Below are positions 1 to 64,000 of a stretch of 64,000 bases of DNA, piece after piece. Source of the DNA: Cellulophaga sp. HaHa_2_95. GTDB lineage: Bacteria; Bacteroidota; Bacteroidia; Flavobacteriales; Flavobacteriaceae. Position 1 is the first letter of the stretch; each line of letters opens with the position of its first letter. Location of the stretch: assembly GCF_019278565.1 (NCBI RefSeq), contig NZ_CP058988.1, forward strand, positions 1,860,001-1,924,000, written 5' to 3'. The notes below the pieces were generated by a model. The model worked only from the letters and a program-made list of their open reading frames with translations, had not been told where the DNA came from and did not search any database. Position numbers and translations under genes: made by a program.

Positions 1-3000
1 CTACATCGCATCCGGACAAATCGTTTAGAATAGAGTTGCTTGCTACTTCTGTAATTCTCTCACAGGCGCCAATAGAATTAGATCCGCCTTCATCAGTGAA
101 AGTATTGGTGTTTAATACTCCTTGAAAGGTAGAGTATGCTAAATTTTCTAGGGTAGAGGAACAAGCCGCTACGAAATCGGAACAATTCCCAGTTATAGAA
201 ACCGTAATACGGATACTATATTCTGGATCTCCCACTTCTACCAAGTTATTTGGGATGGTAAAGTTCAGGGTGTTATTAGCAACATCTTCTGTGTAGGATG
301 CTCCAGGAGCATCAGAAAAATCTACACCATCTAAAGTTACATTATTAGGGAGTATATTTCGAATCGTATAATTTACGGCATTATCATCTCCTGTATTTTG
401 AAAACGAAGTACGTATTCTATGGTCTGTCCTAAAGTGACAGCTTGACCGTTAATATCCGTTCCTCCTAAATTTTCAGTAGTATTTCCTAAAAATATTTCA
501 GGAGCAAATACTGGTACATAAGGGGCCGCAATAACAGTACCATCAGTAGCATCTACGACAGGTACTCCAGTACCATATTCTCCACCATCTCCACCATCAG
601 CAGTGTCGCTTTTATAAAATTCATTGGCATCGCTACAACCATCACCATCACTATCTAAGTCTAAATGATCAGGAATACCATCCATATCTGTGTCTAAATT
701 AGCACAGAATCCAGAGAAAGAATCCGTGTTGTAAGCTAGAAAAGCGATGTCTGCATTCGAAGACAGTTCTAAACGCAAATATGCAACATCATTAATGCTG
801 CTAGCAGGTATACCAAATTCTGCTAGTTCAATAGTTGCCAAGCGATAATCTCTGGTCGTATTTTTTGCGAAAACACTCCCATTAGCATTGTAAACATCTA
901 AATTATAAGAACCCACTACGGTAGATAGAGCTCCACTTCCTGTGTCTTGTACTTGTACGGCATTCCCTAAAGGAGCACCACTAGCATCGTACAAGCTAAT
1001 TATATGACCAGATCCTCCAGGTTGAGCAATCTGTGTTAATAAAATATCAGGAATACCATCACCAACGGTAGTTGCTACAATTGGGTCTATTTCATAAGTC
1101 CAATTATTTCCAATATTGGCGATTGCAGTACCTAAATCTAAACTGTTTTGACCATTGGTTAGCAAGGGGTTCAGTGGGTCAGTACTAGGGTCTCCTACTA
1201 CGGTTAAACCTAAGGCGTTATTTACATCACCATCATTAAGACTGGCTTCTATGGTCATTTCTCCATAGATATTATTTGAAGGTGTTAATCCTAACCAATT
1301 AGATTCAGAAATATTTAGATCTACCGAGCCATCATTATTTGTATCAATGCCATCCATCAAACCATTATTGTTGCTGTCAAAAATATCGTCATCTATAACA
1401 CCGGTAGAAAACGTAGTGCCGCTGGAAGTAAAGGCCAATAATTCGTGAGAAAGATTGGGTCTTGTACTATTTAGACTTGTAGAAGAACTTCTCCATAAAT
1501 CATTAAAATTGGTAAAAATTTCAGTTACTGGGCTTCCGCCCTGAACCGTTGAGGAAGGAGAGGTAAAACTTACTCCACTTGAAATAGTACACAGTTGTTC
1601 TACAGAATCATAAATACCGTCATTATCATCATCTAAATCAACAGAATCAATAACGCCATCTTTATCATAATCATTATGCACAATAATTCTTGCAGAAGGG
1701 GTGTCAGGCGTAGTGTTTGTATCCGTTTGGTCTTGTGTATTAGTAACTGTATTGACTAAGGTAAGTAAAGGAAGTATATCTATTTCATCACCTCGAACTT
1801 CCAATTCTAATTCGGCCGATTCACCACCATTGAGTGTTCCTATATTCCAAACATTTCCGCTGAAAGTACCTGAAATAGTAAAGTCAGACACCAGCGTTAA
1901 ACCAGCTGGAATATTATCTGTAATTCTAAGATTAGTTAATGGGCCAATACCATTATTTTTTACCTTGATGGTAAAAGTAGCTGTTTCGCCTTCCGTAATT
2001 TCGGACTTATCAACTGTTTTATTAATTTGTATATCTGGATCACAATACAATGCGTTAATCGGTTGAGAATCATACGTACAAGGACCTTTAGTACCTCTTA
2101 CGAAGAATTCTCCAGCTCCAGAAGGGGCATAGTTTGGACTATTTGCACCAGGGATAAGTACACCGTCTTCATACCATTGGTAGGCATCAAAATTTCCTGT
2201 GGCTTCAAATATTTCAGAACCAACAAAACATCCGCTACCTCCCCTAATCTCTAAAGTAACTTCAGGTACGGTATCAAATCCAGAAAAATATCCGGCAACA
2301 CCTTGGGCACCATTATAACCAAAAAAACCAACGGCAATAGGCCCTGTTGATTGTACACTTACATCACCATCCAAATTAGGTATAAAAAAAGTTTTCCAGT
2401 CGCTAGTTCCTGCAACTGGAACAGAAGCAGGTAAGGATACGGTACCACTACCATCGGTAACGGTAATGTTGGCATCTGGTGTATTTACTGCGGCGATTAT
2501 CGTAACCCCACCAGACATGATTGTCCCGGCAATATTTCTAATATTTGGAATATTATCCATGACATCTGGTAATAAGCAGTTTACAGGAGCTACGAAATTT
2601 AATCCTTGGGTATATACTGCACTAGCTCCCGCTAAACATTGATAGGCATAGGTATCTTTTGAGGTTTGTACAAACATGTTTGCACCCACGGTATTGGAAG
2701 AATAGTAGCTACTAGGAACTTCAAAATAATCCCCATTGTTTAAGGTTGCAATAGGGGTAGTACCTCCATTTACAAAAATTTGTGTATTGTCTGCGGTCGC
2801 TATCATTAAAGGAAACTCGGTTGTACCATTGGTACTACCGTTACCTCTTACAAAAACATAATCTTTTCCTAGTCTATTTTCAGGCACAGGTTGATCTATC
2901 CCTGCATCACGATTGGAGGAGCCTGTCTGGCGGCCAAAATTCATAGCTCCGTTACTAATAACAATATCTTTAGTAGCGGTTATAGATGCTCCAATCCATC

Positions 3001-3673
3001 CATCTCTCTGTGCCTGTGTTGGAGCGGTACCTACATAGGCCTCAAAAACGAAAGATTCGTTCGCATTCAAGGTAATTTGATACGTATTTGCTGTTATACC
3101 AGCGACATTATTCCCTAATCTGAATTCACAATTTGGGTCATAACCAGAAACATTTATTATGGTATTATCTTCCGTAGCCATTATCCCTAAAGTATTAGAC
3201 TTAGAAGAGTGTTCCCCTAAATTAGGAATACCTCCCCATTTAAATTTAGTACCCATGGCAACTCTACCCTTAGAAGTTAAGGATGCCGCTTGAGCTGCCG
3301 AATAACCTCTATAGTTTACATAAAATTTATTTCCGCTTGGCGATTCAAAACGGAGTCCACTATTGGTCAATACAACTCCTGTATTACTATTGTCCACCAA
3401 TGTAATATTATTATCCCCATTACCTAAGGTGTATACGGCCGGAGTCACATTTGATATAGAAAATGTCGCTATAGGGGTCGTACTTGTACCTCTATAGGCA
3501 TTTACCGTAAATGTTGTTGGTTCCGGAGTAGAAAGGTATACTGCTTGGTTTTGTATCCCTTGGTTATTTTGCCCCTGCTTTAAGGGTGGCAAGTAATGAA
3601 GGTCACTTAATTGGGCGTAACTAGCAAAACTAAATGCAAGTAAGGTAAGGAGGAAGAGTAGTTGCTTTTTCAT
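1..3673 (-). CDS. Large secreted surface protein, N-terminal 1224 codons (C-terminus outside the window)
   Basis: This is an open frame with no stop from 3673 to the window edge, so the C-terminus is missing. It starts with a signal peptide (KKQLLFLLTLLAFSFASYA, then Q). Residues about 25-470 match the adhesin that starts at 25023 and look like the IgGFc-binding-type N-terminal domain of Bacteroidota surface proteins. A DUF11-like beta domain follows (about 545-660, DPDIQINKTVDKSEITEGET). Acidic thrombospondin-3-type calcium motifs lie near 668 and 990 (DxDxDG), with a second DUF11-like module near 1050-1170. An in-frame ATG 11 codons upstream (3706) is possible, but 3673 gives a compact signal peptide. 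By analogy with its neighbours the missing end probably carries a T9SS type B sorting domain; that is inference. It is probably a cell-surface adhesin. Confidence 0.85.
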   Translation of the reverse strand, partial: MKKQLLFLLTLLAFSFASYAQLSDLHYLPPLKQGQNNQGIQNQAVYLSTPEPTTFTVNAYRGTSTTPIATFSISNVTPAVYTLGNGDNNITLVDNSNTGVVLTNSGLRFESPSGNKFYVNYRGYSAAQAASLTSKGRVAMGTKFKWGGIPNLGEHSSKSNTLGIMATEDNTIINVSGYDPNCEFRLGNNVAGITANTYQITLNANESFVFEAYVGTAPTQAQRDGWIGASITATKDIVISNGAMNFGRQTGSSNRDAGIDQPVPENRLGKDYVFVRGNGSTNGTTEFPLMIATADNTQIFVNGGTTPIATLNNGDYFEVPSSYYSSNTVGANMFVQTSKDTYAYQCLAGASAVYTQGLNFVAPVNCLLPDVMDNIPNIRNIAGTIMSGGVTIIAAVNTPDANITVTDGSGTVSLPASVPVAGTSDWKTFFIPNLDGDVSVQSTGPIAVGFFGYNGAQGVAGYFSGFDTVPEVTLEIRGGSGCFVGSEIFEATGNFDAYQWYEDGVLIPGANSPNYAPSGAGEFFVRGTKGPCTYDSQPINALYCDPDIQINKTVDKSEITEGETATFTIKVKNNGIGPLTNLRITDNIPAGLTLVSDFTISGTFSGNVWNIGTLNGGESAELELEVRGDEIDILPLLTLVNTVTNTQDQTDTNTTPDTPSARIIVHNDYDKDGVIDSVDLDDDNDGIYDSVEQLCTISSGVSFTSPSSTVQGGSPVTEIFTNFNDLWRSSSTSLNSTRPNLSHELLAFTSSGTTFSTGVIDDDIFDSNNNGLMDGIDTNNDGSVDLNISESNWLGLTPSNNIYGEMTIEASLNDGDVNNALGLTVVGDPSTDPLNPLLTNGQNSLDLGTAIANIGNNWTYEIDPIVATTVGDGIPDILLTQIAQPGGSGHIISLYDASGAPLGNAVQVQDTGSGALSTVVGSYNLDVYNANGSVFAKNTTRDYRLATIELAEFGIPASSINDVAYLRLELSSNADIAFLAYNTDSFSGFCANLDTDMDGIPDHLDLDSDGDGCSDANEFYKSDTADGGDGGEYGTGVPVVDATDGTVIAAPYVPVFAPEIFLGNTTENLGGTDINGQAVTLGQTIEYVLRFQNTGDDNAVNYTIRNILPNNVTLDGVDFSDAPGASYTEDVANNTLNFTIPNNLVEVGDPEYSIRITVSITGNCSDFVAACSSTLENLAYSTFQGVLNTNTFTDEGGSNSIGACERITEVASNSILNDLSGCDV

Positions 3674-3873
3674 GCTCGAAATGGAATTCAAAATAAATTT
3701 TACCATAAATAAAACAATATGTCGTCTCAATAAAAATTCTTTGTTGTGAATGGGGATACCTTTGTAGTGAATAGGGGGCGGGATGATGTTTAATTTTTTA
3801 TGTAGGAAAAATTATTCTATTGTAGGAGTAAAGATTTAAGAAGCTATTTATTCGTTTTTTTAGATATAAATAA

Positions 3874-3881
3874 TAACTTTA
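3874..3881 (+). promoter_or_regulatory. Possible -7 box (TAACTTTA)
   Basis: TAACTTTA matches the Bacteroidota -7 consensus TAnnTTTG except for the last base. It lies 30 bp before the ATG at 3911, with a TTCG 19 bp upstream where TTTG would be expected. A weak candidate. Confidence 0.25.
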
Positions 3882-3910
3882 GAACAAAACAATATAATTA
3901 GCCAGCTTTT

Positions 3911-4993
3911 ATGTCTGAAGAAAAATTAATGTCGAAAAAGAAGCCTGCTTATCCCGTGAGCAAGAAACTAAATACTTATTTGGAATTGTACAATCGAAAC
4001 ATTGAAATTCCAATTTTTTATGAGGATTTACTTCGTTTTTCGGGTTCCATTGTGGTGTATGATTCTAATGATGAAGACAGCCTTTGGGTACGTGTATATT
4101 ATTCAGAATTTGAACGACAAGAGATAGATATTAGCTTAAAAAAAGTATATTCTATTCTCTTATCTGATGGTGGAGATAATATTTTTCAATACTTAAATAT
4201 TGATGCAGTTGATTTCTGTACATTTGGAAATTCTAAGCCTTTTAGAATAAAAGTTAGAAATATTTTGAATGATAACTTCACCTATTTCTACGTTAAGAAA
4301 ACCGATGCTTCGCGTATTTACGGTTTAGAATTAGAGCATATGTTATCACCTTATAATCTAAACTTTTTGGTCTATAAAAATACCTTGATAGAAGAACATA
4401 TTGCCGGCATTCCAGGAGATGTTTTTATAAAAGAGATGTTGCCAAAATGTACGGAATCAGAAAAAACCCAATTAGCTAAAGAGTTTGTGAAGTTTAATGA
4501 ACGTTGTATGATACGTCTTTTAGGAGATATGCGCTCTTATAATTATGTGATTGTACCGGTGCATGATTTTGATCATGTGGTGTACCGAATTAGGGCAATA
4601 GATTTTGATCAGCAGTGTTTTGAAGGAAAATTAAAAGTATACAGGCCTCAATTTTTTAAAGAGAATTACCAGATGGTAGAGCTTGTACGTCTTAAGTTAC
4701 AGACCAAGTCTGTAGATCAATATAAACTGGAAGAGCGCTCTATTGTTGCAAAAAGAATCAAGAGTTCTGGGAATAGGATTAAAAGATTGTTGAAGGCTTG
4801 TTTGGTAGATAACATATCCACGAAAGATAATATAGAGTTATTGAAATCAGAAATTTACGAACTCACCTTGGATATGGATTTTAAAAATTGTAAAAAAATG
4901 GGCGAAGTATTGAACCTCGCCCTAGATTTTGTAAAACGGAACTATGAAGATGTAAGTATGAAACAAATCATAGAACAACGAATAAACCTTTAA
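3911..4993 (+). CDS. Unrecognised 360-aa protein with protein-kinase-like motifs
   Basis: I do not recognise the family by name. The chain is soluble, with no signal peptide or membrane segment. The motif order resembles a divergent kinase or aminoglycoside-phosphotransferase fold. There is a strand with paired lysines (YFYVKK, K129/K130), then acidic residues in a following segment (E140, E142). Next is LGDMRSYNYV with D206 and N211, which have the same D-x4-N spacing as a kinase catalytic loop. Last is AIDFDQQ (D231-F232-D233) where the metal-binding DFG would be. A basic helical tail of about 100 residues follows. The start at 3911 is used; an ATG at 3929 is an alternative. Its stop abuts the stop of the convergent nucleoid-associated gene with no bases between. 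The kinase assignment is inference; the gene itself is certain. Confidence 0.8.
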   Translation: MSEEKLMSKKKPAYPVSKKLNTYLELYNRNIEIPIFYEDLLRFSGSIVVYDSNDEDSLWVRVYYSEFERQEIDISLKKVYSILLSDGGDNIFQYLNIDAVDFCTFGNSKPFRIKVRNILNDNFTYFYVKKTDASRIYGLELEHMLSPYNLNFLVYKNTLIEEHIAGIPGDVFIKEMLPKCTESEKTQLAKEFVKFNERCMIRLLGDMRSYNYVIVPVHDFDHVVYRIRAIDFDQQCFEGKLKVYRPQFFKENYQMVELVRLKLQTKSVDQYKLEERSIVAKRIKSSGNRIKRLLKACLVDNISTKDNIELLKSEIYELTLDMDFKNCKKMGEVLNLALDFVKRNYEDVSMKQIIEQRINL

Positions 4994-6052
4994 TTAGCTT
5001 TTTTGCTCCTTATTGAAGTATACTAGATAATAATACATTTGCTTTTCTTCATCCCATCCTTTTTCAACAAATTTCTCTGCTGATTCTGGATTGATGAAGT
5101 CTAGCTTTATTTGAATGTTAGTATCTAAATTAATGACGTTCTTTATTTTCTTACGAGCATCAGATACCGCTTTATTGGCAATGTCAAATGTAGAAACATC
5201 TTCAACGCTATATTTAGGTCCTTTTTCTGTTTTATAATTTTTAAATTCTGGAATTAAATCTGGATTTTCCATTACTTCATTTAAGAATGTGTTCTCCTCA
5301 AAAGAATCATTCTTAGCAAAATGGTTTACAGCTCTGTTCATGAAAAGCACTTCTTGTTGCTTATCTTCTGCAGGAAGCACAACGTCTTTAGCAAAGTTTT
5401 GACAAAACTTTAGATAGTTTTTAGTTTTAAAGTTATCATCAGAAAGCGGTTCTACGCCTAAAAATTCTTCCAACCAATATTTAGAATCGTACCTGTTGCT
5501 ATCAACAGAAAGTACTTTGTATCCTTCTTCTTTTCCGGTATTAAAGATTAAACATCCTTTGTCTAATTTATTAATATTGATTCCTTGTTGTACTATAATA
5601 TCGAGGTTGCTACCTTTTTCTTCAAACTGAATAAAATCATGTTTTAATTCACTCTTAAAAATACCTATAGCATCTACTTTTACGTTATCTAAAAGAACAC
5701 CACTTAAATGTGCCACATACACTTCACCACTTTTAATATGTGGGTGGTTAGACTGCTCATAGAGATAAGATGCTATTTTTTTAGAATTGGCATGAATACT
5801 ATCTGGATCTGCAAAGATCTCCGAAGTAATTTTATACATCTCATTAAATTCTACATCTACATCGTTCGCAAAATTGAAATAGTTTTCTTCTTTCTCTCTA
5901 AAAGGTTTGAAAAAATATTCTTTTAAGAGACCTGTAGTCTCGTCATTTAAACTATGCGGTGTTTCTGATAAGAAAATAGCTTCGTTTTTATTTTTGTTTC
6001 CCACACGATGAAGCGAGATACTTTCTATTTGAGTCGCGTATAAATTAATCAT
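4994..6052 (-). CDS. Nucleoid-associated protein (NdpA/YejK family)
   Basis: The 352 residues match the 37-kDa nucleoid-associated protein family. The features are an N-terminal region rich in helices, a central segment (SGEVYVAHLSGVLLDNVKVD, near residue 105) followed by IGIFKSE, and a C-terminal beta domain with the typical ending (EKGWDEEKQMYYYLVYFN). Full length agrees with the family (about 335-350). In Proteobacteria the homologue binds the nucleoid; in Bacteroidota the role is not well defined. The gene is convergent with the kinase-like gene at 3911 and separated by 74 bp from the gene upstream of it on the same strand (6127-6621), so it could be co-transcribed with it. Family assignment is from recognition of the overall sequence pattern. 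Confidence 0.85.
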   Translation of the reverse strand: MINLYATQIESISLHRVGNKNKNEAIFLSETPHSLNDETTGLLKEYFFKPFREKEENYFNFANDVDVEFNEMYKITSEIFADPDSIHANSKKIASYLYEQSNHPHIKSGEVYVAHLSGVLLDNVKVDAIGIFKSELKHDFIQFEEKGSNLDIIVQQGININKLDKGCLIFNTGKEEGYKVLSVDSNRYDSKYWLEEFLGVEPLSDDNFKTKNYLKFCQNFAKDVVLPAEDKQQEVLFMNRAVNHFAKNDSFEENTFLNEVMENPDLIPEFKNYKTEKGPKYSVEDVSTFDIANKAVSDARKKIKNVINLDTNIQIKLDFINPESAEKFVEKGWDEEKQMYYYLVYFNKEQKS

Positions 6053-6126
6053 AGTTTATATAAAGGTAAATTAGTGTTTGTTGCTCTTAGTGTTTATATA
6101 ATGTTTACTGTTGAAAAAGAAGGATT

Positions 6127-6621
6127 TTAATTCCAATTTTCATCAAAATCTAAATCATCATAGCTATCAAAAGTATCATCAAAATCAAAAGTAGGATCTG
6201 CTTCAAATGTTTTTTCAGGTGGAGAATCTGGCAGCTCTCCAAAACTAAATAATATGTTAGGGTAGGTTCTTCCGTCTTCTTTAGGTACAATATCTGCTAG
6301 CTCAACAAAGAATGTCCACATACTTAAAAAGTCGTAGACATAGATAAGTTTTGGCGTATCTTCTGTAATAATATCTTCTAGAAACGTTTCGTTCATTAAA
6401 CGAATATCAGAACCATTTTCACTGATGTCATGTAGCGCTATCTCCTCGTCTTGAATCCATTCCTCATTACAAGTATAGAAAGAAGCCATTTCATTGCCTA
6501 AAAACCCAAATGCTTGTGTTATGGCATTATGAAAATCTTCTAGCGTTGTACTTGCCTCAATTTCAATGTCTCTAAAGATGTCTTCCTCTGTATCTAATAT
6601 TATGCGAATCTTATAAATCAT
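6127..6621 (-). CDS. PRiA4 ORF3-like domain protein
   Basis: This 164-aa acidic protein has the fold signature of the plasmid pRiA4b ORF-3-like family: an N-terminal strand-helix segment (IYKIRIILDTEEDIFRDIEI followed by LEDFHNAITQAFGF), a central F-Y-x(n)-E-W segment, and the conserved YVYDFLSMWTFFVEL motif near residues 94-108. The last 30 residues are a strongly acidic tail (repeated D, F, E). The domain is common as a chromosomal single gene in Bacteroidota and its biochemical role is unknown. It lies just downstream of the heme A synthase gene (27 bp gap), which suggests transcriptional read-through rather than a shared function. Confidence 0.8.
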   Translation of the reverse strand: MIYKIRIILDTEEDIFRDIEIEASTTLEDFHNAITQAFGFLGNEMASFYTCNEEWIQDEEIALHDISENGSDIRLMNETFLEDIITEDTPKLIYVYDFLSMWTFFVELADIVPKEDGRTYPNILFSFGELPDSPPEKTFEADPTFDFDDTFDSYDDLDFDENWN

Positions 6622-6648
6622 TATTTTGATTTTTTTAGGGGTACAAAG

Positions 6649-7683
6649 TTACAAAGAATTAAGGCTTGATTTAGTTTTTGATGCTTCTAAAACCAAATAG
6701 AATTGTACTCCAAAAAGAATTGCAGCAACGACCATGTGAAAGGTCTGACTACCAAAAGGGAAATCAACATAATACATCGTAATACCAGAAATTATTTCTA
6801 GTAATAATAAAAGTAATACCCATCTTATTTTTTCGAACCCTAATTCGAATTTATAAATCAAATAAGCTATATAAAGGTTTAAAACTCCCACAAAAATGGA
6901 AAAAGACCTGTGTATATAAAATTGAAGGGTAGGATTCATTAGCCATTGACTCTTGGCATCTTCTCCAAAAATATCTATTTGCAGGTCTATAAATTGCCGT
7001 ACTTGAGTCCCAATAATAATTTGAATAAGGGTAACTATTAATGATGCCCACAGCAATTTATACAAATTTCGACTGGCTTTATAGATTTTATCTGTTTCAG
7101 AAGTTTTATAAATAATATAAATTAACATAGCAACAATCACTAAAGCCATGACCATATGAACGGTAATTTTGACGGGTTCTAATAAGGAATACACTACTGT
7201 TGCGCCTAGCCATGCTTGAAACCCCATTCCAAAAACTACCAACCAGGAGAGAATGGTTATGCGTTTGTTTTTTCTCCAATACCCAAAAGATAAAGCAGCA
7301 AGAATAAGTGTAGCAAATCCTGCGAGTGCTCCAAAAAGCCTATTTATATATTCAATCCATGTATGCCATACATTAAAAATAGCATAGTCATGCTTGGTGT
7401 ATTCTTCCCAATTCGAGGCATTATATTTTGCTGAGGTTGTAAAGTCTGTTTTAGCAACTTTTAAAGCTTCGCTGTGAATAATAACTTGGCCTTTTTCAAA
7501 AGTTTTGTTTTTATCCCAATTTAAAACAGATTCATCAGTAGGAGGTATGTAGTATCCAAAACATTTAGGCCAATCAGGACACCCCATTCCACTTCCTGTC
7601 ATCCGCACGACAGCTCCTGCTACGATGACCAAATACACCAATACGAGGGTAATTTGGGCTATTTTTCTAAAGTACTTTTGCAT
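6649..7683 (-). CDS. ctaA: Heme A synthase (COX15/CtaA family)
   Basis: The enzyme oxidises the C8 methyl of heme O to the formyl group of heme A for cytochrome aa3-type oxidases, in the cytoplasmic membrane. The 344 residues have eight predicted membrane segments arranged as two similar four-helix halves. Diagnostic motifs are RMTGSGMGCPDWPKCFG (residues 27-43, with the C35/C41 pair), WHTWIEYINR with H107 and E111, TVHM with H176, and in the second half FYIHRS and TFHMV carrying the heme-ligand histidines. The start after a clear stop-rich gap gives a first helix directly after a short basic leader. No other heme or oxidase gene is nearby in the window. Confidence 0.95.
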   Translation of the reverse strand: MQKYFRKIAQITLVLVYLVIVAGAVVRMTGSGMGCPDWPKCFGYYIPPTDESVLNWDKNKTFEKGQVIIHSEALKVAKTDFTTSAKYNASNWEEYTKHDYAIFNVWHTWIEYINRLFGALAGFATLILAALSFGYWRKNKRITILSWLVVFGMGFQAWLGATVVYSLLEPVKITVHMVMALVIVAMLIYIIYKTSETDKIYKASRNLYKLLWASLIVTLIQIIIGTQVRQFIDLQIDIFGEDAKSQWLMNPTLQFYIHRSFSIFVGVLNLYIAYLIYKFELGFEKIRWVLLLLLLEIISGITMYYVDFPFGSQTFHMVVAAILFGVQFYLVLEASKTKSSLNSL

Positions 7684-7766
7684 TCACTTTTTTATTTTAC
7701 AAAATTACTACTCTTTGTTCAATTTAGGAAGAAAGTTTGCTGCTGTTTCAAAGGGTTTTAAAATAT

Positions 7767-7805
7767 AAAAAGCGGAAAAACTCTAGATGAGAATTTCCGC
7801 TTTTT
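7767..7805 (-). terminator. Intrinsic terminator after the PorE-like gene
   Basis: A 12-bp perfect stem (AAAAAGCGGAAA at 7767-7778 pairing with 7794-7805) with a 15-base loop. The A/T arms give a U-run on the minus strand. It lies 20 bp past the stop of the 7826-9769 gene and closes the adhesin-PorP-OmpA operon. Confidence 0.75.
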
Positions 7806-7825
7806 TAAAGTAGGGTAGGAGTCTA

Positions 7826-9769
7826 TTATTCTACGACAATAAACTCTGATCTTCTATTTTGTTGGTGTTTTTCAGCACTGCAAGTAACGTTGTTTTTACA
7901 CTCGTTGGTTAATTGTGTTTCGCCAAACCCTTTGAATGTTAATCGGGAAGCATCAATACCTTTCTTCACTAAATAATCATAGGTAGCTTTGGCTCTTCGT
8001 TCAGAAAGCCTATTGTTATAGGCATCATTTGCTCTAGCATCTGTATGAGAACCAATTCTTATTTTAGTACCTGGGTATTGGTTTAAATAAGCTATGACCT
8101 TTTCCATTATTATTTGTGCATCTTTTCTAATATAAGATTGATCAAAATCAAAATAGATTTTCTCTAAATTTAATTTTTTAGCAAGATCTGCTCCTAAATC
8201 TGCAGGAGCAAAATTAGAAATAAGAAGAATTTCAATATCATTGATTTCTAAGTTTGTTCCTATTTCAACCGAAGTAGTTGCCTCTGCATAATTTTCTTTT
8301 AAGGTTATGATGGTATATGCTCCTTTTTCACAAGAACTATCTAGATCAAAGTTTCCTTCAGAATCAGAAATACCTTTGCCTATAACCTCACCATTTGCAT
8401 TGGTGATATTTAATACAGCATCCGCTATTATTTCTTTTGTTTTTTCATCTTTTACGATGCCTTTTAAATTTGAATAACAGTTAAAATCTAAGGCTTTCGA
8501 TTCTGAAAAACCGTAAATATCGTCACTACCTATACCATTTTCACGGTTAGAAGCAAAATAGCCTTTCTTAGTTGTGTTATTAATTATGTATGAAAAATCA
8601 TCCTGCTCACTATTTAAAGGTTGCCCTAAGTTTTTTGCTTTGGTGCGTTCTAATTCGGCTAAATCAATTCCGAAAACATCTAAACCTCCTAATCCAGGAT
8701 GTCCGTCTGATGCGAAATATAAAATATCCATATCAGAAATATTTGGAAACGTTTCTCTAGACTCTGTATTCACACTAGCGCCTAAATTTACGGGAGTACC
8801 ATAAGAACCGTCATTATTAATAGTTACATAAAAAATATCAGAAGCGCCTAAAGTTCCAGGCCTGTCCGAAGCAAAATATAATTTAGTTTCATCCGCACTT
8901 AATGCAGGGTGTGCCGTAGAATAGTCTTCTCCGTTAAAAGGCAATGCAGTAATACCTGCCCAAGCTCCGTCTATTAATGTTGCTTTGTACAATTTTAAAC
9001 GGCTCACACCTTCTTCATCTCTAGAAAAGCTTCCATTTTTAAAATTATTTCGGGTAAAGTACATGGTCTGACCATCTCTAGTGAAAACAGGAGAAGATTC
9101 ATGTGCTTTTTTATTAATCGTTTTGGAAAGTTTTGTAGGCGTCGTAAAATCATCATTCTCTGTTACCGATGTTTTGTATAAGTTTAAGAACGATTTTCTG
9201 TTCCAAAGGTGAATTGTTTTGGTTACGGTTCCTGAATCTCTTGCAGAAGAAAATATCAATTCATTTTCATAAAAAGCAGGAGAGAAATCAGATTCTTTAG
9301 AATTGATCGGTAAATTTTTAATGGAGTAGCGACCAGAATTCTCTTTGATAGCGGTTAGATAGTCTTTTTCGTTATTAAATTTTTCAGCACGGCCATCCAT
9401 TGCTTTTGCTTGCTCAAATTTTTCCATCCACGCATCCGATGCATCATACTCCTTTAGAGATTTTAAGGTTTGCGCATACCGGTATAGATACTCAGGATCT
9501 ATGGTCGTATTTTCAAGTTCAAACAATTTTTGATACCAAGTTGATGCCTCTTTGTATTGGGCATTCATATAATTAGCATCGCCAAGATTTTTGTAAACTT
9601 CCTCAGAAGAGTATCCTTCTTTAATTAAATCTTCATAAGAACTAATAGCATCTGCATAATCAAAACTATTAAATTTAGATTGTGCTTTTACCGCTTGTTT
9701 TTCCTGTGCTTGCAAACCAAAGCTTACAAACGCCGTACAAAAAACAATGTGTGTTAATTTAAATTTCAT
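7826..9769 (-). CDS. PorE-like outer-membrane-associated protein: TPR, WD40/PD40 propeller, CRD and OmpA domains
   Basis: The signal peptide covers about residues 1-21 (ending LQAQ). Residues 27-120 are TPR-like helices. Residues about 170-430 hold PD40/WD40-type propeller blades (repeated SSPVFTRDGQTMYFTRN, HPALSADETKLYFASD and FPNISDMDILYFASDGHPG motifs). Residues about 430-515 form a carboxypeptidase-regulatory-like beta domain (LKGIVKDEKTKEIIADA). The C-terminus (535-647) is an OmpA peptidoglycan-binding domain (YFDFDQSYIRKDA, then GSHTDARANDAYNNRLSERR). This order is that of PorE in the type IX secretion system, and paralogues with it often sit next to PorP/SprF genes. It follows the PorP gene by 12 bp and is the last gene of that operon. 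It probably anchors the PorP partner to peptidoglycan; that part is inference. Confidence 0.9.
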   Translation of the reverse strand: MKFKLTHIVFCTAFVSFGLQAQEKQAVKAQSKFNSFDYADAISSYEDLIKEGYSSEEVYKNLGDANYMNAQYKEASTWYQKLFELENTTIDPEYLYRYAQTLKSLKEYDASDAWMEKFEQAKAMDGRAEKFNNEKDYLTAIKENSGRYSIKNLPINSKESDFSPAFYENELIFSSARDSGTVTKTIHLWNRKSFLNLYKTSVTENDDFTTPTKLSKTINKKAHESSPVFTRDGQTMYFTRNNFKNGSFSRDEEGVSRLKLYKATLIDGAWAGITALPFNGEDYSTAHPALSADETKLYFASDRPGTLGASDIFYVTINNDGSYGTPVNLGASVNTESRETFPNISDMDILYFASDGHPGLGGLDVFGIDLAELERTKAKNLGQPLNSEQDDFSYIINNTTKKGYFASNRENGIGSDDIYGFSESKALDFNCYSNLKGIVKDEKTKEIIADAVLNITNANGEVIGKGISDSEGNFDLDSSCEKGAYTIITLKENYAEATTSVEIGTNLEINDIEILLISNFAPADLGADLAKKLNLEKIYFDFDQSYIRKDAQIIMEKVIAYLNQYPGTKIRIGSHTDARANDAYNNRLSERRAKATYDYLVKKGIDASRLTFKGFGETQLTNECKNNVTCSAEKHQQNRRSEFIVVE

Positions 9770-9779
9770 GTTTATTGTG

Positions 9780-11922
9780 TTTTAAAAGAATCTTGGTGTT
9801 ATTACTTTTTTGTATCGTGTTAAGAATTCATAGCGAAGAAAGACTTCAAAAGACCCATCATTAAAACGGGTAGCTCCTAGATCTGTTGTTTCTTTATCGT
9901 AGGCTAATCCTAGCATTAATTGTTCTGAGATTTGGAATCCTGCCAATAAACTCACTGCGGCATCCCATCGGTACGCAGCTCCTGCAGAAAATTTATCATT
10001 AATAAGGAAGTTAGCCGAAACATCTATTTGTAAAGGCGCTCCTTTTACAGCTTTTACAAGCCCTGCAGGTTTGAATTTTAGGTTGGGATTTAAATCGAAC
10101 ACATAACCTGTTATAAAGTAAATATTTAACCGTTCTTCGGCTAAGAAAGAGGAACTATTGGTTCCTGCACTATCAAAATGTTCTGTCTGTAAAAAGTTAG
10201 GAACAGATAGTCCGGAGTAAAACTTATCGGTATGGTAGTAAACTCCTGCTCCAAAATTGGGAGAGAATTTATTATCCACGTTAGGCAAGTTACTTTCGGC
10301 GCCATAATTTCTAAGTTTAGAGAAATCGATGTTCAAGAAATGTCCGCCTGCTTTTAATCCAAACGAAAGTTTACCTTCTTCAGAAGTAGGGATGGTATAG
10401 GAAAATGCGGCATCAAAATACGTATCTTGATTGGTACCATTTCCTATTTCATCATTTACAATAGAAAGTCCTAAACCCACTCTTCTAGACACCGGGGTAT
10501 GCAGATTTAGGGTTTGTGTGGTTGGCGCCCCATCTAATCCTACCCATTGTGAGCGGTGTAAGGCAGCAATACTCAGCACCCCTCGGGAACCTGCATAGGC
10601 AGGATTCACCGAAATGGTATTGTACATGTACTGCGTGTATTGCGCATCTTGTTGTGCAGAGAGAGTGGTGGTCCCTGCAAAGACAAAGAGTGCTATGATC
10701 AAATATTTTTTCATGTTTTATTCTTAATGGTTAATGCTTATCGATTAATGTATAAATATCCGGCTTTGTTTAGGTGATTCCCTTCATTTACGTATTTGAT
10801 TATATAGAAGTAAACACCTACAGGTAGCTCAGAATCTGTGCTAATGGTTACTCTACCATTAGAAGCGCCTCTAAATACGTTAGATTGATTATCATACCCA
10901 GCCATTTCATAGACTACCACTCCCCAACGGTTATAAATCTGTACTGTGTTGTTCGGGAAAGACTCAATGTTTTCAATCCTAAAGAAATCATTTACACCAT
11001 CATTATCAGGGGTTAGAATTTCATTAGAAACGGCTATTCCAGAGCTTACGACTTCTTCATCACAACCAGCTGTTAGGGTAGGAACACCACCAATAGCATC
11101 ACAAGGATCTAAAGGATCAGTACCGTCTGTTATTTCTTGACCATCTGGAATCGTATCCCCATCGGTATCTGCATTATTAGGGTCAGAACCAATGGCATCT
11201 TCTTGTGCAGTCGTCAATCCGTCTGCATCACAATCAGATTCAGGTAATGCTTTACCACCATTATGATCACAATCATCCAAAGGATTTGTACCATCCAATA
11301 CTTCCTGACCATCAAGAATACCATCCCCATCGGAATCAGGATTATTAGGATCTGTTCCTAAAGTAATTTCTTCACCGTCTGATAATCCATCGTTGTCAGA
11401 ATCAGGATTATTAGGATCTGTTCCTGCCGCTACCTCTTGATCTGTTGTTAATCCGTCGTTATCACAATCGCTATCTCCTAAAGGACTTCCGTTTACAGAA
11501 CTACAATCATCTAATGGGTTTGTAGCGTCTGTATTTACTTCTTGACCATCAGAAATACCATCTCCATCGGTATCAGGATTGTTAGGGTCTGTTCCTAAAG
11601 CTGTCTCTTCATTGTCATTAATTCCATCACTATCCGTATCAACCGAAACTGTTACCGTTCCTGTTCCTGCATTTCCTGAAGGATCTGTAGCTGTAATAGC
11701 AATGACATCTTCATCTAGTAAGGTAGGGAAGCTACCAGAATCTGGTACAGCTGTTTCGGTGTCTAAACTCCAGTTACCACTAGCGTCTGTAATTATCGTA
11801 TAGGTAACATCAGGAAGGTTATCACCATCTGTATCCAATTCTATAAGCAGGGTTTCATTAGCATTTCCTTGACCTGTTAGGATAGGGGTAATGTCTATAG
11901 TACTGAAACTATCTACTGTTGG
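9780..11922. repeat. 2143-bp duplicated export cassette, copy 1 (PorP plus adhesin C-terminus)
   Basis: Bases 9780-11922 align without any indel to 25509-27651, at a constant offset of 15729. The unit runs from 2 bp outside the PorP stop codon, through PorP and the 23-bp spacer, to the codon where the adhesin repeats begin. Sequence on both sides is unrelated between the copies. Scattered single-base differences show that it is not a very recent event. Confidence 0.95.
9782..10714 (-). CDS. PorP/SprF-family type IX secretion outer-membrane protein (copy 1)
   Basis: The 310 residues begin with a signal peptide (KKYLIIALFVFAGTTTLSAQ) followed by the family start QDAQYTQYMYNTISVNPAYAG. The rest alternates short amphipathic strands, as expected for an outer-membrane beta barrel. 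SprF of Flavobacterium johnsoniae is needed for secretion of the type B substrate SprB, so this protein is probably the dedicated partner of the adhesin encoded 23 bp upstream. It differs from the copy at 25511-26443 by one residue (A here, V there, in the SxGAAYRWD segment), although about two dozen bases differ. That pattern points to strong selection on the protein. Confidence 0.95.
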   Translation of the reverse strand: MKKYLIIALFVFAGTTTLSAQQDAQYTQYMYNTISVNPAYAGSRGVLSIAALHRSQWVGLDGAPTTQTLNLHTPVSRRVGLGLSIVNDEIGNGTNQDTYFDAAFSYTIPTSEEGKLSFGLKAGGHFLNIDFSKLRNYGAESNLPNVDNKFSPNFGAGVYYHTDKFYSGLSVPNFLQTEHFDSAGTNSSSFLAEERLNIYFITGYVFDLNPNLKFKPAGLVKAVKGAPLQIDVSANFLINDKFSAGAAYRWDAAVSLLAGFQISEQLMLGLAYDKETTDLGATRFNDGSFEVFLRYEFLTRYKKVITPRFF

Positions 11923-14900
11923 ATCTGAAAGATCAAGTGTAGCTGTATCCGTCATGCTATTAGGACCAACGTTTCCTGCAACATCTGTTATGTTAGCAGT
12001 AAGGTCAATGGTACCTGCATCACCTGGATTAGGGATAATTACATCAATAAATCCAGTAGCAATATCTGCAGCAGAAAGCACTACATCTTGTGTGTTTCCA
12101 TTTCCATCAGAGATGGTAACGGTATCTCCTGCAACAGCATCTGCAGGAAGTGTGATACGCGCATCAATATCACCCACTAATTCATCTTCAGAAATCAATC
12201 CGTCGTTATTGGTATCTTCCGTAATAATTACAGTTGGTGCTGTAGGGTCTGTTGTATCAAATGTTGCAATATCTGAAATACTATCTGGACCAACATTACC
12301 GGCAACATCTGTAATAGTTGCCGTAACTGTAATTGTTCCATTATCACCAGGATTAGGGATCACGACAGTAATAGTACCATTAGTAATATCTGTTGCGGTA
12401 AGCACCACATCTTGCGAGTTTCCATTTCCATCGGTAATGGTTACCGTGTCTCCCGCGACCGTATCAGCAGGTAGTGTTATTACAGCATTAATATCGCCTA
12501 CAAGTTCATCTTCAGAAATTAATCCGTCGTTATTGGTATCTTCTGTTATGACGACGCTTGGAGCTGTCGGATCTGTAATATCCAGTACTGCAGTGTCGCT
12601 TACACTATTAGGACCCACGTTTCCGGCAACATCGGTAAGGTTTGCGGTTACTACTAGAGTCCCTGTGTCTCCAGGATTATTGATAATGACATCAATAAAT
12701 CCATTAGTAATATCCGTTGCCGTAAGCACTACATCTTGTGAGTTACCATTACCATCAGTGATGGTGACTGTATCTCCTTCAAGAGCATCGGCAGGCAATG
12801 TCACACGTGCATCAATATCACCAATAAGTTCATCTTGGTTTATTAATTCATCGTTATTGGTGTCTTCTGTGATGGCTACTGTTGGTGCTGTAGGATCTGT
12901 GGTGTCAAGTGTTGCAGTATCTGTAACACTATTTGGCCCCACATTACCAGCAACATCTGTTATGTTGGCCGTCACTATAATTGTTCCATTGTCTCCAGGG
13001 TTAGGAATTACAACCGCAATAGTACCATTGGCAATATCCGTGGTTGTAAGTACTACATCTTGTGAGTCTCCATTTCCATCGGTAATGGTAACGCTATCAC
13101 CTGCAACCGCATCTGCTGGCAGTGTTACTACAGCATCAATATCGCCTACAAGTTCATCTTCATTTATTAGTCCATCGTTATTGACATCTTCTGTGATAAC
13201 TACTGTTGGTGCAGTAGGATCTGTAGTATCAAGTGTTGCGGTATCTGTAGCACTATTAGGGCCCACGTTTCCGGCAACATCGGTAAGGTTTGCGGTTACT
13301 ACTAGGGTCCCTGTGTCTCCAGGATTATTGATAATGACATCAATAAATCCATTGGTAATATCCGTTGCCGTAAGCACCACATCTTGTGAGTTTCCATTTC
13401 CATCAGTGATGGTTACGGTATCCCCTTCAAGAGCATCGGCAGGCAAAGTCACACGTGCATCTATGTCGCCTACAAGTTCATCTTCATTGATTAATTCATC
13501 ATCGTTGCTGTCTTCCGAAATAACTATCGTTGGAGCAGTTGGATCAGTAAGATCAATGGTAGCAGAATCTGACGTACTATCAGGACCTACATTCCCCGCC
13601 ACATCCGTAAGGTTAGCCGTTACGACTATAGTTCCTCCATCACCAGGATTAATAATGCTGACTAAAATAAAACCATTTGAAGCTTCTGTTGCTGTCAAAA
13701 TGATATCTTGGCTATTACCATTTCCATCAGTAATGGTAACGGTATCACCGCCAACGGCATTACTAGGTAATGATATTACAGCATTAATATCTGCCGATAA
13801 TTCATCTTCGTTTATAAATCCGTCATCATTAACGTCTTCTGAAATAATAACTGTTGGAGCTCCAGGATCTGTAGTATCAAGTACTGCAGTATCCGTTAAA
13901 CTATCAGGACCTACATTCCCTGCAACATCCGTAAGATTTGCGGTAACTACAATAGTGCCTTTATCTCCAGGGTTAGCGATAATGACATCTATAAATCCAT
14001 TGGCAATATCAGTAGTAGTTAAAACAACATCTTGAGAATTTCCATTCCCATCGGTTACAGTTACGGTATCTCCTGCAACGGCATCCGCTGGAAGTGTTAC
14101 ACGAGCATCTATGTCTCCTACGAGTTCATCTTCATTGATTAATTCATCATCGTTTGTATCTTCTGTAATTTCTATTGTCGGAGCACTTGGGTCCGTAAGG
14201 TCAAGTACTGCTGTATCTGTAGCGCTGTCTACACTTTCATTGCCGGCGATATCCGTAATTTTAGCGGTAACAACAATAGTTCCGTTATCTCCAGGGTTAA
14301 CAATTACAATAGCAATCGTGGCATTGGTAATATCTGTTGCTGTAAGTACTACCTCTTGAGAATTTCCATTTCCATCGGTAATAGTTACTTTATCACCAGC
14401 AACGGCATCCGCAGGAAGAGTTACCACAGCGTCAATCGGACCAGTTAACTCATCTTCACTAATTAAACCATCATTATTGGTGTCTTCTACAATTTCTATT
14501 GTAGGCGCTGTTGGATCCGTAATATCGAGCACAGCAGTATCTGTAGCGCTATCTGGACCCACATTTCCTGCAACATCCGTAAGAGTTGCCGTAACTACAA
14601 TGGTACCTGTATCTCCAGGGTTCGCAATAATCACATCTATGAACCCTGTTGTAATATCTGTAGCCGTAAGTACTACCTCTTGAGAATTTCCATTCCCATC
14701 GGTAACAATTACTTTATCACCAGCAAGGGCATCAGCAGGCAATGTTACCCTAGCGTCAATATGGCCTACAAGTTCATCTTCACTAATTAATTCATCATCG
14801 TTGCTGTCTTCCGTAATGCTTATTGTAGGAGCGGTTGGATCAGTAAGGTCAAGTACAGCGGTATCTGTTGCACTGTTAGGACCTACATTCCCTGCAACAT

Positions 14901-17900
14901 CCGTTATATTGGCGGTTAGCACAATAGTATCGCCATCTCCAGGATTGGCAATCACAATAGCAATGGTGCCATTCGTAATATCTGTCGCGGTAAGTACCAC
15001 ATTTTGTAAGTTTCCATTCCCATCCGTAATGGTTACGGTATCACCTATAGCAGCATCAGCAGGAAGTGTAACTATGGCATTAATATCACCGATTAACTCA
15101 TCTTCACTAATTAGACCATCGTTGTTGGTGTCTTCTACAATTTCTACGGTAGGAGCTGTTGGAGCTGTAGTATCAATGGTTAATTCTAAGTTCGTAATAT
15201 CAGTAGCACTGTTACCTGCTTCATCTGTACTTGTAACAGTCACTTCATTTGTACCATTTACATTCGGCGCAAAAGTTCCTGAGGTAGGAGCTTCTGTTTC
15301 CGTATCAATGGTCCAATCCCCTGAAGCATCCGCTGTGGTAGTGAATGTTGCTCCACCAACAGTTACCGTAATTGTAGAATTAGCTTCTGCCGTACCTTCA
15401 AGTACAGGAGTAGTGTCATTTGTAATTTGACTTTCTACTGTTGGAATCTCTGGATCTGTGGTATCTATCGTCAACTCTAAAGTAGTAGCATCTACAGAAC
15501 TATTTCCTGCAGCATCCGTACTTGTTACCACTACTTCATTAGCTCCATTTACATTTGGCGTAAATGTTCCACTATCTGGTGTAGCTGTTTCTGTATCGAT
15601 ACTCCAGTTGCCCGAGCTATCGGTAATTATGGTATATGTTGCTCCTGCAACTACTATTTCTAAAGTAGAATCTGCTTCTGCAGTTCCAGTAATTATTGGT
15701 GTTGTATCATTTGTAATTTGATCTTGTACTGTAGGATCAACAGGTGGCGTTACATCTACCGTGAGCACTGCAGCAGCAGAAGTCAACGGAGAACATACAA
15801 AAGAAGTTTCTGTAATTATTACTCTATACTCATACCCGTTTTCTGTAATTGTTATACTTGTTAGAGTTAATGTTCCAGTGGTACTTCCTGTATAAATATC
15901 AGTTGCATTGGCATCATCTATATCTATAAATCCACTACCAGATTGGTCATCAACTTGCCATTGGTATATTAATTCTGTTCCATTCGCAGTAACAGAGAAT
16001 ATCTCTGGAGAACTGCCATTTGTTAACACATCTTGTGGTTGCTCTGCGGCAGTTGCAATTGTTGGAATAATACCAGGTTGTTGAAAATCAAAGGCTGTGT
16101 TGCTAGCACTATCTACATTATTAGGAGTCGTGTATCCGTCGGTCACAGTTGTTCCTGTAACTATTCCGTTTGCATCTACTAGGGTAGGGGCATCACCTAA
16201 ATATCCATCAGCATTGTCATCTGTGTATCCTGCTTCGATAACATCATTACAGCCATCTCCATCAGCATCTATTTCAAGGAAATCGGCAATACCATCAGGG
16301 GTAGTTTCAGAATCAAATACGGTATAATTTACTGTACCACTATTCTGTTGTCCACTGGCCTGTACCGTATTTGCGATACCATCTGTACCCACGGCACCGT
16401 TTAGAACGCCGGTTGTAAAAGCTTTTCCGCTTCCAGATTCCACCACATCATAAATACCATCATTATCAGCATCTAAATCAAAGTGATTAGGAACGCCATC
16501 GCCGTCGGTATCAAAACTATCGACAATAGAATCGCCATTAGCATCAGGACCTAAGTCTGTATCTTGGTAATTTAAAATTCCGTCAGCATCATCATCCGCA
16601 CTTGGATCAGTACCCGATGTTTCCAAGGTGTCTAAAATTCCATCATTGTCATCATCAAGATCAATTGAATCGGCTATGCCGTCTAAGTCATTATCATCAA
16701 TCCCAACTTCACGATAATCTACTTCCGGAGTGGTCGTTTTAGCAATATTTGGTAAATCTATAGCTCCATTATCTTGATCATCATTCGTATCAAAAAGGGT
16801 TCCTGGAGTATCAACATCATCATAACCATTTAGTAAACCATCACCATCAGAATCTAGATTATTTGTTGCTGCAACAAAACCAGCTTCTCTTCTATCTGTT
16901 AGTGTATCATTATCAGAATCTAAATCTAAATAATCAGGAATACCATCTAGATCTGTATCAATAACCATTAAACCTTCATTACCAGTTCCTTCATAAGCAT
17001 CTCCCAATCCGTCTCCATCCGTATCATCTATTCCTCTAGGCGTATACGATGTGGTAAGTTGTGCTTCTACATTATCAGGAATACCATCATTATCAGAATC
17101 AATATCTAAATGATCTTCAATACCATCATTATCACTATCAATACCTTGGTATATTTTGTATACCGGTGCCGTTCCAGGTCCTGAGGCAACTCCTGTTGGA
17201 GTACCACCAGAATTAGTAGCAGAAGTAGTATTGGTAGGTGTAAACAATCCATTAATATCACATGTTTGGAATAAAATAGATCCTAAATAATCATTAGTAC
17301 CAAAACCTGTTTGCAACTCACCCGTAAAAGTAAGATCAAGATTTGTTGTTTCATAGTAATTAAAGTATGCCGCTATTTTAGGACCAAAATCTACTCCGGC
17401 CCAAGTTTGCGCAGGACCTTCAAAAGTGGCAGTACCTGTAGCTAAATTTTCAGATACAGTAAGTAATGAATTACTATCCACGGCATATAAACCTGGACGG
17501 GTTAATGTTACACTTTCTCTAGTGTTAGCACCGTCTATATCATAAATTACGCCTCCAAATCTAATAAGGTTGACTTGAAAATCTGTTCCAGAAGCTACCA
17601 AGCGAATGTTAAAGGAAATACTTCCTGTTTCTCCTGCTACACCTCCTACGTCAAAAGTAGGTTGCCAAGCCTCATTGCTACTACCAACAGGGAAAGCATC
17701 TATTGATGTTAAGGTTGCATTATCAATATCCGTAATTGTAACAATGGCATCTAAAATCCCTAAAGACGAGGTCACTACCGTTGAGAATCTATATTCAGCA
17801 CCGATTGTACCAACACCAGCTCCGGTAGCAGCTATATAAGCGCCACCAATAAATGAACCAGGAGGTATACCACAATCATCACCTTTGACATCGGTAGGTT

Positions 17901-20900
17901 GAAACCCTAAAGATTCTACATAATCTAAGATTCCATCATTATCATTATCAATATCAATACTGTTATCAACGCCATCACCATCGGTATCAATAGGATCTAA
18001 GTGAACAATATTATCCCTAAAATCTACCTCACTCGTAAAAGGATCTTGGGTGTTCAAGAACGTAGTAACATCTTGGTTATTATTTGTTGCGCCGTTTGGA
18101 TCTTCTAGTCCGTTAGGAGCTGCAATACTTAAATCAAAGGCATCATCTAAACCATCGTTATCAGCATCTATTCCCGAAGGTGTAACATCTGCAGCCAAAT
18201 CATCATTATAATCATACACCTCTGTGGTGTCATCTAATCCGTCATTGTCAGAATCCGTATCTCTGAAATCAGGACTATCTGTACCATCCGTATTTGTTGG
18301 AGCATTTATAGATTCACCTGAACCTGCAGGAGCAACCTCATAATTATCGGCTAGACCGTTCCCATCTGAATCTGCAGATGGAAAGAGATGTCCTGATGTG
18401 GATTGCCATTCTATATTATCTATAATCCCATCATTATCACTATCTAAATCTAAATAATCTGGTAAAGCATCTGCATCTGTATTTTCTGGGATACTACTAA
18501 AACTACCTCCATTATCTACATCAAAAGCATCATCGACCCCATCATTATCAGAATCATCGCCCGATAGTTGTACTAAACTTGCGTCTGATTGCGCTTCTAC
18601 TAAATCTTGTATTCCATCATTATCAGAATCGATATCTAAATAATCAGGACCAGTGGTACCATCAGAATTTATAGGAGTTGTTGATACTCCCGCACCATCA
18701 GTTCCACCATCTTCAGCCGTATCTGGAATTCCATTGGTGCCGACGCCACTTTCAGAACTGTCTATATAACCGTTGCCATTTGTGTCTAATGCACCATTTC
18801 CTGTTTCTACAAGATCTGGAATACCATCATTATCACTATCAAGGTCTAAACTATTTGGAACACCGTCACCATCAAAATCACCAGTACCTTCAACCGTATC
18901 TGGTATACCATCATTATCATCATCTTCATCACAGGCATCAGGAAGTGCATCACCATCTGCATTTATAGCATCATCAAACCCTTCACAGGCGTCCAAAGAA
19001 TTTTGCACACCATCGCCATCACAATCACTTGTTGGCAAAGGGGTTCCGCCAATAGACTCACAATCATTTAAAGGATTTGTATTATCTGACGCTTCTTGAC
19101 CGTCATCAATACCATCACCATCCGTATCTGAATTGTAGGGATCCGTACCATTAGTAACTTCAGTACCATTTATAATACCGTCGCCATCGCAATCTGCTGC
19201 TGCCCACATAGCGTTTGTAGCATCATAGCCTGTATATCCTGGAGCTTGCACCGGATCACATGGGTTTAATGCATCTGTATCTATATTGTCAGGCACACCA
19301 TCACCATCGGTATCATTGCTATAAGGATCTGTATTATTGGTAACCTCTGTTCCATTGGTAACTCCGTCACTATCACAATCTGCTGCTGCCCAAACAGCAT
19401 TGGTGGCATCATAGCCTGCGTATCCTGGGGCTTGTATTGGATCACAAGGATCTAAGGCATCTGTATCTGTATTGTCTGGCACACCATCACCATCGGTATC
19501 TGTATTGTATGGGTCTGTATTATTAGTGGCCTCTGTACCATTAGTAATGCCATCACCATCACAATCTGCCGCTGCCCAAATAGCGTTGGTAGCATCATAA
19601 CCTGTGTAGCCTGGAGCTTGTATTGGATCACAAGGATCTAATGCATTTGTATCTGTATCATCTGGTACACCATCGCCATCTGTATCGTTGCTATAGGGAT
19701 CTGTATTATTGGTAACTTCTGTTTCATTGGTAACTCCGTCGCTATCACAATCTGCTGCTGCCCAAATAGCATTGGTAACATCATACCCTGTATAGCCTGG
19801 AGCTTGCACTGGATCACAAGGATCCAATGGATTCGTATCTATATCATCTTGAACACCATCACCATCGGTATCCGTATTGTATGGGTCTGTATTATTAGTA
19901 GCCTCTGTACCATTAGTAACATTATCACCATCACAATCTGCTGCTGCCCATATAGTATTTGTAGCATCGTAACCTGCATATCCTGCGGCTTGTACTGGAT
20001 CACAAGGGTCCAAAGCATTGGTATCTGTATTATCTGGTACACCGTCACCATCGGTATCGGTACTGTAAGGATCCGTATTGTTAGTAACTTCTGTATCATT
20101 GGTCACGCCATCCCCATCACAATCTGCCGCTGCCCAAATAGCATTGGTCGCATCATAACCGGCATAACCTGGAGCTTGTACTGGATCACAAGGATCCAAT
20201 GGATTCGTATCTATATCATCTTGAACACCATCACCATCGGTATCCGTATTGTATGGGTCTGTATTATTCGTTACCTCGGTACCATTAAGAACATTATCCC
20301 CATCACAATCTGCTGCTATCCAAGTAGCATTAGTAGCATCATAGCCTGTGTAACCTGGGGCTTGTACTGGATCACAAGGATCTAATGCGTTTGTATCTGT
20401 ATTATCTGGTACACCATCACCATCTGTATCGGTGCTATATGGGTCCGTTCCATTGGTCACTTCTGTTCCATTGGTCACTCCGTCGCCATCACAATCTGCT
20501 GCTGCCCAAATAGTATTGGTAGCATCATAACCTGCATATCCTGGAGCTTGTATTGGATCACAAGGGTTTAAGGCATCCGTATCCACATCATCTTGAACCC
20601 CATCACCATCGGTATCTGTATTAAATGGGTCAGTACCATTGGTAGCTTCTGTACCATTATCAAGATTATCACCATCACAATCTTCGGCTGCCCAAACGGC
20701 ATAATTTTCATCTGTTGAAGTACGTACCGTAGGCACAGTAACTTCACAAGGATCGGAAGGGTTTGTATTATTGGTTACTTCAAAACCATTTGTTTCGCCA
20801 TCACCATCACAATCCAAAGCATCCCAACTTGCTTCTGCATTTGCGGCAACTTGATTGGTACTGTATACACAAGGGTCTAAAGGATCTGTATCTGTAGTAT

Positions 20901-23900
20901 CCGGATCGCCATCACCGTCAGTATCAAGATCACAGATACCCACTAAACCATCGCCATCCAAATCTAAATCTTCGGTGGTGACCGCGCTGACAGCTCCAGT
21001 AGTGTACGTAGCAGATGCTACCAATCCGTTCGCTAATATGGTTCCAGAGCCATCCGTTACTACAGCTGAATCTGCATCGTTATATTCTGCTCCATCACCA
21101 TTATCTGCGGTACTATCCGTATAGGCTTCATTAGCGTCTGAACAACCATCGGCATCACTATCTAAATTTAGATAATCAGGAGTCCCTATTGTTGTTTCAA
21201 TAGGGGTGGTTCCTGTGCCTGCACTGCTAGGAATACCTGCAGTACTGATGCTACCATCTGCAATGCCATTTGCATCTGCATCTGTTCCTCCTGATTCTAC
21301 TACATCGTAAATTCCGTCATTATCACTATCAAGGTCAAGTATATTTGGAACGCCATCATTATCCACATCGCATGCTAAAACAGATCTAAAAGCAAAACCT
21401 TCGTTTACATGGTTAGCGCTACTATTTATATTCCCATCTGCATAAAAACCGATGTCCATTGGAAAGGTTATTCCGGTACTTGTATCTATTAATAAAGACC
21501 ATTGTGAATCTGTGATAGTTCTTGAAAGTCCGGCAGCATCAGGAGCAACTTGAAAGGGAGTTCCTGAAGTTATCACCGCTCCATTCCCTAAATCGGTTTC
21601 CCCCAGAGGATCGGATAGCACAGCTGTACCGCCTCCTGGCCAAGTAATTGTTATCGTTTTATCCGCGTTTTGTATGGCACCAACATCACTGTTGTTTTCA
21701 TAGGTAGAGACACGAATTGCTTGTTGTATCGCATTTGTAGGTTGTTCAACGCTAAAAGTCATTTCAACCGTGGGGTCTGTACCTTGATTCCATCGTACTT
21801 GCAAACCGTTATCCGCTGGGCCTGTTTTATCTAAAATATTATATTCTGTAGATGTAATTGTAAACTGTTGATTAACGCCATCGCCATTGTCATATTCCCC
21901 TGTAAGGAACAATGAATCATCTCCGGTTAAGATTACACCATGTGCAGGGGTACATTCTAAAGCATCTGCTATCCCATCATTATCGTCATCATCATCACAG
22001 GCATCGCCTATTGTATCGCCATCTATATCTTGAAATAAAGGGTGATTAGAATCACATTCGGAGCATTCATCTGCTTGTTGTAAATTATCTAAGGAAGTTC
22101 CTATGCCTTGAGATGTTCCTCCAGAAACACCAGCAGCATCTATTGCAGCTGTTAGTCTAAGACTGCCATCTAAATCACTATAATTATAACTTGCATCGCC
22201 TTCTAAAGCATCAGGACAACCGTCATTATCACTATCGGAATCTAAATGATCATAAATGCCATCATTATCAGTATCTGTATACAACGAACATAAAGTATTC
22301 ACTCTCCAACCAATATTATCTGCATTAGCGGTGGCAGCTTGTGTTATAACAATTCTGTTAATTCCTTTATCTATATTAAATCTGAAGTTTGCTTCTTGCG
22401 CTGTACCTCCAATTATAGCCGCTACTGCTTCTCCAGAAACTGGATCGTACGACGCTCCTGTACCAATGGTACCGCTAGTGGCATAAATGTCTGCCGTGAA
22501 TTCTACTTGAACACTATTATTATAAAATTTGATATTTTGACTTTCATCATAACTACCAGAAGCATTTCTTGCTAAACTTCTTACGTTAAATTCTGTAGAT
22601 AATATAAGTTCAGAAAATACAATTTCTGTTGTAGTGCCGGTTACAGCAGAATTTGAGTTACGTGTTTGCATATCTACTTGCACGCTACCATCTGTGTAAT
22701 TTGGATTTCCAGTAGGAAATGTTCCTGAACCAATGGTAGTAGTGGCAACCGCTGTGATATCGTTATCAAAATCTTTTATATAGGCTACCAAATCACCATC
22801 ATTACTATTTAAGGTAATTAAATTATAGGATGAATCTGTAAAATGAATATCATTTGTGGGAACTAAACCACAATCTTTATTAAATTCATCTACATCTAAA
22901 ATACCATCATTATCATCATCACTATCACAACCATCTGGAATGCCATCTAAATCGGTATCAATACCATCATCAAATCCTTCACAAATATCAGAAGTATCGG
23001 GTACGCCATCATTGTCATCATCTAAGTTCTCTATGGTAATTACTTCTATTACATCATCTGGAGATGAATTAGAATCTGTTTGATCTTGTGTGTTAGAAAT
23101 GGTATTTGTTATGCTCGTAGTGGCAACCGCTTCATTAATATCATCTGCCGTAGCTACGATAATTAATGATTGCTTTTCTCCTTTTACCATATCTCCTACA
23201 TTCCAGTTAGGAGCAGACCAAGTACCCTTGCTAGGCGTAGCACTAGTAAGTGTTAGTCCTGCAGGTAAATTATCTGTAATGACTAAGCCAGTGGTATTAT
23301 CTAACCCCAGACTCTCTACAGTTATCGTAAAGGTTACTGTTTCTCCTTCTGAGATTGTTGTTTTATCTGAAGTCTTGTTAATATAAATATCTGGATTGCA
23401 ATAAAAAAACTGAATAACGTTAGAGTTGTAATCACAACCACTTTTGGATACATTTACATAATGTTCACCAATTTCAGTAGGAGTGTAGCTATCGCTTGTG
23501 GCTCCAGGTATAGCAACACCATCATTGAACCATTGGTAAGTGTCAAAGGTTTCTGTGAGTGTAATAGTGCTTCCTAAACACCCAGAACCTGATATAGAAT
23601 AATCTACTACAGGTACGGTATCAAAACCAGAAAAGTATCCCCCTGTTCCTAGTGCGCCACTAAAACCAACAACTCCAACAGCAATGGCTCCTGAAGATTG
23701 GACATAGATATTACCTGTTAAATTAGGAATATAAAAACTTTTCCAAGGTAAGCCTGTGGCAGGTATAGGAGCGGGGAGGGTCACAGGAACACCATTAGAG
23801 GTCACTACTATATTGGCATCAGGAGTACTATTGGAAGCTAGAATAGTTAATGCCCCTGATATTGTTTTTCCTGCTAAATCTTCAATTGTACTTATGTTAT

Positions 23901-25023
23901 TTACATTGTCGGGAAGTAGACAATTCACAGGAGCAATAAAATTCATTCCTATGGTTGCTCCTGAATTACTACCTGCCAAACATTGATAGGCATACACATT
24001 TTTTGATGTAGTAACGGTCATATTATTACCAGCGGTACTGCCTGAATAATTTGATCCAGGAACTAAAAAATATTCTCCGTCATTTATTGTAGCAATAGGG
24101 GTGGTTGCACCGTTAATAAAAATATCAGTACCACTGGCGGTTCCAATTATAATCGGAAATTCTAAGGCATCTGTACCACCACCTCTAATAAAAACATATT
24201 CACGACCAATAATATCTATAGGCACGGGTTGATCTGTTCCTCCATCTTGTATATTAGATCCTGGGAGAACACCAAGTAAAATATGACCAACACTAATTGC
24301 GATATTTTTGTCTGAACTAACATCTGCACCTAACCATCCATATCTATTGGCGTCACCGTTATTTCCTTCAACTTCCAATACATAAGATTCTCCTTTATTT
24401 AAAGTAATCGTAATCGTGTCATCGGTTAAGCCTGTACCATTATTTCCTAATCTAAAAACACAATCAGGATCATAGTCTGAAATGGTAACCGTTGTATTAT
24501 CTTCCGTAGCCATAATCCCCAAGGCCGCATTATAAATGCTACGATCATGTAAAAAAGGGATACCACCCCATTTAAAATGTGTACCTAGAGCTGCACGACC
24601 CTTTGAAGTTAGAGAGACCCCTTGGGCATTACTATTTCCTCTATAATTGGCATAAAATTTTTGTCCGCTAGGAGCTTCCAAACGTAATCCAGCGGTACTA
24701 CTAACAAGGCCAACTTCAGCATTAGGTAATAATGTTATTCCATTTTCTCTTGAGGGTAGAATATACGTATAAGGAATAGTGTTCGATATAGAAACCGTTG
24801 CTAGCGGAGTTATCGAGGTTCCTGCGTAAATATTTACATCAAAAGGTATGGTTTCCGGAGTAGATAGGTATACATATTGATCTATAATATAATTGGCATT
24901 TGTCTCAGCTAGCGGTGGCATGTAGTGCAAGTCACTCAGCTGTGCATAGGAACTAGCCACTGTGAGAAGGAGAAAAGCAAAACTTAAATAATAAGATCTT
25001 ATAGTAGATAGATTATTTTTCAT
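10738..25023 (-). CDS. Giant T9SS type B adhesin, 4761 aa
   Basis: The signal peptide covers residues 1-27 (ending SSYAQ). An IgGFc-binding-like N-terminal domain (about 30-470) is paralogous to that of the 1-3673 gene. A DUF11 module follows near 545-660. Then comes a long stretch of thrombospondin-3/calcium motifs (DxDxDGxxD) containing eight exact-length 62-aa repeats (about 1480-1960). Two Ig-like modules (about 3070-3280, D-P-x-x-P-T-V-x-x-Q-I-T-N-D-T-T-P) lead into ten 108-aa repeats (about 3284-4366). After a further TSP3 stretch the chain ends with the gliding-motility-associated type B sorting domain (NEILTPDNDGVNDFFRIENI near 4670, then VQIYNRWGVVVYE and GVYFYIIKY). It is exported through the Sec and type IX routes and displayed on the surface. 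It is the first gene of an operon with PorP and the PorE-like gene. Its exact ligand is unknown; the calcium motifs suggest calcium-dependent stiffening. Confidence 0.95.
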   Translation of the reverse strand: MKNNLSTIRSYYLSFAFLLLTVASSYAQLSDLHYMPPLAETNANYIIDQYVYLSTPETIPFDVNIYAGTSITPLATVSISNTIPYTYILPSRENGITLLPNAEVGLVSSTAGLRLEAPSGQKFYANYRGNSNAQGVSLTSKGRAALGTHFKWGGIPFLHDRSIYNAALGIMATEDNTTVTISDYDPDCVFRLGNNGTGLTDDTITITLNKGESYVLEVEGNNGDANRYGWLGADVSSDKNIAISVGHILLGVLPGSNIQDGGTDQPVPIDIIGREYVFIRGGGTDALEFPIIIGTASGTDIFINGATTPIATINDGEYFLVPGSNYSGSTAGNNMTVTTSKNVYAYQCLAGSNSGATIGMNFIAPVNCLLPDNVNNISTIEDLAGKTISGALTILASNSTPDANIVVTSNGVPVTLPAPIPATGLPWKSFYIPNLTGNIYVQSSGAIAVGVVGFSGALGTGGYFSGFDTVPVVDYSISGSGCLGSTITLTETFDTYQWFNDGVAIPGATSDSYTPTEIGEHYVNVSKSGCDYNSNVIQFFYCNPDIYINKTSDKTTISEGETVTFTITVESLGLDNTTGLVITDNLPAGLTLTSATPSKGTWSAPNWNVGDMVKGEKQSLIIVATADDINEAVATTSITNTISNTQDQTDSNSSPDDVIEVITIENLDDDNDGVPDTSDICEGFDDGIDTDLDGIPDGCDSDDDNDGILDVDEFNKDCGLVPTNDIHFTDSSYNLITLNSNDGDLVAYIKDFDNDITAVATTTIGSGTFPTGNPNYTDGSVQVDMQTRNSNSAVTGTTTEIVFSELILSTEFNVRSLARNASGSYDESQNIKFYNNSVQVEFTADIYATSGTIGTGASYDPVSGEAVAAIIGGTAQEANFRFNIDKGINRIVITQAATANADNIGWRVNTLCSLYTDTDNDGIYDHLDSDSDNDGCPDALEGDASYNYSDLDGSLRLTAAIDAAGVSGGTSQGIGTSLDNLQQADECSECDSNHPLFQDIDGDTIGDACDDDDDNDGIADALECTPAHGVILTGDDSLFLTGEYDNGDGVNQQFTITSTEYNILDKTGPADNGLQVRWNQGTDPTVEMTFSVEQPTNAIQQAIRVSTYENNSDVGAIQNADKTITITWPGGGTAVLSDPLGETDLGNGAVITSGTPFQVAPDAAGLSRTITDSQWSLLIDTSTGITFPMDIGFYADGNINSSANHVNEGFAFRSVLACDVDNDGVPNILDLDSDNDGIYDVVESGGTDADANGIADGSISTAGIPSSAGTGTTPIETTIGTPDYLNLDSDADGCSDANEAYTDSTADNGDGAEYNDADSAVVTDGSGTILANGLVASATYTTGAVSAVTTEDLDLDGDGLVGICDLDTDGDGDPDTTDTDPLDPCVYSTNQVAANAEASWDALDCDGDGETNGFEVTNNTNPSDPCEVTVPTVRTSTDENYAVWAAEDCDGDNLDNGTEATNGTDPFNTDTDGDGVQDDVDTDALNPCDPIQAPGYAGYDATNTIWAAADCDGDGVTNGTEVTNGTDPYSTDTDGDGVPDNTDTNALDPCDPVQAPGYTGYDATNATWIAADCDGDNVLNGTEVTNNTDPYNTDTDGDGVQDDIDTNPLDPCDPVQAPGYAGYDATNAIWAAADCDGDGVTNDTEVTNNTDPYSTDTDGDGVPDNTDTNALDPCDPVQAAGYAGYDATNTIWAAADCDGDNVTNGTEATNNTDPYNTDTDGDGVQDDIDTNPLDPCDPVQAPGYTGYDVTNAIWAAADCDSDGVTNETEVTNNTDPYSNDTDGDGVPDDTDTNALDPCDPIQAPGYTGYDATNAIWAAADCDGDGITNGTEATNNTDPYNTDTDGDGVPDNTDTDALDPCDPIQAPGYAGYDATNAVWAAADCDSDGVTNGTEVTNNTDPYSNDTDGDGVPDNIDTDALNPCDPVQAPGYTGYDATNAMWAAADCDGDGIINGTEVTNGTDPYNSDTDGDGIDDGQEASDNTNPLNDCESIGGTPLPTSDCDGDGVQNSLDACEGFDDAINADGDALPDACDEDDDNDGIPDTVEGTGDFDGDGVPNSLDLDSDNDGIPDLVETGNGALDTNGNGYIDSSESGVGTNGIPDTAEDGGTDGAGVSTTPINSDGTTGPDYLDIDSDNDGIQDLVEAQSDASLVQLSGDDSDNDGVDDAFDVDNGGSFSSIPENTDADALPDYLDLDSDNDGIIDNIEWQSTSGHLFPSADSDGNGLADNYEVAPAGSGESINAPTNTDGTDSPDFRDTDSDNDGLDDTTEVYDYNDDLAADVTPSGIDADNDGLDDAFDLSIAAPNGLEDPNGATNNNQDVTTFLNTQDPFTSEVDFRDNIVHLDPIDTDGDGVDNSIDIDNDNDGILDYVESLGFQPTDVKGDDCGIPPGSFIGGAYIAATGAGVGTIGAEYRFSTVVTSSLGILDAIVTITDIDNATLTSIDAFPVGSSNEAWQPTFDVGGVAGETGSISFNIRLVASGTDFQVNLIRFGGVIYDIDGANTRESVTLTRPGLYAVDSNSLLTVSENLATGTATFEGPAQTWAGVDFGPKIAAYFNYYETTNLDLTFTGELQTGFGTNDYLGSILFQTCDINGLFTPTNTTSATNSGGTPTGVASGPGTAPVYKIYQGIDSDNDGIEDHLDIDSDNDGIPDNVEAQLTTSYTPRGIDDTDGDGLGDAYEGTGNEGLMVIDTDLDGIPDYLDLDSDNDTLTDRREAGFVAATNNLDSDGDGLLNGYDDVDTPGTLFDTNDDQDNGAIDLPNIAKTTTPEVDYREVGIDDNDLDGIADSIDLDDDNDGILDTLETSGTDPSADDDADGILNYQDTDLGPDANGDSIVDSFDTDGDGVPNHFDLDADNDGIYDVVESGSGKAFTTGVLNGAVGTDGIANTVQASGQQNSGTVNYTVFDSETTPDGIADFLEIDADGDGCNDVIEAGYTDDNADGYLGDAPTLVDANGIVTGTTVTDGYTTPNNVDSASNTAFDFQQPGIIPTIATAAEQPQDVLTNGSSPEIFSVTANGTELIYQWQVDDQSGSGFIDIDDANATDIYTGSTTGTLTLTSITITENGYEYRVIITETSFVCSPLTSAAAVLTVDVTPPVDPTVQDQITNDTTPIITGTAEADSTLEIVVAGATYTIITDSSGNWSIDTETATPDSGTFTPNVNGANEVVVTSTDAAGNSSVDATTLELTIDTTDPEIPTVESQITNDTTPVLEGTAEANSTITVTVGGATFTTTADASGDWTIDTETEAPTSGTFAPNVNGTNEVTVTSTDEAGNSATDITNLELTIDTTAPTAPTVEIVEDTNNDGLISEDELIGDINAIVTLPADAAIGDTVTITDGNGNLQNVVLTATDITNGTIAIVIANPGDGDTIVLTANITDVAGNVGPNSATDTAVLDLTDPTAPTISITEDSNDDELISEDELVGHIDARVTLPADALAGDKVIVTDGNGNSQEVVLTATDITTGFIDVIIANPGDTGTIVVTATLTDVAGNVGPDSATDTAVLDITDPTAPTIEIVEDTNNDGLISEDELTGPIDAVVTLPADAVAGDKVTITDGNGNSQEVVLTATDITNATIAIVIVNPGDNGTIVVTAKITDIAGNESVDSATDTAVLDLTDPSAPTIEITEDTNDDELINEDELVGDIDARVTLPADAVAGDTVTVTDGNGNSQDVVLTTTDIANGFIDVIIANPGDKGTIVVTANLTDVAGNVGPDSLTDTAVLDTTDPGAPTVIISEDVNDDGFINEDELSADINAVISLPSNAVGGDTVTITDGNGNSQDIILTATEASNGFILVSIINPGDGGTIVVTANLTDVAGNVGPDSTSDSATIDLTDPTAPTIVISEDSNDDELINEDELVGDIDARVTLPADALEGDTVTITDGNGNSQDVVLTATDITNGFIDVIINNPGDTGTLVVTANLTDVAGNVGPNSATDTATLDTTDPTAPTVVITEDVNNDGLINEDELVGDIDAVVTLPADAVAGDSVTITDGNGDSQDVVLTTTDIANGTIAVVIPNPGDNGTIIVTANITDVAGNVGPNSVTDTATLDTTDPTAPTVAITEDTNNDELINQDELIGDIDARVTLPADALEGDTVTITDGNGNSQDVVLTATDITNGFIDVIINNPGDTGTLVVTANLTDVAGNVGPNSVSDTAVLDITDPTAPSVVITEDTNNDGLISEDELVGDINAVITLPADTVAGDTVTITDGNGNSQDVVLTATDITNGTITVVIPNPGDNGTITVTATITDVAGNVGPDSISDIATFDTTDPTAPTVIITEDTNNDGLISEDELVGDIDARITLPADAVAGDTVTISDGNGNTQDVVLSAADIATGFIDVIIPNPGDAGTIDLTANITDVAGNVGPNSMTDTATLDLSDPTVDSFSTIDITPILTGQGNANETLLIELDTDGDNLPDVTYTIITDASGNWSLDTETAVPDSGSFPTLLDEDVIAITATDPSGNAGTGTVTVSVDTDSDGINDNEETALGTDPNNPDTDGDGISDGQEVNTDATNPLDDCSSVNGSPLGDSDCDNDGLTTDQEVAAGTDPNNPDSDNDGLSDGEEITLGTDPNNPDSDGDGILDGQEVLDGTNPLDDCDHNGGKALPESDCDADGLTTAQEDAIGSDPNNADTDGDTIPDGQEITDGTDPLDPCDAIGGVPTLTAGCDEEVVSSGIAVSNEILTPDNDGVNDFFRIENIESFPNNTVQIYNRWGVVVYEMAGYDNQSNVFRGASNGRVTISTDSELPVGVYFYIIKYVNEGNHLNKAGYLYINR
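11923..15170 (-). repeat. Ten 324-bp (108-aa) tandem repeats with EF-hand-like loops
   Basis: The repeat-internal landmark (ttcatcttc) recurs from 12181 to 15097, which is exactly 9 x 324 bp and so gives ten copies without indels. Each unit reads APT-x-x-I-x-ED, then an EF-hand-like loop (D-x-N-x-D-G/E-x-I-x-x-x-E), then an Ig-like body (VTLPADAxxGDTVTITDGNG and TDVAGNVGPDS). Odd and even copies form two classes that alternate through the whole array. Confidence 0.9.
19110..20590 (-). repeat. Eight 186-bp (62-aa) TSP3-type tandem repeats
   Basis: The landmark ggatcacaa recurs from 19255 to 20557, exactly 7 x 186 bp, so eight copies without indels. Each copy has the cysteine pair D-P-C-D-P and A-D-C-D-x-D with a conserved W (AxWAAADCDGDG) and ends in TDPYxTDTDGDGVPD. 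Two diverged copies extend the array on the N-terminal side of the protein (to about 20900). Confidence 0.9.
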
Positions 25024-25510
25024 AGCAGGAATTGTGGTTTGTGGTCATTTTTTAAAAAGACAGTAGTCGATTTTAAGGTTTTATTAACAAGAAAATAAAT
25101 TCAGTTTGAATTCGACTTTCAGTTCAATATAAAATCTATACAATCGTCAAACGGCTGCATTTCAATGTTAAAATACAATTTTATAGGATAAAACTTACTT
25201 ATTTGTATATTAAATCTTATATGCTATAAAATTTTTATGTGTTAATTATTTATAAAGTAAGACTAATTATGAAGGAATTTTTAAAAATTGTTGTGTTATG
25301 TACAATTTTGTGTGGTCAAATGACCGATAAGTGTCGACAAGTGGTAAATTGACCATTAGGATAAGGAGATTTTTTATATAGTAAATATTCGTATAAAATG
25401 CATTTTATATTAAGAAAGGATTTAGTTGAGGTCGGTAAACGACTTCAACTAAATCCTGTTTATTTTCTGATGTTGAGCATCAGATATTTACTTAGTATAA
25501 AGAAACTATT
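25024..25510. other. 487-bp intergenic region between adhesin 1 and PorP copy 2
   Basis: No gene is seen. It should hold the promoter of the minus-strand adhesin operon, but no clear TAnnTTTG box stands out upstream of 25023. The distal part holds the hairpins that follow PorP copy 2, including a small stem CTGATG/CATCAG at 25467-25483. Confidence 0.5.
25417..25457 (-). terminator. Terminator-like hairpin after PorP copy 2
   Basis: An 18-bp stem (AGGATTTAGTTGAGGTCG at 25417-25434 pairing with 25440-25457, one mismatch) with a 5-base loop. It lies 54 bp beyond the PorP stop on the minus strand and is followed by a modest T-rich stretch. It probably ends the second adhesin operon, which has no PorE-like gene. 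Confidence 0.6.
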
Positions 25511-27651
25511 TTAAAAGAATCTTGGTGTTATTACTTTTTTGTATCGTGTTAAGAATTCATAGCGAAGAAAGACTTCAAAAGACCCATCATTAAAACGGGT
25601 AGCTCCTAGGTCTGTTGTTTCTTTATCGTAGGCTAATCCTAGCATTAATTGTTCAGAGATTTGGAATCCTGCCAATAAACTCACTGCGGCATCCCATCGG
25701 TATGCAGCTCCTACAGAAAATTTATCATTAATTAGGAAGTTAGCCGAAACATCTATTTGTAAAGGCGCTCCTTTTACAGCTTTTACAAGCCCTGCAGGTT
25801 TGAATTTTAGGTTGGGATTTAAATCGAACACATAACCTGTTATAAAGTAAATATTTAACCGTTCTTCGGCTAAGAAAGAGGAACTATTGGTTCCTGCACT
25901 ATCAAAATGTTCTGTCTGTAAAAAGTTAGGAACAGATAGTCCGGAGTAAAACTTATCCGTATGGTAATAAACGCCTGCTCCAAAATTGGGAGAGAATTTA
26001 TTATCTACATTAGGCAAGTTACTCTCTGCGCCATAATTTCTAAGTTTAGAGAAATCGATGTTTAAGAAATGTCCTCCAGCTTTCAATCCAAACGAAAGTT
26101 TACCTTCTTCAGAAGTAGGGATGGTATAGGAAAATGCGGCATCAAAATACGTATCTTGATTGGTACCATTTCCTATTTCATCATTTACAATAGAAAGTCC
26201 TAAACCCACCCTTCTAGATACAGGGGTATGCAGATTTAAGGTTTGAGTGGTTGGCGCCCCATCTAATCCTACCCATTGTGAGCGGTGTAAGGCAGCAATA
26301 CTCAGCACCCCTCGGGAACCTGCATAGGCAGGATTCACCGAGATGGTATTGTACATGTACTGCGTGTATTGCGCATCTTGTTGTGCAGAGAGAGTTGTGG
26401 TCCCAGCAAAGACAAAGAGCGCTATGATCAAATATTTTTTCATGTTTTATTCTTAATGGTTAATGCTTATCGATTAATGTATAAATATCCGGCTTTATTT
26501 AGGTGATTCCCTTCATTTACGTATTTGATTATATAGAAGTAAACACCTACAGGTAATTCAGAATCTGTGCTAATGGTTACTCTACCATTAGAAGCGCCTC
26601 TAAATACGTTAGATTGATTATCATATCCAGCCATTTCATAGACTACCACTCCCCAACGGTTATAAATCTGTACTGTGTTGTTCGGGAAAGATTCAATGTT
26701 TTCTATTCTAAAGAAATCATTTACACCATCATTATCAGGGCTTAGAATTTCATTAGAAACGGCTATTCCAGAGCTTACGACTTCTTCATCACAACCAGCT
26801 GTTAGGGTAGGAACACCACCAATAGCATCACAAGGATCTAAAGGATCAGTACCGTCTGTTATTTCTTGACCATCTGGGATGGTATCCCCATCGGTATCTG
26901 CATTATTAGGGTCAGAACCAATAGCATCTTCTTGTGCTGTCGTCAATCCGTCTGCATCACAATCGCTATCCGGTAATGCTTTACCACCATTATGATCACA
27001 ATCATCCAAAGGATTTGTACCATCCAATACTTCCTGACCATCAAGAATACCATCCCCATCGGAATCAGGATTATTAGGATCTGTTCCTAAAGCAATTTCT
27101 TCACCGTCTGATAATCCATCGTTGTCAGAATCAGGATTGTTAGGATCTGTTCCTGCCGCTACCTCTTGATCTGTTGTTAATCCGTCGTTATCACAATCGC
27201 TATCTCCTAAAGGACTTCCGTTTACAGAACTACAATCATCTAATGGGTTTGTAGCGTCTGTATTTACTTCTTGACCATCAGAAATACCATCTCCATCGGT
27301 ATCAGGATTGTTAGGGTCTGTTCCTAAAGCTGTCTCTTCATTTTCATTAATTCCATCACTATCCGTATCAACCGAAACTGTTACCGTTCCTGTTCCTGCA
27401 TTTCCTGAAGGATCTGTAGCTGTAATAGCAATGACATCTTCATCTAGTAAGGTAGGGAAGCTACCAGAATCTGGTACAGCTGTTTCGGAGTCTAAACTCC
27501 AGTTACCACTAGCGTCTGTAATTACCGTATAGGTAACATCAGGAAGGTTATCACCATCTGTATCCAATTCTATAAGCAAGGTTTTATTAGCATTTCCTTG
27601 ACCTGTTAGGATAGGGGTAATGTCTATAGTGCTGAAACTATCTACTGTTGG
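25509..27651. repeat. 2143-bp duplicated export cassette, copy 2
   Basis: Second copy of the 9780-11922 segment, colinear without indels. The right-hand junction falls at the start of the Ig-repeat array of adhesin 2, where the sequence stops matching between adjacent bases (27651/27652). The left-hand junction is 2 bp past the PorP stop. Confidence 0.95.
25511..26443 (-). CDS. PorP/SprF-family type IX secretion outer-membrane protein (copy 2)
   Basis: This is the near-identical twin of the 9782-10714 gene: the same 310-residue length, signal peptide and QDAQYTQYMYN start, with one amino-acid difference. It lies 23 bp downstream of the second adhesin and is followed by a hairpin rather than by an OmpA-type gene. 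The expected role is outer-membrane partner for secretion or attachment of the 2693-aa adhesin, whose sorting domain is also nearly identical to that of adhesin 1. The two PorP proteins should therefore be interchangeable between the two adhesins; that is inference. Confidence 0.95.
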   Translation of the reverse strand: MKKYLIIALFVFAGTTTLSAQQDAQYTQYMYNTISVNPAYAGSRGVLSIAALHRSQWVGLDGAPTTQTLNLHTPVSRRVGLGLSIVNDEIGNGTNQDTYFDAAFSYTIPTSEEGKLSFGLKAGGHFLNIDFSKLRNYGAESNLPNVDNKFSPNFGAGVYYHTDKFYSGLSVPNFLQTEHFDSAGTNSSSFLAEERLNIYFITGYVFDLNPNLKFKPAGLVKAVKGAPLQIDVSANFLINDKFSVGAAYRWDAAVSLLAGFQISEQLMLGLAYDKETTDLGATRFNDGSFEVFLRYEFLTRYKKVITPRFF

Positions 27652-30600
27652 TACTGAATTATCTAATGTAAGCGGGTCATCATCAGTAGCAGGATTCAAC
27701 GCTACATCGGTAACATCTGCTTTGACCGTAATAGTGCCATTATTTAATCCAGAAATATCCGCATCGGTAGCTGTCCAAGATCCATCAGGATTTACGGTCG
27801 CTGTAGTGGTAACCACAGGATTAGTTCCGTCATCAAAAGTTACGGTCACTGTTTGTCCAGCTTCCACATCGGTAGTAGTTCCAGAAATAGTCACATCACC
27901 ATCTTCTGCGGCATTTACAATATCATCTACTTCAACAGGAGTCGTAATATCAATAGCAGGAGCAGAATTATCTAATGTAATCGGGTCATTATCGGTAGCA
28001 GGATTCAATGCTACATCAGTTACATCTGCATTGACCGTAATGGTGCCATTATATAATCCAGAAATATCCGCATCGGTAGCTGTCCAAGATCCATCAGGAT
28101 TAACGGTCGCTGTAGTGGTAACCACAGGATTAGTTCCGTCATCAAAAGTTACGGTCACTGTTTGTCCAGCTTCCACATCTGTTGTTGTTCCAGAAATTGT
28201 GACATCCCCATCTTCTGCCGCATTTACAATATCATCTACTTCAATAGGAGTCGTGATATCAATAGCAGGAGCAGAATTATCTAATGTAATCGGGTCATTA
28301 TCGGTAGCAGGATTCAATGCTACATCAGTTACATCTGCTTTGACCGTAATGGTGCCATTATATAATCCAGAAATATCCGCATCGGTAGCTGTCCAAGATC
28401 CATCAGGATTAACGGTCGCTGTAGTGGTAACCACAGGATTAGTTCCGTCATCAAAAGTTACGGTTACTGTTTGTCCTGCTTCTACATCTGTTGTTGTTCC
28501 AGAAATTGTGACATCCCCATCTTCTGCCGCATTTACAATATCATCTACTTCAATAGGAGTCGTGATATCAATAGCAGGAGCAGAATTATCTAATGTGATC
28601 GGGTCATTATCGGTAGCAGGATTCAATGCTACATCAGTTACATCTGCTTTGACCGTAATGGTACCATTATTTAATCCGGAAATATCCGCATCGGTAGCTG
28701 TCCAAGATCCATCAGGATTTACGGTCGCTGTAGTGGTAACCACAGGATTAGTTCCGTCATCAAAAGTTACGGTCACTGTTTGTCCAGCTTCCACATCGGT
28801 AGTAGTTCCAGAAATTGTGACATCGCCATCTTCTGCGGCATTTACAATATCATCTACTTCAACAGGAGTCGTAATATCAATAGCAGGAGCAGAATTATCT
28901 AATGTGATCGGGTCATTATCGGTAGCAGGATTCAATGCTACATCAGTTACATCTGCTTTGACCGTAATGGTGCCATTATCTAATCCAGAAATATCCGCAT
29001 CGGTAGCTGTCCAAGATCCATCAGGATTAACGATCGCTGTGGTGGTAACCACAGGATTAGTTCCGTCATCAAAAGTCACGGTCACTATTTGTCCAGCTTC
29101 TACATCTGTTGTTGTTCCAGAAATTGTGACATCGCCATCTTCTGCGGCGTTGACAATATCATCTACTTCAATAGGGGTTGTGATATCAATAGTTGGCAGT
29201 GTATTATCTAATGTAATCGGATCATTATCGGTAGCAGGATTCAACGCTACATCGGTTACATCTGCTTTGACCGTAATGGTGCCATTATTTAATCCGGAAA
29301 TATCCGCATCGGCAGCTGTCCAAGATCCATCAGGATTAACGGTCGCTGTAGTGGTAACCACGGGATTAGTTCCGTCATCAAAAGTTACGGTTACTGTTTG
29401 TCCTGCCTCTAAGTCTGTTGTTGTTCCAGAAATTGTGACATCCCCATCTTCTGCGGCGTTGACAATATCATCTACTTCAATAGGGGTCGTAATATCAATA
29501 GCAGGAGCAGAATTATCTAATGTAATCGGGTCATTATCGGTTGCAGGGTTAAGTACCAAATCAGTTACATCCGCTTTGACCGTAATGGTGCCATTATTTA
29601 ATCCAGAAATATCGGCATCGGCAGCTGTCCAAGATCCATCAGGATTTACGGTCGCTGTAGTGGTAACCACAGGATTAGTTCCGTCATCGAAAGTTACGGT
29701 CACTGTTTGTCCTGCTTCAACATCTGTTGTTGTTCCAGAAATAGTCACATCGCCATCTTCTACGGCATTTACAATATCATCGACTTCAATAGGAGTTGTA
29801 ATATCAATAGTTGGTAGTGTATTATCTAATGTAATCGGGTCATTATCAGTAGCAGGATTCATCGCTATATCAGTTACATCTGCTTTGACCGTAATGGTGC
29901 CATTATTTAATCCAGAAATATCCGCATCGGCAGCTGTCCAAGATCCATCAGGATTTACGGTTGCTGTGGTGGTAACCACAGGATTAGTTCCGTCATCAAA
30001 AGTTACGGTCACTATTTGTCCAGCTTCTACATCTGTTGTTGTTCCAGAAATAGTCACATCCCCGTCTTCTAACGCGTTTACAATATCATCTACTTCAACA
30101 GGAGTCGTAATATCAATAGCAGGAGCAGAATTATCTAATGTAATCGGGTCATTATCGGTAGCAGGGTTAAGTACCAAATCAGTTACATCTGCTTTGACCG
30201 TAATGGTGCCATTATTTAATCCAGAAATATCGGCATCGGCAGCTGTCCAAGATCCATCAGGATTTACGGTCGCTGTGGTGGTAACCACAGGATTAGTTCC
30301 GTCATCAAAAGTTACGGTCACTGTTTGTCCAGCTTCCACATCGGTAGTAGTTCCAGAAATAGTCACATCCCCATCTTCTGCGGCATTTACAATATCATCT
30401 ACTTCTATAGGGGTCGTGATATCAATAGCAGGAGCAGAATTATCTAATGTAATTGGGTCATTATCAGTAGCAGGATTCAACGCTACATCGGTTACATCTG
30501 CTTTGACCGTAATAGTACCATTATTTAATCCGGAAATATCCGCATCAGTAGCTGTCCAAGATCCATCAGGATTTACGGTCGCTGTGGTGGTAACCACAGG

Positions 30601-33600
30601 ATTTGTACCGTCATTAAAAGTTACGGTTACAATTTGTCCGTCTTCTACACCAGTTGTTGTTCCAGAGATAGTCACATCCCCATCTTCCGTAGCATTAACA
30701 ATTCCATCACCTTCAATTGGCGTGGTAATATCAATAATAGGTGTTGTATTATCTAAGGTTATAATTTCATTATCGGTAGCAGGATTAAGAGCGACATCGG
30801 TTACATCTGCAGTTACGGTTATGTTCCCATTATCCAATCCAGAGATGTCCGCATCTGTTGCCGTCCACGCATTCCCAGTTACGGTAGCGGTAGTGGTAAC
30901 AACAGGATTAGTACCGTCATTAAAAGTTACGGTTACTGTTTGTCCGTCTTCTACATCTGTTGTTGTTCCAGATATAGTTACATCCCCATCTTCCGTAGCA
31001 TTTACAATATCATCTACTTCAATAGGGGTAGTAATATTAATAGTAGGTGTTGTATTATCTAAGGCTATAGTTTCATTATCAGTTGCAGGATTTCCTACTA
31101 AATCAGTGACATTCACAGTTACAGTAATATTGCCATTATCCAATCCAGAGATGTCTGCATCTGTTGCCGTCCACGTATTCCCAGTTACGGTAGCTGTAGT
31201 TGTAACAACAGGATTAGTGCCGTCATCAAAAGTTACTGTTACTGTTTGTCCGTCCTCTACATCTGTTGTTGTTCCAGAAATAGTTACATCCCCATCTTCC
31301 GTAGCATTAACAATTCCATCACCTTCAATTGGGGTGGTAATATCAATAGTAGGCAACGTATTATCTAAACCAATTGTTTCTGTATCTGTTGCAGGATTAA
31401 GAGCGACATCGGTTACATCTGCGGTTACGGTAATGTTCCCATTATCCAATCCAGAGATGTCTGCATCTGTTGCCGTCCATGTATTTCCAGTTACGATAGC
31501 GGTAGTGGTAACTACAGGATTAGTACCATCATTAAAAGTTACGGTTACTGTTTGTCCGTCCTCCACATCTGTTGTTGTTCCAGAAATAGTTACATCCCCA
31601 TCTTCCGTAGCATTTACAATTCCATCACCTTCAATTGGCGTGGTAATATCAATAGTAGGTGTTGTATTATCTAAGATTACAATTTCATTATCGGTAGCAG
31701 GATTAAGAGCGACATCGGTTACATCTGCCGTTACGGTAATGTTGCCATTATCCAATCCAGAGATATCGGCATCTGTTGCCGTCCACGCATTTCCAGTTAC
31801 GGTAGCTGTAGTGGTAACTATAGGATTAGTACCGTCATTAAAAGTTACGGTTACTGTTTGTCCGTCTTCTACATCAGTTGTTGTTCCAGAAATAGTTACA
31901 TCTCCATCTTCTGCTGTATTTACAATACCATCACCTTCAATTGGCGTAGTAATATCAATAGTAGGCAACGTATTATCTAAAACAATTGTTTCTGTATCTG
32001 TTGCAGGGTTAAGAGCGACATCGGTTACGTCTGCGGTTATGGTAATGTTGCCATTATCTAATCCAGAGATGTCTGCATCTGTTGCCGTCCACGTATTCCC
32101 AGTTACGGTAGCTGTAGTGGTAACAACAGGATTAGTACCGTCATCAAAAGTCACGGTTACTGTTTGTCCGTCTTCTACATCTGTTGTTGTTCCAGAAATA
32201 GTTACATCCCCATCTTCCGTAGCATTAACAATTCCATCACCTTCAAATGGCGTGGTAATATCAATAGTAGGTGTTGTATTATCTAAGACAATTGTTTCCG
32301 TGTCCGAAGCAGGGTTTCCTCCGAAATCGGTTACATCTGCAGTTACGGTAATATTCCCATTATCTAGGCCAGAGATGTCTGCATCTGTTGCTGTCCACGC
32401 ATTCCCAGTTACGGTAGCGGTAGTGGTTACGATAGGATTAGTACCGTCATTAAAAGTTATGGTTACTGTCTGTCCGTCTTCTACATCAGTTGTTGTTCCA
32501 GAGATAGTTACATCCCCGTCTTCTATAGCATTTACAATACCATCACCTTCAATAGGTGTCGTGATGTCAATTGTTGGTGCTGTCTTATATCCTTTTAATG
32601 TAATTATTAAATCTGCCGTATCAGAACTTGTGCCATCTGATAGTCTATATAGAAAAGTTTCAGTTAGCGTATCTCCTGTTAGCAAACCGGCAACAGCAGG
32701 ATTACTTGTATTTGGAGTATAGGTATAACTACCATCACTATTTACAATAATAGACCCGAATGTGCCAGTGTATGTAACACCTACATTAGCAGCATTACCT
32801 TCAATTTCTGATATGACTATATTTCCTATGCCACCTTGCCAATAAATATCAGAGACACCTGCTATTTGACCTCCTTGATCTGCATCGGTTGCATCTGGAC
32901 CATAACTATAGCTTAGTTTTAATTCATTTATAGGTTGTTCAAAAAACACGTTGATATTTCCCGTGGCATCACTAGGAATAGCACTTCCTATACCATAAAA
33001 TGTATTGTTTCCGGCATCAACCACACCGCCAGTTGTCACAAATTTAAAATTAGAAGCAGTACCGTTTAAGGAGCCATTTATTTGGATTTGATCTTGCCAG
33101 CTTGTCCCTTGGGAAAAATCTATATCTACTAATAAGAAACCCAAGTTATATACCGGTTGGTCAAATGTAATCGTCAACTCTGTAAAATCAGAATTATTGG
33201 TTGAGGCATCAATAGCATATCCTAAATAACCCGTGTGGCCACCATTGGTGTTTGTTTGGTTTACTACTTGATTTTGGTTTGCGATTCCTATTCCTCCGGC
33301 ATCTGTAGAGCTAAAATTAAGTAGTACGCCATCAATAGTCCTTGATGTTCCGTTTATCGGTGCAGAATAATCTACAAAGAAGCCCCCTGGATCGCTAAAT
33401 GCTGTTTCCCATACTAAGGTGGATAAGCCTCTATCTACAGAGTCCGCGCCATCTACTCCGACATCTGTAATAATATTTCCAGAAACGTTGGTTTCTGTGA
33501 CAACTATAATTTCATCGGTATTATCTAAAGCTACCGGGGCTTCATCAACACCATTAATAGTAATAGATAAAGTTCCATAATCAATTATTCCTAAGTTATC

Positions 33601-34503
33601 TCTAGCGGTGTAAGAAACAATATCAATCAACGATTCCCCATTTTTAAGGCCTGTAATAGATGAACTTGTCTCATCTACATTGTAGGTATAATTACCGTTT
33701 GATTGAATAATTATGGAACCATACAAAGTAGTATACGAATTAGAAACTTGAGTAGGGTATACATCTACTTCTGAAACTGTCAATATATTTCCTGTATCAT
33801 TTGTTAATACATTTCCAGTGACTGTACCTGTGGTGTTTGCCGCTATGCTATTAGAATCATCTACAGCATTTGGGGGAGTAGTATAGACTCTAATAATACT
33901 TTGCGCAGAAGTACTTGCTAAATTTGCATCTGTAACGGTTACTGTTGCAATTCTGTTACCATCTGTAGGTGTATCTGTTAGGTTTCCGTAGGTTATTGTA
34001 TTAAAAAAAGTAATAAAGTCAGCATTAGGGATAGGGTTTCCTGATGCTTCAGTAATTGTAAAACTGTTTAGGTTCTGTACTAGTGTGATTGTAGAGCTAC
34101 CCACGTTATAATTTTTAGAAGCTGTAAGAGCGGTAAAATAATATAAATCTCCTGGACTTGTTATATACATCAATTCAGTACCATCAACAGTTCCTGAGAA
34201 GTCTATGGTGGCACTCAATATTGTATTGGTGTCAGAAGAAAGTGTAGGATTTTTGAATATAGCAGTGATTGAACTTGTTGTGGGTTTAAACTGTAAATCA
34301 TTATCTAAACCAACCGTAGTACTATTTAAATCTAAAATAGGGTCCGCAAAAAGCATACTTAAGTGAGGCAGCGAAGAATTCCCGATACTATCTTTATCTA
34401 TTCTTGGATTTGCTTCTGAAGATAATCCTGTAAAAAATGATAATATAAATAAACAAAGGGTCATTATTTTTTTATTATGTATCCTTAAGTGTGGTTTTTT
34501 CAT
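26467..34503 (-). CDS. Giant T9SS type B adhesin, about 2680 aa
   Basis: The start at 34503 gives a basic leader and hydrophobic signal segment (LCLFILSFFTGLSSEA). A longer in-frame start at 34548 adds 15 residues and cannot be excluded. The N-terminal part (about 60-640) holds cadherin/VCBS-like modules (AVDDSNSIAANTTGTVTGNV, then GSIIIQSNGNYTYNVD). Sixteen tandem Ig-like repeats of 102-103 residues follow (core: GDVTISGTTTDVEDGQTVTV and TATDADISGLDNG). The C-terminal quarter consists of TSP3 calcium motifs and the type B sorting domain (NEILSPDNDGVNDFFRIENI, VQIYNRWGVVVYE), almost identical to adhesin 1. It is the first gene of an operon with PorP copy 2. It is a surface filament or adhesin with an unknown partner. 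Confidence 0.95.
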   Translation of the reverse strand: MKKPHLRIHNKKIMTLCLFILSFFTGLSSEANPRIDKDSIGNSSLPHLSMLFADPILDLNSTTVGLDNDLQFKPTTSSITAIFKNPTLSSDTNTILSATIDFSGTVDGTELMYITSPGDLYYFTALTASKNYNVGSSTITLVQNLNSFTITEASGNPIPNADFITFFNTITYGNLTDTPTDGNRIATVTVTDANLASTSAQSIIRVYTTPPNAVDDSNSIAANTTGTVTGNVLTNDTGNILTVSEVDVYPTQVSNSYTTLYGSIIIQSNGNYTYNVDETSSSITGLKNGESLIDIVSYTARDNLGIIDYGTLSITINGVDEAPVALDNTDEIIVVTETNVSGNIITDVGVDGADSVDRGLSTLVWETAFSDPGGFFVDYSAPINGTSRTIDGVLLNFSSTDAGGIGIANQNQVVNQTNTNGGHTGYLGYAIDASTNNSDFTELTITFDQPVYNLGFLLVDIDFSQGTSWQDQIQINGSLNGTASNFKFVTTGGVVDAGNNTFYGIGSAIPSDATGNINVFFEQPINELKLSYSYGPDATDADQGGQIAGVSDIYWQGGIGNIVISEIEGNAANVGVTYTGTFGSIIVNSDGSYTYTPNTSNPAVAGLLTGDTLTETFLYRLSDGTSSDTADLIITLKGYKTAPTIDITTPIEGDGIVNAIEDGDVTISGTTTDVEDGQTVTITFNDGTNPIVTTTATVTGNAWTATDADISGLDNGNITVTADVTDFGGNPASDTETIVLDNTTPTIDITTPFEGDGIVNATEDGDVTISGTTTDVEDGQTVTVTFDDGTNPVVTTTATVTGNTWTATDADISGLDNGNITITADVTDVALNPATDTETIVLDNTLPTIDITTPIEGDGIVNTAEDGDVTISGTTTDVEDGQTVTVTFNDGTNPIVTTTATVTGNAWTATDADISGLDNGNITVTADVTDVALNPATDNEIVILDNTTPTIDITTPIEGDGIVNATEDGDVTISGTTTDVEDGQTVTVTFNDGTNPVVTTTAIVTGNTWTATDADISGLDNGNITVTADVTDVALNPATDTETIGLDNTLPTIDITTPIEGDGIVNATEDGDVTISGTTTDVEDGQTVTVTFDDGTNPVVTTTATVTGNTWTATDADISGLDNGNITVTVNVTDLVGNPATDNETIALDNTTPTINITTPIEVDDIVNATEDGDVTISGTTTDVEDGQTVTVTFNDGTNPVVTTTATVTGNAWTATDADISGLDNGNITVTADVTDVALNPATDNEIITLDNTTPIIDITTPIEGDGIVNATEDGDVTISGTTTGVEDGQIVTVTFNDGTNPVVTTTATVNPDGSWTATDADISGLNNGTITVKADVTDVALNPATDNDPITLDNSAPAIDITTPIEVDDIVNAAEDGDVTISGTTTDVEAGQTVTVTFDDGTNPVVTTTATVNPDGSWTAADADISGLNNGTITVKADVTDLVLNPATDNDPITLDNSAPAIDITTPVEVDDIVNALEDGDVTISGTTTDVEAGQIVTVTFDDGTNPVVTTTATVNPDGSWTAADADISGLNNGTITVKADVTDIAMNPATDNDPITLDNTLPTIDITTPIEVDDIVNAVEDGDVTISGTTTDVEAGQTVTVTFDDGTNPVVTTTATVNPDGSWTAADADISGLNNGTITVKADVTDLVLNPATDNDPITLDNSAPAIDITTPIEVDDIVNAAEDGDVTISGTTTDLEAGQTVTVTFDDGTNPVVTTTATVNPDGSWTAADADISGLNNGTITVKADVTDVALNPATDNDPITLDNTLPTIDITTPIEVDDIVNAAEDGDVTISGTTTDVEAGQIVTVTFDDGTNPVVTTTAIVNPDGSWTATDADISGLDNGTITVKADVTDVALNPATDNDPITLDNSAPAIDITTPVEVDDIVNAAEDGDVTISGTTTDVEAGQTVTVTFDDGTNPVVTTTATVNPDGSWTATDADISGLNNGTITVKADVTDVALNPATDNDPITLDNSAPAIDITTPIEVDDIVNAAEDGDVTISGTTTDVEAGQTVTVTFDDGTNPVVTTTATVNPDGSWTATDADISGLYNGTITVKADVTDVALNPATDNDPITLDNSAPAIDITTPIEVDDIVNAAEDGDVTISGTTTDVEAGQTVTVTFDDGTNPVVTTTATVNPDGSWTATDADISGLYNGTITVNADVTDVALNPATDNDPITLDNSAPAIDITTPVEVDDIVNAAEDGDVTISGTTTDVEAGQTVTVTFDDGTNPVVTTTATVNPDGSWTATDADISGLNNGTITVKADVTDVALNPATDDDPLTLDNSVPTVDSFSTIDITPILTGQGNANKTLLIELDTDGDNLPDVTYTVITDASGNWSLDSETAVPDSGSFPTLLDEDVIAITATDPSGNAGTGTVTVSVDTDSDGINENEETALGTDPNNPDTDGDGISDGQEVNTDATNPLDDCSSVNGSPLGDSDCDNDGLTTDQEVAAGTDPNNPDSDNDGLSDGEEIALGTDPNNPDSDGDGILDGQEVLDGTNPLDDCDHNGGKALPDSDCDADGLTTAQEDAIGSDPNNADTDGDTIPDGQEITDGTDPLDPCDAIGGVPTLTAGCDEEVVSSGIAVSNEILSPDNDGVNDFFRIENIESFPNNTVQIYNRWGVVVYEMAGYDNQSNVFRGASNGRVTISTDSELPVGVYFYIIKYVNEGNHLNKAGYLYINR
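27652..32590 (-). repeat. Sixteen 306-309-bp tandem repeats (102-103 aa, Ig-like)
   Basis: Counting the core VTISGTT gives sixteen copies. The seven N-terminal copies share PIEGDGIVN (one has EVDDIVN) and mostly a VTGNxW turn. The nine C-terminal copies have EVDDIVN and VNPDGSW, one residue longer. Neighbouring copies at 27.9-29.2 kb are nearly identical at the DNA level, which suggests recent expansion or homogenisation inside the array. Confidence 0.9.
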
Positions 34504-34548
34504 GGAAGCTATTTTAATTTTTATCATTGAAATTATCGAAATCTTCAA

Positions 34549-35375
34549 ATTTTAAATGTCCTGAACTTTTCAGAGGCCATTATGTATCGTTCAAATACCA
34601 ATAACGTAAGATGATTTTTTAATTACGTACGACTTTTCTCCTAATTGGGTTTCGTTTTATTAGCATAAATATATTTTTTGTAATTCTGTTGTTTCAATTT
34701 TTGTTGTGAACAAGGGGGTAAATAGATGTAAGAGGAGTAATTATTGATGTAATAATTTAATTTAAATAGTGTAAGTATTGTATTACTTTTATTGTATGGG
34801 TAAATTTTTAGATTAAAATTAAATAGGGTATTTAGTCGGTTAAATAGGTTTTAAGTCCGCATTTTGTTACCGATTAACGGAATTTTTATTTTAGAAAATG
34901 AGTTCGGTCTAAAGGAATTTGAATTAATAAGTAAAAATTAAAATGCTAAAACTTATTGGTAAATTGATTTCTCATTAACGTATTTCAATCTTAAGATTCA
35001 AAAAAACGGACAAGAAGGTGCTACCATTTTTTTTTACTAAGGCAGTGATTTTTTCAAATATCATTTCATAATTTAAAGGAAGCAGAAAGGAAATTATAAA
35101 TAACTAGCACAACTCTGAAAAATGGTAGCTACCAAATTTATATACGAAGTTGAGTTGCGAGAAACCAATTATGAAATACTGAAAGCTTGCCTTTAAAGTA
35201 TACTATAAATGTTTTTTTAATATCAATTGGCACTTAAAATTGTGTGTACGATATTGGCTCAATAACTATAGCTAATTTTAAGGTGTAAATAGTATTTGTA
35301 AAATAATAATTCGGAAAAAAATTAAAAAATTGATTTGTCATTAAAAATAGAAACAAACCAATTTTAGTATATTAA
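34549..35375. other. 827-bp AT-rich intergenic region
   Basis: No credible gene is seen. It must contain the promoter of adhesin 2 near its left end. A perfect 12-bp inverted repeat (GCTACCATTTTT at 35020-35031 and its complement at 35118-35129) encloses 86 bp. Overlapping the right arm is a 24-codon open frame on the plus strand (35122-35196, beginning MVATKFIYEVELRETNYEIL). It may be the remnant of a decayed gene or small mobile element; I cannot assign it. Confidence 0.4.
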
Positions 35376-36797
35376 TTAGCTTTCTAAACCAATTTCACTG
35401 CCTTTTTGAAGCATGAATTGATAAGCTGCATCATATTCATTTGGAATTTCGCCCTCAAGAATTGCTTCTTTAATTGCTTCTTTTATAATCCCAATTTCTT
35501 TAGAGGGTTTTAAGTTAAACGTTTCCATTATTTCTTCGCCACTAATTGGGGGCTGAAAATTACGTACATGATCACGTTCTTCTACTTCAACAATTTTTTG
35601 TCTTACAAGTTTGAAATTATTTTGGTAGCGCTTTTGCTTTTTAGGATTTTTGGTAGTGATATCTGCTTCACATAGGGTCATTAAATCCTCAATATTCTCT
35701 CCGGCATCAAAAATTAACCGACGTACGGCAGAATCTGTTGCAAAATCTTCCGATAAGATAATAGGTCTAGAACTCAATAAGACCATTTTTTGAACAAATT
35801 TCATTTTATCATTCAAAGGCATGCGTAACCTTTTAAATAACTTATAGACCATCTTGGAGCCTATAAATTCATGGCTATGGAAGGTCCAACCTATTTTTTT
35901 ATCAAAACGTTTTGTAGGAGCTTTTCCAATATCATGGAGTAGGGCAGCCCAACGTAGCCATACGTTATCTGTGTTTTTGGCTATGTTATCAACCACTTCT
36001 AAAGTATGCCAAAAATTATCTTTATGGCGTTGTCCTTCTATCTCTTCAATACCTTGTAAGGCAGTAAGTTCTGGAAGTATATAACCTAGTAATTCTGTTT
36101 TATGTAATAATGAAAAGCCTAAAGACGGAGTTTTACTCGCTAGAATTTTATGTAGCTCATCTACAATCCGTTCTTTTGAAATAATTTTTATACGGTCTTT
36201 GTGTTCTGTGATTGCATTTAGGGATGCTTCTTCGATTTTAAAATCTAGTTGCGTAGCAAAACGGATGGCGCGCATCATTCTTAATGGATCATCAGAATAG
36301 GTAATGCCTGGAGCTAGGGGTGTTCTTATTATTTTATCTGATAAGTCTTGAATACCCTTAAAAGGATCTAGAAGCGTAGCGTAATTTTCTTCATTCAAAG
36401 AAATCGCCAAAGCATTAATAGTAAAATCTCTTCTTTTTTGATCGTCTTCTAGAGTACCATCTTCCACTACGGGCTTTCTACTATCTTCATGGTAGCTTTC
36501 CTTGCGTGCCCCCACAAATTCTAATTCAAGATCGCCATGTTTAATCATGGCCGTACCAAAATTTTTGAAAACAGAAACTTCTGGTTTTCCTTTAAGCTTA
36601 CTAGCAACTTTTTTGGCAAGTGCTATACCGCTACCAATGGCAACGATATCAATATCTTTAGCCGTACCTCTTTCTAGGAGGTAGTCACGTACAAAACCTC
36701 CAATAACATAACAGTCTAGGTTTAGCTCTTTTGCTGCATTAGAAATTACTTTAAATACTGGATTAGTTAGGGCTTGCTCGTGATTTGTCTGCGTCAT
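35376..36797 (-). CDS. cca: CCA tRNA nucleotidyltransferase with HD domain
   Basis: The enzyme adds or repairs the 3'-CCA end of tRNAs. The N-terminal nucleotidyltransferase domain has GGFVRDYLL (residues 33-41) followed by the metal-binding DID (48-50). RRDFTINAL (122-130) and DDPLRMMRAIRFA (169-181) are the class II CCA-enzyme motifs. The C-terminal half carries an HD domain (LLHDIGK with H288-D289), typical of bacterial CCA enzymes with added phosphohydrolase activity. Its length of 473 residues is usual for Bacteroidota. The gene starts 1 bp after the stop of the upstream tsaC gene, so the two are almost certainly translated from one message. Confidence 0.93.
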   Translation of the reverse strand: MTQTNHEQALTNPVFKVISNAAKELNLDCYVIGGFVRDYLLERGTAKDIDIVAIGSGIALAKKVASKLKGKPEVSVFKNFGTAMIKHGDLELEFVGARKESYHEDSRKPVVEDGTLEDDQKRRDFTINALAISLNEENYATLLDPFKGIQDLSDKIIRTPLAPGITYSDDPLRMMRAIRFATQLDFKIEEASLNAITEHKDRIKIISKERIVDELHKILASKTPSLGFSLLHKTELLGYILPELTALQGIEEIEGQRHKDNFWHTLEVVDNIAKNTDNVWLRWAALLHDIGKAPTKRFDKKIGWTFHSHEFIGSKMVYKLFKRLRMPLNDKMKFVQKMVLLSSRPIILSEDFATDSAVRRLIFDAGENIEDLMTLCEADITTKNPKKQKRYQNNFKLVRQKIVEVEERDHVRNFQPPISGEEIMETFNLKPSKEIGIIKEAIKEAILEGEIPNEYDAAYQFMLQKGSEIGLES

Positions 36798-36798
36798 G

Positions 36799-37359
36799 CT
36801 ATTCTCGGATAATTTTTACAACTCCATCATTTCCGAGTTTAATAATAGAGGAAGGTGTTTCTGAATTTTTATCTTGGTGCAAATTTACCACATAGTCTAC
36901 ACCTTTTAAAATTGCACTGCTAATTTCTTTAAAAGTTTGCGGTGTTGGTTCTCCTGCAATATTTGCCGAGGTAGAAACAATGGGTTTTTTAAATTTGTTA
37001 ATCAGGTATTGGCAAAACTTATCTGAAGCAATACGAATGGCTAAGGTGTTATCTTCTGCAACTAAATTTTTAGCAACTCCTTTAGGAGCGTCATACACTA
37101 TGGTAGTAGGTTTTGTGGCTAAATCTATGATGTCATAAGCTACCTCTGGTACTGCGCTTACATGCTTTTCTAACATAAAATCATTAGCGACTAAACAAAT
37201 CATTGTTTTAGTATTCGCTCGCTTTTTTAGCGCATATATTTTAGCAACGGCTTCCTCATTAGTAGCATCACAACCAATACCCCATACTGTATCTGTAGGG
37301 TACAGAATTAGTCCTCCATTAGAAAGAATTTCGATACATTTATTTATTTCTTCCTGCAT
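36799..37359 (-). CDS. tsaC: L-threonylcarbamoyladenylate synthase (Sua5/YciO/YrdC)
   Basis: The enzyme makes threonylcarbamoyl-AMP from threonine, bicarbonate and ATP for the t6A37 modification of tRNAs reading ANN codons. The family signature GGLILYPTDTVWGIGCDATN lies at residues 15-34, followed by the KKR segment (IYALKKRANTKTM) and the late STSANIAGEPTP motif. The ATG at 37359 is chosen (186 residues): it places the motif at the usual distance, whereas a 7-codon extension would need a TTG start at 37380. The following cca gene begins 1 bp after this stop, joining two tRNA-maturation functions in one operon. Confidence 0.93.
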   Translation of the reverse strand: MQEEINKCIEILSNGGLILYPTDTVWGIGCDATNEEAVAKIYALKKRANTKTMICLVANDFMLEKHVSAVPEVAYDIIDLATKPTTIVYDAPKGVAKNLVAEDNTLAIRIASDKFCQYLINKFKKPIVSTSANIAGEPTPQTFKEISSAILKGVDYVVNLHQDKNSETPSSIIKLGNDGVVKIIRE

Positions 37360-37531
37360 GATAAAATTTTTAGGGCTCAAAAATAACCTTTTAATAACTA
37401 TTAAAATAAATCTTTTTCGAGATGTTTTAGTGCAAATGAGATAATAATAGGGCTCTAAAAGCTGTTATAGCAATGTTTTTTTGATGTAATTTGTAGTAGA
37501 AATGCAATTACAGCTATTTTAAAAGTGTACT

Positions 37532-38302
37532 ATGAAGGAGAAATTGTCTGTTTTTATTATTACGTACAATGAGGAGCGAATTATAGATAAATGTCTGAAT
37601 AAGCTTTCTTGGGCTGATGAAATTATTGTGGTAGACTCAGGAAGCACAGATGCTACTATAGAGATTTGTAAAAAATATCAGGTAAAATTATTTCATAAAG
37701 ATTTTGAAGGCTTTGGTGCCCAAAAGCAATTTGCTTTGGAACAAACGACCCATAATTGGGTGCTTAGCATTGATGCTGATGAAATTTTAACGGATGAATT
37801 AATAGCCGAAATACAAGGAGTGCTTGCTTCTGGCACCACCAAAAGTGGGTATTATTTAAAAAGAAAGCACGTTTTTTTAGGTAAAGTTTTTGAATATGGT
37901 CCTGAGAGTAAGGAATATATCTTGCGTTTCTTTAAAAAGAATATGGGTAAGTTTGACGGTAAAATAGTACATGAAAATGTTGTTTTAGAAGGACCGTCAG
38001 ATAAGTTGAAAAATGATTTTCTTCATTTTACAACGCGTTCATTAGACAATTATATAGAAAAGCTGTCGAATTACGCTTCTATCTTCTCAGAAGGAAAATA
38101 CCTTAAAAATAAACGTTATGGAATAGCATATATTTTTATAAAAGTAAAATTTGAATTTTTTAAAAAATATTTCCTGGAGCTTAATTTCTTAAATGGTCAA
38201 GAAGGATTCTATTGGTCTTATTTAGCAGCGTATTATATGGGGATTAAATATATGAAAACCAATGAACAATATAAGCAGGTAAAGAAACAGTTGATGTTTT
38301 AA
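37532..38302 (+). CDS. Family 2 glycosyltransferase (WaaE/KdtX-like)
   Basis: The 256 residues form a GT-A glycosyltransferase: LSVFIITYNEERII at the N-terminus, ADEIIVVDSGSTDAT for nucleotide binding, and the metal-binding SIDADE near residue 88. The length and the C-terminal FEFFKKYFLELNFLNGQEGF resemble the LPS-core/WaaE group that acts at the inner face of the cytoplasmic membrane. It is clearly paralogous to the C-terminal domain of the convergent fusion gene at 38299-40125 (shared THNWVLxIDADE and FxF-K-Y-x-L-x-FL-x-G). The stop codons of the two convergent genes overlap. The sugar and acceptor cannot be told from sequence. Confidence 0.88.
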   Translation: MKEKLSVFIITYNEERIIDKCLNKLSWADEIIVVDSGSTDATIEICKKYQVKLFHKDFEGFGAQKQFALEQTTHNWVLSIDADEILTDELIAEIQGVLASGTTKSGYYLKRKHVFLGKVFEYGPESKEYILRFFKKNMGKFDGKIVHENVVLEGPSDKLKNDFLHFTTRSLDNYIEKLSNYASIFSEGKYLKNKRYGIAYIFIKVKFEFFKKYFLELNFLNGQEGFYWSYLAAYYMGIKYMKTNEQYKQVKKQLMF

Positions 38303-40125
38303 GGCTGATTCTCTTTGCGTAATCTTTTGAGTTCACTATACCTATTATAGATTCCCAAGCCCATTAAGTAGCTTAAGACAAGTCCCTTCTTTCCGTCTAA
38401 AAAGCCTAAGCCAATTACATAGTGTTTAAAAAAACGAAACGCTGGTTTTACAATAAAGTGAAATGCCGTAGGTTTTTTGTTTTTAGCCAATAATTCGTTG
38501 GCTTGCATGCTGGTATATTTTAATCGCTTATTTTTGAACTCCTCGTAGTTGTTGTAGGAATAATGGATAAGTTTATTTTTTAACACCTTAGATTCTCCGT
38601 CTACCAACAGGGTTTCGTGTACTGTTTTTGTAGTGTCAAATTTTACTTTAGATTTCTGGAATAGCCTATAGTTTTTATCAGATTGCGTACCAGTAAAGCG
38701 CATCCGCTGTTTTTCGAACATAAATATTCTCAAAAAATAATAAGCAGCTGCTTTCTTTTGATCAGAATTTACAGTTTTTAGCACTTCATTTTTCAAGGCA
38801 TCTGTTAGCCGCTCATCAGCATCAATAAATAAAACCCAATTGTGCGTAGCTTGTGCTAAGGCATACGCTTTCTGATCTGTAAAATCTTTAAAAGGTCTTT
38901 GAATTAAATGAATGTTGTTAAAAGCCTTTAGCTTTTCAATGGTCGTATCCGTACTAAAAGAATCTACAACAATGATTTCGTCTGCAAATTGTAAGTTCTC
39001 TAAAACACCGTTGATATGTTCTTCTTCATTATAGGTAATGACAAGCGCCGAAATTTTTTCTTTTTTAGGCCCTGTAAATATGTCTTTCGTTGGTGTTCCA
39101 AAGATTTTATGTATTTTTTTCTTTCTCAAAAACGATAACTTCCTTTCGTTTGGTACTCCATTCTTTACAATATACTCTTGGGTAGTTTGTACCATTCGCG
39201 CTGCAGATTTTCCATCATTATACGGATGATACTGCTCACATAATTCTTTTCTTTGCAAAGCGAAGCTATCATTTGCTATACTCGTCCTTACTTTATCGGT
39301 CAGGCCGTCATAAGATTTAATATCTAGCCACTGTATATTTTTAGAGATATTTTTAAAGGTAATTACTGGTTTATCTAACAATAAAAACTCATAAATAACG
39401 GAAGAAGTATCACTGATCATTAGATCTGCCAGCAATAGCGATTCGGTAATATTCTTGTCTTCTTTAAAAAGAATATTAGGGATTTCTTCGGATAGTTTTT
39501 TATACGCTGCTATCCATTTTTGATCCATTAAATCATGAAATTTAAGCAGCAGGAGATAGCCTGTGCTTATGGCTAATTCTCTAATTTGATCTAGTAAATA
39601 AGGTGCAGAAGTTAAGCTGGGAGAAAAGGTAGGGGCATATAAAATAATTTTATCTGTTTGATAGTCCCTTAAAAGTACCTCTTTTTCTTTCCGATATTCA
39701 TGAACATCTGTATGGTAAATATCTAATTTAGGCCAGCCCGTTTCTACAACGTCAAAATCTTGATGTTGCGCTTTAAATCTATTAAACTTTTCTGTAAAAT
39801 AGGGTCCTTGTGTAAGGTACAAATCAAAATAATGGCGGATTCTAAAGTGCCCTTTTTTTTCACCTGCCAAGCCATGAAATATTTGCACTTTTACGCCTCG
39901 TAGATAATACGGGACTTCATTACCAGGAGCAAATATAGCATCACTTTCAAACAATTGAAGGTCTAAAATACTCGTCGTAAAATTTTCTTTTTTGAAAGGG
40001 AATGTATCTAATAACTTAGGTGCTATAAACCAGATATACTCATGCTTTTCCTTTTGCAATACATTTCTAATGGGAGCTAAAATCCCAAAAGCATAGGCAT
40101 TCTGACAAAAAAGAATAGTTTTCAT
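38299..40125 (-). CDS. Fusion: CDP-glycerol glycerophosphotransferase-like domain plus GT2 glycosyltransferase
   Basis: The N-terminal half (about 1-325) matches the CDP-glycerol:polyglycerophosphate glycerophosphotransferase family: a GT-B-like fold with HGLAGEKKGHF (residues 84-94), APTFSPS (164-170) and the donor-site SDTSSVIYEFLLLDKP (238-253). The C-terminal half (about 355-600) is a GT2 domain with ITYNEEEHI, ADEIIVVDSFSTD and DADE (435-438). A basic linker at 330-360 joins them. The first domain would transfer a polyol phosphate and the second a sugar, in the manner of teichoic-acid or capsule enzymes, here in a Gram-negative. It overlaps the upstream nucleotidyltransferase by one base (TAATG). 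The polymer made is unknown. Confidence 0.87.
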   Translation of the reverse strand: MKTILFCQNAYAFGILAPIRNVLQKEKHEYIWFIAPKLLDTFPFKKENFTTSILDLQLFESDAIFAPGNEVPYYLRGVKVQIFHGLAGEKKGHFRIRHYFDLYLTQGPYFTEKFNRFKAQHQDFDVVETGWPKLDIYHTDVHEYRKEKEVLLRDYQTDKIILYAPTFSPSLTSAPYLLDQIRELAISTGYLLLLKFHDLMDQKWIAAYKKLSEEIPNILFKEDKNITESLLLADLMISDTSSVIYEFLLLDKPVITFKNISKNIQWLDIKSYDGLTDKVRTSIANDSFALQRKELCEQYHPYNDGKSAARMVQTTQEYIVKNGVPNERKLSFLRKKKIHKIFGTPTKDIFTGPKKEKISALVITYNEEEHINGVLENLQFADEIIVVDSFSTDTTIEKLKAFNNIHLIQRPFKDFTDQKAYALAQATHNWVLFIDADERLTDALKNEVLKTVNSDQKKAAAYYFLRIFMFEKQRMRFTGTQSDKNYRLFQKSKVKFDTTKTVHETLLVDGESKVLKNKLIHYSYNNYEEFKNKRLKYTSMQANELLAKNKKPTAFHFIVKPAFRFFKHYVIGLGFLDGKKGLVLSYLMGLGIYNRYSELKRLRKENQP

Positions 40126-40808
40126 TATTCTAGTAGCTTATTGGCGTTATCTAAATCTTCTTGAAAATCTACTTCCATACAATTGAATTGTGAAATATCA
40201 ACAGCACATACTTCTAAACCATCTTTTTCAATGGCAATTTCAATGCCGCGTTCAAAATAGTCATTGGCATCGCATTCTTCTAGTCTCGCAATAAAGCTAT
40301 TAATATCTTTGGAAGCAATATAATTAATACCAACCGCTTCTCCTAGTCCGCCTTTTACCGTTTTTGATAGCTCTTTAATAAATCCATTTTCCAGAGTGTA
40401 TTTAACTTCTTCATCGGCCACTTTACTGGTATTTACGGCAACAAAAGACTGCTTCTTTTTGATAAATGGATTTAAGACCTCAAATAGTTTTTCATCGAAA
40501 ACAACATCGCCGTTCATCCAAAGAACAGATTTATCCTTAAATTTTCTTAAAGCTCTTAATAAGCTTTTAGAGGTATTTGTAGTATCAAAAAGAGGATTGT
40601 AGATATAGCTTACCTCAGGAAAACGTTCCATGATTAAGTCTTTTTTAAAACCTACTACGACATTAATGTCTTCTACAGAGTAGTAAGAATTTATATTATC
40701 TACCTGCATTTGCATGATACTTTTTCCATTCACCAAAGGCGTTAAAGGTTTAGGAAACGGATTTCCCAATCTTGACCCCATTCCGGCAGCTAGTATCACT
40801 ATTTTCAT
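40125..40808 (-). CDS. LicC-like sugar/choline-phosphate nucleotidyltransferase
   Basis: The chosen ATG at 40808 places the nucleotide-binding signature MKIVILAAGMGSRLG at the N-terminus, with PKPLTPLVNGKSI following. The longer frame to 40871 only adds 21 residues of unlikely sequence. NPLFDTTNTSKSLLRAL (near residue 70) and the WMNGDVVFDE metal site resemble LicC-type CTP:phosphocholine cytidylyltransferases and related CDP/UDP-activating enzymes. The gene overlaps the following glycerophosphotransferase fusion by one base, so it most likely makes the activated donor used by that enzyme, probably a CDP-linked polyol or aminoalcohol. The substrate assignment is inference. Confidence 0.85.
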   Translation of the reverse strand: MKIVILAAGMGSRLGNPFPKPLTPLVNGKSIMQMQVDNINSYYSVEDINVVVGFKKDLIMERFPEVSYIYNPLFDTTNTSKSLLRALRKFKDKSVLWMNGDVVFDEKLFEVLNPFIKKKQSFVAVNTSKVADEEVKYTLENGFIKELSKTVKGGLGEAVGINYIASKDINSFIARLEECDANDYFERGIEIAIEKDGLEVCAVDISQFNCMEVDFQEDLDNANKLLE

Positions 40809-40930
40809 AATCAAAGTATATTTTAAACTTGTAAAATAGTTACAAGAACAATCGTTTTTATAGGTTGGCAAACCTAAAAAAAAATGGCCTGTATAAATAA
40901 TATTTTAAGGTATTTATATGAAAACGATTT

Positions 40931-40972
40931 CAAAAAAAAATCTCCCATAGGCTATTAAAACCATGGGAGATT
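40931..40972 (-). terminator. Intrinsic terminator of dapD
   Basis: A 10-bp perfect stem (AATCTCCCAT at 40939-40948 pairing with ATGGGAGATT at 40963-40972), followed on the minus strand by a run of nine T. It lies 25 bp beyond the dapD stop. Confidence 0.85.
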
Positions 40973-40997
40973 ATTCTTAAAATAGTCGTTTGTAGCC

Positions 40998-41813
40998 TTA
41001 TACCGCTACATCATATTCTCTAAGGGCATCATTTAGAGATGTTTTTTTGTTCGTACTTTCTTTACGAGTACCTATAATTAATGCACAAGGAACATTGTAT
41101 TCTCCTGCAGGGAATTTTTTAGTATAGCTTCCCGGTATAACTACAGATCTTGCTGGTACTAAACCTTTGCGTTCTATAGGGGTATCTCCAGTAACATCTA
41201 TAATTTTAGTAGATGCTGTAAGCACAACATTTGCACCTAAAACAGCTTCTTTTTCTACACGTACGCCTTCTACAACAATACATCTAGAACCAACAAATAC
41301 ATTGTCTTCTATGATGACAGGAGAGGCTTGTAATGGTTCTAAAACACCACCAATACCAACACCACCACTAAGGTGAACATTTTTACCTATTTGAGCACAA
41401 CTACCAACGGTAGCCCAAGTATCTACCATAGTACCTTCATCTACATAAGCACCTATATTTACATAACTAGGCATTAAAATAGTTCCAGCAGAAATATAAG
41501 CTCCGTGTCTTGCTGTTGCTCCGGGTACCACACGTATTCCTTTTTCTTTATATCCTTTTTTCAAAGGCATTTTATCGTGATATTCAAAAATACCCGCTTC
41601 AAGAGTTTCCATTTTTTGAATTGGGAAATAAAGTACTACGGCCTTTTTTACCCACTCATTTATTTGCCATCCGTCTGTTGTAGGTTCTGCACAACGCAAT
41701 TTTCCGTCATCTAATAAGTCTATTACTGAGCGTATTGCAGTTTGTGTCTTCTCTTCTTTCAATAAATCTCGGTTGTCCCAAGCTTTTTCTATTTGCTCTC
41801 TTAATTCAGTCAT
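40998..41813 (-). CDS. dapD: 2,3,4,5-tetrahydropyridine-2,6-dicarboxylate N-succinyltransferase
   Basis: The enzyme succinylates tetrahydrodipicolinate with succinyl-CoA in the succinylase branch of lysine and diaminopimelate synthesis. The 271 residues have the helical N-terminal domain, then RVVPGATARHGAYI and a left-handed hexapeptide-repeat beta helix (about 100-210: SYVNIGAYVDEGTMVDTWAT, SCAQIGKNVHLSGGVGIGGV, VFVGSRCIVVEGV), and a C-terminal strand region (VIPGSYTKKFPAGEYNVPCA). It is a single gene with its own terminator and promoter, divergent from ruvX. Its length equals the usual length of the family. Confidence 0.96.
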   Translation of the reverse strand: MTELREQIEKAWDNRDLLKEEKTQTAIRSVIDLLDDGKLRCAEPTTDGWQINEWVKKAVVLYFPIQKMETLEAGIFEYHDKMPLKKGYKEKGIRVVPGATARHGAYISAGTILMPSYVNIGAYVDEGTMVDTWATVGSCAQIGKNVHLSGGVGIGGVLEPLQASPVIIEDNVFVGSRCIVVEGVRVEKEAVLGANVVLTASTKIIDVTGDTPIERKGLVPARSVVIPGSYTKKFPAGEYNVPCALIIGTRKESTNKKTSLNDALREYDVAV

Positions 41814-41831
41814 TTTACGCTAAAATTTTCT

Positions 41832-41839
41832 CAAATATA
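41832..41839 (-). promoter_or_regulatory. -7 promoter box of dapD (TATATTTG)
   Basis: On the minus strand TATATTTG is an exact match to the Bacteroidota -7 consensus TAnnTTTG, 18 bp before the dapD ATG. No clear TTG stands at the -33 position. Confidence 0.45.
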
Positions 41840-41892
41840 AGTCCTACGCGCTAATTATTCGCGGGAATTTATAGTTATAACAATTTATCCTT

Positions 41893-41900
41893 TATTTTTG
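41893..41900 (+). promoter_or_regulatory. -7 promoter box of ruvX-def (TATTTTTG)
   Basis: TATTTTTG exactly matches TAnnTTTG and ends 17 bp before the ruvX ATG. With the dapD box it forms a divergent promoter pair in a 104-bp gap. The -33 TTG is not obvious. Confidence 0.45.
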
Positions 41901-41917
41901 CAAAAAATATAATTTAG

Positions 41918-42328
41918 ATGGCACGGATCGTTGCACTTGATTTTGGTAAAGTTAGAACAGGAATTGCTGTTACCGATGAGCTACAACTAATTGCATCAGG
42001 ATTATCTACGGTAGCCACTAAGGAATTGATTGATTTTTTAAAAAACTATATTGCAACGGAAAGTGTTGAATGTATTGTAGTCGGTGAGCCTAAACAAATG
42101 AATAATCAGGTGTCAGAATCTGAGGCGTTGATACTTCCTTTTCTAGAGAAATTGAAAGCAAGTTTTCCAACAATGAGAATAGAACGCCAAGACGAGCGTT
42201 TTACGTCTAAAATGGCTTTTCAAACAATGATTGATAGTGGCCTGAAAAAGAAACAAAGAAGAGATAAGGCACTAGTTGATGAGATTAGTGCTACCATTAT
42301 TTTACAAGCATATTTAAACAGAATTTAA
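41918..42328 (+). CDS. ruvX: Putative pre-16S rRNA nuclease / Holliday junction resolvase homologue (RuvX/YqgF)
   Basis: The 136 residues match the RNase H-fold YqgF family at full length. They contain LDFGKVRTGIAVTD with the first catalytic aspartate D8, IVVGEPKQMNN with E57, the DERFTSKMA motif in the middle, and VDEISATIILQAYL with D121. The family processes the 5' end of 16S rRNA in bacteria and was earlier annotated as a Holliday junction resolvase. It lies 4 bp before def, and the two are probably co-transcribed from the divergent promoter region shared with dapD. Confidence 0.94.
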   Translation: MARIVALDFGKVRTGIAVTDELQLIASGLSTVATKELIDFLKNYIATESVECIVVGEPKQMNNQVSESEALILPFLEKLKASFPTMRIERQDERFTSKMAFQTMIDSGLKKKQRRDKALVDEISATIILQAYLNRI

Positions 42329-42332
42329 TACA

Positions 42333-42923
42333 ATGATATTACCCATAATAGCGTACGGAGATCCAGTTTTACGAAAAGTAGGAACTGATATTACAAATGA
42401 GTATCCTAAACTTGAAACCTTAATAGAAAATATGTGGGAAACCATGTATAATGCAAGCGGTGTTGGTTTGGCTGCACCACAAATTGGTTTGCCTATTCGC
42501 TTATTTGTTATTGATACTACCCCATTCTCTGAGGATGAAGATTTAGCTCCAGAAGATCAGAAAGCATTAAATGGTTTTAAAAAGGTCTTTGTCAATGCCA
42601 AGATAGAGGAGGAGACAGGAGATGAGTGGACTTTTAATGAAGGTTGTTTAAGTATTCCGGATATTCGTGAAGATGTGAATAGAAAAGAAACCATTAAAAT
42701 CACTTATTTAGATGAGAACTTTAATGAGAAAAGCGAAACTTATGGGGGTTTGTTAGCAAGAGTAATTCAACATGAATACGATCATATTGAAGGAATTTTG
42801 TTTACAGACAAGCTTTCAAGTCTTAAAAAACGTTTGATAAAAGGTAAATTAAGTAATATTTCTAAAGGAAAAATTAATGCAGATTACCGTATGCGTTTCC
42901 CTGATATGAAAAAAGGAAGGTAA
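42333..42923 (+). CDS. def: Peptide deformylase
   Basis: The enzyme removes the formyl group from the initiator methionine of new proteins. All three metal-enzyme motifs are present: GVGLAAPQIG (43-52), EGCLS (103-107, metal ligand C105) and HEYDH (147-151, ligands H147 and H151, catalytic E148). At 196 residues, with a small insertion between motifs 1 and 2 (PFSEDEDLAPEDQ), it has the form usual in Bacteroidota. It follows ruvX by 4 bp and precedes a DUF5606 gene, a common gene order in Flavobacteriia. Confidence 0.96.
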   Translation: MILPIIAYGDPVLRKVGTDITNEYPKLETLIENMWETMYNASGVGLAAPQIGLPIRLFVIDTTPFSEDEDLAPEDQKALNGFKKVFVNAKIEEETGDEWTFNEGCLSIPDIREDVNRKETIKITYLDENFNEKSETYGGLLARVIQHEYDHIEGILFTDKLSSLKKRLIKGKLSNISKGKINADYRMRFPDMKKGR

Positions 42924-42979
42924 TCTAGTTTTTTTATTACCGTAAAAGTTTAATATTTGTCCAGAAATTAAAATAATAC

Positions 42980-43414
42980 ATGAGTTTAGATAAAATTTTA
43001 TCCATAGGAGGAAAACCAGGTTTGTTTAAATTATTAACACAAACTAGAGCTGGTTTTGTAGCAGAATCGTTATTAGATGGTAAAAAAATCACGGTAGGTT
43101 TTAAGAACAACGTAAGTGTTCTTTCTGAAATTGCTATTTATACACTAGAGGCAGAAATTCCGCTTCGCGAAGTGTTTAAGAAAATTCAAGAAAAAGAAAA
43201 TGGAGAAAAAACTCCAGTTTCTCATAAAGATGATAAGTTAAAATTGGAGGAGTACTTTTTTGAGATACTTCCTAATTATGACGAAGATAGAGTGTATGCT
43301 AGTGACATTAAGAAAGTAATTCAGTGGTATAATATGCTTCAAGAGCAAGGAATTACGGACTTTGAGTCTAAAGAAGAAGTAAAAGAAGCAGCAAAGGAAG
43401 AAGGAGGAGAGTAA
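42980..43414 (+). CDS. DUF5606 family protein
   Basis: The 144 residues begin with the characteristic MSLDKILSIGGKPGLFKLLT, followed by a small beta domain (FVAESLLDGKKITVGFKNNV) and a helical segment (LREVFKKIQEKE). The end is acidic and rich in lysine, glutamate and alanine. The family is largely limited to Bacteroidota and its function is unknown; the N-terminal part looks like a small SH3-like or Tudor-like barrel (inference). It lies 56 bp downstream of def and is followed by a strong terminator, so it closes the ruvX-def unit. Confidence 0.88.
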   Translation: MSLDKILSIGGKPGLFKLLTQTRAGFVAESLLDGKKITVGFKNNVSVLSEIAIYTLEAEIPLREVFKKIQEKENGEKTPVSHKDDKLKLEEYFFEILPNYDEDRVYASDIKKVIQWYNMLQEQGITDFESKEEVKEAAKEEGGE

Positions 43415-43442
43415 ACCTATCCACTTTAAAACCAGTTGTTTG

Positions 43443-43486
43443 AAAAGGCAACGAATATGAATTTTCATATTCGTTGCCTTTTTTTG
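43443..43486 (+). terminator. Strong intrinsic terminator after the DUF5606 gene
   Basis: A perfect 19-bp stem (43443-43461 with 43464-43482) with a 2-base tip and a T-run to 43485. The A-run on the left means that it could work in both directions. Confidence 0.9.
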
Positions 43487-43640
43487 TTAAAATCTGTCTA
43501 TTTCAAATTCCTTTATCTACAGTTTATTGCTATTCGTCTATGGTTTTATCGTAGTGGCGGCTTTATTCCTGATGTTATCACACAAAAAGAGGAGTTTTGA
43601 GACCTAATAATGATTTATTACAAATCAAAAACAAGATAGT

Positions 43641-44732
43641 ATGGCAGCAGTAGAAGGAGAATTCGATAGAGATCTTAGAGGTGCTTTTTTTAATATGGCC
43701 TATTCGCCATTTGTTATTTTAAATAAGGATCTGAATTTTGTAGATATTAATCAAGCAGCTCTAACGGCTATCAAAATTAAGAGAGAAGATTTTATAGGAA
43801 GAAATTTATTAGATTTTTTTCCGTATTTAAAAGAGAATGAAAGATATCAGTTATATAAGGATGTTTTAGTAACAGGTAAGCCTATCGGTTTTGATGAAGT
43901 TTCTTTTCATACCGATGCCGGAGTACTTAAATTCATGATAAAAGCCTTCAAGATTGGTGATTATTTAGGCATGAGTACCTTAAATGTAACGAATTTAACG
44001 AATACTATAGACCAACTAAAAACAACAAAAGTAAACTTACAGACCGTAAACGATAATCTTAAGCGCAAAAATCAAGAGTTAGAAGAGTTTTCTTATGTAG
44101 CGGCACATGATTTAAGATCGCCACTTACAAATATTCATAGCTTGTTAGATATGTTGCAGAATGAGAATGCTATTTCTGAAGCAGGTATGCCGGTATTTGA
44201 TAAAGTACAGCAGGTAGCCAAACAAATGTGCGATAAACTTAGAGCTTTAAATTCTGTTATTGCTTTGAAAACGAAATCGGATGACAAAAAAGAACTGCTA
44301 AGTTTTTCTAAGATTATTGAAAAAATAAAAGTCAACTATTCCGATGAAATAGTACAGAGTAGGACTATAATTAAAGAAGATTTCGCGCGTGCGCCTGACA
44401 TAAATTATAATGTAATTCAGTTAGAAAGTATTTTACAGAACTTAGTCTCTAATGCGATAAAATTTAGAAACCCAAACAGGAAACCTGTTATTCTTATTAA
44501 AACAGCCTTAGTGAAAGAGCGGTTGGTTTTATCGGTTAAAGACAACGGACTAGGGTTTGAGCAAACTACTTACCCCAATAAAATTTTTGGATTATTTAAA
44601 AGAATGCACACCCACGTAGAAGGACTTGGAGTGGGACTTTATGTAACAAATTCTATTATTGCAAATAATGGAGGAGCTATTCGTGTTACAAGTGAAATAA
44701 ATAAAGGAACTGAATTTAAAATTACATTTTAA
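43641..44732 (+). CDS. PAS-domain sensor histidine kinase
   Basis: This 363-aa cytoplasmic kinase has no membrane segment. A PAS domain lies at about residues 15-120 (SPFVILNKDLNFVDINQAA, then GRNLLDFFP). A short coiled coil (125-150) leads to the dimerisation domain with phospho-acceptor H156 in YVAAHDLRSPL. The ATP-binding domain has the N box NLVSNAIKF (267-275), DNGLGF (301-306) and GLGVGLYV (328-335). The gene shares one base (TAATG) with the following receiver gene, so they form a coupled pair. The signal sensed is unknown. Architecture and pairing match the second kinase/receiver pair at 58601-60889. Confidence 0.92.
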   Translation: MAAVEGEFDRDLRGAFFNMAYSPFVILNKDLNFVDINQAALTAIKIKREDFIGRNLLDFFPYLKENERYQLYKDVLVTGKPIGFDEVSFHTDAGVLKFMIKAFKIGDYLGMSTLNVTNLTNTIDQLKTTKVNLQTVNDNLKRKNQELEEFSYVAAHDLRSPLTNIHSLLDMLQNENAISEAGMPVFDKVQQVAKQMCDKLRALNSVIALKTKSDDKKELLSFSKIIEKIKVNYSDEIVQSRTIIKEDFARAPDINYNVIQLESILQNLVSNAIKFRNPNRKPVILIKTALVKERLVLSVKDNGLGFEQTTYPNKIFGLFKRMHTHVEGLGVGLYVTNSIIANNGGAIRVTSEINKGTEFKITF

Positions 44733-45121
44733 TGGAAAATCAAACGAGTAGCGTTTTTAAGATACTGTTGGTGGAAGATGATGAAATTACCAATTACATA
44801 ACCACCACAAAACTAAAAAACATTGGCTTTGAAAATGTTGACGCCGTATTAAATGGGGAGTTAGCGCTAGAATATTTAGCGAAGGAACAACCTAATCTAA
44901 TATTTTTGGACGTTAACATGCCTGTCATGGACGGCTTTGAGTTTTTAGACTCCGAGGAAGTCAAAAATCAATACTCAGGCATACCCATTGTCTTATTAAC
45001 ATCTTCTAGTAGGCCCAAAGACAAAGAAATGGCTTCTAGGTATAGCAATGTCATAGAGTACTTAGAAAAGCCCCTGAATTATGAGAAAATGAAAAAAATT
45101 CTATTAGCCATTAATAAGTAG
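44732..45121 (+). CDS. Single-domain response regulator (CheY-like receiver)
   Basis: The 129 residues form one receiver domain: acidic pair D16-D17 (LLVEDDE), phospho-acceptor D60 (IFLDVNMPVMDG), T90 (IVLLTSS) and K113 (YLEKPL). There is no DNA-binding or enzymatic output domain, so it works through protein contact or as a phosphorelay intermediate. It starts within the stop codon of the upstream kinase, its likely phosphodonor. No terminator is evident before the convergent gene 16 bp downstream. Confidence 0.92.
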   Translation: MENQTSSVFKILLVEDDEITNYITTTKLKNIGFENVDAVLNGELALEYLAKEQPNLIFLDVNMPVMDGFEFLDSEEVKNQYSGIPIVLLTSSSRPKDKEMASRYSNVIEYLEKPLNYEKMKKILLAINK

Positions 45122-45137
45122 ATGGTCTTAGAAATAT

Positions 45138-46271
45138 TTAGTCAAAAAGAATACAAACAGGCGTAGGAGCTTCAATTTCTGAAACAAATGTTAATAGTCC
45201 TGTTTGCGCATTTCTTTTAAAAGAAATTAGATTGTTGGTGTCTTGATTGGCTACAATTAAATAAGTGTCTTCTGGCGTTAATGAAAAATTCCTTGGATTC
45301 TCTCCACGGCAAGATTCATAGCCAACTAAGCTTAAGTCACCACTATCTTCATGTATACTAAAAATGGCAATACTATTATGACCTCGGTTTGAAGCGTATA
45401 GGAATTTACCGTCTGCAGAAATATGGATGTCGGCACTTTTAGTTGCCTCTTTAAAATCCTCAGGAATAGAAGAGATGGTTTGCTTTTTTTCATAAGTACC
45501 GTCCGCTAATCTAGAAACGCTAGTGATGGTATTATCTAATTCATTTAAAACATATAGGATTTTTTTAGTAGGATGTTGTACCAAATGTCTTGGTCCTGCA
45601 CCTTCTTCCATAGGCAATCTAAAAGGAGCTACGGAATCTAGTGTATTCGTAGTGGTATTGATACTTGAAAACCAAAGCTCATTCGTTCCTAAATCTACTG
45701 CGATAACAATGTTTTCATCAAACCAAGCAGAATGCGCGTGCGGTCCTTTTTGCCTCCCTGTAGTTCCTTGGCCACTATGTTGTTGCGTATCTAATAAATC
45801 AGTCAATTTCCCGGCAGAATCTACTTGTAATAAGCCCACAGAGCCACTACTGTAATTTGCAGCTAAAACGTATCCTTCATCGTTAATAGCAACATGACAA
45901 GGATGTGAACCACCTGAAGCACTCATGTTCTTGAAAAGCAAAGTATCTTTCTCAATTTGATAAGAACTTACAAAGCCGGTGTTTTTTTCGGCTACTTCAT
46001 TTACGGTTAAAAGAAATTTTTTGTCTGGGCTTAAGGCTAAAAACGACGGATTATTTGCTGTAGCCGCCAAGCCTATTTTAGATAATTTTCCATCGGCCGA
46101 AAGGCTATATTTATAAATGCCCTTACTTTCTTTATCCGTATAGGTGCCTACATAAAAAGTAGCATCTTGCGCCATTTCTTGTGCCACTTCTGGTGTGTTT
46201 TGAGTAGGTTTGGTTTCTGATTTACAACTTGTAAGCATAATTAGTACTAAAAAAAAGATAGAATACTTCAT
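45138..46271 (-). CDS. Lactonase-family (YbhE-fold) beta-propeller lipoprotein
   Basis: The 377 residues show an SPII lipoprotein signal (FFLVLIMLTSCKS, lipidated C16), then a seven-bladed propeller of the 6-phosphogluconolactonase/lactonase family. Typical blades are YVGTYTDKESKGIYKYSL, NPSFLALSPDKKFLLTVNE, GSHPCHVAINDEGYVLAANY, GPRHLVQHPTKKILYVLNEL and NPRNFSLTPEDTYLIVANQD. Lipidation puts it in the periplasm or outer membrane, so it is unlikely to serve the cytoplasmic pentose-phosphate step. It is the last gene of a minus-strand operon after a GH20 hexosaminidase (27 bp gap), which suggests a role in extracellular sugar metabolism. The true substrate is unknown. Confidence 0.88.
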   Translation of the reverse strand: MKYSIFFLVLIMLTSCKSETKPTQNTPEVAQEMAQDATFYVGTYTDKESKGIYKYSLSADGKLSKIGLAATANNPSFLALSPDKKFLLTVNEVAEKNTGFVSSYQIEKDTLLFKNMSASGGSHPCHVAINDEGYVLAANYSSGSVGLLQVDSAGKLTDLLDTQQHSGQGTTGRQKGPHAHSAWFDENIVIAVDLGTNELWFSSINTTTNTLDSVAPFRLPMEEGAGPRHLVQHPTKKILYVLNELDNTITSVSRLADGTYEKKQTISSIPEDFKEATKSADIHISADGKFLYASNRGHNSIAIFSIHEDSGDLSLVGYESCRGENPRNFSLTPEDTYLIVANQDTNNLISFKRNAQTGLLTFVSEIEAPTPVCILFD

Positions 46272-46298
46272 TGAGTGGGTTTGTGGTGGTACTATTGA

Positions 46299-47915
46299 TT
46301 AATTTTTAAGTATGGTTTCTGTAACGTCTTTCTTCCAATCAATCAAAGTAGACGGGTAATAATTTACATTCATCCTGTTTAGATAAGAAGTTTGATTGGC
46401 TAAGCGTGTTTTAAAATCGTCCCAATTTCTATTTTCGTCCGTGGTCCAACCTAGTTCTGCATAGCCAATAATTCTAGGAAATGCTAAATATTCTAACTCA
46501 GCTATTGTGGAAATTGTTTCAGACCACAGTGGTGCCTCTACACCTAAGATATCCTCTTTTTTTAGATCTTCAATATATGTAGTAGGAGACCAATTGTAAG
46601 CCGTATCAACAGGAATGAGTGCTGCCCAATCCAAGCCATGAATTGAGGTGTCATCATATTTCATATCCAGATAAGCTCTCGTAGCAGGTGACATAATTAT
46701 TTTTGATCCTCTTGCAGCTGCTTCAGTTGCATTTTTCTTGGTGTTCCAATGTTGTGCAATACTGGTGCTATCTACATCCGCTTGCATAATTTCATCCCAG
46801 CCAATCATTTGCTTACCATGTTTTTGAACAATTTTTTCTACACGATTTACAAAAAGGATATAATCTTTCTTTTTAGTTACATGACTTTCATCTCCACCAA
46901 TATGAAAATAAGGCCCTGGACTAAGTGCTGCTATTTCACGTACAACATCATCAATAAAAGCATAAACGGTATCCTTGTGCGCATCAAACGTACTAAAACC
47001 TACATGCGTACCTGTGTATGGCTTTAATGTTTTACCATTGCCGTTAAGAATTGGATATGCAACAGAAGCAGCATTGGTATGTCCAGGCATATCTACCTCG
47101 GGAATAATGGTCATATGATGCTTAGAGGCATAATTTACAATTTCAGTATACGCTTCTTGCGTATAAAAGCCACCTTTGCCACCGCCAACTTCTGTAGCAC
47201 CAGAAACAGTAGTCAGTTTTGGCCATGATTTTATTTCAATACGCCATCCTTGATCATCCGTAAGGTGCAAGTGTAATTTGTTGATTTTATAATAGGCTAA
47301 TACGTCTATGTATTTTTTTACATCAGTTACGCTAAAAAAATGCCTTGCAACATCTAGCATGGCACCTCGATATTCAAAATTAGGACTATCTATAATTTTC
47401 CCTGTGGGAATAAGCCACATGGGATGATCTGTGATGCTATCGTTACTTTTCTCTGGGATTATTTGGCGTAAGGTCTGCACACCTCTAAAAGCGCCCTCAG
47501 CAGTCTTAGAATTGATAATAATAGAATCTTTTGAAATGTATAATTGATAAGATTCTTTTGTTTCTAGCTCTAGACTGTCCGTTTGATTGATGTAAATAAT
47601 ACGATCTACCTGTGCTAAATCAGTAGTATTTACAGGAACTTTCAATGATGTTAAGGTTTCAATTTTCTCTGATAAAAAAGTACCTACTTCGGTAAATCCA
47701 TTAAATGCTTGAGAAGTGTAAATTACGGTGTTCTGATCTAAGCCAAAGGCAGAATTTGTCGCAATAACTTTAGAAGGCTTCGGAATAATATTTTCTGCGG
47801 ATAAATTTGTTTCAGGAAATACGAGCACAACTTTCTTCTTTTTCTCTGCACAGGATAGAGATACAATCGCTAAAGCGAATAAAGCTATTTTTAAAGCAAG
47901 AATCTTTTTTTTCAT
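46299..47915 (-). CDS. Beta-N-acetylhexosaminidase, GH20 family lipoprotein
   Basis: The 538-residue enzyme has a lipoprotein signal (LAIVSLSCAE, lipidated C22) and an N-terminal GH20b-type domain (about 40-165). Its catalytic barrel contains YRGAMLDVARHFF, LHLHLTDDQGWRIE (213-226), EVDMPGHTNA, and the catalytic pair D342-E343 in HIGGDE. A tryptophan-rich site (LWSETI, LGWT) closes the pocket. It should release terminal GlcNAc or GalNAc from chitooligosaccharides, peptidoglycan fragments or glycans at the cell surface or in the periplasm. It lies 18 bp after an SGNH hydrolase gene, a plausible deacylase or deacetylase partner, and before a lactonase-fold gene. Confidence 0.94.
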   Translation of the reverse strand: MKKKILALKIALFALAIVSLSCAEKKKKVVLVFPETNLSAENIIPKPSKVIATNSAFGLDQNTVIYTSQAFNGFTEVGTFLSEKIETLTSLKVPVNTTDLAQVDRIIYINQTDSLELETKESYQLYISKDSIIINSKTAEGAFRGVQTLRQIIPEKSNDSITDHPMWLIPTGKIIDSPNFEYRGAMLDVARHFFSVTDVKKYIDVLAYYKINKLHLHLTDDQGWRIEIKSWPKLTTVSGATEVGGGKGGFYTQEAYTEIVNYASKHHMTIIPEVDMPGHTNAASVAYPILNGNGKTLKPYTGTHVGFSTFDAHKDTVYAFIDDVVREIAALSPGPYFHIGGDESHVTKKKDYILFVNRVEKIVQKHGKQMIGWDEIMQADVDSTSIAQHWNTKKNATEAAARGSKIIMSPATRAYLDMKYDDTSIHGLDWAALIPVDTAYNWSPTTYIEDLKKEDILGVEAPLWSETISTIAELEYLAFPRIIGYAELGWTTDENRNWDDFKTRLANQTSYLNRMNVNYYPSTLIDWKKDVTETILKN

Positions 47916-47933
47916 AAATAAACAACTAGCGTA

Positions 47934-48572
47934 TTAGTCAATATAATCTTTAATAATAGAATGCCAGAGTTGATATCCTTTTTCATTCATGTGAAGGCCA
48001 TCACTGATAAAAAGATCTTTTTTTAATTTCTTTCTCTCTAGCATGATGTCCCATACGTTTGCAAATTCTAAGTTGTCATTTTCTTCACAAAAACGTTTCA
48101 ATTTTCTGTTTAATCGCTTATATTTTCCTTTATATTTCCATCTAGAAATACTTGGTTTAGGCGATATAATGACCACTTTAGTTGCACTATCATTTACTTT
48201 TATCGTCTCAATTAATTTTGAAAATGTTTCCAAAATTTCTTTAGATTTTTTTTTAGATGATATGTCATTATCTCCTTCGTAGATAAAGACTTTTTTAGGA
48301 CGATACGTAAAAATAAGCTCTTTGGTATAGCCTAATAAATCGATAGTTTGAGACCCACCAAAACCAGTATTTAATACTTGATGGTTCGGAAAATCTTGAT
48401 CTAAAGTTTTCCACATACGCACACTAGAACTGCCTGTAAACACAATGGTTTCTCTAGAAGAATCCCATAGCGAATCATATTTTTTAGAGATGGCTGTTAC
48501 TTCATCTTTAAAATAAGCGTTGGGTTGCGCTATGCAAAATAGGGGAACTAAAAATAATACTAAAAATTTCAC
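47934..48572 (-). CDS. Exported SGNH/GDSL-type hydrolase
   Basis: The 212 residues have a signal peptide (KFLVLFLVPLFCIAQ) and four SGNH blocks: GSSSVRMW with the likely nucleophile S48, NTGFGGSQT (G of block II), YEGDND with N102 (block III), and the D191-x-x-H194 pair in SDGLHMNEKGY. The fold and spacing are of the PAF-acetylhydrolase-like esterase type. It is the first gene of the operon with GH20 hexosaminidase and the lactonase-fold lipoprotein, so its substrate is probably an acylated or acetylated sugar (inference). Confidence 0.9.
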   Translation of the reverse strand: MKFLVLFLVPLFCIAQPNAYFKDEVTAISKKYDSLWDSSRETIVFTGSSSVRMWKTLDQDFPNHQVLNTGFGGSQTIDLLGYTKELIFTYRPKKVFIYEGDNDISSKKKSKEILETFSKLIETIKVNDSATKVVIISPKPSISRWKYKGKYKRLNRKLKRFCEENDNLEFANVWDIMLERKKLKKDLFISDGLHMNEKGYQLWHSIIKDYID

Positions 48573-48710
48573 TTTAAATGCTTTAAGCTTCTAAGATAGC
48601 TTTTATCTGTGAAACCTTCAATTTAAAATACATTACAAGTAAGAACTTTTGTAATTCAAACGCAGCGAAATCATCTTGTAAAAATTCTTTTATTTAGTGT
48701 TACTATTCTA

Positions 48711-48718
48711 TATATTTG
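48711..48718 (+). promoter_or_regulatory. -7 promoter box of tRNA-Pro (TATATTTG)
   Basis: TATATTTG exactly matches TAnnTTTG and ends 13 bp before the mature 5' end of the tRNA. Confidence 0.55.
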
Positions 48719-48731
48719 GCATTAAATTAAT

Positions 48732-48805
48732 CGGGATGTAGCGCAGTCCGGTAGCGTACACGGCTGGGGGCCGTGTGGTCGCAGGTTCAAATCCTGTCAT
48801 CCCGA
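48732..48805 (+). tRNA. tRNA-Pro (anticodon GGG)
   Basis: The 74-nt cloverleaf has acceptor stem CGGGATG/CATCCCG (C1-G72 as expected for bacterial tRNA-Pro) and discriminator A. The anticodon stem is CACGG/CCGTG around the loop CTGGGGG (anticodon GGG), and the T-arm contains GTTCAAAT. CCA is not encoded. It lies between the SGNH-hydrolase operon and a long tandem repeat. Confidence 0.95.
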
Positions 48806-48814
48806 CTGAATAAG

Positions 48815-48844
48815 AAAATGAATCGTGTTGCGGTTCATTTTTTG
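48815..48844 (+). terminator. Terminator-like hairpin after tRNA-Pro
   Basis: An 8-bp stem (AAAATGAA at 48815-48822 with TTCATTTT at 48834-48841) followed by T residues, 10 bp past the tRNA. Its AAAATGA/TCATTTT arms recur inside every unit of the following tandem array. Confidence 0.6.
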
Positions 48845-48897
48845 TATCCAAATGTATCACGAACAACGTTCGTGTAAGCGTTTGGATACAAAAAATG
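48836..48897. repeat. 62-bp near-palindrome leading into the tandem array
   Basis: 17-bp perfect outer arms (CATTTTTTGTATCCAAA at 48836-48852 and its complement at 48881-48897) enclose 7-bp perfect inner arms (CACGAAC at 48858-48864, GTTCGTG at 48868-48874). The right arm lies inside the first 98-bp repeat unit. Confidence 0.85.
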
Positions 48898-49740
48898 AGA
48901 AGGCATAAGCCTTCATTTTGATATTTTCAAAGAGGGTTTATTAGGATTCTGTAAATCCAGATTTTGTTCGTGTAAGCGTTTGGATACAAAAAATGAGAAG
49001 GCATAAGCCTTCATTTTGATATTTTCAAAGAGGGTTTATTAGGATTCTGCAAATCCAGATTTTGTTTTTGTAAGCGTTTGGATACAAAAAATGAGAAGGC
49101 ATTAGCCTTCATTTTGATATTTTCAATGAGTGTTTATTAGGATTCTGCAAATCCAGATTTTGTTTTTGTAAGCGTTTGGATACAAAAAATGAGAAGGCAT
49201 TAGCCTTCATTTTGATATTTTCAATGAGTGTTTATTAGGATTCTGTAAATCCAGATTTTGTTCGTGTAAGCGTTTGGATACAAAAAATGAGAAGGCATTA
49301 GCCTTCATTTTGATATTTTCAAAGAGGGTTTATTAGGATTCTGTAAATCCAGATTTTGTTCGTGTAAGCTTTTGGATACAAAAAATGAGAAGGCGCTAGC
49401 CTTCATTTTGATATTTTCAAAGAGGGTTTATTAGGATTCTGTAAATCCAGATTTTGCTCGTGTAAGCGTTTGGACACAAAAAATGAGAAGGCATTAGCCT
49501 TCATTTTGATATTTTCAAAGAGGGTTTATTAGGATTCTGTAAATCCAGATTTTGTTTTTGTAAGCGTTTGGATACAAAAAATGAGAAGGCATTAGCCTTC
49601 ATTTTGATATTTTCAATGAGTGTTTATTAGGATTCTGCAAATCCAGATTTTGTTTTTGTAAGCGTTTGGATACAAAAAATGAGTAGGCATAAGCCTTCAT
49701 TTTGATATTTTTAAAGAGGGTTTATTAGGATTCTGTAAGT
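48871..49740. repeat. Nine 98-bp direct tandem repeats downstream of tRNA-Pro
   Basis: The landmark GTAAGCGTTTGGATAC (two copies vary by one base) occurs at 48874, 48972, 49070, 49168, 49266, 49364, 49462, 49560 and 49658, always 98 bp apart. Each unit contains a hairpin GAAGGC-NNNN-GCCTTC flanked by AAAATGA and TCATTTT, then an AT-rich part ending in GTTTATTAGGATTCTG. The 98-bp period is not a multiple of three and no frame stays open, so it is not coding. It has no spacers, so it is not CRISPR. Confidence 0.95.
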
Positions 49741-49957
49741 CTTATGAATGAGGCGAAGGTTGAAAGGATTGGATTTTTGCTAGTTGTTATTTATATAGTT
49801 CATCTATGGCTCAAAATATTAATCGTATAACAGCGCATTGGTGTTGTTAAAATAAAAATCGCTATAGGCAAGTGTTTTTACTTGCTTATAGCGATATAGT
49901 TTTTAAATACATAAGTTGCTTTTAAAGAGCTCCTTTGTAATTTTAAAAGAAATAGAC
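49741..49957. other. Gene-free stretch between the 98-bp array and the CBM-like lipoprotein
   Basis: No gene is seen. It contains unique AT-rich sequence and, at its right end, the terminator of the lipoprotein gene. Confidence 0.5.
49858..49895 (-). terminator. Intrinsic terminator of the CBM-like lipoprotein gene
   Basis: A 16-bp stem with one mismatch (ATCGCTATAGGCAAGT at 49858-49873 with 49880-49895) and a 6-base loop. It is followed on the minus strand by TTTTTATTTTAA and lies 62 bp past the stop of 49958-50788. Confidence 0.85.
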
Positions 49958-50788
49958 TTATTGATTACAATCCCAATCAGGTCTATACTGCGCATCATTT
50001 AATTCGGCAATATCTTTGTTTGCACCAGTTTTAATAGTTATATCGTTAGTTTCGTAGAGTAAGATGTAGTCAATATTTGCATTTTTTGAACGGCCAGACA
50101 TGGTAAATGTATATTCTTCATCTTCTATTAAATTGTATAGAATGGCCGATTTGTTATGGGCTGCTCCGCCATCACCAGAATAAACACCACCCCATTGATC
50201 AACACCTCTTCCAAAAAATTTCAAATCGGTTTCTAAGTCTTCCGTGGTATATTTATCAGTAGCCGTAGTAAAATTACCTGCCATTCTAATATAAACATCA
50301 TTAGATTTATCTTCCTCAGCACCTTCTAAACGCTGGTATAGACGCATTACTAATTTATATGCTCCGGTAGACGGAGCTGTAAATACATATTCTAAAGGAG
50401 ACGTTGCAGGACCACTACCTTGATTATTTCCTGTAAATTCTAAATGCGTTTCATTTATAGGACCAAGACTTTCTTTATCCAAATAGCCAGCGTCACCTTT
50501 GCTTATTAATTCCCATTGGTCTAAGGGTGATTCTGTTGCTTCGGCATCAAAAACCACATAGTTTGCTCCAAATGTCTTTAGACAATCTAAGACTTCTTCA
50601 GGATCTGTTGCTTCTGGTTCCGGATCGGGTGACTCTGGCATAACTTCTTCATCAGTGGGAACGTCAGTCGTGTTTTCATCAACTTCTTCTGTTTCAGGAT
50701 CTACAGAAGCATCTCCATCAGAGGAGCAAGAACTTAGGTTGAATAAAAGGCATAGAACTAATGCCCTTAAATAATATTTTACTTTCAT
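49958..50788 (-). CDS. Lipoprotein with acidic linker and CBM6-like jelly-roll domain
   Basis: The 276 residues begin with an SPII signal (VLCLLFNLSSCSS, lipidated C21). Residues 25-68 are an acidic, proline- and threonine-rich linker. Residues about 75-250 look like a carbohydrate-binding jelly roll: YVVFDAEATES, NETHLEFTGNNQGSGPATSP, LEYVFTAPSTGAYKLVMRLY, NDVYIRMAGNF and the closing NANIDYILLYETND. No catalytic domain is present. It is probably a surface or periplasmic glycan-binding lipoprotein, but the binding specificity is unknown. It is a single gene with its own terminator. Confidence 0.8.
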   Translation of the reverse strand: MKVKYYLRALVLCLLFNLSSCSSDGDASVDPETEEVDENTTDVPTDEEVMPESPDPEPEATDPEEVLDCLKTFGANYVVFDAEATESPLDQWELISKGDAGYLDKESLGPINETHLEFTGNNQGSGPATSPLEYVFTAPSTGAYKLVMRLYQRLEGAEEDKSNDVYIRMAGNFTTATDKYTTEDLETDLKFFGRGVDQWGGVYSGDGGAAHNKSAILYNLIEDEEYTFTMSGRSKNANIDYILLYETNDITIKTGANKDIAELNDAQYRPDWDCNQ

Positions 50789-51051
50789 AATTACGATGAT
50801 AATTTAGATGGTTATTGTTAGAAATTAACGATTAAAGAAGCTTAAAATTGTATTCAAATTTGGACCCATTTCAGCAGCTTAATTCTTTTAATTTCTATGA
50901 TCACTATGGTAGTATGAGCTGTTATTAATTAATAAGATCTTTTAAAAAAGCATACTGAATGCATGACCTGTCGAATATTCTTTATGATTTTTTATATCGA
51001 AATAAGTGGTGCTCCTTTAAGGCTTTAAAATAGTTTGTGGAGTACTATAAC

Positions 51052-52602
51052 TTACAGGATTTCTTTTGGAATTAATTTTCTGGTCCAAGTTTTTAATCGT
51101 TTATATTTATTTACTTCAGCATCTGGATTGAAATCCAAGGTAGTTTCCCATGAATTTTCAGGTTTAAATTCTTCTTCCATTCCGCTTAAAACACCCTTCG
51201 ATATTTTGTCAGAAGTAACAATAACCACACATTCCGTATTTAAATTAGCACTTCTAGGGTCTAGATTAAAGGTGCCAATGACTGTTGTTTTATGGTCTAC
51301 AACCATAGATTTTGCATGCAACCCAAAAATAGGAGTATAGTCGAGTTTTTCTTGTAACTCTCCTGTCATAATTTTTTTGCGTTCTGCGGCATCAGGTCTA
51401 AATTCAAAGATTCTTACGCCTGTTTCTAATAATTTTTTTCTATCCGTTTGGTAGCTACTGAAAGCTTCCACGTTATCTGTTGATGCTAAGCTGTTCGTTA
51501 AGATTCTAATTTTGACGCCACGGTCTACGGCATCTTTAAATAAATTTTGCGCTAATGCTGTCGTAATTAAATAGGGTGTTTGAATGTCTATTGATGATTT
51601 TGAATTTTTAACTAAGTTGATTAAAGCACTAGTAGAAATTCCGCCACCTCCCAAACCACTTTCGCCATCATTTTTTCCGGGATTATCAGAAATAAACTGT
51701 ACATCATCTAGCCAAACTAAATCTCCTGATGCATTTATTTTTTTAAATGTTGTAGGTAAGGTAGCAATACGCTTTCTAACTTGTGGCCAAAAATTATAGG
51801 GATTACAGGCATATTCATGAAGTTTGTTAAACCTTTCTTCTGAGGTTATATTTTCAGGTAGCTCTTCAATAACCTCAGAGACCTCTTTTGTTAAGGGGCT
51901 ATTCCAAAATTGGTCAAAAGAAGTATTTACAGTTTTAGCTATTTTTCCTAATAACAGAATATCCCTATCTCTGAAATTATACTCATGGTCATAATCAAAG
52001 TACTCATCGGCAATATTCCTACCTCCAGTAATGACCACTTTACCATCTACTATGAACGTTTTGTTGTGCATACGTTGATTAGCAGTTCTAAAATCTGTTG
52101 TAAATTTTTGTATTTTTTTAAAAAGGTTTATTCCGAGATTAACTCCAGGATTATAAATTTTGACTTCAATATTTTTGTGAGAGGCAAATGTTAGAATATC
52201 TTGTATGTCTGCATCTACCATAATGTCATCTACAATAATTCTTACTTTAACACCACGATCTGCTGCTCTAATCAAATAATCACAGGCAATTAAACCTACA
52301 TTATCGGTCGAAAAAATAAAATATTGAATGTCTATGGTCTTTTCAGCGTACTCGCTAAGCCACGCTCTGGCCACCATAGAACCACTACCGTCTTCTAAAA
52401 CATATACACCAGTTTTCGTAGCCATCAATTCTTTTACGCTGGCTAACTCTTTGGTTAATGTTATACTGTCGTTTTTATGAATGTTAGCACAGAAATCTGT
52501 TGGTGGAGTTATCTTCTGTTCTTCATTACAAGAGGCTAGTATTAGTAAAAAAAGAACAAAAATGTATTTATAGTTAAGAATCAAATTCATGGCGCTTATC
52601 AT
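51052..52602 (-). CDS. Phospholipase D-family lipoprotein (cardiolipin-synthase-like, two HKD motifs)
   Basis: The 516 residues contain an SPII signal (FVLFLLILASCNE, lipidated C25). Both PLD catalytic motifs are complete: HNKTFIVDGKVVITGG with H179, K181 and D186, and HAKSMVVDHKTTVIGTFN with H429, K431 and D436. Spacing and the DIQYFIFSTD segment before motif 1 are those of cardiolipin synthase C-like and phosphatidyltransferase proteins. There are no extra membrane segments, so lipidation must place the enzyme at the outer face of the inner membrane or in the outer membrane. ATG 52590 is an alternative start (4 codons shorter). It is a single gene; phospholipid remodelling is the likely role. 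Confidence 0.9.
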   Translation of the reverse strand: MISAMNLILNYKYIFVLFLLILASCNEEQKITPPTDFCANIHKNDSITLTKELASVKELMATKTGVYVLEDGSGSMVARAWLSEYAEKTIDIQYFIFSTDNVGLIACDYLIRAADRGVKVRIIVDDIMVDADIQDILTFASHKNIEVKIYNPGVNLGINLFKKIQKFTTDFRTANQRMHNKTFIVDGKVVITGGRNIADEYFDYDHEYNFRDRDILLLGKIAKTVNTSFDQFWNSPLTKEVSEVIEELPENITSEERFNKLHEYACNPYNFWPQVRKRIATLPTTFKKINASGDLVWLDDVQFISDNPGKNDGESGLGGGGISTSALINLVKNSKSSIDIQTPYLITTALAQNLFKDAVDRGVKIRILTNSLASTDNVEAFSSYQTDRKKLLETGVRIFEFRPDAAERKKIMTGELQEKLDYTPIFGLHAKSMVVDHKTTVIGTFNLDPRSANLNTECVVIVTSDKISKGVLSGMEEEFKPENSWETTLDFNPDAEVNKYKRLKTWTRKLIPKEIL

Positions 52603-52706
52603 TGGTTGTTGTTAATGGTTTAATTGATAAACGCATTTATAGTCTTTAGCTTGTATAGAGAACCCAATCTATCGGAAGAAAGATAGGGTTAACAAGCATA
52701 TATTTT

Positions 52707-53921
52707 TCAGGAAACAATCAAATTAGAAGTTACCACAACAGATTGATGAAGCGTTTTGTGTACAGGACATTTATCTGCAATCTCAAGAAGGCGTTTTTTT
52801 TGAGCCTCATCTAAATCACCTATTAGTTCTATGTTTTTTGTAATATGATCTATTTTTGATTTTTTCTCATCGCATTCCATACAATCTTTTCTATAATCTT
52901 TGCCATGGGTAAGGTGCACGATAACTTCTTTTAAATCCCACTTTTTTAGATTGGCATACAATCGTAAGGTCATTGCAGTACAAGCACCTAAGGAAGAAAG
53001 CAAAAGGTCATAAGGGGCTGGACCAAAATTATTGCCACCTACGCTTTCAGGTTCATCGGCAATTAGGGGGTGTCCTGCAGCCAAAATAGAGGTAGTAAGA
53101 CTTTCATTTCCAATTTGTACGACAACTTGTTTTGAGGTTGTAAGCTTCTTTTTGTCCTCTTTTTTAATATATCTTGATGCCCATTGTGCAATTAAATTAC
53201 CAACGTAGGCAGAATCTTCTTTATCTGACAACAAATGATCTGCACCATCTAAGGAAACAAAGCTTTTAGGATGCATGGCTTCAGCATATATCTCGGCAGC
53301 ATTTTTTATACCTACAGTCGTATCTTGTGGAGAATGTAGGATCAAAAGTGGCTTTCTTAATGATTTTACCGTAGCGCTCATATTTTTGCTCGATAGATCT
53401 TCAATAAATTGCTTTGCAATGGCGAAAGGTCTTCCTCCAATATTTACCATTGCTTTTCCATTTTCTTCAATTTCTTCCAAACCACTTTTAAAAAGATGTT
53501 GCACATGTTGAGGAGATGATGGGGCACCGATAGTTGCTACAGCATCAACAGAATGTATTTTTTTAGCAGCGTATATTGCCGCGGCACCCCCTAAAGAATG
53601 GCCTATGATTAGTTTAGGAGCTTCTAATTCAAGCGCCATATAATTAGCGACATCTTCTAGGTCTTGAATGTTAGAAGAAAAATTTGTATCTGAAAATTCA
53701 CCCTCACTTTGTCCAAGTCCGGTAAAATCAAAACGTATAACACCAAAACCCTGAAGTGTTAGTGCTCTTGATATATTTCTGACAGGAGTTAAATTTTTAT
53801 TACATGTAAAGCAATGTGCAAATAGGGCATAAGCAATAGGATGCTGGTTTGCAGGTAATTCAAGTTTACCAGAAAGTAGTACTCCTTTTGAGTTTTTGAA
53901 GGATATCGTTTTATTTTTCAT
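52707..53921 (-). CDS. Bifunctional alpha/beta hydrolase - OsmC family protein
   Basis: Residues 1-255 are an alpha/beta hydrolase with the nucleophile elbow GHSLGG (S109), D200 (SPQD) and H229 (GADH) as a complete triad. Residues about 265-404 are an OsmC/Ohr-like peroxidase domain with the two reactive cysteines C314 (SSLGACTAMTLR) and C385 (DKCPVHKTL), plus a C-x2-C pair (DCMEC, residues 347-350). This fusion occurs across many bacteria. The OsmC part reduces organic hydroperoxides or acyl peroxides by thiols, and the hydrolase may cut the ester that supplies or removes the substrate. It is cytoplasmic and a single gene. Confidence 0.93.
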   Translation of the reverse strand: MKNKTISFKNSKGVLLSGKLELPANQHPIAYALFAHCFTCNKNLTPVRNISRALTLQGFGVIRFDFTGLGQSEGEFSDTNFSSNIQDLEDVANYMALELEAPKLIIGHSLGGAAAIYAAKKIHSVDAVATIGAPSSPQHVQHLFKSGLEEIEENGKAMVNIGGRPFAIAKQFIEDLSSKNMSATVKSLRKPLLILHSPQDTTVGIKNAAEIYAEAMHPKSFVSLDGADHLLSDKEDSAYVGNLIAQWASRYIKKEDKKKLTTSKQVVVQIGNESLTTSILAAGHPLIADEPESVGGNNFGPAPYDLLLSSLGACTAMTLRLYANLKKWDLKEVIVHLTHGKDYRKDCMECDEKKSKIDHITKNIELIGDLDEAQKKRLLEIADKCPVHKTLHQSVVVTSNLIVS

Positions 53922-54235
53922 GTAGGGTGTTCGTTACGATTGCCTTTAGTTCATGTGGTATACAAGTATAGGCAAGTAGGGAATTTAGCCAATAAAAAGA
54001 AGATTTGAAAGGGTAGGCTGTTTTTTAACGAATGGTCAACGCTATTTGCGGAAATAGTTTTAGACTTTAAAAGTAAGATTACACTTGGATAAAGTTTTAT
54101 TTTGTGTTTTAAACTTATGGATGAAGAGCACTTTGCGAAAACAAAGTGGTTTGTAGTTTTAAAGTGTTATCTAGAATTTTTTTTAAACGCGAATGGCTTT
54201 ATTTGCGTTTATCTTAAATACAGATAAACCTCTAA
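53922..54235. other. 314-bp intergenic region
   Basis: No gene is seen. Two small hairpins are present: CACTTTG/CAAAGTG at 54129-54148 and TAAACGCGAA/TTTGCGTTTA at 54184-54211. The second lies 25 bp beyond the stop of the OmpA lipoprotein but lacks a T-run on that strand, so termination is doubtful. Confidence 0.4.
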
Positions 54236-55249
54236 TCATATTTTTCTCAATTCAACCCTTCTATTTGTAGCCTTACCTTCTTCCGTAGTATTGTCTTCTA
54301 CAGGTCTCGTTTGTCCAAAACCTTCACTTTTTAATCTAGCTTCATCAATATCTTCATCTGTAAGCGCCATAAGAACAGCTCTAGCTCTATTTTTTGATAA
54401 TTTCAAATTAGCAACTTCATTACCTGTATTGTCTGTATGACCCTCAATTTTAATTTTCAAATCGGGACTCGCTTTCATCATTTTTGCTATCTCATTAATT
54501 ACATCATAGGAACCTGCTTTAATTCTAGATTTACCAGTGTCAAAATTTATATGTAGCGTTGCAAAGCCTTTAGCGTTGATATCTTCTAACATGGTTTCGG
54601 CTGTAATTTTTTCAATAGTTTGCTCAAAATCTTTATAGGCTACAACACCTATAGTTCTTGATTTTGAAGAGATTTGAAAACCTATTTTTTGTTGGGCTGT
54701 TTTTAAAAGATATAGGCTAATTGGGCCGTTTACAACATCTCCTGCGTAAAACTCATGCATGTGTTTATAAATAGCATTTGGGTTATCTCCCCATTTTTGA
54801 GTTTGTTCATAAGGAATCTTTCCTTCAAAAAGTAAGCTTGCCCCTATAGATTTTAAGTATTCAGATACACTTTTGTCAAATAAGTATTGTTCCCATTCCT
54901 CATCGCCTTCCATGACAATACTCATTCGCTCCACTTTTCCATCAAGAACAAAGAACTGCCTTCCGTCAAAAAATTCTAACTTATCGAATTCAAATGATTC
55001 TGAGTCGTCTTTATCAACAATCATCCCTTTAGGAGGTGTTAGATAGGGAAATTCACCGACATCAACGGTTGATTCTGGGATATCTGCCCAAGAAAATTCT
55101 TTTTCGACTTCTTTATTCGGTGATTTTTCGGTAGGAACCGCTACCGGAGTGGTATCGCTTTCTATCTCTTTATTCGCTTTTTCTGCTGTAGTATCCTTGC
55201 AGGATAGGAGTGTTACTAAAACTAGATTGATTAAAGCTATTTTTTTCAT
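54236..55249 (-). CDS. OmpA-family lipoprotein
   Basis: The 337 residues have an SPII signal (INLVLVTLLSCKD, lipidated C17), a glutamate- and threonine-rich linker to about residue 55, and a central domain of unknown fold (about 60-225). The C-terminal OmpA peptidoglycan-binding domain (231-337) shows LHINFDTGKSRIKAGS, KIEGHTDNTG and LSKNRARAV with the usual D and R contacts to diaminopimelate. It should tether the outer membrane to peptidoglycan. It is a single gene, not part of a secretion operon, and lacks the TPR and propeller parts seen in the 7826-9769 protein. Confidence 0.9.
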   Translation of the reverse strand: MKKIALINLVLVTLLSCKDTTAEKANKEIESDTTPVAVPTEKSPNKEVEKEFSWADIPESTVDVGEFPYLTPPKGMIVDKDDSESFEFDKLEFFDGRQFFVLDGKVERMSIVMEGDEEWEQYLFDKSVSEYLKSIGASLLFEGKIPYEQTQKWGDNPNAIYKHMHEFYAGDVVNGPISLYLLKTAQQKIGFQISSKSRTIGVVAYKDFEQTIEKITAETMLEDINAKGFATLHINFDTGKSRIKAGSYDVINEIAKMMKASPDLKIKIEGHTDNTGNEVANLKLSKNRARAVLMALTDEDIDEARLKSEGFGQTRPVEDNTTEEGKATNRRVELRKI

Positions 55250-55433
55250 CGTTTTTGGTTTTGTTAAAAAAGAAGCGACAGCTACGCGGGCGTTTAGCTA
55301 TTTGTTTTGCTAACTTAGGAAATATACGCCAAACATCAAATTATAAACCTGACTGTTAGTTTTTTAAAGGATAATAAGTAAAGATATTTTAGTTCTAATG
55401 TCAGCTTATCCTTGGCAAGAATAAAGTGTATTA

Positions 55434-56456
55434 TTAAGTAAGTGAGTTAAAATATTCTTTCACTTGATTGATGTGTTCTTCTTTGCGTGCGGCACTTAAC
55501 CAGCTAGCTTCAAAAGCATTGATGGCTAATTGCATAAGTTGTGATTTATTTAAATTTAGTGCCTTAGCCGTTTCATAATAATTTTCATTCATATACCCGC
55601 CAAAATAAGCAGGATCATCTGAATGTATTGTGGCTATTAGCCCTTTGTCAAGCATTTTAGCTACAGGGTGTTCTTCCATTTTTTGAATAACTTTAAGTGC
55701 TACATTACTCAACGGACACAAGGTTAATGCAAGCTTTTCTTGTAGCAATCTCTCTACCAGTGCTGCATCATCTAAACACCTGTTTCCATGATCTATACGG
55801 ACAACTTTAAGGAGGTCTAAAGCTTCCCAAATGTAAGTTGATGGTCCTTCTTCCCCTGCATGCGCTACCAATTTGTAACCTTGATCTGCAGAGGCTTTAA
55901 AGACCTTAGAAAACTTACTAGGCGGGTTGCCCATTTCAGAAGAATCTAGCCCAACACCATGAATGTATTGTTTATAAGGCAATGAAGATTCTAGTGTTTT
56001 AAAGGCTTCTTCTTCACTTAAATGTCTCAAATAGGACATTATAAGTTGGTAGGAGATATTTAATTCTGTTGTAGCTTTTTCTAATGCTTTAAAAATTCCG
56101 TTGAATACTACATCAAAAGAAATACCTCTATCGGTATGGGTTTGTGGATCAAAAAAGACTTCGACATGCACTACATTTTGACTGTGGACTTTAGTAAGGT
56201 ATGCCCAGGTTAAATCATAAAAATCTTGTTCATGAATGAGGACTTGTGCGCCAATATAGTAAAGGTCTAGAAATTCTTGAAGGTTATTAAATTTATAGGC
56301 TTCTTTTAAGGAAGCTATGGAATCATACGCCAGTGTAATGTTGTTTCTTTTAGCTATTTTAAACATTAGCTCAGGTTCAAAACTACCTTCAATGTGTAAA
56401 TGTAATTCGGCTTTGGGAATACCTTGAATAATTTTTTTTAATGCAGATGATTCCAT
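55434..56456 (-). CDS. Adenosine/adenine deaminase family, adenine-deaminase type
   Basis: The 340 residues form the amidohydrolase barrel of the adenosine deaminase family: zinc ligands H19 and H21 (ELHLHIEGS), H199 with catalytic E202 (AHAGEEGP), H223 (IDHGNRCLDD) and D280-D281. The sequence HSDDPAYFGGY at the active site, FFDPQTHTDRG near residue 101 and HAGEEGP are the marks of the adenine-deaminase branch rather than of true adenosine deaminases, which have NTDDP. The likely reaction is adenine to hypoxanthine plus ammonia in purine salvage. The choice of subtype is from motif recognition. It is a single cytoplasmic gene. Confidence 0.9.
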   Translation of the reverse strand: MESSALKKIIQGIPKAELHLHIEGSFEPELMFKIAKRNNITLAYDSIASLKEAYKFNNLQEFLDLYYIGAQVLIHEQDFYDLTWAYLTKVHSQNVVHVEVFFDPQTHTDRGISFDVVFNGIFKALEKATTELNISYQLIMSYLRHLSEEEAFKTLESSLPYKQYIHGVGLDSSEMGNPPSKFSKVFKASADQGYKLVAHAGEEGPSTYIWEALDLLKVVRIDHGNRCLDDAALVERLLQEKLALTLCPLSNVALKVIQKMEEHPVAKMLDKGLIATIHSDDPAYFGGYMNENYYETAKALNLNKSQLMQLAINAFEASWLSAARKEEHINQVKEYFNSLT

Positions 56457-56603
56457 AAAATATTTTGTTTAAGTGTACTGAAAAGTGTGTTATATGGGCG
56501 TTCTAGGTTGAATTAAAATATGCTTTCTTCTTTAAAAATGAAGTTTAAGCGTTTTGGTATCCATTAAATATAAAACTATTTTCTCACCAACCTGATATTT
56601 TCC

Positions 56604-57143
56604 TTAATCTTTTTGAGCTATTCTGCGCTTATTTGCTTCTAATATGTAAAGTAAAATCTCTTCATCGGAATTCGGAAGTTTCGTTATACCTACCTTTTTT
56701 AGGCCTAGTTTTTCTAACAGTTTTTGAGAAGAAAAATTCTCTTTAGAGGTAATTGCCTTTACTTCATTCAGCTTAAATTCATCAAAAGCGGCATTCAAAA
56801 TTCTATGACTCGCTTCATAGGCATAGCCTAGCCCTTCAAAACCAGGTAAAAGCCCAAATCCAATATCAATACCCGCTACACCATCCCGATTGTAAAGTCC
56901 GCAGGTGCCAATTTTTACTTCATCATGTTTTGTGATAATAGTATAACAAGAAAATCCTAGCGCCTTTAGTTGTGGGAGCATCATACGTTTTATATAATCG
57001 GCAGCCATCGGAATAGAATGAATACCTCTATCGCCTACATATTTTATAAACTTATCTGTGTTCATTAACTGATAAATTAATTCAGCATCTTCCTCTAATG
57101 TAGGTCTCAGTTGTAAGCGTTCTGTTTTAAACTCTGTATACAT
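56604..57143 (-). CDS. GNAT acetyltransferase (RimJ/RimL type)
   Basis: The 179 residues have the GNAT plan: ERLQLRPTLEEDAELIYQLM at the start, ITKHDEVKIGTCGLYNRDG, then the acetyl-CoA loop IGFGLLPGFEGLGYAYEA (motif A) and the SQKLLEKLGLKKVG motif B near the C-terminus. It belongs to the group that acetylates ribosomal-protein N-termini or small amines; the substrate cannot be told. It is a single gene, unlinked in function to its neighbours. Confidence 0.88.
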   Translation of the reverse strand: MYTEFKTERLQLRPTLEEDAELIYQLMNTDKFIKYVGDRGIHSIPMAADYIKRMMLPQLKALGFSCYTIITKHDEVKIGTCGLYNRDGVAGIDIGFGLLPGFEGLGYAYEASHRILNAAFDEFKLNEVKAITSKENFSSQKLLEKLGLKKVGITKLPNSDEEILLYILEANKRRIAQKD

Positions 57144-57209
57144 TGTTTAGGTACGTTGTGGGCATGGTGCCTTTAGCCTAAAAATACAGAAAAGAAGTAT
57201 AAAGTAGCT

Positions 57210-57728
57210 TTATGAGCTTAAAAAATGTTTGTTGAGGTTTAATATGATTGATAATTGGTGGGTACCTATATCTTTTGAAAAAGGATTTTTATGTGTAGAA
57301 ATGCTATATCCATAAAAGATATTTACATCACCATAGAGTCCTAAACCTATTTTTGGTGTTATGACAAAATCTCGTTCTTCAAAATTGCTCAGGTATTTAG
57401 CTTCTAAACCCAAATTAAGTAAGTAAGCATTGACCTCGTAACCAATTTTTAAACCATAGATATCTTTTCCTTGGCTAGGAGTCCATTCTAGAGCACTATA
57501 GATATCATTAGAGAAAAAGCCAGTATCGCCATAATTACATCTATGTAATGCTAGACCAATTTCCGTATAGAATGATTGTTGTATTCCTGCTCCAACACGA
57601 AACGAAATTTGTTTTTCAGAACTAAAATGTTGAGACCCCCAATTCGGGATGCTATCATTTTGAGTTTCCTGGCCGAATGCCATAAAACCTATACAAAGGA
57701 TACAGATACTTAAACTACTTTTAATCAT
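57210..57728 (-). CDS. Small exported beta-strand-rich protein, unrecognised
   Basis: I do not recognise the family. The 172 residues have a signal peptide (ending FMAFGQ). The remainder alternates aromatic and polar residues in short strands (KQISFRVGAGIQQSFYTEIG, KIGYEVNAYLLNLGLEAKYL, VITPKIGLGLYGDVNIFYGY) and ends in a strand-like segment, as expected for a small eight-stranded outer-membrane barrel. It lies 4 bp after the stop of the following secreted-protein gene (57733-58464), and the two are probably co-transcribed. Confidence 0.75.
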   Translation of the reverse strand: MIKSSLSICILCIGFMAFGQETQNDSIPNWGSQHFSSEKQISFRVGAGIQQSFYTEIGLALHRCNYGDTGFFSNDIYSALEWTPSQGKDIYGLKIGYEVNAYLLNLGLEAKYLSNFEERDFVITPKIGLGLYGDVNIFYGYSISTHKNPFSKDIGTHQLSIILNLNKHFLSS

Positions 57729-57732
57729 TTTT

Positions 57733-58464
57733 TTAATCTAAAAAATTGCGTACATCATAATCATCAATCTCGAATTTACCATTTCTGTATATAGCCTTCT
57801 GTTCTTCCAGTGCTCCAGTAGTATTGCTTTTATACGGGTAAGAAATGGTTTTTGTGTCCGGTTCATATGTTATTTTATAAGGCTCGTAAAATGTGAGTCC
57901 ACTTTTAGGGAGCAATTCTTTATTCTCATCCGTAGGGTAGGATGTGGCTATAGATGTCCAAGAACATACGATCAATTCTGACCCTTGTCTAAATCCCTTC
58001 TTTTTTTTGGCAGTCTCTTTTTTGACTTTAAAAACGGTGGCAGAATAACAAGAGAAGGATAAATCATCTTGCCTTTCAATAATCAAAAATTCTTTAGCAT
58101 TCAGCGCATGTACTTCTACAAAATATTGATGCCTTTTAAAATCAGTATGAACAATTTTCTGTGTTTCACGGTCTATTAATTCGGAAACATAATTAAGATG
58201 ATAAAAGTCTTTTGAAAAATGATAAAGCTGTAATTTACTGGTTGTATCCTTAAAAGACTCAAAATGGAACATGGCAGCGTCACACTTCTCTTTCAGTATT
58301 TCTAATATGTTATCACTGTCATTTTTAGCTTCGATAATTTCTTCAATTTCTCTTGTGAAACTTTGTAATAGACTGTCTTTTAGATACTCGACTTTGTCAA
58401 CTTCTTGCCCATACGTAATTAACGAGATGCTAAATCCTATGAAAATTAAAATTCTTCGGTGCAT
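57733..58464 (-). CDS. Secreted protein of unknown function
   Basis: I do not recognise the family. The 243 residues begin with a signal peptide (RRILIFIGFSISLITYGQ). An N-terminal helical stretch rich in glutamate and lysine (DKVEYLKDSLLQSFTREIEE) is followed by a beta-rich part that includes a lysine cluster (KVKKETAKKKKGF). It ends with TISYPYKSNTTGALEEQKAI and YRNGKFEIDDYDVRNFLD. No catalytic motif is visible. It is the first gene of a two-gene unit with the small barrel-like protein at 57210-57728; the pair may be a surface complex, but that is only inferred from spacing. Confidence 0.75.
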   Translation of the reverse strand: MHRRILIFIGFSISLITYGQEVDKVEYLKDSLLQSFTREIEEIIEAKNDSDNILEILKEKCDAAMFHFESFKDTTSKLQLYHFSKDFYHLNYVSELIDRETQKIVHTDFKRHQYFVEVHALNAKEFLIIERQDDLSFSCYSATVFKVKKETAKKKKGFRQGSELIVCSWTSIATSYPTDENKELLPKSGLTFYEPYKITYEPDTKTISYPYKSNTTGALEEQKAIYRNGKFEIDDYDVRNFLD

Positions 58465-58600
58465 AGGTTACATTCTGAATGTACTATTTTTAACTATAGA
58501 TTACTGAAAACTACTTCTTGTAGCAGCAACTATTTCAGTAGTCATAGTTTAAATTAGTTGAGCATTAAAGAGGTTAAAAATTGATAAGGTTAATTGTATT

Positions 58601-59020
58601 TTAATCCTCATTATTTTCATCAATAAGTTTATCTACAATAGCTTTTAATTCTCCTTTTTTGATAGGTTTTATAATATAATCAGAGATTTCACTTATTTTT
58701 TTAGCACGCTCAATATCGGCAGTATCTACCGAAGAGGAGACCATATAAATAGTTATTTTCTTTCCTAATTTAGGTTTAATCTTTACATATTCTTCCATAA
58801 ACTGAAAGCCATCCATGATAGGCATATTGATGTCTAGTAGAATAATATCTGGCAATTCTTCATCTTTATGAAGGTTTTTTATCATGAAATCTAGGGCCTC
58901 TTCACCATCAGAAAAAGCAATAATTTCTTTAGCTAGATTCAGTGCTTTTATCGTTTTTATAACCGTAAATTGGTAGATATCATCGTCATCAACAATACAG
59001 AAATTAAAATTCTTAATCAT
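58601..59020 (-). CDS. Single-domain response regulator (CheY-like receiver)
   Basis: The 139 residues form one receiver domain: acidic cluster D11-D14 (CIVDDDD), phospho-acceptor D63 (IILLDINMPIMDG), S95 (IYMVSSS) and K118 (DYIIKPI). There is no output domain. The gene begins 3 bp after the stop of the PAS kinase at 59024-60889, which should be its phosphodonor. It resembles the receiver at 44732-45121 in form and pairing. Confidence 0.93.
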   Translation of the reverse strand: MIKNFNFCIVDDDDIYQFTVIKTIKALNLAKEIIAFSDGEEALDFMIKNLHKDEELPDIILLDINMPIMDGFQFMEEYVKIKPKLGKKITIYMVSSSVDTADIERAKKISEISDYIIKPIKKGELKAIVDKLIDENNED

Positions 59021-59023
59021 ATG

Positions 59024-60889
59024 CTATTTTTTAAATTTAATAGTGAAAATAGAGCCTTTGTTGACTTCACTCTCAACAGTTATTTTACCACCCATGGCCT
59101 CTACTTGTACTTTTGTCATAAATAAACCAACTCCTTTGGCATCTGGGTGGCGGTGGAATACTTTATTTAGGCCAAATATTTTCTTACCATGTCTCTGTAA
59201 GTTAATACCAAGACCATTGTCTTTAAAACTTAATTTTTGAACGCCGTCTTCTACAGTAGCCTTAATATAAATTTCGGGAGCTTTATCCTCAGCCTTATAT
59301 TTTATAGCGTTACCTACTAAGTTAAGGAAAATACTCTCTAAATATACTTTACTGTACATAATTGTAGGAGCTTCTGTAAAATCGCTATATATTTTTGCAT
59401 TGGTGCCTATGATTTGACCCGAAAGAATTTCTTTAGTTTTAATGAGGATTACTTCAAAGGAGAGGAGTTCTATATTTTTAGAGGTTTCATCTTTTGTTTT
59501 CAAAGCTTCCACGAGGGTGTTCAGGGTAGAAGTAAGGTGGTTTATTACACTCTCAAATTTCTCAAACAAGAGCACTTTTTCAAGATTTGTTTCGGCATCT
59601 TTATAAAATTCTAATAACGAATTTAGATTGCTCACAGGGGCGCGCAAGTTGTGCGAGGTTATATGTGCAAAATCTGCTAATTGGGTGTTTTTTATAGTCA
59701 GCTTATCAGTTAATAGTTCTAAGCTTCCTTTGGCGTCTATGATCCTTTTTTCAGCCCTTTTCTGAAAGGTTATGTCCCTAACTGCAGCAGAAACAAGTAC
59801 TCCTTCTTCTGTTTTAAGCGGACTTAAGCTTATCTGAATTGGAATTTCTTTTCCATTTTTATCAATTCCAAAAAGTTCTTTTCCTTCTCCCATTTTTCTT
59901 GTTTTAGGAATATTAAAATACAGCTCGCGATGGCTCGTGTGTGTTTTTATATAGCGTTCAGGAAGTAATAATTCTACAGGTTGGTCTAAAAGTTCATCAA
60001 AAGAATACCCAAATAATTTTTCTGCTTGTTTATTGATAAGTTGTATTTTTCCATTTTCATTTACAATAACCATGGCGTCTGGTGCAGATTCTAATAAGCC
60101 TTTGAACTTAATTTCTGCCATTCGTTGCTGGGTTACATCTTGGCAGGTACCAATGATTTCAATGACATCTCCTTTATCATTTGTAATAACTTCTCCGAGG
60201 AGCTGGATTATTTTGATTTTGCCACTATCTAATTTAATGCGATGTAATAAATCGTAAAAATGTTTATCTTGTTTTGATTTTTCAAAAGATTGATTTACAA
60301 TTTCCTTATCTCCAGGATGAACATAACTAAAATAGGTGTTATAGGTTAAAATCTCATCTGGATGTACTTCAAAAATATTATACAAGTTGCTAGACCATTT
60401 TACATTATCAGTAATAGTATCTAACTGCCAATGTCCCATCATGGTAATTTTTTCGGCATGATTTAATACTTCATTTTTACGTAGCAGATCTCGTTCTATT
60501 TTTTTTTGATCCGTAATATCTCTTATAATTCTTAGGTAGCCGTTGGTTTTACCATTATCATATTTAATAGGAGTTATGGTAGAATGTGCAATAAATGTAC
60601 TGCCATCTTTTTTCCGTATGGTCCACTCTCTAGCATCATTCGCATCATGCTCAGCTAATATTTTATAGGGGTCAAAGTCATCGTTTTCTAACTGATAACG
60701 TGCCGCTAAATCTTTCTTAAAATTTTCAAACTCTTGCTTTAGTAGAAAAGAATCACTTTTTTTTATGCCAACCATTTCATCAGGAGAATATCCCAATAAG
60801 CTATGGGCTCCTGAATTGAACTGAGATATGATATCATCGTTTGTTGTAGCTACTACCGCTATTATTTCAGCATTTACGTTAGGACTCAT
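59024..60889 (-). CDS. Three-PAS sensor histidine kinase
   Basis: The 621-aa cytoplasmic kinase has three PAS/PAC modules: about residues 5-130 (HSLLGYSPDEMVGIKK, then YLRIIRDITDQKK), 140-258 (NHAEKITMMGHWQLD, then IGTCQDVTQQRMAE) and 262-380 (LLESAPDAMVIVNENG, KLFGYSFDEL, then AAVRDITFQKRAE). The dimerisation domain has phospho-acceptor H413 (ITSHNLRAPVSNL). The ATP-binding domain has NLVGNAIKYKAED, DNGLGIN and GVGLFMTK. There are no membrane segments, so it probably senses cytoplasmic cues such as redox, oxygen or small ligands. Translation starts directly at PAS1. It is co-transcribed with its receiver gene (3 bp gap). Confidence 0.93.
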   Translation of the reverse strand: MSPNVNAEIIAVVATTNDDIISQFNSGAHSLLGYSPDEMVGIKKSDSFLLKQEFENFKKDLAARYQLENDDFDPYKILAEHDANDAREWTIRKKDGSTFIAHSTITPIKYDNGKTNGYLRIIRDITDQKKIERDLLRKNEVLNHAEKITMMGHWQLDTITDNVKWSSNLYNIFEVHPDEILTYNTYFSYVHPGDKEIVNQSFEKSKQDKHFYDLLHRIKLDSGKIKIIQLLGEVITNDKGDVIEIIGTCQDVTQQRMAEIKFKGLLESAPDAMVIVNENGKIQLINKQAEKLFGYSFDELLDQPVELLLPERYIKTHTSHRELYFNIPKTRKMGEGKELFGIDKNGKEIPIQISLSPLKTEEGVLVSAAVRDITFQKRAEKRIIDAKGSLELLTDKLTIKNTQLADFAHITSHNLRAPVSNLNSLLEFYKDAETNLEKVLLFEKFESVINHLTSTLNTLVEALKTKDETSKNIELLSFEVILIKTKEILSGQIIGTNAKIYSDFTEAPTIMYSKVYLESIFLNLVGNAIKYKAEDKAPEIYIKATVEDGVQKLSFKDNGLGINLQRHGKKIFGLNKVFHRHPDAKGVGLFMTKVQVEAMGGKITVESEVNKGSIFTIKFKK

Positions 60890-61295
60890 TAAAATAGGTT
60901 TAGATAAGCATATTAATTTTAAGCTCGTGCATCAGGAATAAAACCATGATTTATTTCAACCAATTTTGATCAGGTCCATAAAGCCCTCAAGTATGACTGT
61001 TGTACTCTAAAAAATTCTACTTATTTTCTAAGTATAAACTTCTAGGGTGCCAATTTCTAAAATAATACGTATTATACTCAATACCTAAAGATTTTACGCA
61101 CGCTATAAATATAGATAAAACTTACAAGTAAACCCTTAAGAATGTTTAATTTATACTTTCTAAGGGTATGAATTTTAGTTTGTAAGACAGGAATAAATAT
61201 ATTTTTTTTCGTGCTTTTTAAAGTGCTCAGAACACTGATACTAGTAGGGTTTATTCAATTGTTTCTATCTTTTGCCTTATAATGTAGAGCTTACA
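60890..61295. other. 406-bp intergenic region
   Basis: No gene is seen. The sequence is AT-rich and presumably holds the promoter of the PAS kinase near its left end. A short hairpin (TAATGTA at 61280-61286 with TACATTA at 61292-61298) overlaps the stop codon of the membrane-protein gene at 61296. Confidence 0.4.
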
Positions 61296-62471
61296 TTAAT
61301 CAGGTATCGACTTTAATTCTGCTATATCACTTTTTGTGAACATATTTTTAAGTTTAGCCACGAAACCTGTATTTAAATTAAGAGATAGCGTGGCTTTTTT
61401 TCGAATATCAACCTGTAATTCTTTTGCAATTTCATCAATAAATTTATGGTAAGATCTATTGAGAATCAATGACGTATCACCAATTTCATTGGTCAGATTT
61501 GTATCTAGATGTGTTTGAGTTAGGTAACAATTCTCAAGAGTTATTTCTTCTTCTTTATGAGCTAAAAGAAACCGTTTCTGTAGTAAGAAAATTTGGTTAT
61601 CTCTTTTTTCAAGTCGCGCTACTTTTCCTTTTTTAAATTGCTTAGTTTCTTTATTGATGTAGACCAAAATAGACAAGGTAGTTCCGTTGGTTAAAATGGT
61701 GTCTTTTTTTCTAAAGACATTTAGAATAGGATATACCAACAAATATTTAATTCGAGTCACTAAGCGTATAGATTTTCGATAAAAGAATAGGGCAACGATA
61801 AACATAATAACAGAGAAGATTACCGAAGTAATAGGGCTAATGATACTGATGAGAACAAAAACAATAGATAATACAATTTTTGAGACTTCCAAAATTGTAT
61901 CTATTAAGGGTATTGGCGATAGGAAAATTAAAATATCTATAAAGAATCTAAAAGTCATCACGATCACTAAAAAATACATTGAAACTGCTAACACTAAAAC
62001 TGTTTTTATACTGATGGAAAAGAAGCTCGCTTGGTATACGATTTCATCATGAGCTGGATTATCAGACAAAAAGGTAGGTGCTAGCATGACAAAGCCATTT
62101 ATTATCAAAGCAGCATGATTTGAGAGGTAATTATCTGCTAAACCAATAGGAGCGGTAGCTTTATTTGTTTTGAATACGGTGCCCACTAGCGCTGTAAATA
62201 GAAATAAAGCACCAAAAAGAATTAATACAAACCAATTGTTAAAAAAAGGATTTGTCGCGACAAAATCATTATGAAAGCCAATTTTTGAACATAAAGAAGT
62301 TAGAAATATGGTGATATACGGATTAATAGCCATGGGTGCCAGTTGCGAGAACTGATCAACTAGACTAAAATTTTGAGTTAGAGTTTGTTGTATTTGCGAA
62401 TTATCAGTTTGAGAAAGTAGTAGTAGAGGTATTGATAATACGATAAGTAAAAGCGGCACTAATTTTTTCAT
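61296..62471 (-). CDS. Multi-pass membrane protein, DUF4126-like N-terminal part
   Basis: I do not recognise the full protein. The 391 residues start with a hydrophobic leader (PLLLIVLSIPLLLLSQ). Several membrane segments follow up to about residue 240, including AINPYITIFLTSLC, which resembles the AGINPYL motif of DUF4126 proteins. The C-terminal 140 residues are a soluble, lysine-rich domain (KQFKKGKVARLEKRDNQIFL, then DIRKKATLSLNLNTGFVAK). No catalytic motif is seen. It is a single gene downstream of the paired membrane genes at 62683-63704, with a 211-bp gap. The DUF4126 link is tentative. Confidence 0.6.
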   Translation of the reverse strand: MKKLVPLLLIVLSIPLLLLSQTDNSQIQQTLTQNFSLVDQFSQLAPMAINPYITIFLTSLCSKIGFHNDFVATNPFFNNWFVLILFGALFLFTALVGTVFKTNKATAPIGLADNYLSNHAALIINGFVMLAPTFLSDNPAHDEIVYQASFFSISIKTVLVLAVSMYFLVIVMTFRFFIDILIFLSPIPLIDTILEVSKIVLSIVFVLISIISPITSVIFSVIMFIVALFFYRKSIRLVTRIKYLLVYPILNVFRKKDTILTNGTTLSILVYINKETKQFKKGKVARLEKRDNQIFLLQKRFLLAHKEEEITLENCYLTQTHLDTNLTNEIGDTSLILNRSYHKFIDEIAKELQVDIRKKATLSLNLNTGFVAKLKNMFTKSDIAELKSIPD

Positions 62472-62682
62472 GTGTGGTAGGTTATCATTTTTGATTTATC
62501 CAGAACTATCCAGAACTATTCAGTAGAATTATGTAGAGGATGGTATAAATATAGAAAAAAGATAGAATTATGTAGCTTCATCACTTTAATTATACTTTTA
62601 TATAGGTAGGTATGAAATTAGATTTGTGCAGAAAGTAACGCGTTTTTTTAGGGGTAATTCCTTTACGGTGGATAACCTAAAA

Positions 62683-63147
62683 TTACTTTTTATTGCGTGC
62701 TTTCCTCCGTTTTATTCTTCTTCTTCTTCTTCTAGCCAAAAGAATACGACTAGTTAACCTATTTCTTTTAAAAAATAACATGGAAACTCCCATTGTAATT
62801 AATAAAGCGATGAATGCAGAATTGCCTAATGCACCTCCATATCCATTAAAAAATTGACTTTTATTAAGATGTATACAACTAAATATGATGCTGGCAATAA
62901 CTAAAATGACATAGGTGCCTTTCGCCTTAAAAGAAATCATGCCAATAAATGATCCTCCTATAAATACTACAGGGATATTTTTGGTTAAAAAAGGATTAAG
63001 AAGTTCAGGGAATAGGTAAAAAAGTAAACCAACAATTAAAGATAACATGGCCGAAGATCTAACCGGACCCTGTTTTAGATGCTCATTGAAATAAAATGTA
63101 AGCGTAGCTCCAAGAATTCCTGTGATAATAATGACTAAAGTATTCAT
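62683..63147 (-). CDS. Small membrane protein with poly-basic C-terminal tail
   Basis: I do not recognise the family by name. The 154 residues contain four or five membrane segments (LVIIITGILGATLTFYF, SAMLSLIVGLLFYLFPEL, VVFIGGSFIGMISF, VILVIASIIFSCI, SAFIALLITMGVSMLFF). They end with a tail of about 27 residues that is almost entirely arginine and lysine (ARRRRRRIKRRKARNKK), facing the cytoplasm by the positive-inside rule. Its first four bases overlap the end of the upstream gene at 63144-63704, to which it is distantly similar. The two products probably form one complex. Confidence 0.75.
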   Translation of the reverse strand: MNTLVIIITGILGATLTFYFNEHLKQGPVRSSAMLSLIVGLLFYLFPELLNPFLTKNIPVVFIGGSFIGMISFKAKGTYVILVIASIIFSCIHLNKSQFFNGYGGALGNSAFIALLITMGVSMLFFKRNRLTSRILLARRRRRRIKRRKARNKK

Positions 63148-63704
63148 AAACTCAACCAGTAAATTAAGGATACTGTGACTACTCCCGCAAAAGCGATAGT
63201 ACCTAGTTTTCCGCCGACCCCTAGAAATAAGTTTTTAGAAAACATATAAAATAGTCCTGCGACCATTCCTGCAGCAATTACGAAATAAATTGAAGGCGTT
63301 ACCGCTGAACTAGACATTCCTATAAATGCACCACAATATAGTGTCGGAGGTAATTTTTTTAGATAGAACGATTGTTTCTTTATTCTTGGAATAAAAGAAG
63401 CCGTTGTCCCAACAATACCGGCAGATAGGACACTTCCTAAACCTACTTTGTTATTTAAGATATACGTAACAACAGCGCCAATAGGAATCCAGATAACCAC
63501 CGCTATTTTTTCATAAGCGTATTCACTGTGGTGCAGATCTACATATTTATGCCCAAATAATAATAAGGTAATTAAAAATAACGCCAAAAGCGCTGCATAA
63601 ATATTGGTATCATAGTTTTCTTTGAAAATCATGGTCATGAATGTAATTTGAATGCAAATAACATGTATGATCATAAAAAGTCGAAGGGCTTTATGCTTCT
63701 TCAT
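63144..63704 (-). CDS. Membrane protein, paralogous partner of the 62683-63147 gene
   Basis: I do not recognise the family by name. The 186 residues contain six or so membrane segments: two leading helices (LRLFMIIHVICIQITFMTMI, IYAALLALFLITLLLFG), then a part that parallels its neighbour. The shared marks are the GA-x-x-T segment (WIPIGAVVTYILNN), SAGIVG, CGAFIGMSS (GGSFIGM in the partner) and GVGGKLGTIAFAGVVTV (GYGGALGNSAFIALLIT in the partner). The overlap of four bases (ATGA) with the downstream gene implies coupled translation. Function unknown; a transporter or channel of two related subunits is possible. Confidence 0.75.
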   Translation of the reverse strand: MKKHKALRLFMIIHVICIQITFMTMIFKENYDTNIYAALLALFLITLLLFGHKYVDLHHSEYAYEKIAVVIWIPIGAVVTYILNNKVGLGSVLSAGIVGTTASFIPRIKKQSFYLKKLPPTLYCGAFIGMSSSAVTPSIYFVIAAGMVAGLFYMFSKNLFLGVGGKLGTIAFAGVVTVSLIYWLSL

Positions 63705-64000
63705 TCGGGAAATTTAATAGGCGCTAGTACGCTATGGAGTGTACTTGTTTTTAACAAAAAATAAACGTTGGAAAAAAGAATTCTAAAGCAGGAGGGAGGC
63801 CTTAGAAGTATTTCTGTTTTCACGTTGCAAATTTAAGTATTTAAGCTTGAATTAAAAATTTCAAATGCCTTCAAATTGGGTTTTAATTGAAGGATTGTTA
63901 GATGGAGCCAATAAGTTTTTTAGTGTGTTGTTATTGCTAAAGTTATAGCGTGTACGATGTGCTATTTTGACAAGTTCTATGAAGGCCTTGCTCTATGGTC
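63705..64000. other. Gene-free right end of the window
   Basis: About 296 bp of AT-rich sequence without a recognisable gene. It holds the upstream region of the minus-strand membrane pair. Confidence 0.4.

Follow-up and report, generated by a model that had tools for sequence, protein, structure and literature searches.

A duplicated type IX secretion cassette, the probable constant end of giant adhesins that diversify by recombination in Cellulophaga

A 2143-bp block that occurs twice in the genome of Cellulophaga sp. HaHa_2_95 (G000) is probably the constant end of a recombining surface-adhesin family, in which recombination keeps the secretion end and passengers are swapped. The two copies lie on the minus strand of the 64-kb window (the whole stretch of DNA that was analysed) at 9780..11922 and 25509..27651, a fixed offset of 15729, and align with zero indels, as the first-pass annotation had reported; 50 positions are mismatched. 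The mismatches are divided between the PorP gene (25) and the adhesin part of the block (25), with none in the 23-bp spacer. The annotation's count of about two dozen base differences in PorP with one residue changed also held: the 25 differences produce only A244V (NG86 dN 0.0014, dS 0.12). The adhesin part (394 codons) contains 7 residue differences at a dS of ~0.06, and one further residue differs in the codon immediately outside it. Past the block, identity in 100-bp windows is 22–33% towards the OmpA-like gene and 28–47% towards the passenger; the windows that contain the two borders reach 42% and 55%, respectively. Repeats begin at ~11916 in adhesin 1 (324 bp each) and at ~27623 in adhesin 2 (309 bp each), confirming that the block ends where each adhesin's repeats begin.

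When the PorP genes of this genome were compared, 11 of 91 pairs aligned over >300 bp. The cassette pair displayed 97% identity over 831 bp and the next best of the 11 aligning pairs 72%; this likeness is not due to chance. Because the genome is a single contig of 4,538,800 bases and 50 sites distinguish the copies, they are unlikely to be an assembly echo.

All genes of the array are encoded on the minus strand. Cassette copy 1 consists of a PorP/SprF gene (9782..10714, 310 aa; PF11751, E 4e-93), the spacer, and the closing 394 codons, with the stop codon, of adhesin 1 (A1; 10738..25023, 4761 aa), which has an IgGFc_binding N-terminus, TSP3 and Ig-like repeats and a type B CTD. Its 324-bp (108 aa) repeats run from the cassette border onward (11916..15134). 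In copy 2 the PorP/SprF gene (25511..26443, 310 aa, one residue unlike copy 1; PF11751, E 6e-93) likewise adjoins adhesin 2 downstream across a 23-bp spacer (A2; 26467..34548, 2693 aa), which has an Ig-like N-terminus, 16 repeats of 309/306 bp and a type B CTD. Both adhesins end in the CHU_C/type B sorting domain PF13585 (E 2.4e-25 and 2.8e-26). Judged by these domain matches, the cassette is predicted to specify a T9SS sorting end of type B, made up of a TSP3 stalk and CHU_C, together with its PorP/SprF shuttle. A C-terminal Cys-X-Cys motif links gliding-type SprF to GldK, according to the consulted part of PMC12635249; this motif is absent here, as both PorPs are without any cysteine. No PDB relative of PorP was found by sequence at E 0.01.

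The array ends in a single-copy PorE-like gene (7826..9769, 647 aa). Its Pfam domains follow the order TPR, PD40 (beta-propeller), CarboxypepD_reg and OmpA, the same four domains that the accessible text of PMC9143113 lists for PorE, and the best PDB relative of its OmpA end is 6top. No such gene stands beside copy 2, where a search for a PorE/OmpA-like remnant found none that was significant (best tblastn E 0.057), in agreement with the annotation's placing of this gene beside copy 1 only. Upstream of adhesin 1 lies a 487-bp intergenic segment (25024..25510) with a strong hairpin at 25417–25457. Counterparts with 87–90% identity stand upstream of two adhesins in G009 (A1 and adhesin C) and of adhesin E in G002. 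We found no transposase or integrase that would mark a mobile genetic element: minus-strand genes between 7826 and 34548 show only adhesin, PorP and PorE domains by Pfam, and the five plus-strand ORFs of at least 100 aa in this interval have no Pfam domain. The 64-kb window contains no inverted repeats of at least 60 nt.

This arrangement resembles the type B CTD/PorP-SprF/PorE triplets Fjoh_3952-3951-3950 of Flavobacterium johnsoniae and PG1035-PorP-PorE of Porphyromonas gingivalis, in which, as far as the accessible text of PMC12618676 and PMC9143113 goes, a CHU_C-type CTD adhesin is directly followed by a PorP gene and then a PorE-like gene. By analogy with the T9SS biochemistry in those sections, the block would encode the part of the adhesin that is read by the type IX secretion system (stalk and type B CTD) and a PorP/SprF shuttle that would capture and hold this CTD. 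Each adhesin would probably be exported by the T9SS, passed to its PorP and immobilised on the cell surface by way of PorE, the presumed peptidoglycan anchor with which the array ends. The two PorPs would be expected to be interchangeable between the adhesins. In contrast, the same sections describe the triplets as cognate pairs with limited crosstalk, and describe neither homogenisation within a genome nor passenger exchange.

The interval between the conserved borders identified by Pfam and synteny, a CCA-adding-enzyme-type gene on the left (35376..36797, minus strand) and the COX15/CtaA gene on the right (6649..7683, minus strand), is a variable site in the genus. Our genus sample comprised 18 genomes, 9 of them resolved at this site. 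These carry 0, 0, 0, 1, 1, 1, 2, 3 and 3 adhesin–PorP units, and the site is therefore empty in 3 of the 9. The borders fall on different contigs in G002, G003, G006, G011, G015, G016 and G017; in G004 and G012 both are on one contig but ~165 kb apart, and these genomes make up the remainder of the sample. Turnover at the site is observed. G013 has an empty site, yet a cassette is present on another of its contigs, and in G009 a 44-bp stretch before A1 looks like the end of a PorP that has been lost. Relatives of A1 occur in G009, G008, G012 and G004, and relatives of A2 in G001, G010, G006 and G008.

The passengers and the cassettes have separate histories. G008 carries three tandem adhesins, one of A1 type and one of A2 type, whose PorP, CTD and PorE ends are 95–98% identical over 4–4.8 kb. 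The search of related genomes thus found G008 cassettes that are alike under A1-type and A2-type passengers and unlike those of G000 (PorP 70.5–71.1% identical codon-aligned, G008_A and G008_B compared; ~73% by BLASTN). The ends of the A1-type and A2-type G008 adhesins differ by a pS of 0.05–0.13 and the three G008 PorPs by 0.01–0.11, whereas the A1 passengers of G008 and G012 differ by 0.38–0.63 and the A2 passengers of G008 and G006 by 0.44–0.62. These substitution levels indicate that the A1 and A2 passenger types are older than the likeness of their G008 secretion ends. A recent tandem duplication of one adhesin–PorP gene pair in this lineage, with the passengers diverging afterwards, would fit the PorP dS of 0.12 between the G000 copies, which is near the G000–G002 background (control PorPs 0.14–0.21), and the lack of clustering among their differences. 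However, the passengers are unlike each other, have relatives of their own in other species, and are far older than the likeness of the cassettes. This refutes whole-gene duplication, and we hold this explanation to be very unlikely. Copying of the cassette alone remains as a form of the recombination explanation. The 50 differences show no clustering (longest stretch without a difference 225 bp, p 0.18), so the G000 pair by itself would also fit a single copying event followed by drift.

Strong purifying selection alone on PorP and CTD, keeping two old copies alike, would be consistent with the dN/dS of ~0.01 of the PorP pair. The likeness extends to synonymous sites, however, with a within-genome dS of 0.12 versus 0.67–0.99 for control PorPs between G000 and G009, and the hotspot PorPs of G000 and G008 reach a pS of 0.73. 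Selection alone was rejected on these grounds and is scarcely credible.

The same separation was observed when trees were compared. A1 N-termini form one clade with a support of 100/100 (16 selected N-termini, without the partial or additional ones present in the fetched stretches), and AU tests reject the cassettes under A1 (p 1e-53) and those under A2 (p 3e-19) as clades. The cassette tree contained 17 of the 23 hotspot-type PorPs, leaving out two incomplete G002 copies, a truncated G003 copy, G013, G015c7 and G015c8. Indels in the CTD track the species clade in all 8 A1/A2 adhesins with a complete CTD; the alignment held 16 of 19 adhesins (at least 480 aa), and G012 A1, which ends before the CTD, does not belong to the eight. 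Across species, our own implementation of the PHI recombination test returned 0 of 1000 for the hotspot PorP and p values of 0.011, 0.069 and 0.774 for three control PorP families. Among themselves the A1 of G004, G008 and G012 differ by a pS of 0.44–0.64 at an rpoB pS of 0.13–0.28. Their divergence from the A1 of G000 and G009 is about equal (0.37–0.64), at an rpoB pS of 0.52–0.54. Two observations count against separate histories: the part of A1 closest to the cassette does diverge along species lines (pS 0.46 for G008–G012, 0.59–0.64 across clades), and the A1 of G000 and G009 are close (pS 0.14–0.32 at an rpoB pS of 0.30).

Another proposal is that whole adhesin–PorP units cross species as intact blocks, with no swapping of passengers on cassettes. 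Between G000 and G009, divergence is equally low in A1, in the CTD part of A1 and in its PorP (pS 0.21, 0.20 and 0.17) and lower than in control PorPs (0.44–0.55), and whole-unit exchange does seem to occur. Intact transfer would nevertheless leave unexplained the A2 of G000 and G001, whose N-terminal passengers (aa 133–582) differ by a pS of 0.107 and whose PorPs differ by 0.489, near three control PorP orthologues (0.52–0.66). It would also not account for A1-type and A2-type adhesins on one kind of cassette in G008. As a sole explanation it therefore appears improbable.

We favour homologous recombination between cassettes, which may take the form of gene conversion, unequal crossing-over or exchange with the DNA of other species. 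Acting on units that sit singly or in tandem between the two border genes, it would keep the cassettes within a genome alike and allow passengers to be gained, lost or swapped. Consistent with this, copies within a genome are more alike than copies under like passengers elsewhere for the G000 pair and the G008 triple, and less fully for G009, whose three PorPs are moderately alike (pS 0.26–0.31). Copies at separate loci are less alike: the PorPs of G001, 1.1 Mb apart, are 90% identical in DNA, and those of G015, on different contigs, 79%. The two G015 copies are not more alike than copies under like passengers in other genomes. In G008, late arrival of A1 on a cassette already in place would leave the same picture as conversion of an old cassette.

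The first-pass annotation had proposed that the secretion end and its partner form a module that is fitted to new passengers. Its core is borne out in part: recombination appears to keep a constant secretion end with a history separate from the passengers, which seem to come and go while the cassette stays lineage-typical. A pattern in which orthologous adhesins each carry their own long-diverged PorP and sorting domain was looked for and not found. The module is looser than proposed. G009_C and G009_A share 96.5% of PorP residues and 86% of the CTD, and G002c31 and G000 copy 1 share 93.9% and 80%, so PorP and the sorting domain are not locked together. In G008 three copies of PorE, 98–99% identical, lie within the homogenised unit, and one PorE beside two cassettes is thus a local state.

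Beyond the genus the homogenisation pattern is weak. A second PorP was present within the fetched stretch in 5 of 80 loci of other genera, at 65–76% DNA identity. In a one-per-genus family survey of 149 genomes including G000, 42 matched at the strict threshold. Four other genomes (G026, G063, G068 and G162) had PorP pairs of near-equal score, and only the G026 pair is truly alike (89% over 1401 bp).

The protein parts are already known; their concerted evolution is without report in the literature searched. Across titles, the openings of abstracts and the consulted passages of open journal papers, that search returned no report of PorP/CTD concerted evolution or passenger exchange; one mention of 'concerted evolution' in PMC7323717 lies outside the consulted passages. 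According to the accessible part of PMC5808330, Flavobacterium psychrophilum has a 10-kb inverted repeat in which adhesin, PorP/SprF and outer-membrane protein genes, the three kinds of gene also seen here, are duplicated and recombine. The adhesin gene lies within that inverted repeat, which adjoins an inversion of the chromosome, whereas in the present array the copies are direct tandem ones joined to different adhesin bodies. The gingipain/haemagglutinin genes of P. gingivalis, for which domain rearrangement and allelic exchange are described in the consulted sections of PMC5266723, are likewise T9SS surface proteins diversified by recombination between common modules. In contrast, they are another protein class, and those sections describe no shuttle gene with the secretion end.

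We give even odds to a further proposal, that the cassette is a recombination platform. An incoming adhesin body would be spliced by homologous recombination onto the resident export-and-anchor end between two constant blocks (ahead of it the PorP end with the intergenic segment, after it the stalk, CTD and PorP). Cellulophaga species would then draw the giant adhesins of this one chromosomal site from a common circulating pool, which would make the system the equivalent, for surface adhesins, of polymorphic toxins. Polymorphic toxin systems such as CdiA and Rhs join a constant delivery part to exchangeable functional parts, and the cassette resembles them in this respect. Unlike in those systems, the constant part here is C-terminal and includes a partner gene, and the exchanged parts are adhesin-like and thousands of residues long rather than toxin tips. 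If true, recombination at the cassette would explain how giant surface adhesins can change while the match between sorting signal and shuttle is kept. The locus would also offer natural experiments on type B CTD–PorP specificity, with PorPs 93.9–99.7% alike beside CTDs that are 99, 86 and 80% alike.

Aligning the two cassettes (9780-11922 and 25509-27651), each made up of a PorP/SprF shuttle gene, a 23-bp spacer and the sorting end of an adhesin, bore out the first-pass annotation of two 2143-bp blocks at an offset of 15729 without indels. Of the 50 differences between them, PorP and the adhesin part carried 25 each, and the spacer was unchanged. As annotated from roughly two dozen base differences, the two shuttles PorP1 and PorP2 differed at one residue (dN 0.0014, dS 0.12); over the 394 codons of the adhesin part there were seven residue changes (dN about 0.01, dS about 0.06). 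Identity dropped sharply at both borders, on the passenger side at the starts of the adhesins' own repeat arrays (324 bp and 309 bp), where the blocks had been said to end. Pfam matched PF11751 (PorP/SprF) in both small genes and CHU_C (PF13585) with TSP3 repeats at the ends of adhesins A1 (10738..25023) and A2 (26467..34548), both on the minus strand. The third gene (7826..9769, minus strand) held TPR, PD40, CarboxypepD_reg and OmpA domains, the same four reported for PorE (PMC9143113). The genome as a whole yielded 14 matches of PorP type, one of them weak, and 19 of CHU_C type. Only 11 of the 91 PorP pairs aligned over >300 bp, PorP1/PorP2 being the sole one of these above 73% identity. Since the cassette differences were unclustered (p 0.18), the window pair alone fits either gene conversion or a single copying of the cassette.

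The units lie at a chromosomal site bordered on the left by a CCA-adding-enzyme-type gene and on the right by COX15, which was resolved in 9 of 18 genomes of the genus. The window genome (G000) carries A2-PorP and A1-PorP-PorE there, G009 carries A1-PorP, B-PorP and C-PorP-PorE (B and C being further adhesins), and each of the three units in G008 has both PorP and PorE. A single unit with PorE occupies the site in G001, G005 and G010, and none in G007, G013 and G014, where the border genes are 62-99 bp apart. G001 encodes an A2-type adhesin at another chromosomal locus, accompanied there by a PorP and a PorE of its own. Directly before A1 in G009, 44 bp resemble a PorP 3' end, in our reading the trace left by a lost unit. 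The 487-bp segment between PorP2 and A1 (25024-25510) recurs at 87-90% identity upstream of three adhesins, A1 and C of G009 and E of G002, so that the passenger sits between two shared blocks. According to a terminator scan, the strong hairpin in this segment (z -7.4) resembles a terminator only on the plus strand, so separate transcription of the adhesin-PorP units is a guess.

Several other features were seen nearby. A third giant adhesin (IgGFc_binding) lies beside the site at 2-3730 and extends leftwards out of the window, where a frame of 4325 aa that matches CHU_C (at G000:C1:1850873-1851100) is, by position, probably its end. No PorP match adjoins this frame, making it a predicted orphan type B substrate. 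A tandem array of a 98-bp unit (48868-49738; 8.9 copies, 95% matches) separates a GDSL-lipase-type gene from another gene. The NA37-type gene (4994-6052) has a dS of 0.85 against G002, compared with 0.14 for nearby COX15, so this stretch was probably replaced in one lineage.

Passengers and cassettes have different histories. Between G000 and G001, synonymous difference (pS) was 0.107 in the A2 N-terminal region (aa 133-582) and 0.489 in PorP, compared with 0.52-0.66 for control PorPs and 0.295 for rpoB. The A2 repeats between N-terminus and cassette were strongly diverged (pS 0.60), so the gene is a mosaic containing at least two breakpoints. Trees rejected both the A1 cassettes and the A2 cassettes as clades. 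The A1 N-termini grouped as a single clade. Within it, those of G000 and G009 were nearest G004, in the other Cellulophaga clade of the rpoB tree; this placement suggests that A1 passed from one clade to another unaccompanied by its cassette. Except in the cassette-nearest segment, A1 divergence was independent of species distance among G004, G008 and G012 and between these and G000/G009; G000 and G009 are close both in A1 and by species. CTD indels tracked species clade, not passenger type, in all eight A1/A2 adhesins with a complete CTD.

In G008 the ends of the A1-type, A2-type and a third adhesin, together with PorP and PorE, were 95-98% identical over 4-4.8 kb. Its three PorPs differed among themselves by pS 0.01-0.11, and the A1-type and A2-type ends by 0.05-0.13. 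Its A1 and A2 passengers differed from those of same-clade species by pS 0.38-0.63 (A1, G012) and 0.44-0.62 (A2, G006). Judging from these divergences, the cassette likeness in G008 arose more recently than the passenger types. In codon alignment, PorP in its A1-type and A2-type units was 70.5-71.1% identical to that of G000 (about 73% by BLASTN), and its A1 protein matched that of G000 at 86% (N-terminal), 83% (middle) and 76% (repeats). A1 was either resident in G008 before the likeness arose or a later arrival on a resident cassette. The G008 passengers at joined coordinates 14964-27308 and 31652-46528 (L148-L150) also have in common a region of 93% likeness at a distance from the cassette (in the first, aa 1795-1993), which is another exchanged module within the adhesins.

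Homogenisation of PorP and CTD is not always joint: in one unit each of G009 and G002 (G009_C, G002c31), PorPs were 94-97% and adjoining CTDs 80-87% like copy 1. The PorPs of G009 resembled one another only to a moderate degree (pS 0.26-0.31); where copies lie at separate loci they had diverged further (0.38 in G001, 0.60 in G015). Three control PorP families grouped by locus, roughly in species order. Between G000 and G009, dS was 0.67-0.99 for control PorPs, 0.20-0.31 for hotspot PorP and 0.18 for PorE, and pS was 0.21 for A1 against 0.44-0.55 for control PorPs; bordering genes gave dS of 0.43 (CCA-type), 1.08 (COX15) and 0.85 (NA37). As hotspot PorP, PorE and A1 are closer than the controls, the site seems also to exchange DNA between species. 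Our implementation of the PHI test was significant for hotspot PorP (0 of 1000), but it also returned 0.011 for one of the three control families.

Evidence for the pattern outside the genus is thin. A second PorP occurred in 5 of 80 loci, at 65-76% identity. In a survey of 149 genomes, one per genus (42 with a match at the threshold used), four were candidates, and of these one, G026, had a convincing PorP pair (89% over 1401 bp). That pair lies on two contigs (L223, L224) and may be another instance of the same process.

We consider it probable that a constant secretion end is kept alike by recombination while passengers are exchanged at a fixed site; the two possible timings for A1 in G008 and the weak survey of other genera lower our confidence slightly. 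The component parts are already known, and our literature searches found no description of this combination. Published T9SS work (PMC12618676, PMC9143113) describes binding of the type B CTD by its PorP-type shuttle, considers that stoichiometric amounts of the two are probably required, proposes that PorE homologues anchor these complexes to the cell wall, and records one shuttle that accepted a foreign CTD 68% like its own. PorP1 and PorP2 contain zero cysteines and lack the gliding-type SprF feature taken from PMC12635249; A1 and A2 would be expected to be static adhesins. The likeness of the A1 and A2 CTDs (99%) and of the two PorPs (99.7%) suggests that either PorP should be able to carry either adhesin, and dosage would favour retaining one PorP per adhesin.
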